Source: Acidobacteriota bacterium (GTDB taxonomy: Bacteria; Acidobacteriota; Terriglobia; Bryobacterales; Bryobacteraceae). From it: 41,893 nt of DNA. Every line of letters starts with the position of its first letter. Positions within the stretch are counted from its first letter, which is position 1. The DNA is taken from the NCBI GenBank assembly GCA_021813825.1, contig JAKAJI010000006.1:1-41893 (forward strand), read 5' to 3'. Below are positions 1 through 41,893 of the stretch, one piece after another. The notes beneath the pieces are model-generated. The model worked only from the letters and a program-made list of their open reading frames with translations. It had not been told where the DNA came from and searched no databases. A program made the position numbers and the translations under genes.

Positions 1-1327
1 CTAGCCCGTCGTGCCCCAACATGACGTTGTTCTTCAGCGTGTCGGTGAATAGATGCGGCGTCTGCGGAGTGTAGGCGGACCGGCAAGGTTTGAAAAAACT
101 CGCTGGATCCTCGACTAACCGCCCGTTCCATCGGATCTCGCCGGCCTGGGCCGGCAGCAACCCTTGAAGTACACGCAGTACCGTGGTCTTGCCCGAGCCG
201 ATCCGCCCTGCGATTGCCAGTGATTGCCCCCGCACGAGCGAAAAGCCAATATCCGAAATTCCCGCTTGTGACCCCGGATAACGGTAGGTCAACCCGCGCA
301 CCTGTAAAGACTCGATCGGATCCTCTGCGCGTTGTGGCGGATTTGCCGGTGATGCCACCCGCGTTACGTCATATTCCGGAACTTCGAACCTGCCCTGGAT
401 GCGCGCATCCCCTACCAGTTGCTGCAACCGCACCATGGCGACGCGGGCACGCCGATGCTGGCCCAGCGTGTCGATTCCGGCCGAAAGCACCGAGGCAACA
501 CTGGGCGCCAGCCTTAGTAGCATGGCGAAATCGCCCAGGCTGAGCAGTCCCGCATGGAGCCTGTAGCCCGCGCCGATCATTGCGACGGCAATACCCAATT
601 GCCCCACAATCCCGCCCCCGGATTGGACCAACTGTCCGAGCAGCACGTCCGAAACCGCTTTGTGGCGGCGCTCGAGCCCCAGCTTGCGAAAGTGCTCCGT
701 CAACGGTCCTTCCCGCATTCCGGCCTTGACCGGTTCGATCGCCACCACGCTATGCAAGATGAACTCGTTCACCATTGCCGCTGCCTCGCGCATTTCAGTG
801 CGGGTCCTGCGAATGCGGTCGGAAAGGCGGCGCAGCAAAATCGCATTGAGCACGCTGGGGCCGCAAACCGCCAGAGCAATCAGCGGGTCCGTCCACACTA
901 GCACTGAAATGCCGCCAGTCGCATAGATCAACCTCGAGCCGATATCAAGGCACGACTTGACATACTCACTCAGGTCTTTTACGTCATCGCGGAACCTGGA
1001 GAGTGCCTCGGCCTGAGAGCCAGGCAAAACACGCGAACCCTGAGCCAGCAGCAGATGGCTCAGGATGTTGCTTCGCAGCGCGGCCTGCAGCGAGAAAATA
1101 TGCCGTGCGAGTACCCGGAATCGCGCTCCGAAAGCAACTTGCCTGGCCGCGCTCAGTAACGCAAGAAGTCCCAGGTAGAACCAGGCCGCCCCTGCGGAGC
1201 GGGACGCCAAAGCATCGAATATGAACTTCAACAGCACCGCGCTTCCAAGTGGGAGCAGCGTCACAACGGCCCAGAGTATGATGCTGAGCCACAGATCCGG
1301 CTTTCTCCATTCGAAGAGCTTGAACAT
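1..1327 (-). CDS. ABC exporter half-transporter (permease-ATPase), 3' end outside window
   Basis: The frame is open from an ATG at 1325-1327 to the left edge, so about 442 N-terminal residues are visible and the C-terminus is missing. The start follows an AGGAG ribosome site and lies 11 bp after the stop of the next exporter gene, which supports co-translation. The first 300 residues hold hydrophobic stretches typical of a six-helix exporter domain (for example LWLSIILWAVV and WFYLGLLALLS). The nucleotide-binding domain then begins, with a Walker A GRIGSGKT near residue 374 and a Q-loop in YTPQTPHLF near residue 422. The signature and Walker B motifs would lie off the window. With the neighbouring 622-residue half-transporter it probably forms a heterodimeric exporter. 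The MbtH-like gene upstream suggests the cargo is a nonribosomal peptide or intermediate; that is inference. Confidence 0.88.
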   Translation of the reverse strand, partial: MFKLFEWRKPDLWLSIILWAVVTLLPLGSAVLLKFIFDALASRSAGAAWFYLGLLALLSAARQVAFGARFRVLARHIFSLQAALRSNILSHLLLAQGSRVLPGSQAEALSRFRDDVKDLSEYVKSCLDIGSRLIYATGGISVLVWTDPLIALAVCGPSVLNAILLRRLSDRIRRTRTEMREAAAMVNEFILHSVVAIEPVKAGMREGPLTEHFRKLGLERRHKAVSDVLLGQLVQSGGGIVGQLGIAVAMIGAGYRLHAGLLSLGDFAMLLRLAPSVASVLSAGIDTLGQHRRARVAMVRLQQLVGDARIQGRFEVPEYDVTRVASPANPPQRAEDPIESLQVRGLTYRYPGSQAGISDIGFSLVRGQSLAIAGRIGSGKTTVLRVLQGLLPAQAGEIRWNGRLVEDPASFFKPCRSAYTPQTPHLFTDTLKNNVMLGHDGL

Positions 1328-1338
1328 CCGTCTGGCTC

Positions 1339-3207
1339 CTATGCGGGCTGTCCTGGGCTCGGCGTCTGCGTGGCGTCCTCACTTTCAGCGAAAGCCATCA
1401 TTAGCGCCGAACGATACCTCGGGTCCGAACTCTCGACGATGGCATCGCGCCTGCCAAATGCCACGGTTGCGCCACAATCAAGGACAAGCAACTTGTCGAC
1501 GCGCCGGATGGTTTCGGGCCGGTGCGCGATAACGATCGCGGTGCGACCGCGCAGGACCCTCTCCATTGCCGCGGCGACCAGACGTTCTGTCGCCCCGTCA
1601 AGCCGGCTGGACGGTTCATCGAGGATCACCAGGCCCGGATCGTTCACGAGACCGCGAATGTAGGTGATCAACTGTTCTTCGCCTGCGGAAACTCCGCAAC
1701 CTCCGGATCCCAGCTTCGTGTCGAGCCCCAACGAGTATCTCCTGACGAAAGACCGCAATCCCGCGGAATCGATCGCTTCTTCTATCCGCGAGTCACTAAT
1801 TGATCTGTCAAAGAGGGTGATATTGTCTCTCAGTGTGCCGGGAAGTACATGCACACTCTGTGTCACAAGCGAGACCTCCCGGCGGAAAGATACAGTCGCA
1901 ACGCTGCCAAGCTCGTATGCGTCTATCGAAATCCGGCCTGCGGTGGGGTCGAGCAGACGCGCCAGCAGCCTCACGAGTGTGGATTTGCCGCTGCCCGTCC
2001 GGCCCACGATGCCCAGAGTTTCCCCCGGCTCGAGACGAAAACTGATTCCCTTCAACACTTCCGTCTGGCCATAGGCAAAGCGAACATCCTGGAATTCCAC
2101 CGCATGCGGGCCTCTACTAAGGACAGCCGGACCGCCATCGCGAACCTCGGGCGCGATCTCGAGCAACTCACTGATGCGTTGCGCGCCGACCTTGGCCCGC
2201 TGCAACAACTGGAACTGTTCACTGATCTGCTCCAACGGCCATTCCAGCATGGTCATGTAGCTGTAAAACAGGTATACGGTGCCGATCGTAATAGCGCCAC
2301 CCAGATACAGGCCGATACCGAGACCCAGAGCCGCCACCAGCCCTGCACTCGAAATCGAACTGCTGATCAACCAGAGCGTGCTGCGCCTCCACCACGCTTG
2401 TACGGATTTCAGATACCAGTCGCGTTGTAGAGTGTAGAAGCCGCGCATCACGTGCTCACCGGCGCCGTTGGCGCGAAGATCATCCATCGCCGTGAGCCGT
2501 TCCTCTATGTATCCGAATAGCTGCCCGCTTGATTCACGCTCCGCACGCGCCACCTCGGTGGCCGTATCGCGCCGTGAATACAGGATCGCGGCCGCCACCA
2601 GCGCCACCGCGGTCAGGACCATTCCGGCCTTCGTGTTCTCGCGCCATAGCAGGATGAGCACACTGACCCCGGAAAGCAAAGCGGTCGCAGCGCGCACCAG
2701 GAATTGCGCAAACAGGTCGGACAAGCTGGATGCATCGCCATCAATGCGCTCCACCATCTCGCCGGGCATTCGCTCCCTATGGTATGCAATGTCCAGCTTC
2801 AGGACGTGCTGAAAGACGTCGGAGCGCAATTCATTCGTGACTCGCCACCCGATCTTCGCGGCCAGCCATGACGCCGTACCCGCCATGACGTGCATAAAGC
2901 ACGTCGCGGTCGCATACATGACAGCAATCTGAACCAATTCGAGAATAGGAGCTTTGGCGGCCGCGAGATCGATAAAGCGCCGGACCGCCTGAGGACGGTA
3001 AATCTGCAGCCCGACTGATCCCAGTACGAGCCCTGAAAGCACAATGAGCGACCCCGTGTGCGCGACTAGATACCTGTAGAGGTGCCCTACCTTCACAGGG
3101 AACCTGCCACTATGGCGCAAGACGGTTGTGCCAGATCTTTCCAGGCGTTCGACCTGCCGCGTCTGGGTGGACAGCCACAGATTGCCCCTCGGCTCAGCCG
3201 TCACCAC
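1339..3207 (-). CDS. ABC exporter half-transporter (fused permease and ATPase), 622 aa
   Basis: A full-length exporter half. An N-terminal transmembrane domain (roughly residues 40-320) is followed by an ATP-binding domain with Walker A GRTGSGKST, Walker B LVILDEPS and an H-loop in IVIAHRP. The signature motif is degenerate, reading VSAGE where LSGGQ is usual, which in heterodimeric exporters often marks the half that forms a weak ATP site. The start is GTG; an AAGGG ribosome site lies a few bases upstream. The gene lies 72 bp downstream of the MbtH-like gene and 11 bp upstream of a second exporter half, all leftward, so the three are probably one operon. The family is certain; the substrate is unknown. 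A role in exporting a nonribosomal peptide is inferred only from context. Confidence 0.92.
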   Translation of the reverse strand: MVTAEPRGNLWLSTQTRQVERLERSGTTVLRHSGRFPVKVGHLYRYLVAHTGSLIVLSGLVLGSVGLQIYRPQAVRRFIDLAAAKAPILELVQIAVMYATATCFMHVMAGTASWLAAKIGWRVTNELRSDVFQHVLKLDIAYHRERMPGEMVERIDGDASSLSDLFAQFLVRAATALLSGVSVLILLWRENTKAGMVLTAVALVAAAILYSRRDTATEVARAERESSGQLFGYIEERLTAMDDLRANGAGEHVMRGFYTLQRDWYLKSVQAWWRRSTLWLISSSISSAGLVAALGLGIGLYLGGAITIGTVYLFYSYMTMLEWPLEQISEQFQLLQRAKVGAQRISELLEIAPEVRDGGPAVLSRGPHAVEFQDVRFAYGQTEVLKGISFRLEPGETLGIVGRTGSGKSTLVRLLARLLDPTAGRISIDAYELGSVATVSFRREVSLVTQSVHVLPGTLRDNITLFDRSISDSRIEEAIDSAGLRSFVRRYSLGLDTKLGSGGCGVSAGEEQLITYIRGLVNDPGLVILDEPSSRLDGATERLVAAAMERVLRGRTAIVIAHRPETIRRVDKLLVLDCGATVAFGRRDAIVESSDPRYRSALMMAFAESEDATQTPSPGQPA

Positions 3208-3279
3208 CCAAGTGCCCTTGCCGGAAATGACAACTGCTGCGTGAGTCCGGCCGCAACCCGGGCGACATCCGGTGGCGTC

Positions 3280-3507
3280 CTAAGCGTTAGCGCCGCGCTC
3301 CCGCTCCATGTGCTCCGCAAGGCTCTTAGGCCTCATATCCGTCCAAGTCGCTTCGATCCAATCGAGACAAACCTTCCGGTTGCCTCTGGGACCTACTGCT
3401 TGCCAGCCCGCGGGGATGTCGCGAAAACTCGGCCACAGCGAATACTGCAGTTCATCGTTGACAAGAACGAGAAAATCGCCATTTTCGTCATCGAATGGAT
3501 TTGTCAT
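3280..3507 (-). CDS. MbtH-like protein (NRPS adenylation-domain partner), 75 aa
   Basis: The protein matches the MbtH signature almost throughout: NPFDDE near the N-terminus, LVLVNDE, SLWPSF, PAGW, a single Cys in VCLDWIE, and WTDMRPKSL near the C-terminus. Its 75 residues are the normal family length. MbtH-like proteins bind the adenylation domains of nonribosomal peptide synthetases and are needed for their folding or activity; they are almost always encoded in NRPS or siderophore clusters. A GGAGG ribosome site lies 4 bases before the ATG and a sigma70-like promoter lies just upstream. No NRPS is visible in the window, so the synthetase is expected to the left, downstream of the two exporter genes, unless this copy acts in trans. 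Confidence 0.96.
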   Translation of the reverse strand: MTNPFDDENGDFLVLVNDELQYSLWPSFRDIPAGWQAVGPRGNRKVCLDWIEATWTDMRPKSLAEHMERERGANA

Positions 3508-3533
3508 GGTCCTCCAGCAATGCCAGTTCGCTC

Positions 3534-3562
3534 AGTCTAACACGAGCCCATTCGCAACGCAA
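3534..3562 (-). promoter_or_regulatory. sigma70-like promoter of the mbtH-exporter operon
   Basis: On the minus strand TTGCGT (3557-3562) is followed after exactly 17 bases by TAGACT (3534-3539), about 27 bases before the MbtH-like start codon. The surrounding 3540-3700 stretch is more AT-rich than the genes on either side. Prediction by eye from consensus and spacing. Confidence 0.4.
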
Positions 3563-3702
3563 ATACTTTCCACGCAGTTTCTTTTATCTGTTCTGGCATT
3601 AATTCCCGCCCCCAATTCCCGAAAACTCCGCCTCTGGTCGCGCCCTTTAATTCCGTAACGGTGACTTTATTGACCGTGAACCTAACGAGGCACCGATAAG
3701 CG

Positions 3703-5958
3703 CTAACATGAACCAAGCTCCACGATCGCTTGTTCCCAATCGGAGCGCAGACGCCGCAGGAGCTTCATCAGCGATTGGTGCGTGCGCCGCAACGGCTCCC
3801 CGCTACTTGTCACAAAATCGATTGCGCACCTAACCTTTTGCCCCATGCCCGACACTGCCCGCCTGCTGAACGCGTTGAACGTCATCACGTGCGAGGGCAC
3901 CCCGCAACACGTGAGAAACAACGCCGGCCCAACGGACGTGGCTACGAACCGCGTGATGCCGGCGCTGAGCACGGCCCGGCGCGCTTCCGTCAGTGCTTCG
4001 CTCATCGCTGGTGAGGCGAGATCCAGTGCCGCGAACCGCGGAAATACTTCGGGGAGGCCAACATGCCTGAGCACCGACCAGCTATCCTGGCACTCCCGCC
4101 GATCCCTGCGGCTGTTCACCACCACGGCCGTCGCTCTCGGTCCGGCGTTACGGGCGGTGCATGCTACGGTTCGGATCGATTGCAGTACTTCACGCATTCT
4201 CGATGGGTGATTCACCTCGCCGTCCTCTAGCAGGTGAGGCGGCAGCGCGAGGTCGAATCCGTACACCTCTCCGCAGCCACTCGGCGCGGCAGAATCGCTG
4301 TCGGCCGCAATTTTCAGGAAGGAATGAAGGCCGTCGTGCCCAGTCCAGACCGCCTGTTGTTGCTGTAGCTGTGCCGCCGTCTCAGGATCGCTGCAGCCGA
4401 TCATTTCCGGAGAGGTCGCGCGCACGTGGTCGCGGAACATGTTCATCTCGCAGTCTGCAACCTGCTGTCCCGATAACCGGTAAGCTTCAGCGCCGAGGGC
4501 TGCCCTTAGTCTGTCCGCCAGGCCCAACCACTGTGCGAGCGCAACGCTTTCATCTGGGGGCCCGCCCGACGAATGCAGTATGCTGACCCTGCGCACTCGC
4601 TCGACGGGCCGTACCTGCATCTGGTCCAACACCTTGCCCGGCAGTTCGCGTTCGCAAAATACAAGGTGTGGCACAGGTATGTGACTCGAGGGCGTGCCGA
4701 GTGACAATAGGTGGGATGCTTCATATGCCGGCAGCAGCGCCGAATCGGCCGCCGCTTCGGCATAGACCGCGCGCAGGCTGTGAAACGCAGCGACCCGGCC
4801 AAAGCTCCTATCGGCAGAATACGCCCCGAGCACCGCAATTTTGGGGTCCCGGGAATCGAGAAGACTCGCCGAGTGCTCGTTCGCATAAAGCCACAAATGA
4901 TCTGCTCCCATCTTCACCGTCCGTCGTGCGACTGAGCGATCCCCCCGGTGACGCGCACGCCGGAAGTAATGTCGCATCTCGGCTTCTGATGCTGTGGCAT
5001 TGCTCTTGACGCTATGCGTGATACTGTGTCCTCGCGCCATCAGTTCGGGCGGAGCGAAGGGCAACGCGCTCCAGTCCACGCCGAACGGCTGTCCCGGCTT
5101 GGAGAAATCGGCGATGGTCAATCCTACAGCGTAGGCGTACATCCCCAGGATCACATCCTCGCCGATCGGAATATCTGCCCAATGGATGGCACGCTCGAAA
5201 CATCCGAGCGCCGCCATGAGATCCATCATGCGGCGTGTGACCACGTATCCGCCGCCCTGGCAATAGTGAAGCCTCGAATACCCGTTCCGACGAGCGGCTC
5301 CGACGTCGGCAATCAAGGCTTCCATGGCCGCAGCGCGCGATTCGGTCACCGCAAATGGGTCCGGTCTCCCGGGAGACCTCGGGCACAGCTTCCTGCCCTC
5401 CCTGCACGTTGTCTTCAGGAGTTGCAGGACCGGGGAAGGAAAAGCGCGTTCCCAACCGGGCAGCTCCTTTTGGCGGTCGCAGGTACGGCCCACACACCCG
5501 GCCAGGCCGATGCCGGTATCCGAGACGATGTCATCCAAACATGACAGAGAGCCAATAATCAGAGAGTCCGTATCGAGCTTCAGCGCATAGCGGCAATTCG
5601 TGTGCGCCCACAGCCAGTCGAGTCCAGCCAGAATACCGGTCGCCAGCCCTCCGAGATGCCCGACCCCCACACCCCGCCGTGGATTCTGAAGCACCAGGAC
5701 CTCCGTATCACGTCCTCCAAACGGGTTCCCAATAAAACGTGCCGTCGGGGCATCCTCGATAACGACAAACCACCTCGGAACAGGCCCGTAATGGACGAGA
5801 CTTTCAAACAGATCCCGCAGACGCTCGGGTTCCTCATCACCGGGACCGAAGGGGACCACGACCGCAAATCCGGATGCCGCCCGATCGTGACAACTTGCCG
5901 GCTCTCTGATCTCACCCACGTCGCCACTCGTCCACGGCGGGCCTTCGCGCGAAGTCAT
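3703..5958 (-). CDS. glycosyltransferase-like protein with unassigned C-terminal half, 751 aa
   Basis: The N-terminal half (about residues 30-330) resembles a GT-A nucleotide-sugar transferase. It starts with a FAVVVPFGPG strand, has a DTD triad at residues 129-131 within YALKLDTDSL (a likely metal-binding DxD), a QGGGYVV segment near 234-240, and a GED at 267-269 where family 2 enzymes place a catalytic acid. Residues of about 340-751 match nothing I recognise: they are soluble, rich in Ala, Arg and Ser, and carry several Cys residues. No signal peptide or membrane segment is apparent. The gene reads leftward toward the MbtH/exporter operon but has its own promoter and 195 bp of spacing. It could glycosylate the product of that locus, but no sequence evidence ties them. 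Confidence is fair for the GT fold and low for any specific function. Confidence 0.62.
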   Translation of the reverse strand: MTSREGPPWTSGDVGEIREPASCHDRAASGFAVVVPFGPGDEEPERLRDLFESLVHYGPVPRWFVVIEDAPTARFIGNPFGGRDTEVLVLQNPRRGVGVGHLGGLATGILAGLDWLWAHTNCRYALKLDTDSLIIGSLSCLDDIVSDTGIGLAGCVGRTCDRQKELPGWERAFPSPVLQLLKTTCREGRKLCPRSPGRPDPFAVTESRAAAMEALIADVGAARRNGYSRLHYCQGGGYVVTRRMMDLMAALGCFERAIHWADIPIGEDVILGMYAYAVGLTIADFSKPGQPFGVDWSALPFAPPELMARGHSITHSVKSNATASEAEMRHYFRRARHRGDRSVARRTVKMGADHLWLYANEHSASLLDSRDPKIAVLGAYSADRSFGRVAAFHSLRAVYAEAAADSALLPAYEASHLLSLGTPSSHIPVPHLVFCERELPGKVLDQMQVRPVERVRRVSILHSSGGPPDESVALAQWLGLADRLRAALGAEAYRLSGQQVADCEMNMFRDHVRATSPEMIGCSDPETAAQLQQQQAVWTGHDGLHSFLKIAADSDSAAPSGCGEVYGFDLALPPHLLEDGEVNHPSRMREVLQSIRTVACTARNAGPRATAVVVNSRRDRRECQDSWSVLRHVGLPEVFPRFAALDLASPAMSEALTEARRAVLSAGITRFVATSVGPALFLTCCGVPSHVMTFNAFSRRAVSGMGQKVRCAIDFVTSSGEPLRRTHQSLMKLLRRLRSDWEQAIVELGSC

Positions 5959-6017
5959 AACCCTGAAATGTGTCGTTGTTCAAGTGGAGCCCCGGTCCTG
6001 CCCAAGTGCCCGGCGAT

Positions 6018-6046
6018 ATCCTAACCGGAAGCATTCAATAATTCAA
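6018..6046 (-). promoter_or_regulatory. sigma70-like promoter of the glycosyltransferase-like gene
   Basis: On the minus strand TTGAAT (6041-6046) is followed after 17 bases by TAGGAT (6018-6023), 60 bases upstream of the ATG at 5958. The region is AT-rich compared with the gene. It is a consensus-and-spacing prediction. Confidence 0.42.
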
Positions 6047-6089
6047 CCGATTATAAATGGCAGCTAGAACCTTGTCAACGCTCCGAATT

Positions 6090-6149
6090 GGGTCATCTAA
6101 AATGTCACTGAAGGGCCCCTCGTTGGGTCAAATGAAAAAGTAACCGAAC
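6090..6149 (+). repeat. left compound end of the DDE IS (two GGGTCA units)
   Basis: Two related units lie 35 bp apart. Unit 1 starts GGGTCA at 6090 and reads on to a GTCAC-TGAA motif; unit 2 starts GGGTCA at 6125 and reads on to GTAACCGAA. Unit 2 with its flank (6120-6149) is the clear inverted repeat of 7916-7945. Tandem transposase-binding units at each end are typical of IS21-like elements, so these are probably binding sites. Confidence 0.7.
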
Positions 6150-6198
6150 ACGTGAGGCAGCCAGGTCCTGAACGGGAGCGAATCAGGGCGCCGGCAGG

Positions 6199-7428
6199 AT
6201 GGACATGCACTCACGCGAGCAGTACCTGGCCGCGGTGCGAGAAGAGTACTTGCGCGGCGGCAAGAAGCAGAAGACACGGTTATTGAATGAAGCGCGGAAG
6301 CGCACCAGGCTGAACCGCAAGGTGCTGATCCGTAAGCTGACCCGAGTTCCGGCAGCGGGCGGCAAGCCCAAGCGGCGGCGGGCACGGGGAACGAGGTACG
6401 GCGTGGAGTTGAGAGCGCCGCTGATCCGGGTTTGGGAGCTGTTTGATTTTCCGTGCGGTCAGCGGCTGGCGCCGATCCTGCGGGAGCAGACGGAGCGGTT
6501 ACGGGCCAGCGGCGGGCTGAAGTGCAGCCATGCGGTGGCGGAGCTTTTGCAGGAGATCTCGCCGAAAACGATCGACCGGTTGCTGCAGCGCGAGCGGGAG
6601 GCGCGGTGCTTGAAGCAGCATCGCCGCCCGCCCGTGCATCCGTTACTGTATCAACGGGTGCCGGTGAAAACATCGGCGGATTGGGACCGGCAGGAAGTGG
6701 GGAACCTGCAACTGGACTATGTGCTGCATTGCGGAAGAAGCACGGCGGGGGAGTATCTGCACACGTTGTCGGCCACGGACATCGCCACCGGGTGGTGGGA
6801 GGGCGGGGTGCAACTGGGGCGATCTCAGAAGGCGACACAGGAGAGCATCGAGGGAATTCGACAGCGGTTGCCTTTCCGGATACGGGAAGTGCATCCAGAC
6901 AACGATTCGGGAATCCTCAACGATCTGCTCTGGAATTACTGCCGGCGGCATCGCATCCGGATGAGCCGGTCCAGACCCTATCAGAAGAACGACAACGCCT
7001 GGGTGGAGCAGAAGAACTGGACGCACGTGCGGAAGGTCGTGGGCTACGGTCGTTTCACGACTGCGGCGCAATGCGAGGTGTTGCGGGCGCTGTATGAGGC
7101 CGCGGCGGATTTCCGGAACTTCCTGCAACCGGCGATGAAGCTGAAAGAGAAAGTGCGGGAGGGCGGCAAGGTGCGCCGGGTATATGAAGAGCCACGCACG
7201 CCGTATCAGCGATTGCTGGAGTCGGGGACGCTGAAGCCGCAGCAGCGGCGGGCATTGGAGAAGCGATACCAGTCGCTGGACCCGGTGAAGCTGCGCCGCC
7301 GGATCGAACAATTAGGGACGGAACTATTCGATCTGCTGAAGGGGGAAAGCGATGCCGCAGTTCCCAAAGTCCGGCGGCATGGTCCGAGCATCGATCTGCG
7401 GCGCAGGAAGGCCGCGTGCGCCATATGA
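6199..7428 (+). CDS. DDE integrase-core transposase, 409 aa
   Basis: The N-terminus has a helical DNA-binding region (residues 1-50, EQYLAAVREEYLRGGKKQK). It is followed by a retroviral-integrase-type catalytic core. Candidate catalytic residues are the Asp in NLQLDYV, the Asp in VHPDND, and the Glu in DNAWVEQKN, a good DDE spacing. The C-terminal third is basic and proline-containing, as in transposases of the IS481/IS21 integrase superfamily. The ATG at 6199 follows a GCAGG ribosome site; another ATG two codons later is also possible. The frame is intact, so the element may be active. I cannot assign the IS family with certainty from memory. Confidence 0.88.
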   Translation: MDMHSREQYLAAVREEYLRGGKKQKTRLLNEARKRTRLNRKVLIRKLTRVPAAGGKPKRRRARGTRYGVELRAPLIRVWELFDFPCGQRLAPILREQTERLRASGGLKCSHAVAELLQEISPKTIDRLLQREREARCLKQHRRPPVHPLLYQRVPVKTSADWDRQEVGNLQLDYVLHCGRSTAGEYLHTLSATDIATGWWEGGVQLGRSQKATQESIEGIRQRLPFRIREVHPDNDSGILNDLLWNYCRRHRIRMSRSRPYQKNDNAWVEQKNWTHVRKVVGYGRFTTAAQCEVLRALYEAAADFRNFLQPAMKLKEKVREGGKVRRVYEEPRTPYQRLLESGTLKPQQRRALEKRYQSLDPVKLRRRIEQLGTELFDLLKGESDAAVPKVRRHGPSIDLRRRKAACAI

Positions 7429-7447
7429 GCCCAAACCCCATCAGGAA

Positions 7448-7470
7448 AGCCGGGCAAAAGCGGCCCGGCT
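7448..7470 (+). terminator. GC-rich hairpin just after the transposase stop
   Basis: AGCCGGGC (7448-7455) and GCCCGGCT (7463-7470) form a perfect 8-bp stem with a 7-base loop, 20 bp after the transposase stop codon. No T-run follows, so an intrinsic terminator is uncertain; it may instead be an RNA 3'-end stabiliser. Confidence 0.35.
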
Positions 7471-7550
7471 GTCTTCGCGTTTCCTATGCCCAGGGCCTCC
7501 GCGCCGAAGCTTCACCAAAGAAATGGGGCTTTCCAAGTAAAAATGCAAGA

Positions 7551-7585
7551 AAGCCCTTCGGCGCCGGGAGGTCACCGAAGGGCTT
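7551..7585. repeat. perfect 11-bp inverted repeat inside the IS
   Basis: AAGCCCTTCGG (7551-7561) is exactly complementary to CCGAAGGGCTT (7575-7585), with a 13-base loop. It lies in the non-coding segment between the transposase gene and the right end of the IS. Confidence 0.7.
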
Positions 7586-7705
7586 CAGCCGATTTCTTCG
7601 GAGCCAGCTCCGTCGCATCGGCCTTGGGCATCCGTTCCGGGCGCGACCCCGAAACGGACAAGCGTGGAGTACGGGTTCAGACGCCGCACTCGAACCAGAA
7701 TTGCA

Positions 7706-7740
7706 ACCGAGGCCTCCGCTCCGGATGCGGCGGCCTCGGT
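7706..7740. repeat. 14-bp hairpin inside the IS
   Basis: ACCGAGGCC (7706-7714) pairs with GGCCTCGGT (7732-7740). The stem continues after one mismatch through CCGC/GCGG to a 7-base loop at 7720-7726. It is the strongest of three successive hairpins in the IS tail. The rest of 7471-7915 holds open frames without recognisable protein character, and I see no gene there. Confidence 0.65.
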
Positions 7741-7915
7741 CTCCACAAGCCTGCCAACGAGGAGCCTCCCCAGGGAGGAACTTGGTATCCCCCGGCGGCT
7801 TGTCGATCGCCGCTGCGGAACGAACTCCGCTGCCCGCGATCCTGGATATCCCCGCTTGGGGCGCGACCCCTCGCAGATCGGTTTCAGACTACGACAAGGA
7901 GGAAAAGCCTGGCGC

Positions 7916-7976
7916 GTTTGGTTACTTTCTTACGTGACCCAACGATCCCCATTTCGGTTACCTCGTTAAATGACTT
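7916..7976 (-). repeat. right compound end of the DDE IS
   Basis: Read on the minus strand, this carries GTCAT...GTAACCGA (outer unit, tip near 7976) and then TCGTTGGGTCA...GTAACC (inner unit, 7916-7945). It mirrors the left end in order and spacing. Confidence 0.7.
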
Positions 7977-7986
7977 GACGGGCGCT

Positions 7987-8051
7987 CAGAATTGTCCTCA
8001 GAATTGTCCTTGTCAGAATTGTCCTTTGCTCAGAATTGCTCAGAATTGTCT
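7987..8051. repeat. five degenerate copies of CAGAATTGTCCT
   Basis: Copies lie at 7987-7998, 7999-8010, 8014-8025 (all identical 12-mers), 8031-8040 and 8041-8051 (shorter or changed). They sit exactly between the right end of the DDE IS and the truncated end of istB. IS21-family ends carry multiple short transposase-binding repeats, so these may be the surviving end of the IS21 element, brought next to istB by a deletion. Confidence 0.75.
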
Positions 8052-8470
8052 CGTCGAACAGGTCCTGGGCCTTGATGAACTGGCATCGGTAGCGGTTCTC
8101 CAGCGCTTTCAGCAGCAGGCCGCAGGCTAATCCAGTCCTGCCTACGCCCGTGTTGCCGGTGATTACGATGTTCTCCGCCATGGCGATGAACTCCAACTCC
8201 GCAAGTCCGCGGATCTGTTTGCGGTTCACGCCCGGCTGGCGGGCGAAAGGGAACGTCACCAGCGTCCATCGCTCCGGCAAGTTGGCGCGTCCGATGCGCC
8301 ACTCGAGAGCGCCCTCCCTGCTTGGCCTGCCACTGGACGCGCACCAGACGCGTCAGAAACTCCGAGTAGCTGATGTCGCCCTTTTCGGCGGCGCGCAGTT
8401 GTTCATCGCTGATCTCCAGGATGCGTCGCAGTTTAAGATTCTTCAGCAGTTGTTCCAGTTCTTCAGTCAT
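8052..8470 (-). pseudogene. istB: istB remnant (IS21 helper ATPase), frameshifted and truncated
   Basis: The first 50 residues (from MTEELEQLL at 8470, with KLRRILEISDE and LVRVQWQAKQ) are IstB. The frame then shifts at about 8316, where one extra G in a GGGAGGG run breaks the reading. The continuation in the other frame (NLPERW-type segment, then ENIVITGNTGVGRTGLA and RCQFIKAQDLFDE) is IstB again. The protein stops at FDE where the homologue would continue for roughly 100 more residues, replaced by the CAGAATTGTCCT repeats. The Walker A Lys is also Arg (GVGRTG). With a frameshift, a C-terminal loss and a changed P-loop, it is a dead gene. Its start overlaps the istA stop by 8 bp, the usual istA-istB arrangement. 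Confidence 0.88.
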
Positions 8471-9299
8471 CTTCCTCAGTTCCGTCCTTCAGCCGGAAGT
8501 ACTCGCTGATCACGCGCCTCAAGATCATTCGCCCCAGCCGGTCCAGATCGTAGAGTCCGTAGCGCGCGGCCTCACCCACCGCGCCCAGCAACGGTTCGCG
8601 CGGATACTCGGGCACGAAGCGCAGCAGTTGCCGCAGGGCAAGCGTAATCACCTTGCGGCTCCGTTGCTTCAACGCCGCCACGTAGTCCGCCAACTCCGGC
8701 GCGCCGGTGAGGATGGCGTTCTCCTCCGGATGCGGATCAGGCCGCGACGCGCGCCGGCCTCGCGGCGGCCGATGTTCCGCCAGCGTGATGCGCTGACTCT
8801 CGGCTTCGGCAATGCGCCGATGCGTTACCAGCCGGCGGGCATCCAGTTGAATCTCGATCTTGCCCTTGGTCTCGCGCACTGCCATGCGTCGCCCGATCCA
8901 CTCCACCGGCACGGAGTAGCGGTTGCTGTGCAGCGCGACATAGCCCTCGATGTCCGCCATCCTCTGATAGAGCAGGTAGACTTCCGGAATCCACGCCGGC
9001 AGCGGTTTCAGATGCAGGCACTCCACCGCGGATAACTCGCGCGGCACGGCGCGGATATGTTTCTTGTAAGTCGAGTTGACCTTGTCGCACCACTCCCGGG
9101 CCCGCTGGTTCAGATCCTCCCAAACGGAGAAGACGCGTCCGGCGAGAAAGTTGCCCTCGATAAAGCTGAAGCGGCGTTCCACTAGGCCCGAACGGTTCGC
9201 ATTGCCGATCGCGTGCGCCACGAACTCGAAGCCGAACCGCTCGCCGAACGCCGCCATTTCCGGCACCGGAACCTTCTCGCGTCCGCTGCCACGCAGCAC
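8463..9299 (-). pseudogene. istA: istA C-terminal part (IS21 transposase), cut off by an IS630
   Basis: The visible 280 residues form the second half of IstA: PVPEMAAFGERFGF, then the GLVERRF segment carrying the likely catalytic Glu, NFLAGR, the RAVPREL segment, and a C-terminal domain ending in KDGTEEDD. The open frame starts at the insertion point of the IS630 element. Removing the insertion with one TA copy restores a continuous frame reading HVI-VLRGSG across the join to the fragment at 10460-10690. The local ATG at 9314 lies inside the IS630 end and is not a natural start. Confidence 0.9.
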
Positions 9300-9301
9300 T
9301 A

Positions 9302-9329
9302 TACAGACGCGCATAATTAAAGGGACATA
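9302..9329 (+). repeat. IS630 left inverted repeat
   Basis: A 28-bp terminal repeat that starts TACAGACGCGC and ends AGGGACATA. It differs from the right copy at only two positions. Confidence 0.88.
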
Positions 9330-9367
9330 AGCGTCGGGGGTGTGTCATACTGGCGGTACGGACCGCC

Positions 9368-10425
9368 ATGTTGCCACGCCTGCTGCATCTGCATCCAGCA
9401 ATTTGCCGCCGCTTAACTCGTCTGAGCAAAGAGGCGGAACGCGATGGTGCTTATCGTGTTGCCAAGCGATTGCAAGCCGTAGTTCTCAACGCCGAGGGCC
9501 GCACCAGCGGTGAATTGGCCGCAGTCCTCAAAGCGCCGCGTTCCAAGATCTCCGAATGGTTAGCCCGCTACCAGGTCCAGGGAGTCGAGGGCTTGCTGGA
9601 AGGATACCGATCCGGAAGACCCCCGGGGCTAAATCGAGAACAGCGCCAACAACTGGCGGACCTTCTGGACAGTGGACCGGTGGCCTACGGACTGGATAAT
9701 GGCGTATGGACCTCGCCCATGATCGCGTGGGTGATTGAAGAGGAGTTCGGAGTCACCTACCATCCCGGGCATGTGCGCAAGCTGCTTCACAGGCTGGGCT
9801 TCTCCATGCAACGACCACGCCGGGTGCTGGCGCGGGCCAACGTTGCCGAGCAGGACCGGTAGCACCGGCGCGTCTATCCGCAGATTAAGAAAAAGCCCAC
9901 TCGCAAAACTGGGCCTTAATCTTTACCGACGAAGCCAGTTTCCGCCAGGACTCGACGCTGCATGCCACCTGGAGCCGAGTGGGCCATCCGCCGGAAGTCC
10001 CCGTGACCGGAGAACGCAAGAACGTCAAAATCCTGGGCGCCATCGAACTTTGGCGTACCCGTTTCCACTATCGCGAAGACCATGCCTTCAACGCTGACAC
10101 CTACTTGGCCTTCCTGGAGCAGTTGGCGCGTTCGTATCGCTGGCAAGGAGCCATTCTGATTCAGGACAACGCTTCGTATCACAAGGACTCGGAAGTCTGG
10201 ACGTGGTTCCGCTGCAACCGGCACTGGTTGGAGGTGCACCAACTACCGCCCTACTCCCCTGAATTGAATCCGACGGAGCGGCTGTGGCAACACACGCGCA
10301 GGACGGGAACTCACAATCGATACTTTGCGAGTCGGGCGGAACTGGAAACGACTCTGAGTCGCGTCTTCGGCGAGATGCCGCACCATCCCGCGCTCATCCG
10401 CTCCTATCTGCTTCCTTTTTGCTGA
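9368..10425 (+). pseudogene. IS630 transposase, split by a stop and a frame change
   Basis: Part one (9368-9862, 164 aa) is the N-terminal helix-turn-helix region: RLQAVVLNAEG, a second HTH near VLKAPRSKISEWL, and RKLLHRLGFS. It ends at a TAG at 9860. Part two, in the -1 frame from 9889 on, is the DDE domain: LIFTDEASF, then ILIQDNASYHKD, then LPPYSPELNPTERLW (D, D, E). The -1 frame opens only after the TAG, beyond a TAA at 9886-9888, so a single ribosomal slip cannot join the two as the sequence stands. A change of that TAG to CAG would restore an overlap containing the slip-prone AAGAAAAAG at 9887-9895. I therefore call it a nonsense-mutated copy of a probably frameshift-regulated transposase. 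Confidence 0.82.
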
Positions 10426-10429
10426 CTAC

Positions 10430-10457
10430 TATGTCCCTGTAATTATGCGCGCCTGTA
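10430..10457 (-). repeat. IS630 right inverted repeat
   Basis: A 28-bp terminal repeat that starts 4 bp after the transposase stop codon. On the minus strand it reads TACAGGCGCGC onward and matches the left copy at 26 of 28 positions. Confidence 0.88.
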
Positions 10458-10459
10458 TA

Positions 10460-10690
10460 TCACATGCGTGTTATCGATCATCACGCGCCTTGCAGCGCCC
10501 CCCGTGTAGCGCAACGCGTCGGTGAGAAACACCTTGCAGTCGAACCGCTGGAACGTCGGGTAGCACTGGAAGAACAACATCCGCGAGTAGCACAGCACGG
10601 CTGAAGCGGTCTGCACCTTGCGCTTCTTACCCGCCAGTTCTACTTCGTGCGGAGAAGTGTCGTGCTAAAGCTCCTCGCCTAATCATCAGG
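10460..10690 (-). pseudogene. istA: istA middle fragment (IS21 transposase)
   Basis: In one minus-strand frame this encodes HDTSPHEVEL, a KRKVQTASAVLCYSRM segment, TFQRFDCKVF and RRVMIDNTHVI, the middle of IstA leading into the piece at 8463-9299. A TAG replaces the Gln expected just before HDTSPH. Upstream the similarity ends at in-frame stops near 10690, so the N-terminal DNA-binding part is gone. Confidence 0.82.
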
Positions 10691-10709
10691 ACTCCGTAAT
10701 GGTAAGGGA

Positions 10710-10776
10710 AGCCACCTGTCCACGTCTTCCATAGGCGAAGGGGCGGCGTGATTCTTCCATTATTTGGAAGGTGGCT
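10710..10776. repeat. short inverted repeats flanking the IS1634 left end
   Basis: AGCCACCT (10710-10717) is complementary to AGGTGGCT (10769-10776). Inside the right arm, CTTCCA and TGGAAG around 10754-10770 form a second small hairpin. The roughly 90 bp between the istA remnant and the IS1634 contain nothing else I recognise. It may be the relic of another IS end. Confidence 0.4.
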
Positions 10777-10782
10777 CCTAGG

Positions 10783-12749
10783 CCGAAGTTCTTGGGGCTG
10801 AGCACAGGAAGGCCAGGCGAAGCAACAGGTTAGAGAGATTCAGGGATGGGTTTACTGCCTACAGGGCAGGGCTCAGTTGGCCCGCAGAGTGACGCCGAGT
10901 AAATCCAGGGCGCGCTGCTGAAGCGTGGTGGGCTGGGTGAGCATATCGAAGGCGGCGATGTTTTCGTCGTTGGGTTGAATTCTGTTTCTGGCGATCATCG
11001 CCAAGTCACCGAGCAGAGTTTGAAAGCTGTGCACCTTGCTCCCGTCGGCGGTGTGTTTGGTAAGGGCCTTGCGCCTGGCAGCGGCGGAGCGTTGCGCGGG
11101 AGCGACGATGGAAGCGCGGGCGGCCTGGGCCTGCGGCTTGTCATCGTCATCGAAAAGAATCGGCGCCAGGAGTTGGCGCATATGCCATTCCACGTAATAA
11201 GCCAACATACAAAGAAGGATGTGGGCGCGGACGCGATCGGGCAGGCGGTGATGGATAGGGCGCACCTGCAGATCGACGGTCTTCAGGCTACGGAAGGCCC
11301 GCTCCGCGCCGGCCAGGCTTTTGTAACTGGCTACGACCTGTTGACCGGATAGTGCTTCTTTGTTGACGCTGGTCCGAATGACATAGATTCCGTCCAGGTT
11401 TTCCTGGCGTGCAATGTTGGCCGTTTTTCGTTCGTAGGCAAAACTGTCCTCTTTGATGCGTAACTGAAAATGTTTGCCCATCTTGTAACGGTTGAGAATT
11501 CTGCCGGCGCGCAAGCCGATGTTCTGTTTGCCGCGCAAGGGGCGCTTGCGACGCTTCGTTGCCACGGCGATCTTCTCCAGTTGCTTCCCGGTGGCCGCCA
11601 GCAGGCCGGGTCTCTGGCGCGCACGCTCCTCGGCCAACAGAGGGTTGAAACAGGCGATCAGACGTTCGCCTGGGAAGTCCGGATGAGCGATCTCGACCAG
11701 ATCCGTTTTGTCGAACAGAGACATCTGCAGTTGGCCGCTGGCAGCCAGTCTCTGGATCTGGCTGGCGCGCAGAGCGGAGATCCATTGGATGCCCTGGGAG
11801 GCCGGCAGATCTTCGCGAATGCGGGCGCTGGTGATCATGCCGCGGTCGCCGATGAGCACCACCCCGGAGAGACCGAATCGCTGGCGCAGTTTGCCGGCCT
11901 GGATGGCGACAGTTTTAGGATCGGAGGTATTGTCGGCAAATACTTCGACCGCGACCGGGCATCCGGCGGCATTGGTGAGCAGGCCGAAAACGATCTGCAA
12001 CTTGCCGGACTTGTCATCGCGCGAGTGACCGAGTTTGCCCAGAGGACAGTGGCGCCCTTCAAAGTAAGTGGAAGTCAAGTCATAGAGCACTAAGCCGCCC
12101 TGAGAGAGTTGGCGTTTGGCGAGTGCCTGCTCGATGCGTGCCTGTTGTGGGAGCAGCCAGTCCATGGCCCGGTAGAGTTCGGCTTCCTCGGCGGAATCCA
12201 GATGGAGTAAGTCGCCGAGACTGTGGTGGAGGGTATCGCTATGAAGGCCGCGAGCGGTGGCGAGTTTGGAGGCCGGCTCGATGATGCGCGCCACGATCAT
12301 GGCGATGACGAGGTTGCGCTGCCGGCCGGGGGAAGGATCGAGGATGGAATCCAGTTGCAGGTTGTGCAGGCAACCGAGGACTGCGGCGGCATGGCCGTGC
12401 GGCCGGGAGCGGGCGATGCGGAAACAATCCGGCAGAGGGGCGGAGGGGGCAGCCAGAGAACCGGCGAGGGCGAGGCGGAGGGCTTCAATCTGACGAGCGC
12501 CGAGATGAGTGATGTTGGCGAGGGTGCGGGTTTTGACTTTGCCGTGCTGGCGATAGGATTCGCGGAGGAGGATGGCGGGCGGGGAGTTGCGGTTGGGGAT
12601 GGTGGCCACGTACATGCTTACATCATACACGCAATACATATATTAATAAACATAAAGTCGCAACTCATACATGCCTACGCCATCGCTCGAAAAACCTTCT
12701 AACGTCATCAAAACAAATTCATTCCCCTCAGCGGCGGTCAGAACTTCGG
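10783..12749 (-). mobile_element. IS1634-family insertion sequence, about 1.97 kb
   Basis: The element carries one intact leftward transposase gene. CCGAAGTTCT at 10783-10792 is the exact inverse of AGAACTTCGG at 12740-12749, and weaker similarity (CTGAG) continues inward on both sides. The implied length suits IS1634 elements. No clean target duplication was seen: flanks read CTAGG on the left and ATTAG on the right. The right end sits one base before the stop codon of the LysR gene. Confidence 0.75.
10873..12615 (-). CDS. IS1634-type (IS4 superfamily) DDE transposase, about 580 aa
   Basis: A long intact transposase. The N-terminus (MYVATIPNRNSPPAILLRES) and the RIARSRPHGHAAAVL region are typical of the IS1634 group. 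Catalytic candidates are the Asp in LVLYDLTSTYF, the Asp in VVLIGDRGM, and the Glu in the SLAGAERAFRSLK segment, as in the IS4 YREK region. I chose the ATG at 12615 because it directly precedes the conserved N-terminus; an in-frame ATG eight codons upstream (12639) is possible. No frameshift or internal stop is seen, so this copy may be active. Confidence 0.93.
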   Translation of the reverse strand: MYVATIPNRNSPPAILLRESYRQHGKVKTRTLANITHLGARQIEALRLALAGSLAAPSAPLPDCFRIARSRPHGHAAAVLGCLHNLQLDSILDPSPGRQRNLVIAMIVARIIEPASKLATARGLHSDTLHHSLGDLLHLDSAEEAELYRAMDWLLPQQARIEQALAKRQLSQGGLVLYDLTSTYFEGRHCPLGKLGHSRDDKSGKLQIVFGLLTNAAGCPVAVEVFADNTSDPKTVAIQAGKLRQRFGLSGVVLIGDRGMITSARIREDLPASQGIQWISALRASQIQRLAASGQLQMSLFDKTDLVEIAHPDFPGERLIACFNPLLAEERARQRPGLLAATGKQLEKIAVATKRRKRPLRGKQNIGLRAGRILNRYKMGKHFQLRIKEDSFAYERKTANIARQENLDGIYVIRTSVNKEALSGQQVVASYKSLAGAERAFRSLKTVDLQVRPIHHRLPDRVRAHILLCMLAYYVEWHMRQLLAPILFDDDDKPQAQAARASIVAPAQRSAAARRKALTKHTADGSKVHSFQTLLGDLAMIARNRIQPNDENIAAFDMLTQPTTLQQRALDLLGVTLRAN

Positions 12750-12750
12750 A

Positions 12751-13770
12751 TTAGAGGTCCGTGATCGTGGCAGCATCAGGTGGAATCAGGTCGCTTGCTA
12801 GCGAAATGAAGTCGTCAACTAGTCGAGGTCGATGGCCTCCGGCGTACAGGAGACCGGTCTCGACGACAAGGGATGCCTCCGTGAACGCACGCAACAAGAC
12901 ACCCTTTGGTCGTAAGTGCAATTCCGATGCCTTCAGGATCGCTACGCCGAATCCCTCGCGTGCCAAGGCGAGAGCTACTGTAGCCGAATGAGCGTGATGA
13001 GTCACCGAAGGAGGATAGCCAACTCCGCGAAGCAGAGCGCAGATACTTCCCCACACCCCCGAATCTGGAGACCCGAGCGCCTGGATGGCGGGCTCCCCGC
13101 TGAGATGCGACGGGGAGATGGCTCGGCGGCGCGCCAACCGATGCGTCACTGGCAACCCGACAACCAATGGCTCTCGCCATATGCACCGACTCTCGATGTG
13201 CTCGGCACTGGGCAACAGACCGATGGCAACATGGCTCGTCCCATCCGACAAGCACTCTGAGAGCCTTTCGCCGGCGACACTCTGAAAACGAACCGGTGTT
13301 CGAAAGCCGGCCTCCACAACAAGCTTCCGGATGCGAGCGAGTATTCGGACGTCGACTTGCGGCGCATACGCCACTTCGATCCGCTCAGGTTCACCACGCG
13401 CGATCGATCGAGTGAGGGACTCGCCAGTTCTGGCAGCCAGCAGGACTCGTTCGGCAAACGGTATCAGCACACGCCCGGCCTCCGTCAACTCGGCGCCCCG
13501 CGGAGTCCGGACGAACAGCCTGGTGCCGAGTCTGGATTCGAGTTTATGAATATGCCGCGAAACTGCAGATTGGTCGAGGTGGAGCCGTTGCGCTGCGCGC
13601 GTGAAATGTGACTGCTCCGCCACGGCCACCGCACATAGATACTGGATCATGTCACCCAGCGGAACCGTGCCACACGATGAAGTTTCGTCGTCTGCGCCCG
13701 CTTCCATGCCTGCCTGTCGCTCGTTATTGCCCCGGAAATTCCCAGACCTTCCGATTTCTTCAAGCTCCAT
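12751..13770 (-). CDS. LysR-type transcriptional regulator with N-terminal extension, about 339 aa
   Basis: From residue 41 (MIQYLCAVAVAEQ) it is a standard LysR protein: an HTH in SHFTRAAQRLHLDQSAVSRH, then LESRLGTRLFVRT, then a two-lobed effector-binding domain. The HTH is normally at the very N-terminus, so the 40 preceding residues (Glu/Gly/Ser-rich) are unusual. They are supported by an AGAGGAG ribosome site just before the ATG at 13770. The ATG at 13650 would give a conventional protein of about 299 residues. The TAA stop at 12751-12753 lies one base from the IS1634 end, so the last codons may have been altered by the insertion. The target genes are unknown; the nearest divergent gene is the excisionase-like one. 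Confidence 0.9.
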   Translation of the reverse strand: MELEEIGRSGNFRGNNERQAGMEAGADDETSSCGTVPLGDMIQYLCAVAVAEQSHFTRAAQRLHLDQSAVSRHIHKLESRLGTRLFVRTPRGAELTEAGRVLIPFAERVLLAARTGESLTRSIARGEPERIEVAYAPQVDVRILARIRKLVVEAGFRTPVRFQSVAGERLSECLSDGTSHVAIGLLPSAEHIESRCIWREPLVVGLPVTHRLARRRAISPSHLSGEPAIQALGSPDSGVWGSICALLRGVGYPPSVTHHAHSATVALALAREGFGVAILKASELHLRPKGVLLRAFTEASLVVETGLLYAGGHRPRLVDDFISLASDLIPPDAATITDL

Positions 13771-13928
13771 TCGTACTCCTCTACTTGTAGGAGTCATCTC
13801 CCGTTAAATTTCTAACCTCTCCGGGGGATGAGATACGCGTCGCACTCTCACACGCCGTCGATCCGCCGCGAACATCCCGGGCTTTCCACATAACATTGGA
13901 CTCGGCGCATTCGGTCGTCGTATTCTCA

Positions 13929-14243
13929 ATGGCGAAGAGACTCCAGGAGACTACGGGAAGCGCCGTGGACACTAGCTTCAGCGACAGGCTTGAAGAAATC
14001 GTCGATCGCGTCGCGGCCTTGATTGCAGCGCGACTCGAGGCGAGAATCGCATCGCCTGGCGGGAAAGGCAAGGTCACTCCGCGACTGCTCACAGTGAAAG
14101 AGGCTGCGGCGTATGTCGGCCGCACGGAGCAGGCCGTCCAGCACCTAATTCACCGGAAGGAACTCGTGGTTGTCCGCCGTGGCCGCCGCGTGCATCTGGA
14201 TCGCGCCGACCTAGACCGCTGGATCGACGGGAATAAGTGCTGA
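13929..14243 (+). CDS. excisionase-like helix-turn-helix protein, about 104 aa
   Basis: The C-terminal 55 residues form a MerR/excisionase-type winged HTH: LLTVKEAAAYVGRTEQAVQHLIHRKEL, then VVVRRGRRVHLDRADLDRWID. The N-terminal half is a helical linker (SDRLEEIVDRVAALIAARLEARI) that could oligomerise. I chose the ATG at 13929 (MAKRLQ); a start 11 codons upstream is also open. The gene ends inside the 3' end of the integrase gene, converging with a 33-bp overlap. That pairing suggests recombination directionality or integrase control, which is inferred. Confidence 0.78.
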   Translation: MAKRLQETTGSAVDTSFSDRLEEIVDRVAALIAARLEARIASPGGKGKVTPRLLTVKEAAAYVGRTEQAVQHLIHRKELVVVRRGRRVHLDRADLDRWIDGNKC

Positions 14244-15302
14244 ATCCTGCCTGCGATCATCCTCAGATGACGCCGCATGCCGACGGACCATTTCCTTCGC
14301 GGACTTGATGTCGTCGATATCCACGATGTTGTAGCGCCGTTCCATCGAATCCGTCCTGTGTCCGGATATGCGCATTCGCACCACTTGAGGCACGCCGGCT
14401 CGCCGAAGGTTCCGAACCGCCGTCCGGCGCAGGTCGTGGAACTTCAACTCCGGCACGCCGGCCGTCCTGCAGGCAGTTTTCCAGGCGCCGCGAAATTCCT
14501 TTATCGGAACCCCATCCCGATGAAATACGCGCTGGCAGCCGTCGGCATTATCTCTCGACCAGGCAAGCCATGACTTCATGTCCCCGTCGAAGATCGGCAC
14601 TGCCCGCGTGTGCCCCGTCTTGGTTTCTCCCGCGCGCAACGTGATGAACTCCTGCCGCCAGTCGACTTGGTCCCACTCAATCGCTAGCAACTCTCCCAAA
14701 CGGATGCCCGTGAAATACGCCGTCACGAATAGCGGCTTGAGGTAGTCGGGGAGCGCGTCACGCAGCCGGAAATACTGGTCGTCGGTCAAGAACCCCTGCC
14801 GAGCATTCGTCTCGGCGACCATCGGAAAGAAGGGCATGTTGAGAACCTTGGGCGGCGTACATTTGCGCCCCAGGTTGAGAGCGATCCGGAGCAGGGACAA
14901 CTCACGATTGCAGGTTGCCTCCGATCGGCCCTCTGCTGTCCGCTTCCGGCGGTAGTCCTTCAGCTTTTCGGTGGTGAGCGCCGCAGGCTTGAGGTGGCCG
15001 AAAAACGGCCGAAGGTTCGACTCGATCACGAGGCGCCAAATCTTGGCCGTGGAGCCCTTCGCGTTCGCCTCCGCGTGTTCGAGCAGATCATCGAGGAGTT
15101 GGCCGCAGGTAGTACGCTCAACGGCGACGTTGCCGACCTCGCCTCGCACCTTGCGCCCGAGAATCTCATCTCGTAACCGGCGGGCATCCCGGACGTCCGA
15201 GGAATGCGATGACTTCTGGTACTGTTTCCCGTCGACCCAATACGAGACGTACCAAATGTTGCCCCGCTTGCGAAGGGTTCCGACTCCGTAGTGGCGTCCC
15301 AT
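14211..15302 (-). CDS. tyrosine site-specific integrase, 363 aa
   Basis: A phage/island-type tyrosine recombinase. It has an N-terminal arm-binding region (WYVSYWVDGKQYQKSS), a core-binding domain (about residues 60-160), and a catalytic domain with the full residue set: Arg201 in TGIRLGE, Lys228, the HDLRR box at 289-293, His315 in SGHRTDS, and Tyr324 in RRYNIVD. Its start lies 100 bp from the 3' end of tRNA-Leu(GAG), the usual position for integrases that target tRNA 3' ends. It reads away from the tRNA into the accessory region. All key residues are present, so it is probably functional. Confidence 0.95.
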   Translation of the reverse strand: MGRHYGVGTLRKRGNIWYVSYWVDGKQYQKSSHSSDVRDARRLRDEILGRKVRGEVGNVAVERTTCGQLLDDLLEHAEANAKGSTAKIWRLVIESNLRPFFGHLKPAALTTEKLKDYRRKRTAEGRSEATCNRELSLLRIALNLGRKCTPPKVLNMPFFPMVAETNARQGFLTDDQYFRLRDALPDYLKPLFVTAYFTGIRLGELLAIEWDQVDWRQEFITLRAGETKTGHTRAVPIFDGDMKSWLAWSRDNADGCQRVFHRDGVPIKEFRGAWKTACRTAGVPELKFHDLRRTAVRNLRRAGVPQVVRMRISGHRTDSMERRYNIVDIDDIKSAKEMVRRHAASSEDDRRQDSALIPVDPAV

Positions 15303-15318
15303 GCCCGGAGCTTACCAC

Positions 15319-15341
15319 AAAACCGTACCAAAAACCGTACC
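15319..15341. repeat. two tandem AAAACCGTACC repeats between int and tRNA-Leu
   Basis: Identical 11-mers at 15319-15329 and 15331-15341, one helical turn apart (12-bp period). An AATGGCC direct repeat also occurs near 15351 and 15375. The placement fits integrase arm-type or accessory sites at the attachment region; that role is inferred. Confidence 0.6.
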
Positions 15342-15401
15342 AGTGAAACAAATGGCCATCCGTCTCAAATTGGCGAATGGCCGTAAGTTATTGATTATAC
15401 T

Positions 15402-15488
15402 TGGTGCGGAGAGGGGGACTTGAACCCCCACGGGATTGCTCCCGCTAGCACCTCAAGCTAGTGCGTCTGCCAATTCCGCCACCTCCGC
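15402..15488 (-). tRNA. tRNA-Leu (anticodon GAG), CCA encoded
   Basis: Read leftward, the 87-nt gene has acceptor GCGGAGG pairing with TCTCCGC, an anticodon stem CTAGC/GCTAG around loop TTGAGGT (anticodon GAG), the long variable arm of class II tRNAs (CGGGA/TCCCG), the T-loop TTCAAGT, and an encoded CCA at 15402-15404. It lies 17 bp downstream of secG and may be co-transcribed with it. Its 3' end faces the integrase and is the likely attachment site. Confidence 0.97.
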
Positions 15489-15505
15489 GTGACGTAAACT
15501 CGAAC

Positions 15506-15925
15506 CTACTTCTTTGCCGGGGCCGGCGGCACCACCGGAACCGGCTTGGCGTTGCCGCCTTCCGGCGTGACGGTCACGTTGCCCAGCGGTTTGCCGGGTT
15601 GAATCGGGGCTTGTGCGGGAGCGGCTGGCACCGTCTTCGTTACCGTGGCCTTGGTTTTGTCCAGCACGCTGCGCTCCCCAACGCTGCCCGCGTTGCGATT
15701 GGCCAGGATCGCCAGCGTGAGCGATGTGACCATGAACAACGCCGCCGCGAGCGTGGTCGCTTTTGAAAGCACCGTCGCCGAGCCGCGAGGACCGAACGCG
15801 GTCTGCGAACCCATGCCGCCAAAAGCGCCGGCGAGATCCGCCGCCTGCCCGCTCTGCAGCAGCACCACAATCATCAGAAAGAAGCAGACCACCACGTGGA
15901 TGATCGTAACGAATACCGTCAGCAT
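15506..15925 (-). CDS. secG: preprotein translocase subunit SecG, 139 aa
   Basis: SecG is the small two-helix component of the SecYEG translocon. The protein has helix 1 (VFVTIIHVVVCFFLMIVVLLQSG), the characteristic cytosolic loop with LAGAFGGMGSQTAFGPRGSATVLSKAT, and helix 2 (LAAALFMVTSLTLAILA). A Pro/Ala/Val-rich tail of about 50 residues follows, longer than in E. coli SecG but common in SecG of other phyla. A GAAGGA ribosome site precedes the ATG. The gene is followed directly by tRNA-Leu. Confidence 0.95.
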   Translation of the reverse strand: MLTVFVTIIHVVVCFFLMIVVLLQSGQAADLAGAFGGMGSQTAFGPRGSATVLSKATTLAAALFMVTSLTLAILANRNAGSVGERSVLDKTKATVTKTVPAAPAQAPIQPGKPLGNVTVTPEGGNAKPVPVVPPAPAKK

Positions 15926-16023
15926 GCTTATCCTTCACGCCGGCGCAAACTTCCCTCACCGCACACGGCCGGCGCGCGCACAAATCTTTTCGAGGGCTTT
16001 CCCTAGTATAAATCACGCGGGGT

Positions 16024-18138
16024 TCACTTCGCTGCGAGCATAGGATTGCCCACAATGGCGAACTCACCCCGCGGGAAGGCAAACTTCCGGCCGGCTTCGT
16101 CAATTAGGTTCACCTGGCAGACATACCGCCCCGCCGGCAGGTCCTTCAGCGGAACCTCAAACCGCACTGGAACCACGGCGTCCCGCTGCGCCTCGTCGCG
16201 GCTCAAATGCGAGGCAGGAGTTTCGCTCACCTTTTCCCCATTGCGGTAGAAGGCCAGGCTCGCCGCCACGCTCACCATTGGCAGCGGGTCGCCGTTCGCC
16301 GTCTGCGGGTGCACCGGATCGTACAACTCCAGATAGGCGAACATCGTCTGGCCGTTGCGGAACACGCGTGTTACGTTCGGCACCAACTTCCGTCCCTGGC
16401 TGTCAATCAGCGGATCCTCCGCCAGAGCCTTCTTGCCGTTCTTGGCCGCCGCGATCTGCTGCTTCAGCGCCTGCCGCTGGTTGCTCAGGATCAGCGAACT
16501 CACCCTCAGAGCGCCGCCCGAGGTCAAGTCCGGCACGGTAAACGGCGCAGTGAAGGTGCCGATCTTCCCTTCGCCGTTCTCCCGCGCCACGAACTCGATG
16601 CGGTATTTGCCGGGACCCAGCGTGAAGCCGGTGTCGTACTGTATGTTGCTCCGCGTCACTTCGCCCACCGTGGCCGTGTCCAGTTTGAGTGGAATCTCGT
16701 CGCGCACGGCGGACATCGGCTTGCCCGCGGTGTCGCTCACCTGCGCGATGAAATCGAGCGCCGTTGCCTGGCGCGCTCCTTTTCCCCGAAACACGAGCGC
16801 CGAGCCCGGAATCTTCACCGAAACCGGAACGAAGTACTTCGCCTTCGCCAGCCGGAAGTAATCCACCTCAACTGCGATCGGCAGATCCGTCACCGGGTTC
16901 TTGCTCTCCATCGCCTGCTGCAGCAGCGCCTCTTTGTCCGCGCTGTTCATGCGGGCGAAGGTTGTTGATGCGTAATAGCCCTTGCGGTAATCGAGCCTGG
17001 CGTGAAGGCTCGCCAGACGCGGCGCCAGGCGCACCTCGATGCGCCGGTATCGCCCGTCCTCGGCCTTGTTCGTGCTCGAATAGCTCAACGTGTAATAGCT
17101 ATCGATGTCCTGCTGCACCTGCCGGATCCCGAGCGTGAGGTCGTTCGAGTCGAGCAGCGCCTTGCCGCCGGTGTCGGAGGCCAGCGTGAACAGCGTCTCC
17201 TGCTGGTTCTGAAAGCTGTCCTGCAGGGACTTCTGCCCCGCGCCGCTGTACAGTTTGTTGCCCACCGCTCCGGTTTGGCTGGCGTCGCCGCCCGGAGCAC
17301 TCGCCATCAGGCCGCGCGCGTCGATCGGATAAAACGCCACGTTGGCCCGAACCGCGGTGTTGATCGTCGCCTCAAGCTGGCTCTGGTTGTCGAGACCTGT
17401 CTTCTCCACGCCGCTCGAGATGTAAACCAGCGCCTTCTTCTGCGGGTACTCGGCGAGCGATCGCGCGGCATCCTGCAGCGCGGAAAGTTTCCGGTCGGTA
17501 TTGAAGATGTTGAACTCCGTCTCATCCGCCGTGAACATGCCGCTCTGGTCCTGAGAGTCCGCGCCGGTGTCGCCCATCGAAGCAAGCTCGCTCGAATCGC
17601 CGATGCGCAGCTTGTGGATCGACGTGATTAACGCTTCGCGGTCGGCGGTGAACGGCTGCACGGTGTCGAGGCTGCTCGCCAGCACTTCGATCGAAACCAG
17701 ATCTGACGTTGTCATCTGCGTATTCAGGAAGCGGATCGCCGCGTCCTCGGCGCGGAACTGCTCCGCCGGTTCCATCGAGGAGAAATCGAAGAACAAAATG
17801 ATCAGGCGGTGATCTCGCGCCTGCGTCACTTCGAGCTTCGGCTTGGGCGTCGAAGCCGGCGTGGGTGCGGGACGCGACTTCAGCGCCGGCGCCTCGATGG
17901 GTGGCAGTTTCTCGCCGGCCAGGTGCTGGAAATCACAACTCAGAATCTGCTGCGGTTTGCCGTCCTCAAGCAGGATGAAATCCTCGCGCGTCAGGTTCGC
18001 CACCGGCTTGCCGTCGCGGCCCACCACGTTCACATTCACGTTTACCAGCGTTGTGGTGGCATGAAACGACGCCTGCTGCGGCACGGCGGGCGCGGCGGCC
18101 AGCAGCAACGTAAGGGAAAGGGAGAGAACCTGCTTCAT
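16024..18138 (-). CDS. secreted VWA-domain protein (acidobacterial VWFA-related type), about 704 aa
   Basis: I start at the ATG at 18138, which gives a signal peptide (MKQVLSLSLTLLLAAAPAVPQQ). A small beta domain follows (VNVNVVGRDGKPVANLTREDFILLEDGKPQ), typical of the acidobacterial VWFA-related family. The von Willebrand A domain begins at RLIILFFDFSSME; its MIDAS reads DFSSM rather than DxSxS, so metal binding may be weak. Later segments include a QKKALVYISSGVE strand, the YTLSYSS region, and beta-rich repeats to the end. The gene starts 4 bp after the stop of the TonB-receptor gene, so the two form an operon. A partner or adhesive role at the cell surface is inferred. Confidence 0.88.
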   Translation of the reverse strand: MKQVLSLSLTLLLAAAPAVPQQASFHATTTLVNVNVNVVGRDGKPVANLTREDFILLEDGKPQQILSCDFQHLAGEKLPPIEAPALKSRPAPTPASTPKPKLEVTQARDHRLIILFFDFSSMEPAEQFRAEDAAIRFLNTQMTTSDLVSIEVLASSLDTVQPFTADREALITSIHKLRIGDSSELASMGDTGADSQDQSGMFTADETEFNIFNTDRKLSALQDAARSLAEYPQKKALVYISSGVEKTGLDNQSQLEATINTAVRANVAFYPIDARGLMASAPGGDASQTGAVGNKLYSGAGQKSLQDSFQNQQETLFTLASDTGGKALLDSNDLTLGIRQVQQDIDSYYTLSYSSTNKAEDGRYRRIEVRLAPRLASLHARLDYRKGYYASTTFARMNSADKEALLQQAMESKNPVTDLPIAVEVDYFRLAKAKYFVPVSVKIPGSALVFRGKGARQATALDFIAQVSDTAGKPMSAVRDEIPLKLDTATVGEVTRSNIQYDTGFTLGPGKYRIEFVARENGEGKIGTFTAPFTVPDLTSGGALRVSSLILSNQRQALKQQIAAAKNGKKALAEDPLIDSQGRKLVPNVTRVFRNGQTMFAYLELYDPVHPQTANGDPLPMVSVAASLAFYRNGEKVSETPASHLSRDEAQRDAVVPVRFEVPLKDLPAGRYVCQVNLIDEAGRKFAFPRGEFAIVGNPMLAAK

Positions 18139-18142
18139 GGCT

Positions 18143-21100
18143 TCAGAACCGGAACCGGAAGACGGCCACCACGGTTCGCATCGAGGCGGCCGCCGAAGGA
18201 AGCCCATAGTTAGTCGCGTTCACCACCGTGTACAGATTGGTGAAGCTGACCTGATTGAACACGTTGTTGGCCTGCAGCCGCAACTCGAGCCGCCGGCGCG
18301 ATTCGCCGAACTGAAAGGAGCGGCCGAAGTCGAGATTTACGGCAAACGTGTTTGGGCCGGGGATCGTGTTGCGGCCCGCGTTGCCGAATTCATTCGCCGG
18401 CGGGATGGTGAACGCGCCCAGGTTGAAGAACCCGGTGCTTGAGTAGATGCTCTCGCCCGTAGCCTCGGCCCGCCCGCTGCCCACGCCACCCGTCTGCGCC
18501 AGTTGCGCAGTATTGCCGAGCACGCGCGCGGTCAGCGGCAGGCCCGAGGCGGCGTTGATCGCCCCGCCAAGCTGCCATCCGCCCAGCAGACGGGCGGCGA
18601 AACCGTGTGGCGCAAAGCGCGAACCGTCGCGGCCCACCGGCGATGTGACCACCCAGTTCAAGTTGAGTAAGTGCCGCTGGTCGAAGCTCGACAAACCGCG
18701 CTCGGCCGCGATGTCGAGCCAATTCTGCGCCACGGTGTTGCCCACGCCACCGAAGGTCGATGAGTCGTCGATCGACTTCGAATACTGGTAATACGCGCTG
18801 AAGGAAAATCCGCGCCGGAAGCGCTGCGTGGCGCGAATGTGCAGCGCGTTGAAGCTGGAGTTGCCGGCCGACTGGTTGTAGGTGTAGCCGAGCGCGTTGC
18901 CGAGCAGCAGCCGCTCGGAAGCCGCGATGGATGGGCCCTGGTTGGGAACGGTCTGCACCGCAAGATCCGTGCCTTTCGTCCCAACATAGCCCACGTCGAC
19001 GAAGAATCCCTTGGGCAGTTCCTTCTGAATCGTGAAATTCCACGTCTGCGCGTACGGCGTGCGGAAGTTTTTGTCTACTGCGTAGGTGTTCGTCACTTTG
19101 CCTTCCGTCACGGGAAGAAAGCCGGTGGCGAGCGTGAGCGGGTCGGCGAGTGTGCTGAACGCGTTCGCCGATACCGCGAACGGCGGCTGCTGGTTCAACT
19201 GCGTGGCGAACGGAATGTAGGCCTGCCCGTTGTAGTAAATGCCATAGCCGGCGCGAATGATGGTGGACTGCTTGCCCCACGGGGTCTTCCATGCCAGGCC
19301 CACGCGCGGGCCGAAATTGTTGTAGTCCGGGTTGATCAGCCCCGAAGGAAACGCGCCCGTGTAGGGACCGATCGCTCCCGGCGTAACCGGAGCGACCGCG
19401 GTGAAGCCCGGCGCGATGTCCAGATTTACGATCCGGTTGTACTTTTCCGAATACGGCGAGAAGTATTCGTAGCGCAGACCGAGGTCGAGCGTGAGGTTCG
19501 CGTTGACCTTCCAGTCGTCCATGGCGAATCCGCTCCAGACATTTTCACGGAAATATGTCGTGGTGTCGCCGTACCGGATCGAGGCCGATTCCGGCATTCC
19601 GAACAGGAAATCCGCGAAGTCGAATCCCGTGCCGGGAATTGCATTGCCGCCGGCGCTGAAGGCGCTGGTGGCGAAGCCGGTGAAGTTCATCGTGCCGCGC
19701 CCGTTGATGTCGGTCAGATAGTTCAGGTCGTTGCGTGTGAACTGCACGCCGAGCGTCACGGTGTGCGGGCCGCTCGAATAAATGACGCTGTCGGAGCCGC
19801 CCTGGCTCTGGTTGCGTGTGAGCAGCGGGTTCGCATCGGAAAGCGCGCCGAAGTTGGTGAAGTTCAGCACCGGAGGGCCATAGTTCAGCGGATTCGTGGA
19901 CGTGCCCGCGATCCCGAGATCGGCCGCCACGTTGGCGCCGTTGGCGAAGAAGGGCGTGGTCTGGTTCGTGTTGCGGTTAAACGTCACCATCGCGTTGTTG
20001 ATCAGACGGGTGGAGATCGTTCGCGTCCAGGTCAGGTCGTTGCGGAAGCCCATGCCCAGCATCGGGTCCGTGTAGGCAAAGGGTTGAATCGTTGTCCCGT
20101 CGCGGTGCTGGTAGTTGATGTGGTAGGCGAGCCGGTCCTTTGAGGTGACGTTGCGCTGCACCCGCCCGTTGAAGTTGTCCGTGTTATTTGCCGCCGCGCC
20201 CTGTAACTCGTAGTTGTTCACCACGCCGGGTTGATTGGGCAGCGGAATGTATCCGAGTAGACCTTGGGCGATGGAACTGATCCGCGAAGCCGGAATCACG
20301 TTGCCCGGCAGCGGGGTGTGCGTGGTGGGATCGTAGATCTCGACCGGCAAACCTTGCGCCGCGCCCGCCGATTGCAGTGTTGCCGAGAAATTGCCCGCGC
20401 GCTCGGCGGCCGTGGGAACTGTTTCGACGTAGGCCACGGGGCTGCGCGCGCGCGTGCCGAAGTAGCTCACGAAGAAAAATGTCTTCGAGTCGTTCACAAT
20501 TTTCGGAATCGTCAGCGGGCCGCCGAGAACAAATCCGAAGCGCGACTGCGCGTAAGCAGGCTGCGCAATGTCCTGACCGGTAAAGGAGAACGGCTTGGCG
20601 TTTAGCGCCGAGTTCTGGAGTGTGGCAAATACCAGGCCGTGGACCTGCGTGGGTCGCCTGCGATTGCCGAACTGGCGCCGTCCGCCCGGAGGTCCGCCGC
20701 CACGCGGGCCTCCGAAACGTCCCCCTCCACCGAACCCCCCGCGTCCTCCGCCGAAACCACCGGGCCCTCCGCCGGGTCCGCCGAATCCGCCCGGTCCTCC
20801 GCTTGGTCCGCCGAATCCCGGCGCATTCGCCGCCCCAGGCGCGCCCGCCTCCATGCCCATACCCGGACCGAACGGCCCGCCCGGCCTAGGTCCAAAACCC
20901 GCGTCCGGAGTCGCATTGGCCTGCAGTCCAGGACTCAAGCTTCCCCCCACCAGGAACGCCTCGTTGCTGCTGGCGGGAACAGCGGCAGCGGGGGGCGCAG
21001 CCGCAGCCTCTTCGCTGGTCATCGCGGATTGGATCTGCGTGTCAAGCGAATTCGAGTTCTGGCTTGAGGCACGCTGCGAAAACGCCGCGATCCGCTTCAT

Positions 21101-21421
21101 GGTCTCCGACTCGGCCAGCTTCAGATCGAAGTTCCACTCGCGGCTCGAACTCGGCACGGCCACGTCGTGGTGCTGCGGCGCGAAGCCGAACATCGTTACC
21201 GTGATCGTCCAACCGCCCGGTGGAATATCGGCAAACGTGTAGCGTCCGTCCGGTCCCGTCACCGTCTTCCGTGTTTTGCCATCCTGAGTGGCCGTAACGG
21301 TCGCGCCGGGAATCGGCTGTCCGCCCGAGCGCACCACGCCGCTCTGCGCCCACGCGGAAACAGCGAGCGCCAGAGCGCCGCAGGCGAACCGGAGACACCG
21401 AAGTTCCACGCGCGATTCCAC
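18143..21421 (-). CDS. Oar-like TonB-dependent receptor family protein with Gly-rich segment, 1092 aa
   Basis: A signal peptide (ending near SAWAQ) is followed by a carboxypeptidase-regulatory-like beta domain (residues about 28-105: GQPIPGATVTATQDGKTRKTV, DGRYTFADIPPGGW). After an Ala/Ser-rich stretch comes a segment of about 75 residues dominated by Gly, Phe, Pro and Arg (repeats of GGPGGFGG, then RGG-type). The remaining 800 residues are the beta-barrel region (SRFGFVLGGPLTIPK, KTFFFVSYFGTR, then strands ending in VFRFRF, an outer-membrane C-terminal Phe). I do not see a recognisable TonB plug (no PLNGRNF-type region), which the Gly-rich segment seems to replace. It forms an operon with the VWA gene. 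The substrate is unknown. Confidence 0.9.
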   Translation of the reverse strand: MESRVELRCLRFACGALALAVSAWAQSGVVRSGGQPIPGATVTATQDGKTRKTVTGPDGRYTFADIPPGGWTITVTMFGFAPQHHDVAVPSSSREWNFDLKLAESETMKRIAAFSQRASSQNSNSLDTQIQSAMTSEEAAAAPPAAAVPASSNEAFLVGGSLSPGLQANATPDAGFGPRPGGPFGPGMGMEAGAPGAANAPGFGGPSGGPGGFGGPGGGPGGFGGGRGGFGGGGRFGGPRGGGPPGGRRQFGNRRRPTQVHGLVFATLQNSALNAKPFSFTGQDIAQPAYAQSRFGFVLGGPLTIPKIVNDSKTFFFVSYFGTRARSPVAYVETVPTAAERAGNFSATLQSAGAAQGLPVEIYDPTTHTPLPGNVIPASRISSIAQGLLGYIPLPNQPGVVNNYELQGAAANNTDNFNGRVQRNVTSKDRLAYHINYQHRDGTTIQPFAYTDPMLGMGFRNDLTWTRTISTRLINNAMVTFNRNTNQTTPFFANGANVAADLGIAGTSTNPLNYGPPVLNFTNFGALSDANPLLTRNQSQGGSDSVIYSSGPHTVTLGVQFTRNDLNYLTDINGRGTMNFTGFATSAFSAGGNAIPGTGFDFADFLFGMPESASIRYGDTTTYFRENVWSGFAMDDWKVNANLTLDLGLRYEYFSPYSEKYNRIVNLDIAPGFTAVAPVTPGAIGPYTGAFPSGLINPDYNNFGPRVGLAWKTPWGKQSTIIRAGYGIYYNGQAYIPFATQLNQQPPFAVSANAFSTLADPLTLATGFLPVTEGKVTNTYAVDKNFRTPYAQTWNFTIQKELPKGFFVDVGYVGTKGTDLAVQTVPNQGPSIAASERLLLGNALGYTYNQSAGNSSFNALHIRATQRFRRGFSFSAYYQYSKSIDDSSTFGGVGNTVAQNWLDIAAERGLSSFDQRHLLNLNWVVTSPVGRDGSRFAPHGFAARLLGGWQLGGAINAASGLPLTARVLGNTAQLAQTGGVGSGRAEATGESIYSSTGFFNLGAFTIPPANEFGNAGRNTIPGPNTFAVNLDFGRSFQFGESRRRLELRLQANNVFNQVSFTNLYTVVNATNYGLPSAAASMRTVVAVFRFRF

Positions 21422-21562
21422 TGCTACATAGTTTGTCGCCCAACCGCTGCCCGGAGTAACATCAGAGGCTGTAAAGTTTTGTCATTCTACGAATTGGACG
21501 GCTCGGGCGCGGTAACCTCAAACGCGCTAACGTCATCGTTTATCCGGAAGGAGAATACTCCC

Positions 21563-21934
21563 ATGAAGACCATGCGTCTCATATTCCTCGCGCTGCTGTG
21601 CGGCGTGATCGCGCTTGCCGCCGACGTGAACGGCAAGTGGAGCGCCGAAATGCCCGGCCGCGGCGGCAACTCGCGCCAGATGATCATGACGCTGAAGGCC
21701 GACGGTGCCACGCTCACCGGAACCGTCTCCGGCCCGCGCGGCGACACCGATATTCAGGACGGCAAGGTCGACGGCGACAACATTTCCTTCAGTGTCGTCC
21801 GCGAATTCAACGGCAACTCGTTCAAGCTGAACTACTCCGGCAAGGTGAACGGCGACGAGATTCACTTCACCGTGAGCCGCGAAGGCGGCAACGCCGCCGG
21901 CCGCGAATTCACCGCCAAGCGCATGAAGGAATAG
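21563..21934 (+). CDS. small secreted beta-rich protein of unknown function, 123 aa
   Basis: A GGAAGGAG ribosome site at 21545-21552 and the signal peptide (MKTMRLIFLALLCGVIALAA) fix the start at 21563; the frame is open further upstream but lacks these. The mature protein of about 100 residues has alternating beta-type motifs: GKWSAEMPG, MIMTLKADGATLTGTVSG, IQDGKVDGDNISFSV, LNYSGKVNGDEIHFTV. This suggests a small up-and-down barrel. I know similar short exported proteins in acidobacterial and planctomycetal genomes but no function. It is divergent from the receptor operon and upstream of uup. Confidence 0.78.
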   Translation: MKTMRLIFLALLCGVIALAADVNGKWSAEMPGRGGNSRQMIMTLKADGATLTGTVSGPRGDTDIQDGKVDGDNISFSVVREFNGNSFKLNYSGKVNGDEIHFTVSREGGNAAGREFTAKRMKE

Positions 21935-21987
21935 CAGCAAGGGCCGACGGGGCCGCCGCCGGTGCGCCGCTACAATAGTTTGAGCGC

Positions 21988-23799
21988 ATGTCTTTATTGC
22001 TCGGCTGCCAGGCACTCGGCAAATCCTTCGGCTCGCAACGTCTGTTCGAAGGCGTGTCGCTAACGATTTCCGACGGTGACCGCATCGGCCTCATCGGCCC
22101 GAACGGCTCCGGCAAGTCGACGCTCCTGCGGATTCTTGCCGGCGAACTCAGCGCCGACGAAGGCTCGGTCGTTCCCCGGAAAAACCTCCGGCTCGGCTAC
22201 GTCGCCCAGCAGGACAAGCTTCCCGAATCCGGCACCCTGCGCGACGCTCTCATTTCCGCCGCCGGCGATACGCACGAAACCGAAGCTGAGCGCGACGCCC
22301 GCATCCACGTCACCCTCGGCCGCGCCGGTTTCGCCGACCCCAGCCAGCCCGTCGCTGCTCTCTCCGGCGGCTGGTGCAAACGCCTCGCCATCGCGATGTC
22401 TCTGATTGGTGACCCCGAACTTCTGCTGCTCGACGAGCCGACCAACCATCTCGACATTGAAGGCGTGCTGTGGCTCGAAAAACTCCTCGCCGCCGCGCCG
22501 TTCACCTCCCTCGTCGTCACCCACGACCGCTACTTCCTCGAACGCTTCGCCACGCGCATCATCGAAATCCGCCGGTCGTATCCAGGCGGCACCCTCAGCG
22601 CCGAGGGCGATTACGGCGATTTTCTCCTCCGCCGTGACGAGTTTGAACAGGCGCAGGCCCAGCAGCGGCAGTCGCTCGAAAACCGGGTCCGCCGCGAAGT
22701 CGAGTGGCTGCGCCGCGGCGCCAAGGCGCGGACCACAAAATCGAAAGCCCGCATCAGCGCCGCTGGGCAAATGATCGAAGAACTCGAAGACCTCGCCTCG
22801 CGCAGCGTCACCCGCACCGCCGCCATCGATTTCACCGCCACCGGCCGCCGCACCAAGCGCCTGATCGAAGCCGAGGCGCTCACCGCAAAGGTGGATGGCG
22901 GCCTGCTCTTTGAAGGCGTCTCCTTGATGCTCTCGCCGGGCTCGCGGCTTGGCGTGCTCGGCCCAAACGGCTCCGGAAAAACCACGCTGCTGCGCATCCT
23001 CGAAGGCACGCGTCAGCCGGACTCCGGCGCGGTCCGCCGCGCCGAGGGCCTGCGCGTCCTTCACTTCGACCAGGACCGGGATACGCTCGATGAGTCGCTG
23101 CCGCTGCGCCGCGCGCTCGCCCCACACGGAGACAACGTTATTTTTCAAGGCCGCCCGGTCCATGTCGCCGGTTGGGCCGCGCGCTTTCTGTTCCGCAACG
23201 ACCAGCTTGACCTTCCCCTCGATCGCCTCTCCGGCGGCGAGCGCGCCCGGGTCCACATCGCGCGCCTGATGCTCGAAGAAGCCGACGTACTCCTGCTCGA
23301 TGAGCCGGCTAACGACCTCGACATCCCCACGCTCGAAGTCCTCGAAGACAACCTCGCCTCCTTCGCCGGCGCGGTGGTCCTCGTCACGCATGACCGCTAC
23401 CTGCTCGACCGCGTCAACGCCGTCATCCTCGGCCTCGATGGACGCGGCGGCTCGGGCATGTTCGCCAGTTGCGAGCAGTGGGAGCGCGAACGCTCGACGC
23501 TCTCCGCGCCCCGCCCGTCCCAGGCGCCCGAACCCGCGCGCAACGGGCGGAACAAAGAGTCCTCACCCACCCCAAAAAAGCTCTCCTACCTCGAACAGCG
23601 CGAATGGGAGCAGATGGAGACGCGCATTCTCGAAGCCGAACAACGTCTCCAAGCCGCCGAAGCCGAACTGCTCACCGTCGAGGGCAGCCACGACGCGCGC
23701 CGGATGCGCGAGCGGCACGAAAACTTCGAATCGGCGCGAAGCGCGGTCGACGCGCTTTACGCCCGTTGGGCCGAACTCGAGGCCAAGCTGACCAACTGA
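21988..23799 (+). CDS. uup: ABC-F ATPase, Uup type, 603 aa
   Basis: Two ATP-binding cassettes without membrane segments. Cassette 1 has Walker A GPNGSGKST near residue 40, signature LSGGW and Walker B LLLLDEPTNHLD. Cassette 2 has GPNGSGKTT, LSGGERAR and LLLLDEPANDLD. Between them lies the ABC-F linker (basic helical segment ending in KSKARISAAGQ). The C-terminus (about residues 530-603) is a coiled coil with SYLEQREWEQME, the form seen in Uup, which binds DNA or ribosomes. ABC-F proteins act on the ribosome, not in transport. The stop overlaps the start of the YihY gene (TGATG). Confidence 0.93.
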   Translation: MSLLLGCQALGKSFGSQRLFEGVSLTISDGDRIGLIGPNGSGKSTLLRILAGELSADEGSVVPRKNLRLGYVAQQDKLPESGTLRDALISAAGDTHETEAERDARIHVTLGRAGFADPSQPVAALSGGWCKRLAIAMSLIGDPELLLLDEPTNHLDIEGVLWLEKLLAAAPFTSLVVTHDRYFLERFATRIIEIRRSYPGGTLSAEGDYGDFLLRRDEFEQAQAQQRQSLENRVRREVEWLRRGAKARTTKSKARISAAGQMIEELEDLASRSVTRTAAIDFTATGRRTKRLIEAEALTAKVDGGLLFEGVSLMLSPGSRLGVLGPNGSGKTTLLRILEGTRQPDSGAVRRAEGLRVLHFDQDRDTLDESLPLRRALAPHGDNVIFQGRPVHVAGWAARFLFRNDQLDLPLDRLSGGERARVHIARLMLEEADVLLLDEPANDLDIPTLEVLEDNLASFAGAVVLVTHDRYLLDRVNAVILGLDGRGGSGMFASCEQWERERSTLSAPRPSQAPEPARNGRNKESSPTPKKLSYLEQREWEQMETRILEAEQRLQAAEAELLTVEGSHDARRMRERHENFESARSAVDALYARWAELEAKLTN

Positions 23800-24707
23800 T
23801 GGCCACCGCCAACCCGAGGCTCTACCTCTTCCAGCCGAGCACGGCCGCGCGCTTCTGGGGCCTGTTGCACCGTGCGCTGCAAGCCGCCTACGAGGACAAC
23901 TGCTTCGGCATCGCCAAAGGCGCCGCCTATTCCGCCCTGCTCTCGTTCTTCCCGGTGCTCACCTCGCTCGCTGCCATCCTGGCGCGCACCAAAGCCGAGG
24001 CGGTCGCCCGCGTCATCTCCCGCTTCCTGTTCGAGGCCGTGCCGCCAGGGTCCGAAGATCTGGTCCGCTACGTCTTCAGCGTCAAGGGCCAACGCCCCGT
24101 CGGCCTGCTCATCGGCGCAACCGCCGTGTCGTTGTGGGCCGCTTCCGGCGCCATGACCAGCCTCATGGAAGGCTTCCAGGCCGCCTACCGCCTCCCCACC
24201 GGCCGCCCGTTCCTCAAACAACGCTCCATGGCCATCGCGCTGGTTTTCGTCGCCGCTCTTCCCGCACTCGGGGCTTCCGCGCTCGTCCTGTTCGGCTCGC
24301 GGTTCGAGCGCGACTTCATGCAGGGCTTCGGCATGACGCCCGAAGGCATGGATCTCCGCCCCTGGCTGGTCCTGCTCGGACGCCTGCTTCGCCTCGGCGC
24401 CGCGTTCCTCACCATCGTCGGCGTGAACATGCTCTTTTACTACCTCGGCCCCAATCGCCCCATGCGCCTCCGCGGTCTCTGGCCTGGCGCGCTGCTCGCC
24501 ACCGTGCTGTGGTTCGTCGCTACTTTGGGCTTCGCCTGGTACGTTCGCAACATCGCTAACTACAACGTCATTTACGGTGGCATCGGCGCCTTAATCGCCT
24601 TGCTCACCTGGATGTACCTGCTGTCGGCGATCGCGCTCGTCGGCTGCGAGTTCAACGCCGAACGCGAACGCGCCGCCCTGCCGCCCGCTTCCCCGGCCGA
24701 AGCCTGA
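23799..24707 (+). CDS. YihY/BrkB-family inner-membrane protein, 302 aa
   Basis: The ATG at 23799 overlaps the uup stop (TGATG), so the pair is translationally coupled. The family hallmarks are present: FGIAKGAAYSALLSFFPVLTSLAAIL in the first membrane segment, then LIGATAVSLWAASGAMTSLMEGFQAAY, a third segment in IALVFVAALPALGASALVLF, then FYYLGPN and LWPGALLATVLWFVATLGF, and a final YGGIGALIALLTWMYLLSAIALVGCEFNAE. Six membrane helices are expected. The family was once annotated as RNase BN; its real function remains unsettled. The stop codon directly abuts the convergent btuF-like gene with no spacer. Confidence 0.93.
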   Translation: MATANPRLYLFQPSTAARFWGLLHRALQAAYEDNCFGIAKGAAYSALLSFFPVLTSLAAILARTKAEAVARVISRFLFEAVPPGSEDLVRYVFSVKGQRPVGLLIGATAVSLWAASGAMTSLMEGFQAAYRLPTGRPFLKQRSMAIALVFVAALPALGASALVLFGSRFERDFMQGFGMTPEGMDLRPWLVLLGRLLRLGAAFLTIVGVNMLFYYLGPNRPMRLRGLWPGALLATVLWFVATLGFAWYVRNIANYNVIYGGIGALIALLTWMYLLSAIALVGCEFNAERERAALPPASPAEA

Positions 24708-25622
24708 TCAAACCCACCGCTCCCAGGCCGCGCCGCGCATTTCCGGCGAGAACGCCCCCGGATGCAGGATCTCCGCCAGCACCCGCGCGCTCTCTACCAC
24801 CCGCGGACCCGGCCGGTGCAGGTACTGGTCGCCGTCGGCCAGATACACCTTCCCGTTGCGCACGGCGCTGAGTCCGGCCCACTCCGCGCGCTCCGTGAGC
24901 CAGTGCATCTCGGCCCGCGTCCGCTCGAGGCCATACCCGCACGGCGCCACCACGATCACCTCCGGGTCCGCCGCGGCCAGGTCCTTCCATTCGAGCCACG
25001 GCGAGTGCTGCCCCGCCACGCCGAACAGATTCCGCCCGCCAGCGATCTCCACCAGTTCCGGCGCCCAGTTGCCTGCCGCCATCAACGGTTCCGGCCACTC
25101 GATGCAGGCGACGGTTGGACGCTCCGCGTCCCGCACCTGCGCGGCGATCTTTTCCAGCCGTATCGTCAGCGAATCCACCACCGCTTCACCTCGATCGGGC
25201 ACGCCGCACGCCAGCGCCACGCTTCGCATGCCGTCCCAGATCCCGGCCAAACCGTCCGGCTCGAGCGCGATCACCTCCGGCCGCGAGGCCACCGTCCGCG
25301 ACAACGCCCCGCGCACGTCGTCCGCGCTCACCGCGCAGACCCGGCACTGCGTCTGCGTCACAATATGCGTCGGCGCCAATGCGTCGAGCACTTCGGGGAA
25401 AACCTCATAGAGCGATGCCGCCGAACGCAGCTTTTCCTTCACCTGCCGGTCGATCTCGCGGGAGTCGCCGCCGATGGGGAACGTCGGCCGTGTGCACACC
25501 GGCAGCCCGGCCACCTCCGGCGGGTAGTTGCACTCGTGCGATCGCCCCACCTGGAATTCGCCCAGACCCAGCGCATGCACGATCTCCGTCGCGCTCGCGA
25601 TCAGCGATACGATCCGCAACAT
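24708..25622 (-). CDS. cobalamin-binding protein, BtuF-like substrate-binding fold, 304 aa
   Basis: Matches the periplasmic-binding-protein fold of cobalamin/haem type: RIVSLIASATEIVHALGLG at the start, VGRSHECNYPPEV, the PTHIVTQTQCRVCAVS segment, then VACIEWPEPLMAAGNW and a C-terminal lobe with WLEWKDLAAADPEVIVVAPCGY. No signal peptide is visible, as in the cytosolic cobalamin-binding subfamily found as stand-alone genes in many phyla. No BtuCD transporter or B12 riboswitch is nearby. It is convergent with the YihY gene with no spacer. The family call is firm; the ligand is inferred from family. Confidence 0.87.
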   Translation of the reverse strand: MLRIVSLIASATEIVHALGLGEFQVGRSHECNYPPEVAGLPVCTRPTFPIGGDSREIDRQVKEKLRSAASLYEVFPEVLDALAPTHIVTQTQCRVCAVSADDVRGALSRTVASRPEVIALEPDGLAGIWDGMRSVALACGVPDRGEAVVDSLTIRLEKIAAQVRDAERPTVACIEWPEPLMAAGNWAPELVEIAGGRNLFGVAGQHSPWLEWKDLAAADPEVIVVAPCGYGLERTRAEMHWLTERAEWAGLSAVRNGKVYLADGDQYLHRPGPRVVESARVLAEILHPGAFSPEMRGAAWERWV

Positions 25623-25735
25623 CGCCTTATCGTAGCGGCTGGCGGGGTTGGCTGAAAACCACCACGCCGGCGCCAGGAATCCGCCAGAGTGCGCCGAAAT
25701 TTTGACGGCTCGGAGGGGACTCGGAAATTTTAGAG

Positions 25736-25839
25736 CTCAAGGAACCGGCCGGGTAGGTCTTCGGGGATATGCTTGGGGTTTCAGGGGTCTTGAGTTTACT
25801 TGTAGGGTCGTCGATAGCAGTGCGGCCTGGTTCCTTGAG
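25736..25839. repeat. inverted repeat CTCAAGGAACC...GGTTCCTTGAG
   Basis: CTCAAGGAACC followed by GGCC (25736-25750) is complementary to GGCC, one extra T, then GGTTCCTTGAG (25824-25839). The spacer is 73 bp. The arms pair at 15 positions with one bulge. Confidence 0.7.
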
Positions 25840-25951
25840 TCATCCCTGTTTACTACGCCAATCTCTAATGCATCCGGGATGCCAATCCGTTTCAGGCCGC
25901 CTGCTATGGATTTCGAGCGAAACGACGCCTCAAGCCCGGGCAAACTTTCCC

Positions 25952-26005
25952 GCATCCCGGTAAGACGTACCGGCTTGAAACCGGCGCCGTTCCATACCGG
26001 GATGC
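25952..26005. repeat. 11-bp inverted repeat with competing inner hairpin, downstream of tolC
   Basis: GCATCCCGGTA (25952-25962) is exactly complementary to TACCGGGATGC (25995-26005). The first arm can instead pair locally: CCGGTA (25957-25962) with TACCGG (25968-25973) around a 5-base loop. The outer repeat ends 15 bp from the stop of the TolC gene, so it may shape the 3' end of that leftward transcript. No T-run follows, which argues against a classical terminator. Confidence 0.65.
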
Positions 26006-26020
26006 CTGAAGTGATGTTCG

Positions 26021-28009
26021 TTACTGCGGCTTCGGCAGGTTCGCCGGAAGCTGGCTCGGGGCTTCCCGCACGATGCCGTTCCTTGCGTCCCCTATGTCCA
26101 CCTTGTAGCTAGTCAATACCTGGCCGGTGGCGACCTGAAGACTCACGGTCGCTTTCTGGTAGGCGCTAGCGGCGGCCACCTCGTTCGACTCGGCCAACGC
26201 CAGGTCACGCTGGGTCTGGATGACCAGAATCAGCGTCGAAGCGCCCAGCTTGTACTTCTTCTGCTCTGCGTCGAGCGTTTGCTGCTCGAGGATCCGCTGC
26301 TTCACCGCCGCCTGGTAGCGGGACCGGGCCTGCTGCACGCCGATCTTGGCGTTCTGCACGTCCACCATCACCTGGTTCTGCTGCTTCTGCACGCTGATTT
26401 CGGACTGCCGCAGCGTCAACTGGTTGTAGGTGTAGTCGGCCTGCGCCGAGCGGTTCCGGAACGTCACGTTCCACTGCGCGCCGATGTTGTAGTCGGGGAA
26501 ATTCCGCCGGAATGCCTGGCCGAGCGCAGTACCGTATCCGCCGACAAAGTACGCATCCGGCGGACCGAGTCTCTGAACGCCGGGAGGGTAGACCTGGCCG
26601 CTCTGGCCGATGTTGGTCATTTCCCCCACCGCGGTCACCGTCGGCAGAAGCGCGTTGTGCAGGCCCTCGAGCTGAATCCGGTTGTTGTCCAGGTTCAGGC
26701 GGGACTGTTCTAGCTCCGGCCGTGTTTTCAGTGCCGTCGCCACCAGGTCGGCCAGCGGGGGAAGATTGTCCTTCTCCGGCACTTGAATCTTGTCAATCGG
26801 CACCACATGCGCGGCGGCCACTTCCGGCGACGCCACGCCGTTCTTGCTCAAAGCGTTCTTGATGATGGTTTCCTGCTGCAGTTCGTTGGTTTCCGCCACC
26901 GTTACGTCCTGCTCGCGCGCCGCAACTTCCGCCTCGGCCCTTGTGATCTCGATCGGCGCCAGCGTCCCGATCTCCACCTGCTTCTTGTTGTCGGAGTAGG
27001 TCTGCTGGGAAAGCGCCAGGTTCTGCCGCGCGTAGCGAACGTTTTCGTTGTAGCTCACCAGGTCCCAATACAGCCCGACGATGTTGGAAATCGTAGAAAT
27101 GAGTTGTTCATCGAACGTCAGTTCGCTCGTCTTTTGCTCGTTTCGCGAGATGCGGATGTTGCGGTTGTTTACTGCCAGCCCGAACCCCTGCAAAAGCTGC
27201 TGGCTCACGGTAAGGTCGAGCGTCGCGTTCCAGGAAGGGTTCAGCGTGTTCGTGGTCGCGTTCTGGTTCAGGTAGCGGTTGTCGAATGACAGCGCCGCCG
27301 TCGTGCCGGTGAGGAAGCCCTGCGTGAGGGTGAAGTTCGCCAGATAGCTTTTGCTGATCAGCGCAGTGGTGCCAGTGAGGAACGTGCTGGTTTCAGGCGA
27401 TGTGGAGTGCGAGTAGCCGGTGAAGCCGGTAAGCACCGGGTCGAGGTTCGGGGTGGTTGGGCCGAGCTGGCTGATGATGCCGTTGACGTTGGCCGCCGGG
27501 GTGGTGGCTGCGGCGCTGGTGCTGGTGGTGGTGGCCTGGCCGAGCGCGCCGCCGCTGACGCCCTGGCCGGCGCTGCCGATGCCGCTCTGCACGCCCTGCG
27601 GCACGCCGCGGAGCAGACCGCCGCTTTGGGCGCGCAGCAGGTCCGCGTCCGCGATCAGCGGGTCATACCGTTGCACCTGGATGTCGAGGTTATTTTCGAT
27701 GGCGAGCGCGATCGCGTCCTGCAGCGAGAGATAGATGATTCCGCCACGAATCAGTTGATCCAGCCGCGGGCTATTGGCCATGTTCAGAGGCGCCACATGG
27801 TGGCCCTGGTACTGGTGGAGGAAGCCGCCGAACGGCCCGCCTCCCATCGTGGGCCCCGTGATCTTGATGCCGTTCTTAGTCTGGTCCGAGGGCAGCGCCG
27901 GCGGCGCCGCCACCAGCAGCGAGCAGAGCACGGCCACGAACGAACGCGCCGTCTGCCAGCGCGTCCCGGTTTCCTGCGACTGTTGTTCCATCTCTAACCT
28001 CTTCCCCAT
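26021..28009 (-). CDS. TolC-family outer-membrane efflux protein, 662 aa
   Basis: An exported outer-membrane channel protein. A signal-peptide-like segment (FVAVLCSLLVAAPPALPS) follows about 24 residues of hydrophilic N-terminus. The family pattern begins at YLSLQDAIALAIENNLDIQVQRYD. It is followed by the long paired helices (DEQLISTISNIVGLYWDLVSYNENV, EIGTLAPIEITRAEAEVAAREQDV) and repeated again in the second half (ADYTYNQLTLRQSEISVQ, KLGASTLILVIQTQRDLALAE). A Gly/Ser/Thr-rich stretch lies near residues 140-175. The start at 28009 has an AGAGGA ribosome site; an ATG six codons later (27991) has one too. The gene follows a paralogue by 9 bp in one operon, and no pump component is seen. Confidence 0.92.
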   Translation of the reverse strand: MGKRLEMEQQSQETGTRWQTARSFVAVLCSLLVAAPPALPSDQTKNGIKITGPTMGGGPFGGFLHQYQGHHVAPLNMANSPRLDQLIRGGIIYLSLQDAIALAIENNLDIQVQRYDPLIADADLLRAQSGGLLRGVPQGVQSGIGSAGQGVSGGALGQATTTSTSAAATTPAANVNGIISQLGPTTPNLDPVLTGFTGYSHSTSPETSTFLTGTTALISKSYLANFTLTQGFLTGTTAALSFDNRYLNQNATTNTLNPSWNATLDLTVSQQLLQGFGLAVNNRNIRISRNEQKTSELTFDEQLISTISNIVGLYWDLVSYNENVRYARQNLALSQQTYSDNKKQVEIGTLAPIEITRAEAEVAAREQDVTVAETNELQQETIIKNALSKNGVASPEVAAAHVVPIDKIQVPEKDNLPPLADLVATALKTRPELEQSRLNLDNNRIQLEGLHNALLPTVTAVGEMTNIGQSGQVYPPGVQRLGPPDAYFVGGYGTALGQAFRRNFPDYNIGAQWNVTFRNRSAQADYTYNQLTLRQSEISVQKQQNQVMVDVQNAKIGVQQARSRYQAAVKQRILEQQTLDAEQKKYKLGASTLILVIQTQRDLALAESNEVAAASAYQKATVSLQVATGQVLTSYKVDIGDARNGIVREAPSQLPANLPKPQ

Positions 28010-28018
28010 CGTCTTCCT

Positions 28019-29902
28019 CTACCTCGCCGGCGGCAGCGCCGACGGCCCGCGCGATACTACACCCTTCCGCGCCTCTTCTATGTTGATTCCGTAGTTCGGC
28101 AGGATACGCCCGGTTGCCACATCCAGGTTGACCTTCGCCTTCTGGTACACGCTCTCGGCCACCACTTCGTTCGATTCGGCTTGCGCCAGGTCGCGCTGCG
28201 CCTGGATGACAAGATAGGTCGTCGACGCTCCCAGCTTGAACTTCTTCTGCTCGGCGTCCAGCGTCTCGCGCTGCAGTACCGCTTGCCGCGCCGCCGCTTC
28301 ATACTGCGCCCGCGCCTGCTCGAGCGAGTTTACGGCGTTGATCACGTCCTGCCGCACCTGCTTCTCCTGCTTCTGGTAGGCGAGTTCACTCTGCCGCAGC
28401 GTCAACTGGTCGTGCACGTAGTCCGATTGCGCCGCCCGGTTCCGGAACGGAATGTTCAGCGAAAAGTAAAACCGGTACACGGGGAAATTGCGGCGAAACA
28501 CCTGCTCCCAGGCCAGCGGATTTCCGCCGATGAAGAACGGATCCGCCTCGTTGATGAACCCCGAGCCCGGCGGCGGCTCAATCGAGTTGATGAACCCGGC
28601 CAAGCCGCGGTTCGCCAGAATGCCGATCAGATTTAGCGACGGCAGCAATTCGTTGTGCGTCCCCTGCAACTGAATCTTGCTGTTGTCCACCGTCAACTGG
28701 CTCTGCCGCAACTCCGGCCGGAACGTCATCGCGTCCGCCATCAGATCCGCGAGCGGAGGAATGGCCTCTTTGGCCGGGATGTGGATGCTGTCAGTCGGCA
28801 CAATATGCGCCTCCGCGATCACCGGATCCATCAGTCCCCGGTGCGTCAGCACGCTCTTCAGAATCGTCTCCTGCTGCAGCACGCTCGTCTCGGCCACCGT
28901 CACGTCCTGCTGCCGCGCCGCTAATTCCGCCTCCGCCGTCGTGATCTCGATCGGCGCCATCGTCCCGATCTCCACCTGCTTCTTGTTGTTGTTGTAGTTT
29001 TCCTCGGCCAGTTTCAGGTTCTGCTGCGCGTAGCGGACGTTCTCCGTAAAGCTCACCAGGTCCCAGTACAGGCTGATTACGTTCGACACCGTCGCAATCA
29101 CCTGCTGCTCGAACACCGAGTCGGCGATCTTGGCGTTGTTCTTCGCGATGCGAATGTAACGGTTATTCACCGCCAGCGAAAAGCCCTGTAGCAGCGGCTG
29201 CGCAACGAACAACTGCGCCGAAGCCGACCGCGAGGGGTTCAAAAAGTTCAGGTACGTATTCTGGTAAACGAAATTGTTCGTGAAGCTGAGCTGGACCGAT
29301 GTGCCGTGGATAAAGTTCTGGCTGTACATCGCCGAAAAGATCGTCGAGTTCGTCGTCAGCACCGTGGTTCCGTAAGCAAACGGGTTAATCTGCGGGCTCG
29401 TCACGTGCGCCCAGGTAAGGCCTCCGCTCACCACCGGGTCGAGCGTCGGCACGTTTGGCCCAAGCTGCGACAGCCCGCTGCCCACTTGCGTCACCACGCC
29501 GGTCGTGATGATCGCCGCCGGGCTTGCCGTGCTCGCGCTCGCCGGCCCTTGCGTCACCACGGTTGAAATGCCTCGCGAGAGACTGCCGCTTGAGGTGCGT
29601 TTCAAGTCCGCCTGCGCGATGAACGGCTCGTACCGCTCGCTCTCAATGTCCAGATTGTTTTCCAGCGCCAGCGCGATCGCATCCTGCAGCGACAAATAGA
29701 TCTTTCCGGCCCGCATCAGCGAAGCCAGCCGGCTCGAATCCTGCCAGTTCACCGGCGTCACCGTCGGCGCCCGAAACTGGTGGGTCAAAGAGCCGAGGAA
29801 CCCGCCCTTCGGACTCTCGATCCGGATGTCGTCGGCGGGCAGAAGCGGGCTCGCAATCAGCAGCATGCACGGGATTGCGATTGCCCTTTGAAGTCTTCTC
29901 AT
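28019..29902 (-). CDS. TolC-family outer-membrane efflux protein (paralogue), about 627 aa
   Basis: Closely parallels the downstream protein. The signal peptide (RAIAIPCMLLIASPLLPADD) is followed by the matching block YLSLQDAIALALENNLDIESERYE, then SVFEQQVIATVSNVISLYWDLVSFTENVRYAQQNL, EIGTMAPIEITTAEAELAARQQDV and KLGASTTYLVIQAQRDLAQAE. I start at 29902 because this ATG has a GAGGG site and places the signal peptide at the N-terminus; an upstream in-frame ATG at 29974 would add 24 residues. It is first in the two-gene operon, behind a promoter with an overlapping palindrome. The pair probably arose by duplication. Confidence 0.92.
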   Translation of the reverse strand: MRRLQRAIAIPCMLLIASPLLPADDIRIESPKGGFLGSLTHQFRAPTVTPVNWQDSSRLASLMRAGKIYLSLQDAIALALENNLDIESERYEPFIAQADLKRTSSGSLSRGISTVVTQGPASASTASPAAIITTGVVTQVGSGLSQLGPNVPTLDPVVSGGLTWAHVTSPQINPFAYGTTVLTTNSTIFSAMYSQNFIHGTSVQLSFTNNFVYQNTYLNFLNPSRSASAQLFVAQPLLQGFSLAVNNRYIRIAKNNAKIADSVFEQQVIATVSNVISLYWDLVSFTENVRYAQQNLKLAEENYNNNKKQVEIGTMAPIEITTAEAELAARQQDVTVAETSVLQQETILKSVLTHRGLMDPVIAEAHIVPTDSIHIPAKEAIPPLADLMADAMTFRPELRQSQLTVDNSKIQLQGTHNELLPSLNLIGILANRGLAGFINSIEPPPGSGFINEADPFFIGGNPLAWEQVFRRNFPVYRFYFSLNIPFRNRAAQSDYVHDQLTLRQSELAYQKQEKQVRQDVINAVNSLEQARAQYEAAARQAVLQRETLDAEQKKFKLGASTTYLVIQAQRDLAQAESNEVVAESVYQKAKVNLDVATGRILPNYGINIEEARKGVVSRGPSALPPAR

Positions 29903-29976
29903 ACCCTCACTAGCCCAGTTCCCTTCTTCCGATCTTGCTCGCCCGGCGTAGACCTCCCACCGGCCGCACACCAATC

Positions 29977-30009
29977 ACCTAACTTATATTAGGTAGGTTT
30001 GTGTGTCAA
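29977..30009 (-). promoter_or_regulatory. promoter and overlapping palindrome upstream of the tandem tolC genes
   Basis: On the minus strand a perfect -35 TTGACA (30004-30009) is followed after 17 bases by TAAGTT (29981-29986); TATAAG with a 15-base spacer is an alternative. The 18-bp palindrome ACCTAACTTATATTAGGT (29977-29994) covers the -10 region. Its position is that of a repressor operator. The cognate regulator is not identified. Confidence 0.55.
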
Positions 30010-30412
30010 ACCTTGTAATCACTTACGAACCGTCACGGCCCGGAAAGCCATCGCAAGCCATCACCCCGTCCGGCGTCTGCACACACAATGCTGGCAGAGC
30101 CGGGATGGCCCGGTAAGGCTGGGGATCGGTCAAGGGGTACGGATCGCCTCTTTGTATGACACGTAATTCTTTCTGCTCCGGTTCCCTCAATTCCCCTGAA
30201 CCGACCATCGTAACTTACATTCCGGCAAAGGCTCTTCTCAGGGTCGTCTGGTGACAGCACTTGGCGAGATTAAGGGCACGCGGGCAGCCACTACATCACA
30301 ACCTTAAATGACTGATCTGGCGTGGCGAGGGTTACGCCGTGTTGCGCCCGACTGTTCGATTTTGGGATTTTGCTTCTCGGCTGCGGGCAGAAACCGTATT
30401 GCGTCCCGTGCC
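30010..30412. other. 403-bp region without a convincing gene
   Basis: This lies between the tolC promoter and the stop of the permease gene. A minus-strand frame of about 61 codons (30023-30208, ending in DGFPGRDGS) is the best open frame, but it lacks a clear ribosome site and resembles nothing I know. I see no tRNA or strong hairpin. Confidence 0.5.
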
Positions 30413-32767
30413 TCAGGTCTGCCGGGCGCGGAGCGCCTCACCGGCATTCATGCCCGCGATGCGACGCACCGCTGGAGCAGCGCCCGCCACCACGCCAAAC
30501 ACGAGCAGGGCGGCGGCGCGGGCGTAGCTCACCGGCTCGAGCGCTCCTGCGCCGAACCACACCGTCTTCAGAACCGTCGAGAGCGCGATGGCCAGAGCCG
30601 CCCCGGAGACGATCCCTCCGGCCGCGCACGCCAGCGGTTCCTCGATCAGCGTCAGCGCCAGGTCCGCGGGCCGCGCACCGAGCGCCGCCCTCACGCCGGC
30701 ATCAAACGTCCGGCAAGACATCTCATAGGACGTCATCGCAAAAACTCCCAGCCACGCGATCAGCGTGGCGCAGAACGCGAGGGCGGCGAACAGGCCGATC
30801 CGGTTGTTCTGGTTCTGAGAAAGCCGGCTAATCCGTTGCGAAAGCGGAACGATGTCGAAAATCGACGCATATCCTGCCAGTCCCCCGGCCCCCGCCCGAA
30901 CCCTCGCCGCCGCGCCGCCGCAGTCGTCACGGCACCGAATCTCGAGCCACGCATGATCGAGAGTGCGCCCGAGGTAGGGATGTGACCACGGCAGGTACAT
31001 TTCGGGCACCGGATGCGCCTCATGCTCGCCGTTGGGCAGTTCACCCACCACGCCGATCACGCGGCGAGGCGAGGACTCGCCGTCCAGCCGGATGTCGGAG
31101 CCGACCACGCCTCGTCCCGGTGCGATCGAGTCGGCCAGGCGCCGGCTCACGATCACGACATCGCCGTCGCCGTTCTGGAAGTCGCGCCCTGCCAGAACCG
31201 GGATACCCAATGCGCGAAAGTGATCTTCCGTCACGGTGAATGCGAACGCTGACGTACTGACGTCGCCTGCCCAAAGGTATAGCTTCCCCGGCCAGGATCC
31301 CGGAATCGGGAGACCGTTCGAAAGAGCTGCGGAGTTCGTTTCGGGTTCGGCGCGCACCTCGCTGAGGATGGGGACCGGGAGGATGGATTTGACTCCCGCT
31401 GGGACGTCCAACTGCGCCGTCAACACACGATCGGCGGTGAACCCGCGATCCGACGAGCTGTCCTTCATCGCGCCGCGAACCGCCGAATCGGCAAGCGTGA
31501 GCAGGCAAGCCGCCAACCCGATTTCGCCCACCACCAAGACCCGCCGAAGCATCCTTCCGCGCCGCCCCATCAGGTCGCGTCCTTGCAGCACCTCCGCTGG
31601 ATCCTGCCACCCAAAGCGGAGCGCCGCAGGCAGGCTCACGGCGAGTCCCGCCAGAGCCGAAACCACCACCGAAGCAGCCAGCGCCACCCCCATGGCACCG
31701 GCATCCCAATTTTCGAGCAGGACGCCGCCGAAGATCGACCGCCGGATGACCGCGCCCAGCAACAGCGCGACGCCCAATCCGGCGCATCCGCTCACCAGCG
31801 TCGAGCCAAGCGACTCAATCGCCACTTCTCTGGCCAACCGGCCGGGCGATGCGCCAAAAACCAGCCTCACCGCGGCCTCCTTCCTCCCGTCGACGGCCCG
31901 CCGGAGGAACAGCGCGGCGGTGTTGGCGGCCGCGATCCCCAGCACCATCGCCGCCCCGAGAAGCAGCGCCAGCAGAGCCGGGCGGAACTCCCCGGAGATG
32001 TATGCCGCAATCGGCCAAACGCTGACGAGTTCCCCAAAATTGATGCCAGTGCGCGGCGAAATGACTGTGTTCAAATAATGCAGCTTCGCGGCAGCCTCGG
32101 CGTTCAATCGCCCCATCGACGAACCCGGAGCTAGCCTCGCTACCCAACCTTGCGAGCTCCGAATAGCGAGCCGCTCCTGCTGCGCCTGGTTTAGTCCAAG
32201 ATCCCCCGCCGATGTCTCCGGAACCCAGACCTGCGCGCCGGCCGGAAAATTGAAGCGCGCCGGAGCGATGCCGGCGATCGTGTAGGCTAGACCCCGAAGA
32301 CGGATCGAAGCGTTGCCGAAGACCGGCGCCGAACCAAACCGCGCCGACCAAAATTCCTGGCTCACCACGGCAACCCGCGATCCGTCAATTTCGTCCTGCC
32401 GGCTGAAGAAGCGCCCCGCCGTAGGTCGAAGCGCGAATACCCGGAAGAAACCCGGCGAAACCGCGGCAACAACCGGGCGCTGCGTACCGGCGTCTTCGTC
32501 TTCGGCCACCCGGCCCACCTCGTACCGGGCAAGCGCGGCGGCCGACTTGAGCCCGGACCACCAATCCACCGCGTCTTCGACAACCGGATCCGACAGACCG
32601 GACAAGACCGCGATCCGGTCAATGCCCGACACCGGCAACGGATGGACCGCAATGGTCCACATCGCAGCCACCAGCGTGCTGACTGCTCCGACGGCCACCC
32701 CCGTCGTGAGCAAGCCAACCATCACACCAGCCGAGCGGGTAAGCCCACCGCGGGGGAGGATTCGCAT
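30413..32767 (-). CDS. orphan FtsX/MacB-type ABC permease (acidobacterial ADOP class), 784 aa
   Basis: The architecture is the duplicated permease seen in Acidobacteria. An N-terminal membrane helix (GVMVGLLTTGVAVGAVSTLVAAMW) precedes a periplasmic MacB-like domain (VAAVSPGFFRVFALRPTAGRFF, VAVVSQEFW, TIAGIAPARFNFP). Helices follow in LALLLGAAMVLGIAAANTAAL and the AVIRRSIFGG region; then a second periplasmic domain (FRALGIPVLAGRDFQ) and terminal helices (ALAFCATLIAWLGVFAMTSYEM, VSGAALAIALS). No ATPase gene accompanies it. The common N-terminal cytosolic lead sequence of the class is absent, so the protein is slightly short. A GGAGGG ribosome site supports the ATG at 32767. The substrate is unknown. 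Confidence 0.87.
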   Translation of the reverse strand: MRILPRGGLTRSAGVMVGLLTTGVAVGAVSTLVAAMWTIAVHPLPVSGIDRIAVLSGLSDPVVEDAVDWWSGLKSAAALARYEVGRVAEDEDAGTQRPVVAAVSPGFFRVFALRPTAGRFFSRQDEIDGSRVAVVSQEFWSARFGSAPVFGNASIRLRGLAYTIAGIAPARFNFPAGAQVWVPETSAGDLGLNQAQQERLAIRSSQGWVARLAPGSSMGRLNAEAAAKLHYLNTVISPRTGINFGELVSVWPIAAYISGEFRPALLALLLGAAMVLGIAAANTAALFLRRAVDGRKEAAVRLVFGASPGRLAREVAIESLGSTLVSGCAGLGVALLLGAVIRRSIFGGVLLENWDAGAMGVALAASVVVSALAGLAVSLPAALRFGWQDPAEVLQGRDLMGRRGRMLRRVLVVGEIGLAACLLTLADSAVRGAMKDSSSDRGFTADRVLTAQLDVPAGVKSILPVPILSEVRAEPETNSAALSNGLPIPGSWPGKLYLWAGDVSTSAFAFTVTEDHFRALGIPVLAGRDFQNGDGDVVIVSRRLADSIAPGRGVVGSDIRLDGESSPRRVIGVVGELPNGEHEAHPVPEMYLPWSHPYLGRTLDHAWLEIRCRDDCGGAAARVRAGAGGLAGYASIFDIVPLSQRISRLSQNQNNRIGLFAALAFCATLIAWLGVFAMTSYEMSCRTFDAGVRAALGARPADLALTLIEEPLACAAGGIVSGAALAIALSTVLKTVWFGAGALEPVSYARAAALLVFGVVAGAAPAVRRIAGMNAGEALRARQT

Positions 32768-32891
32768 CGCCGTGCCCTCCGGTTCCTTCGCGTACAGAAT
32801 AACCCGGAAATAGCGGCAAATCCAGAGGCTTTCTGGCCGTTTTTCTCGACGCTTTAAGTGGGAATATGGCCGGCGGGCAACGCCGCGGCGC

Positions 32892-34250
32892 CTACGGAAA
32901 CCGCATGCGCAGCGTCCGCAGCGCGTTCAGCCCGGCGGTGGCCACATCGGAATCCGGATCCCGGCTCAGCTTATCGGCGTACGGGATCGAATCCTTGCCG
33001 CCGCTGGTCTCAAGCACCTTCGCCAGGCCGGTCTTTTCGTCCCGCGTTGCGCCCGAGCCCAACGCCGGGTAAATCGCATCCCGAACTTTCTGGTTCCGGC
33101 ACAATTCCACCAGATATCCGACCGACACCCCGCGCCAGGCCGCGGAATTCAACTGATTCACCAGGTACCGCAGCGGAGCAAAGTCGGACATATCGAGATT
33201 GCCCAGCAGCGAGTCGCCGAAGGCGGCGGCCATGCGCGGCGCCGGCTTGGTCTCACTCTCGAACATGGACTGCAGCTTGGATTTGTCGGGGGCACTGCCC
33301 AGCCGGCCGATCCCCTCGGCCGCCGCCACGCGATAATCCGGGTTCTTGTCCCGCAGCAGGTGTTCCAGCAGGTGCCGGTCCTGTTCTTCCGGCATCGCGG
33401 CGATCGCCTCCAGCGCCGCCGCCTTCACCTTCTTGTCCTTGGTGAGGGAAAAGACATCGCGGAGGTCCGGTAGCGCGGCTTTGTTCCGTAGCAACCCGGT
33501 CAGATTGATCGCTTCAAGCTGGATCCGCTTCGAGAAGTCGTGGAGCAGAAACTGCGCCGATGGCGCCGCCGACGCGTCGTTGATCTTCTCGATTGCCACC
33601 AGGCATTCGTAGATCACGTCGGCATCCTTGGCATGGAGCCCCTGTTCGATCGCCGGAAGAGCGGCCTTGGCGCGGAGAACGCCTTCGGCGCGCGCGGCAT
33701 TGGCCCGGCTTTCCATGCTCGATCCCCCGGAAATCAACCCAGAGATCGCCTGAATGACGTCCGGGCGGACCTCGACATAAGGCGGGATGACGGAGTCGTT
33801 GCGGGAGCCGGAGAAGTAGCTCACCACGCCTCCTCCCAAGCGTTTAATGCCCGCCGTGACCCCGGACTGCACGTAGCCGGGGAGATAAAAATTCACCAGC
33901 CCGTCGGTCGAGCGCATTTGCACTTCCGGATCGTTGTCCTTCAGGGCGGCGATCAGCGGGGCGATACTCGCGTCCGTGCCGATGCCCACGATCGCTTTCA
34001 CCGCCTCGACGCGAACATCGCGGTCTCCGTCTTTTAGATACTTCGCGATCGAAGCAATGTTGCTCGTGCCGCCTTGTTTCGCCAGGTCGCGAACCGCCTT
34101 GATGCGGTCCTTGGGCGTACTCTGCGGCGCCTGCGTCTGCGGCGCGGCCGTGGCCTGGATTCCCGAGCCAACCGCCAGCGCCAGAATCGCCAGCGCCGTC
34201 CTACCGCACGAACTCAACCTGCACCTTGTTTGGAATGATCCCCGCTTCAT
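32892..34250 (-). CDS. secreted HEAT-repeat protein, about 452 aa
   Basis: A signal-peptide-like stretch (TALAILALAVGSGIQATAA) is followed by helical repeats of HEAT/PBS-lyase type: SNIASIAKYLKDGDRDVRVEAVKAIVGIG, then SIAPLIAALKDNDPEV, and later ALPDLRDVFSLTKDKKVKAAALEAIAAMP and YRVAAAEGIGRLG. Such repeats form protein-binding scaffolds. The start is uncertain: the ATG at 34250 overlaps the mqnD gene by 50 bp and places the signal sequence about 15 residues in; a TTG at 34217 would give a tidier signal peptide and a 17-bp overlap. Either way it is probably co-transcribed with mqnD. Its partner and function are unknown. Confidence 0.83.
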   Translation of the reverse strand: MKRGSFQTRCRLSSCGRTALAILALAVGSGIQATAAPQTQAPQSTPKDRIKAVRDLAKQGGTSNIASIAKYLKDGDRDVRVEAVKAIVGIGTDASIAPLIAALKDNDPEVQMRSTDGLVNFYLPGYVQSGVTAGIKRLGGGVVSYFSGSRNDSVIPPYVEVRPDVIQAISGLISGGSSMESRANAARAEGVLRAKAALPAIEQGLHAKDADVIYECLVAIEKINDASAAPSAQFLLHDFSKRIQLEAINLTGLLRNKAALPDLRDVFSLTKDKKVKAAALEAIAAMPEEQDRHLLEHLLRDKNPDYRVAAAEGIGRLGSAPDKSKLQSMFESETKPAPRMAAAFGDSLLGNLDMSDFAPLRYLVNQLNSAAWRGVSVGYLVELCRNQKVRDAIYPALGSGATRDEKTGLAKVLETSGGKDSIPYADKLSRDPDSDVATAGLNALRTLRMRFP

Positions 34251-35046
34251 AACCCATGTCAAGCAGCTTCTGCGCCGCCGCCGGCACGTCCTCCCCGCAA
34301 TCCACCGTGTGATGGTTGACATACATCCCCACGAACTTCTCCGCCAGCGGCTGCTCCATGTCGCGCGCGAACTGCATCGCGTAGTTCAACGCCTCCTCCC
34401 GATTGTCGAGCGCGTATTGAATGCTTTCCCGCATCAGACGGCAGCACTCGGTCCGGATCTCGGGTGCAAGCGACCGCAGCAGCGCGTTCGCCCCCAGCGG
34501 CAGCGGCAAGCCCTGCGTCTTCTTCCACCACTTGCCCAGGTCGATGACGTTATGGAATCCGCTCTTGCTGTAAGTAAGCTGCGCCTCGTGAATGATCAGG
34601 CCGGCATCTACCGAACCTTCCTGAACCGAGTCGAGAATCTTGTCGAACGGAGTCTGGACGGCCTCGAAATCCGGCTGGAACAGGCGCAGCGTCAGATAAG
34701 CCGTCGTCTGGCTGCCTGGCACCGCGATCCGCTTGCCCTTCAAATCTTCCGGCGCCATCGGCCGCAGCGCCGCCACGATCGGCCCATAGCCGTCGCCCAC
34801 GCTCGAACCGCTGGCCATCAGAAAATACTTATCCGCCACGTAGGGATAGGCGTGATAGGAAATCGCCGTCAGCTCGTAGACGCCCTCCATCGCCTTCTTG
34901 TTCAACGTCTGAATGTCGTCGAGGACATGCCGCAACTGCACCAGGCGCGAACGTACCTTCTTCGTCGCCAGGCCGTAAAACATATACGCGTCGTCCGAGT
35001 CCGGACTGTGAGCACAGACGATCTCTGTGACCGTAGGAGAATCCAT
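34201..35046 (-). CDS. mqnD: MqnD-type menaquinone biosynthesis enzyme (futalosine pathway), 281 aa
   Basis: The protein has the substrate-binding-like fold of the MqnA/MqnD family: AHSPDSDDAYMFYGLATKK at the start, the ELTAISYHAYPYV segment, GYGPIVAALRPM, KGKRIAVPGSQTTAYLTLRLF, VDAGLIIHEAQLTY with the family His, and WWKKTQGLPLPLGANAL. The HSPD-DDA start and the GLIIHE motif fit MqnD (1,4-dihydroxy-6-naphthoate synthase) better than MqnA (chorismate dehydratase), though the distinction is by eye. It implies menaquinone is made by the futalosine route. I chose the ATG at 35046; an upstream in-frame start at 35091 is possible. It is divergent from hrcA. Confidence 0.85.
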   Translation of the reverse strand: MDSPTVTEIVCAHSPDSDDAYMFYGLATKKVRSRLVQLRHVLDDIQTLNKKAMEGVYELTAISYHAYPYVADKYFLMASGSSVGDGYGPIVAALRPMAPEDLKGKRIAVPGSQTTAYLTLRLFQPDFEAVQTPFDKILDSVQEGSVDAGLIIHEAQLTYSKSGFHNVIDLGKWWKKTQGLPLPLGANALLRSLAPEIRTECCRLMRESIQYALDNREEALNYAMQFARDMEQPLAEKFVGMYVNHHTVDCGEDVPAAAQKLLDMGYEAGIIPNKVQVEFVR

Positions 35047-35112
35047 AAGGGGAAAATTCCCTCCAATGATACCAGACAGCCGTTCCCGCACCGTTTCGGT
35101 CGCACTCCGTGC

Positions 35113-35141
35113 TTGACCCGGCGGCTGTGTTTCAATAAATT
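35113..35141 (+). promoter_or_regulatory. sigma70-like promoter of hrcA-grpE-dnaJ
   Basis: TTGACC (35113-35118) is followed after exactly 17 bases by TAAATT (35136-35141), about 58 bases before the hrcA ATG. Confidence 0.5.
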
Positions 35142-35145
35142 GAAA
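35130..35145. promoter_or_regulatory. palindrome TTTCAATAAATTGAAA over the hrcA -10 region
   Basis: Two exact 7-bp arms (TTTCAAT and ATTGAAA) around AA cover the -10 hexamer. It is not the CIRCE sequence (TTAGCACTC-N9-GAGTGCTAA) that HrcA usually binds. It could be the operator of a different regulator or a diverged site. Confidence 0.5.
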
Positions 35146-35198
35146 TCAAAGGGACGAACAGGCCCAGCCCTCTCGGGCGGAAGCGCGACCTCCGTCAT

Positions 35199-36269
35199 AT
35201 GCCTGAAAGCGCGAGACTCAAGCCGCGGCACGAAGAAGTACTGCATGCGGTCGTGCGCGCCTATATCTCCACCGGCGAACCCGTTGCCTCCCGGACCATC
35301 TCCCAGGAGCGGCGGGACCAGCTCAGCCCGGCCACCATCCGCAACATCATGTCGGATCTCTGTGACGCCGGCTACCTGTCCCAGCCACACACCTCGGCGG
35401 GCCGCGTGCCCACCCAGAAGGCTTTCCAGCACTATGTGCTCGCCCTCCAGGACATGCACAGCCTCCACTACGCCGCCGCCCACGGCCTGCGCAACGTCTC
35501 GGCCGAGTTGGCCCGCCTGCGCACCGAGCTTTCCGAAGCCGATTCCTTCGAGCAGCAGGTGGAGCGCGGCTCCCGCATGCTCACCGAACTGACCCGCGGC
35601 TTCGGGATCGCCGCCGCTTTCCCGGATTCGAGCCAAGTCCTCGACGCCCTCGAACTCGTCCCCCTCGCCGGCCGCCGCGTACTCATGGTCGTCGTTACCC
35701 GGGACCGCATCGTCCGTAACCGCGCCGTCACCCTCGATGAACCGGTCGACGCCGCCGAACTCGCCTCCATCCGCAACTACGTCAACCGCAACTTCGGCGG
35801 CTGGACGCTCATCCGCATCCGGGCCGAACTCCGCTCCCGCCTCGCCGAGGACCGCGCCGCCTACGACGACCTCCTGCGCAAACTCGCCGTGCTCTACTCC
35901 AAGGGCCTGCTCGATATCGACCTCGCCCCGGAAGTCCACGTCGAAGGAGCCGGAAATCTCGCCGCCGCCATGGTCCACCTCAACGAAGAACGCCTCCGGG
36001 ACCTCGTCCGCGCCCTCGAAGAGAAAAAGCGCATCCTCGAAATGCTGGACCGGTTTCTCGAGCAACCCGCCGGCGAAATCGCCATCCGTGTGGGCTTGGG
36101 CGATGCCCACCCCAGCATGGCCGGGCTCTCCTTCATCGGAACCTCGCTTTCACTCGGGGGCGCCCTGCCGGCCAAGATCGCCGTCATCGGCCCCATGCGC
36201 ATGAACTACGCGAAAGCTATCTCCGCCGTCCTGAACCTCGGCGAAGCGCTGCGGAGCCTCCCTGCCTGA
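35199..36269 (+). CDS. hrcA: heat-inducible transcription repressor HrcA, 356 aa
   Basis: The N-terminal winged helix is clear: RHEEVLHAVVRAYISTGEPVASRTIS, then LSPATIRNIMSDLCDAGYLSQPHTSAGRVPTQKAFQHYV, the strongest HrcA signature. The central and C-terminal parts carry LVPLAGRRVLMVVVTRDRIVRNR, SMAGLSFIGTSLSLGGALPAKIAVIGPMRMNYAKAIS, as in the family. HrcA represses chaperone operons until heat titrates GroEL away from it. Length is normal. It leads the operon with grpE and dnaJ (68 bp to grpE). Confidence 0.96.
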   Translation: MPESARLKPRHEEVLHAVVRAYISTGEPVASRTISQERRDQLSPATIRNIMSDLCDAGYLSQPHTSAGRVPTQKAFQHYVLALQDMHSLHYAAAHGLRNVSAELARLRTELSEADSFEQQVERGSRMLTELTRGFGIAAAFPDSSQVLDALELVPLAGRRVLMVVVTRDRIVRNRAVTLDEPVDAAELASIRNYVNRNFGGWTLIRIRAELRSRLAEDRAAYDDLLRKLAVLYSKGLLDIDLAPEVHVEGAGNLAAAMVHLNEERLRDLVRALEEKKRILEMLDRFLEQPAGEIAIRVGLGDAHPSMAGLSFIGTSLSLGGALPAKIAVIGPMRMNYAKAISAVLNLGEALRSLPA

Positions 36270-36337
36270 GACCGCGGCATCGTAATCCCCCTCGCCGGAA
36301 CCCGAATCGTAAGTTGCCAGATCGTACACTGAAATTT

Positions 36338-36880
36338 ATGGAAGAAACAAAACCCGTCGCCGAAGCCGGCGCTGAGCCGGAAGCAGCCCAACCGGCCGGA
36401 ACGGCCGAGCCGGTCACCATCGAGACCCTCGCCGCCGAACGGGACCGCTTGGCCGAGGAAATCGCCTCCCTGAATGACCGGCTGTTGCGCCGGCAGGCCG
36501 AATTCGAAAATTACCGGAAACGAGTCGACCGCGAACGCTCCGAATTCCTCGAATATGCCAGCACCGAAGCCGTGCGCGCCTTGCTGCCCGTCCTCGACGA
36601 TTTCGAACGCGCCCTGAAAGTCGAAACCGCCGACCGCGATTACGCCAAAGGCATGGAACTGATCTACCAGCGCCTGCGCGACAATCTCATCAAGCTCGGC
36701 CTCGAGCCGATCTCCACCGCCGGGGCGGCATTTGACCCCAACCTCCACCATGCCATTCAAAAAGAAGAGACCGAGGAGGTCGAAGACCACACCATCCTGG
36801 AAGAGTACCAGCGTGGGTATAACTTCCGCGGCCGCCTCTTGCGGCCCGCCATGGTCAAAGTCGCGGTGCGGAAAGCGTGA
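36338..36880 (+). CDS. grpE: GrpE, nucleotide-exchange factor for DnaK, 180 aa
   Basis: An acidic, disordered N-terminus (Glu/Ala/Pro-rich) leads into the long coiled coil with the family motif LLRRQAEFENYRKRVDRER. The C-terminal beta domain carries FDPNLHHAIQKEE and LEEYQRGYNFRGRLLRPAMVKVA, the GrpE signature. I chose the ATG at 36338 over an ATG eight codons upstream (36314), because it starts the typical acidic leader. The stop overlaps the dnaJ start (GTGA), so the two are translationally coupled. No dnaK is present in the operon or the window. Confidence 0.96.
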   Translation: MEETKPVAEAGAEPEAAQPAGTAEPVTIETLAAERDRLAEEIASLNDRLLRRQAEFENYRKRVDRERSEFLEYASTEAVRALLPVLDDFERALKVETADRDYAKGMELIYQRLRDNLIKLGLEPISTAGAAFDPNLHHAIQKEETEEVEDHTILEEYQRGYNFRGRLLRPAMVKVAVRKA

Positions 36881-38010
36881 GCGTGGCAGGGAAACGGGAT
36901 TACTACGAGATTCTGGGCGTCGCCCGCGACGCGGGGGAACAGGCGCTGAAGTCCGCCTACCGGAAGCTCGCCATGCAGTACCACCCGGACCGCAATCCGG
37001 GCGACCAGGACGCCGAAGAGAAATTTAAGGAAGCCGCCGAAGCCTACGCCGTCCTCAGCGACCCCCAGAAGCGCGCCTCCTACGACCGCTTCGGCCACGA
37101 CGGCCTCCAGGGCGCTGCGGCGGCCGGCGCGGGCGGGTTCAGCCCCGACGCCTTCGCCGACTTCGGCGACATCCTCGGCGACCTGTTCGGCTTTGGCGAC
37201 ATCTTTGGCGGCGGCGGGCGCCGCAGAACCCGCGTCGAGCGCGGCGAAGACCTCCGCTTCGACCTCGAAATCACCCTCGAAGACGCCATCCGCGGCATGA
37301 CCGCCGACATCCAGGTCCCCCGCATGGAAGCCTGCTCGCAGTGCGGCGGCACCGGCGCGGAAAAAGAAGACGGCCTCGTCACCTGCTCGGTCTGCCGCGG
37401 CCGCGGCGAAGTCTTCTACCAGCAGGGCTTCCTCTCCGTCCGGCGCACCTGCGGCCAGTGCAACGGCCGCGGCCAGATCATCCGCCGCCCCTGCAGCCAG
37501 TGCCGCGGCCAGGCCTACCAGCGCGTCAACCGCAAGCTAAAAGTCACCATCCCGGCCGGCGTCGCCGACGGCAACCGCCTCCGCCTCCAGAGCGAAGGCC
37601 AGCCCGGGCCCAACGGCGGACCGCCCGGCGACCTCTACGTCGTCATCAAGGTCAAGGAACACCCCATCTTCGAGCGCCAGGACGACGACCTGCACTGTGT
37701 CCTGCCCATCAACATCGCCCAGGCCGCCCTCGGCGTCGAAGTTCCCCTGCTCACCTTCGACGGCCTCCAGACCGTCAAAATCCCCGAAGGCACCCAACCC
37801 GGCGCACGCATCCGCCTCCGCGGCCTCGGCATTCCTCATCTCCAATCCCACGGTCGCGGCGATCTCTACGTCACCGTCGAGGTCCGCATTCCGGACCGCC
37901 TCACCCGCGACCAGAAAAAACTCTTCGAACAGCTCCGCGAAACCCTCCCCGAAGAAAACGAACCCAAGGAAAAGGGCCTCTTCGAAAAGGTCAAAGACTA
38001 CTTCATGTGA
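36877..38010 (+). CDS. dnaJ: chaperone DnaJ, 377 aa
   Basis: Starts with GTG inside the grpE stop region. The domains are in the standard type I order: a J-domain with YYEILGV and the HPD tripeptide (MQYHPDRNPG), a Gly/Phe-rich linker (FGDIFGGGG), four zinc-finger repeats (CSQCGGTG, CSVCRGRG, CGQCNGRG, CSQCRGQ), and the C-terminal substrate-binding beta domains (GPPGDLYVVIKVKEHP). It stimulates DnaK ATPase and delivers substrates. The end of the protein is typical in length. Confidence 0.97.
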   Translation: MSVAGKRDYYEILGVARDAGEQALKSAYRKLAMQYHPDRNPGDQDAEEKFKEAAEAYAVLSDPQKRASYDRFGHDGLQGAAAAGAGGFSPDAFADFGDILGDLFGFGDIFGGGGRRRTRVERGEDLRFDLEITLEDAIRGMTADIQVPRMEACSQCGGTGAEKEDGLVTCSVCRGRGEVFYQQGFLSVRRTCGQCNGRGQIIRRPCSQCRGQAYQRVNRKLKVTIPAGVADGNRLRLQSEGQPGPNGGPPGDLYVVIKVKEHPIFERQDDDLHCVLPINIAQAALGVEVPLLTFDGLQTVKIPEGTQPGARIRLRGLGIPHLQSHGRGDLYVTVEVRIPDRLTRDQKKLFEQLRETLPEENEPKEKGLFEKVKDYFM

Positions 38011-38077
38011 GCGGGAATCCCGATCACGTGTAGGCACAAGCTGAACCCTGCGTGTAATCTACTGGTTAGAGGTCCGC

Positions 38078-38356
38078 ATGACGCTAAACATCGAGCTCCC
38101 GGACGAGAAGACGGCCGCTCTTGCCGCTAAGGCGCGCACGCAGGGCCTGTCCGCCGAGCAATATGCCCGCCAGGTTCTCGAACACGACCTGGAATCGGCG
38201 CCTGAGGCGCCTCTCGGACCGCCCCTGCGGACCGCCGCCGATATCATCCTCGCCAGCATGAGCGAAGTCTCCGCTGAGGATATGGCCACCCTGCCAAAGG
38301 ATGGCGCGAGCCAGCATGACCATTACATTTACGGCTGGCCGAAACGCGAGCCATGA
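38078..38356 (+). CDS. antitoxin-like ribbon-helix-helix protein, 92 aa
   Basis: The first 40 residues (MTLNIELPDEKTAALAAKARTQGLSAEQYARQVLEHDL) have the strand-helix-helix pattern of CopG/RHH antitoxins. The C-terminal half is a flexible acidic segment of the kind that wraps a toxin (EVSAEDMATLPKDG). The gene overlaps the PIN gene by ATGA, the standard antitoxin-toxin arrangement. It probably autoregulates the pair. The family call rests on pattern and context. Confidence 0.82.
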   Translation: MTLNIELPDEKTAALAAKARTQGLSAEQYARQVLEHDLESAPEAPLGPPLRTAADIILASMSEVSAEDMATLPKDGASQHDHYIYGWPKREP

Positions 38357-38769
38357 ACGGGGTTTTCGCCGGCACCTTCTACTGGATTGCTCTTGCCGGC
38401 TCCAACGACAGCGCACATCGCCGCGCCGTTGCTCTGTCGGCGGAGCGTGAGGGCGCGGCGATCGTTACCACCGATGAGGTCTTAGCCGAATACCTGACTT
38501 TCTTTTCGGCCGCGCCCGAATCAGTCCGTCGCGGAGGCGCCGTAGGCGTCCGGCGCATTCTCGCGAATCCGCTGATTGGCGTGGTTCCGCAAAGCCGCGC
38601 CTCGTTCTTGGCTGGGCTCGATCTCTACATCAACCGTCCCGACAAGCGCTACAGCCTCGTGGACTGCATTTCGATGCAAACCATGCGGCAGGAGGGGCTG
38701 ACCGATGTGCTGACCAACGACCGGCATTTCGAGCAGGAAGGATTCCGCGCCCCGTTCCGCGAGGCTTGA
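38353..38769 (+). CDS. PIN-domain toxin-like protein with altered active site, 138 aa
   Basis: The PIN fold is recognisable: VFAGTFYWIALAGSNDSAH at the start, TTDEVLAEYLTFF with the conserved Glu46, and YSLVDCISMQTMRQEG with Asp104 followed by VLTNDRHFEQEGF with Asp123. The first active-site Asp, which should follow VFA, is Gly7 (GGC at 38371-38373), one base from GAC. PIN toxins use three or four acidic residues to hold metal for RNA cleavage, so this copy is probably inactive or weak. It is encoded directly after the antitoxin-like gene. Confidence 0.88.
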   Translation: MNGVFAGTFYWIALAGSNDSAHRRAVALSAEREGAAIVTTDEVLAEYLTFFSAAPESVRRGGAVGVRRILANPLIGVVPQSRASFLAGLDLYINRPDKRYSLVDCISMQTMRQEGLTDVLTNDRHFEQEGFRAPFREA

Positions 38770-38842
38770 AGGTCAAATCGCCGAGCCGCCGGCGATTCCG
38801 ATCGTCTTGACAGCCTTCCACCCCCGGTGCTCCGATGAGTAC

Positions 38843-39745
38843 ATGCTCCGCCGCCTGATCGCCGCCGTCGCGCTCTTTGCCGCCGCTTGCTTCGCCGCCC
38901 AGCGTCCTCCCATCGTCGGCGTCGCCCACATCGGCCTGAAAACCGCCGATCTCGCCGCCTCCAAACAGTTCTACGGCCACGTCCTCGGCTTCGCCGACGC
39001 CTTCTCGCTCGACAAACCCACCGGCGGCCTCATGCTGACCTACTTCAAGGTCAACGACCACCAGTACATCGAAATCTTCCCCACCCTCTCCAGCCCTACC
39101 GAGGACCGCCTCTCCCACATCGCCTTCGAAACCACCGACGCCCGGCAACTCCGCGACTACCTCGACCAGCACGGCGTCAAAGTCCCCGCTACCCTTAAGC
39201 CCGGCCTCGACGGCAACCTCAGCTTCATGGTCAAGGACCCCGATGGCCACAACGTCGAGTTCGTCCAGTACATGCCGGGCTCGCTCCACTCCCGCAACTT
39301 CGGTAAGTTCCTCCCCGCCACCCGCATCTCGAAGCGCATCATCCACGTCGGCGTCACCGTCCTCGACCAGGCCGCCGCCGATAAGTTCTATCGCGACATC
39401 CTCGGCTTCCGCGAAACCTGGCACGGCGGCATGACCGACACCCGCACCGATTGGGTCGACATGCGAGTACCCGACGGCACAGACTGGCTGGAATACATGC
39501 TCAACGTCAACAACCCCTCGCCCAAATCCCTCGGCGTCATGCACCACCTCGCCCTCGGCGTGCCCGACATCCAGGCCGCCTACAAGGAAGTGCTCGCCCG
39601 CGGCATGACCCCACCCTCGGGGCCCAAAATCGGCCGCGACGGCAAGTGGCAACTCAACCTCTACGATCCCGACCTCACCCGCGCCGAACTCATGGAACCC
39701 CACCCCGTCCAGACGCCCTGCTGCTCCCCAATGTTAAGCAAATAA
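38843..39745 (+). CDS. secreted two-domain VOC (glyoxalase/dioxygenase fold) protein, 300 aa
   Basis: A signal peptide (MLRRLIAAVALFAAACFAAQ) fixes the start at 38843. Two VOC domains follow. Domain 1 (about residues 25-145) starts VGVAHIGLKTADLAASKQFY and carries HIAFETTDARQ and FMVKDPDGHNVEF. Domain 2 starts IIHVGVTVLDQAAADKFYRDILGF and carries VMHHLALGVPDIQAAY and LNLYDPDLTRAELME. The His and Glu residues at the expected metal positions are present in both halves. An exported VOC protein is uncommon outside a few phyla; the substrate is unknown. Confidence 0.88.
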   Translation: MLRRLIAAVALFAAACFAAQRPPIVGVAHIGLKTADLAASKQFYGHVLGFADAFSLDKPTGGLMLTYFKVNDHQYIEIFPTLSSPTEDRLSHIAFETTDARQLRDYLDQHGVKVPATLKPGLDGNLSFMVKDPDGHNVEFVQYMPGSLHSRNFGKFLPATRISKRIIHVGVTVLDQAAADKFYRDILGFRETWHGGMTDTRTDWVDMRVPDGTDWLEYMLNVNNPSPKSLGVMHHLALGVPDIQAAYKEVLARGMTPPSGPKIGRDGKWQLNLYDPDLTRAELMEPHPVQTPCCSPMLSK

Positions 39746-39839
39746 CATTGCGCCTGCGCATCTAGTATTTGCGTGTTATGGCGCAGCCCGCAGTCGCGCC
39801 ACCGGGCTTGAAGCAAATTCTTCTTGCCTTATCAAAAAC

Positions 39840-40991
39840 TTGCCATCAATCCGGGATCGGAACCCGAATTGCCTCACCCACCACGTGACTACCGATCTCG
39901 TGAAGCCCCAATCCCATCACGCTGCCCGCGGTCACGCCCCGCGCGACTATTCCCTCACTCCCTTGAACGTGTACTGGGAGACCACGCAGGCCTGCGCCCT
40001 CGCCTGCCGCCACTGCCGCGCCTCGGCCATGCCCGAAGCCGATCCACAGGAGTTGAGCTTCGAGGACGGCGTTCGTCTGCTCCACGAGATCAAAGGCTTC
40101 GGCGACCCCCTGCCCCACCTCATCCTCACCGGCGGCGACCCCCTCGCCAAGGCCCGTTTGTTTGACCTGATCGACGAGGCCCACCGCCTGGGCATCGAGA
40201 TGTCCATCACGCCCGCCGCGACGCCCGCCCTCACCCGCGATGTGGTGAAAAAACTGAAAGAGCACGGGGTCAGCGGCCTCGGCCTCAGCCTCGACGGCTC
40301 CTGCCCGGAGCGTCACGACGCCATCCGCGGCGTCCCCGGCACGTTCGACCGCACCCGCGACGCCATGCGCTGGGCCGCCGAGTTCGAAATGCCGCTCCAG
40401 ATCAACACGCTCGTATCGGCGGAAACCGTCGACGACCTGCCGGCCATCTACCGCTTCCTCTCCGGCGAAACCGTTTCCCGCTGGAGTCTGTTTTTCTTAA
40501 TCACCGTCGGCCGCGGCAAGGTGTTGCAGCCGCTGTCTCCCGAAGAAGGCGTCGCGCTGATGGAGTGGATCCACGGTGTGGCGCGGACTGCCCCATTCAC
40601 GGTCGCCACCACCGAAGCCCCGTCCTACCGCCGCGTCGCGGTCGAGCGCATGCGCGCCGAAGGGTTCACCGGCGAGCAGATCGCCCGCAGCGCCACCGGA
40701 CGCGGCTTTGGCATCCGCGATGGCCACGGCATCGTTTTCGTCAGCCACCGCGGCGACATCTGCCCCGCCGGCTTCCTCCCGCTTTCGGCCGGCAACATCA
40801 AGACACACGAACTCGCCGAGGTCTACCGCTCCGCGCCGCTGTTTGAAGTCTTGCACGATCCGTCGCACTTCCAGGGCGCCTGCGGCGAGTGCCGCTATCG
40901 CTCTCTCTGCGGCGGTTCCCGCTCCCGTGCCTACGCCGCCACCGGCGACCCTTTCGCCTCGGATCCTCTCTGCCCGCAGGACGTGAACTGA
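39840..40991 (+). CDS. radical SAM/SPASM-type protein, up to 383 aa
   Basis: The radical SAM cluster motif is CALACRHC (CxxxCxxC), preceded by LNVYWETTQA. The TIM-barrel features LILTGGDPL and GLGLSLDG follow. The C-terminus has the extra Cys set of a SPASM/twitch extension: DICPAGF, then GACGECRYRSLCGGSRSRAYAATGDP and LCPQD. These resemble proteins of the haem/d1 and peptide-modifying families. No precursor peptide or haem gene is adjacent. The start is uncertain: a TTG at 39840 opens the frame, a GTG at 39885 is possible, and conserved sequence begins only near residue 35. Confidence 0.87.
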   Translation: MPSIRDRNPNCLTHHVTTDLVKPQSHHAARGHAPRDYSLTPLNVYWETTQACALACRHCRASAMPEADPQELSFEDGVRLLHEIKGFGDPLPHLILTGGDPLAKARLFDLIDEAHRLGIEMSITPAATPALTRDVVKKLKEHGVSGLGLSLDGSCPERHDAIRGVPGTFDRTRDAMRWAAEFEMPLQINTLVSAETVDDLPAIYRFLSGETVSRWSLFFLITVGRGKVLQPLSPEEGVALMEWIHGVARTAPFTVATTEAPSYRRVAVERMRAEGFTGEQIARSATGRGFGIRDGHGIVFVSHRGDICPAGFLPLSAGNIKTHELAEVYRSAPLFEVLHDPSHFQGACGECRYRSLCGGSRSRAYAATGDPFASDPLCPQDVN

Positions 40992-40998
40992 CCCGCCT

Positions 40999-41893
40999 CT
41001 ACGGCCGCTTGCGATAAATCTCGTAAAGCTCGGTCTGCCGCGTGGTCATGTCCACCTCCTTGCCGGCGATGAAGACCTTCTTCACGTTCGTCCGCGTCTC
41101 CAGCGGATCCCCGTCCGTCAAGATCAGGTCCGCCACCTTGCCGGTCTCGATCGATCCCAACTTGTCCGCCACGCCCCAGATCTTCGCCGCATTGATCGTC
41201 ACCGCGCGCAGCGCCTCATCCTTCGGCAGGCCGAACGCCGCCGCCATCGACGCCTGATAGGGCAGATTCCTCGGCTCGTGCTCCACTTCGCCCGGAAACG
41301 TGCCGAAGGCGAACAGGATGCCGGCCTGGTAGAACTCGTTCGGCAGCGTGTACGCCTGGTCGTACGGCATATCTTCCTCAAGCGGCATGGCGAGCGTCGG
41401 CCCAAGAATCACCGAAGCCCCCGCCGCCTTGATCTCCGGACCCAGTTTCCCTAATTCCTGGCATCCGGCCAGAATCACTTTAACCTTCTCTTCCCGCGCG
41501 AACTCGAGCGCCGCTTTCATTTCCCGCTCTCGCTGCGCCACCATCAGCACCGGGGTTTTCCCCTCAAGCACGGGAATCATCGCCTCATAGCGCAGGTCGC
41601 GCTCCAGTCCCGCCTCGTGCCCGTTTTTCGCCGTCTCATACCGCCGCGCCTGCTCGAAGAAATCCTTCAGCCGCCGGATTTTTTCCTCGTAGGCCCGCTG
41701 AATCTCGCGGAATGGCGTGGGCGCACCCGGCGCCGCGAAAAACGGCCGCCGCGGCGCCCGCAGCGTCGGGAAGATCATCTCCAGCGCCGCGTCCCGCAGC
41801 ACGGCCATCTGCTCCCACGTCCAGCCGTCCAGATGAATCAGCGCCGCCTGCCCGGCGATCATCTCCGGGCCGGTTTCCGTCGCTGGCAGCGTG
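40999..41893 (-). CDS. amidohydrolase-family protein (imidazolonepropionase-like), 5' end outside window
   Basis: The frame is open to the right edge; the ATG at 41862 is internal, so only the C-terminal part of about 298 residues is seen. It ends in the metal-dependent hydrolase signature: LRAVTINAAKIWGVADKLGSIETGKVADLILTDGDPL followed by KKVFIAGKEVD. An upstream beta-barrel segment holds KVILAGCQELGKL. The catalytic N-terminal His-x-His is beyond the window. In this subfamily the enzymes are often secreted; that cannot be judged here. It converges on the radical SAM gene with 7 bp between stops. Confidence 0.88.
   Translation of the reverse strand, partial: TLPATETGPEMIAGQAALIHLDGWTWEQMAVLRDAALEMIFPTLRAPRRPFFAAPGAPTPFREIQRAYEEKIRRLKDFFEQARRYETAKNGHEAGLERDLRYEAMIPVLEGKTPVLMVAQREREMKAALEFAREEKVKVILAGCQELGKLGPEIKAAGASVILGPTLAMPLEEDMPYDQAYTLPNEFYQAGILFAFGTFPGEVEHEPRNLPYQASMAAAFGLPKDEALRAVTINAAKIWGVADKLGSIETGKVADLILTDGDPLETRTNVKKVFIAGKEVDMTTRQTELYEIYRKRP

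Follow-up and report, generated by a model that had tools for sequence, protein, structure and literature searches.

An MbtH-exporter operon beside a nonribosomal peptide synthetase end, on a probable tRNA-Leu(GAG)-integrated island of Bryobacterales

We found that an operon carrying an MbtH-like gene is physically linked to the end of a nonribosomal peptide synthetase (NRPS) in a contig of a sibling genome. The analysed stretch of 41,893 nucleotides (the window) is the entire contig C50 of a 5.1-Mb, 563-contig MAG (G000) that is 94.6% complete. It is very probable that positions 1-15458 of the window are one end of a mobile island integrated at tRNA-Leu(GAG), with an NRPS cluster as its cargo. 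With the same high confidence, we place the synthetase next to the left contig end in convergent orientation; for the window's own genome, this linkage rests on the sibling contig. Both the MbtH-NRPS-exporter locus and the tRNA-integrated island are known kinds, and the instance is new. What it adds is a mobile context that seems to have been shared recently, and an odd glycosyltransferase-like (GT-like) protein.

The MbtH operon and the synthetase end

The features concerned are as follows; the last is numbered on the sibling contig L036, the others on the window.

2..1327, minus strand: ABC exporter half 2, 5' part (ABC_membrane and ABC_tran), running off the contig
1339..3207, minus strand: ABC exporter half 1, 622 aa, complete (ABC_membrane and ABC_tran)
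3280..3507, minus strand: MbtH-like protein, 75 aa (Pfam PF03621, family signature), with a GGAGG ribosome-binding site
3703..5958, minus strand: glycosyltransferase-like protein, 751 aa, with a GT-A-like N-terminal part and a C-terminal 400 aa
6050..6078, minus strand: sigma-70 promoter match TTGACA-17-TATAAT, perfect at 12/12 (converted from L036 9464-9492)
6120..7945, plus strand: insertion sequence with 39-nt terminal inverted repeats (79%); transposase at 6199-7428 (plus)
7966..9314, minus strand: second insertion sequence, remnant-like, with a Mu-transposase C-terminal domain and a short IstB ATPase-like ORF (by eye)
10873..12639, minus strand: third insertion sequence, DDE transposase (read as L036 2900-4666)
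12751..13797, minus strand: LysR-type regulator
14211..15302, minus strand: tyrosine integrase of the island (as L036 231-1328), 100 bp from the tRNA gene
15402..15488, minus strand: tRNA-Leu(GAG), the integration site; L036 identity stops inside it, and the 57-nt core is 15402-15458
L036 18205-19293, convergent with the MbtH operon: NRPS fragment, 363 aa, with A-domain end, PCP and TE

Four genes follow each other on the minus strand, from the GT-like gene (5958-3703) through mbtH (3507-3280) and one ABC half (3207-1339) to a second ABC half (1327 to the contig end), with intergenic gaps of 195, 72 and 11 nt. The promoter match precedes the start codon of the GT-like gene by about 90 nt on the same strand and falls outside the insertion sequence that starts at 6120. 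This operon (5958-1) would supply an MbtH partner, a heterodimeric type IV ABC exporter and a GT-like tailoring protein.

The MbtH-like gene, already recognized in the initial annotation, proved to encode a full family member, with 94 bits for Pfam MbtH against a cut-off of 27, a nearly end-to-end alignment to the M. tuberculosis MbtH 2KHR (E 1e-26) and the complete signature N.E.Q.S.WP(5)P.GW...L(6)WTD.RP. In length and full signature, it is like the MbtH-like proteins 2KHR, YbdZ of enterobactin and PA2412. However, the gene is here grouped with an exporter and a GT-like gene and is convergent to the NRPS, instead of standing in one operon beside it. It is the sole MbtH of the window's genome. 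Among 61 genomes searched, five had an MbtH, and all four besides the window's own have condensation domains.

The same annotation counted two exporters. Two ABC halves do lie on the same strand as mbtH, but this was an overcount in that, judged by their motifs, they are complementary parts of one heterodimeric exporter. Half 1 keeps the catalytic Glu (ILDEPS) and has a degenerate signature (VSAGEE). Half 2 is completed in-frame in L036 (14164-15936), and this complete copy has a canonical LSGGQ, an Asp in place of the Glu (FDDVS) and no H-switch. Because these non-canonical motifs are complementary, we take the halves to form one heterodimer. Among type IV ABC exporters, BmrCD, TM287/288 and TAP are heterodimers in which one ATP site is degenerate, and they have the same pattern of Glu with an altered signature in one half and Asp with LSGGQ in the other. 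They differ from the exporter here, which reached the cut-off of none of the curated NCBIfam exporter families and gave generic, MsbA-like scores.

The contig L036 (DAIDIH010000345.1, C345; 19,293 bp) comes from the sibling MAG G001, recorded as Bryobacterales. It matches window positions 3-15458 at 99.99%, with only two differing bases, which are adjacent (5514-5515), and is 3.75 kb longer on the left. Beyond window position 1, it continues with the end of exporter half 2, a ZZ-finger/trypsin-like gene, a lipoprotein-like gene and the 3' end of an NRPS, the stop codon of which maps through L036 to 2.66 kb left of the window. An NRPS had been expected on this side within about 30 kb, and the sibling contig indeed holds one, with the A-domain C-terminus NGKLDRKAL, a PCP (53 bits, GGHSLL) and a thioesterase (102 bits, GYSWG). 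The domain order of A end, PCP and type I TE is the same as in termination modules of the EntF kind (A-PCP-TE). EntF was the best NCBIfam similarity, at 160 bits against a cut-off of 2400 for a fragment of only 363 aa; unlike in EntF systems, no siderophore starter genes were seen here. L036 ends within this terminal module, and the condensation domains of G001 are on other contigs. Being convergent with the MbtH operon, the NRPS is not a member of it, which qualifies the earlier view of the locus.

The NRPS would build a peptide on its carrier domains, and the MbtH would bind the adenylation domains and thereby keep them soluble and active. The terminal thioesterase would then release the peptide, and the ABC heterodimer would export it. 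We infer that the MbtH of the window serves the NRPS of the island and that the heterodimer exports the NRPS product. Another NRPS could be the partner of the MbtH, which is a point against this explanation, as is the convergent orientation of the NRPS fragment.

The tRNA-Leu(GAG) island and its near-identical copy

The initial annotation missed the mobile context of the operon. The island boundary at tRNA-Leu(GAG) is marked by an integrase beside the tRNA gene and by a duplicated tRNA 3' core in L036 and in another G001 contig, C14; the far end of the island is absent from G000. In L036, the 57-nt core is joined to non-tRNA sequence (L036 1-83; junction 1-140), and the same core and non-tRNA junction is found at the end of C14. 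The island has a G+C content of 60.3%, against 64.1% for the flank. The tRNA gene looks like an integration hotspot in the genus, because G003 has another integrase-like gene beside it (read by eye) and G002 has a second core copy 2 kb from it.

At the core junction, C14 and L036 share an end overlap of exactly 141 bp. We took this overlap as adjacency, because k141 is part of the record name and neighbours in an assembly of that kind are expected to overlap by this length; such adjacency would come from an excised circle or from two tandem elements. C14 encodes VirB4, TrbL, CagX and TrbI, together with a second integrase and the defence pair IetA-IetS. Over 6.3 kb it is 97% identical to contig C255 of G002; further along, C255 has a TrwC relaxase and a TrwB coupling protein, neither of which was seen in C14. 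The island is probably an integrative conjugative element carrying NRPS cargo, a reading that depends on the one 141-bp contig overlap. The yersiniabactin high-pathogenicity island and ICEKp are an NRPS island on a conjugative element integrated at tRNA-Asn. They share with the present island the tRNA 3' end as target, the adjacent tyrosine integrase and the NRPS cargo, and here too the conjugation genes are probably on the same element. In contrast to them, the site here is tRNA-Leu(GAG), the host is a Bryobacterales genus, the NRPS is different and the linkage of the conjugation genes is putative.

To the right of the tRNA, the chromosomes of G000 and G001 are 87-90% identical, whereas the island is identical at 99.99%. 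Two MAGs with chromosomes about 10% apart therefore have nearly the same island, and the best reading is that it recently moved between species. In its full form, this reading is that an integrative conjugative element at tRNA-Leu(GAG) moved an NRPS cluster of several modules, along with the cluster's MbtH, exporter and unusual two-part GT-like protein, between two species of one Bryobacterales genus, recently enough to leave two differences in 15.4 kb. We regard this as quite possible, if somewhat short of probable.

The near-identity could also have arisen without any transfer between species, if the contig was mis-binned into the sibling bin. The G001 bin is 8% contaminated, L036 is joined to no checkable chromosomal sequence of G001, and C14 is itself mobile and without homologues in G000, where no C14 sequence was found. 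However, G000 has the island together with 26 kb of chromosome on a single contig. This chromosomal part is also present in G001 and G002, at 86-91% identity, and a different occupancy of the same tRNA is seen in G002 and G003. Furthermore, the junctions differ: in L036, non-tRNA sequence is followed by the core and the integrase, and in the window the tRNA gene is followed by the core and the integrase. This argues against one locus assembled twice, and the two copies are therefore different insertions or states. Mis-binning is a substantial possibility that we lean against. It concerns the transfer only and is compatible with an integrated island that carries NRPS cargo; the MbtH-NRPS linkage stands in either case.

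NRPS genes in the two bins

In the window's own MAG, no condensation domain and no NRPS-type carrier-thioesterase were found. Eleven AMP-binding matches were considered as NRPS candidates and rejected, as long frames and a carrier search gave no NRPS layout around them; some were fragments at contig edges. The carrier matches, as far as they were read, belonged to an FkbH-type protein, acyl carriers and acyl-ligase fusions. Because the MAG has no condensation domain, we conclude that the synthetase is missing from the window's assembly or bin.

The same absence, in a MAG that is 94.6% complete, would also be expected if the MbtH-exporter operon were an orphan remnant, left when insertion sequences truncated the island, with the synthetase truly absent and no local partner for the MbtH. 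At least three insertion-sequence transposases lie in the window between 6 and 13 kb. However, the contig stops inside exporter half 2 and the sibling copy is intact past that point, all four operon genes are open, and short-read MAGs commonly lose NRPS modules and mobile islands. We consider a remnant unlikely and keep to the synthetase that adjoins the contig end.

The sibling bin G001 has four condensation matches (on C259, C257 and C372) and one MbtH, and further A domains on C259, C257, C372 and C407. The locus to the left of the operon thus does hold an NRPS, and the NRPS genes elsewhere in G001 are not accompanied by an MbtH of their own. The NRPS genes are fragmented, because the contigs end inside A domains. 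C372 and C257 have a terminal 141-bp segment in common; end-overlap joining found no other shared end, and none between L036 and the other NRPS contigs of G001. Since no other NRPS contig joins L036, these contigs may represent one cluster or several.

The binding-pocket codes of the A domains were read by motif anchors, and their assignments are tentative. The firmest of them, still tentative, is DAWQFGLID for the second A domain of C257, which is the Gln code of tyrocidine (PMC2866473). The tentative code DALWFGGTF of the C372 A domain is close to codes in the Leu/Ile/Val section of PMC12283262, and DFTKIGHVG, read tentatively for the first A domain of C259, is close to Asp/Asn codes.

The glycosyltransferase-like protein and the possible spread of the cluster

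The large gene at the start of the operon had been called glycosyltransferase-like. This holds for the N-terminal part of the protein, which is GT-A-like with DTD and ED motifs, and not for the C-terminal half, which is without a convincing relative; for the last 400 residues, the sole match, in G180, was doubtful (34% over 70 residues). The entire protein of 751 aa has no family match in Pfam or NCBIfam. Its residues from about 24 to 343 resemble stand-alone proteins of 300 aa in G051, G041 and G135, and DTD (129-131) and ED (267-268) are conserved in three sequences. One stand-alone relative has a weak Glycos_transf_2 match (E 0.22). The best reading of the front half is a GT-A glycosyltransferase, and the whole is a rare two-part protein. 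Among 84,980 genomes, one near-identical locus was found, in the sibling G001, and a search of plasmids with the protein gave no match. For the full-length protein, the PDB search returned nothing but beta-lactamase matches at chance level, which were rejected. The galactosyltransferase match of a three-sequence profile was weak (E 0.04) and is not relied on. AlphaFold2 reached a mean pLDDT of 35 from the single sequence.

It is very unlikely that the operon is part of a pathway for polysaccharides or lipids, in which the GT-like protein and the exporter would handle a glycan or glycolipid and the MbtH would be there by chance: the generic scores of the exporter and the G135 relative of the GT domain, which sits among other glycosyltransferase-like genes, fit such a pathway, but the MbtH is in the same gene run, the thioesterase end of the NRPS is 5.9 kb away in L036, and no further polysaccharide genes were recognized on either side.

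As part of an NRPS locus, the GT-like protein may add a sugar to the peptide; the glycosylated peptide proposed initially as the product is a guess. The product could be a peptide that is glycosylated and otherwise decorated, because the unlinked NRPS contigs of G001 encode a CmlA-type beta-hydroxylase, a GT4 enzyme, a 2OG oxygenase and a carbamoyltransferase; a methyltransferase is also encoded there. The GT-like protein with its C-terminal half is a modest enzyme lead.

Soil Acidobacteria are rich in NRPS genes, as described for Ca. Angelobacter, in which two species from different sites have a near-identical NRPS layout (PMC9723581). The present locus is similar in belonging to this NRPS wealth of soil Acidobacteria and differs in lineage; the words horizontal, mobile and tRNA are absent from the text of that report. 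The many nonribosomal peptide clusters of soil Acidobacteria are of unclear origin, and here an MbtH-NRPS locus is tied to a tRNA-integrated and probably conjugative island. An "orphan" MbtH in a bin of this kind should not be taken to mean that the NRPS is absent; what the window's own MAG lacks is the synthetase together with the mobile backbone. The near-identical island in two species would show one concrete way in which NRPS clusters spread, with a boundary that can be tested.

Operon promoter and the exporter–NRPS interval

The operon of the GT-like gene, mbtH and the two exporter halves is preceded by a perfect promoter match, TTGACA-17-TATAAT (window 6050-6078, minus strand), and an insertion sequence lies 42 bp away from this match. 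In L036, the contig that carries the island's copy in the sibling genome G001, the interval between the exporter and the NRPS contains a gene (15967-16986, minus strand) whose product, a bacterial protein, has a zinc finger of the ZZ type and also showed a weak match to a trypsin-like domain.

Other efflux and NRPS-related genes

Two outer-membrane efflux (OEP) genes, which share 75-82% DNA identity in stretches, were found side by side at window 26021-29974 (minus strand), adjoined by a MacB-like permease gene. G001:C407 (L116) 3-5959 consecutively encodes an NRPS A domain, a methyltransferase, a GT4 enzyme and a CmlA-type beta-hydroxylase, in a row without a link to the island. The window's own genome encodes, at G000:C80 (L018) 2968-7739, a carrier fused to an FkbH-like HAD domain, a GT4-like enzyme, and a fusion of a second GT4-like enzyme with a type II-like thioesterase; the carrier was assigned by a match and everything else by eye.

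The tRNA-Leu(GAG) site

G001:C14 (L105, L073), the contig adjoining the island, carries T4SS conjugation genes and an IetA-IetS defence pair; a TIR protein resembling ThsB is encoded there as well, as is a ThiF protein. The tRNA-Leu(GAG) gene itself (window 15402-15488; also L077 and L078) looks like an integration hotspot. Its occupants differ among three species of the genus; they include an integrase-like gene in one genome (G003), and in another (G002) the core, a 3' segment of the tRNA gene, is present twice, with the second copy 2 kb off.
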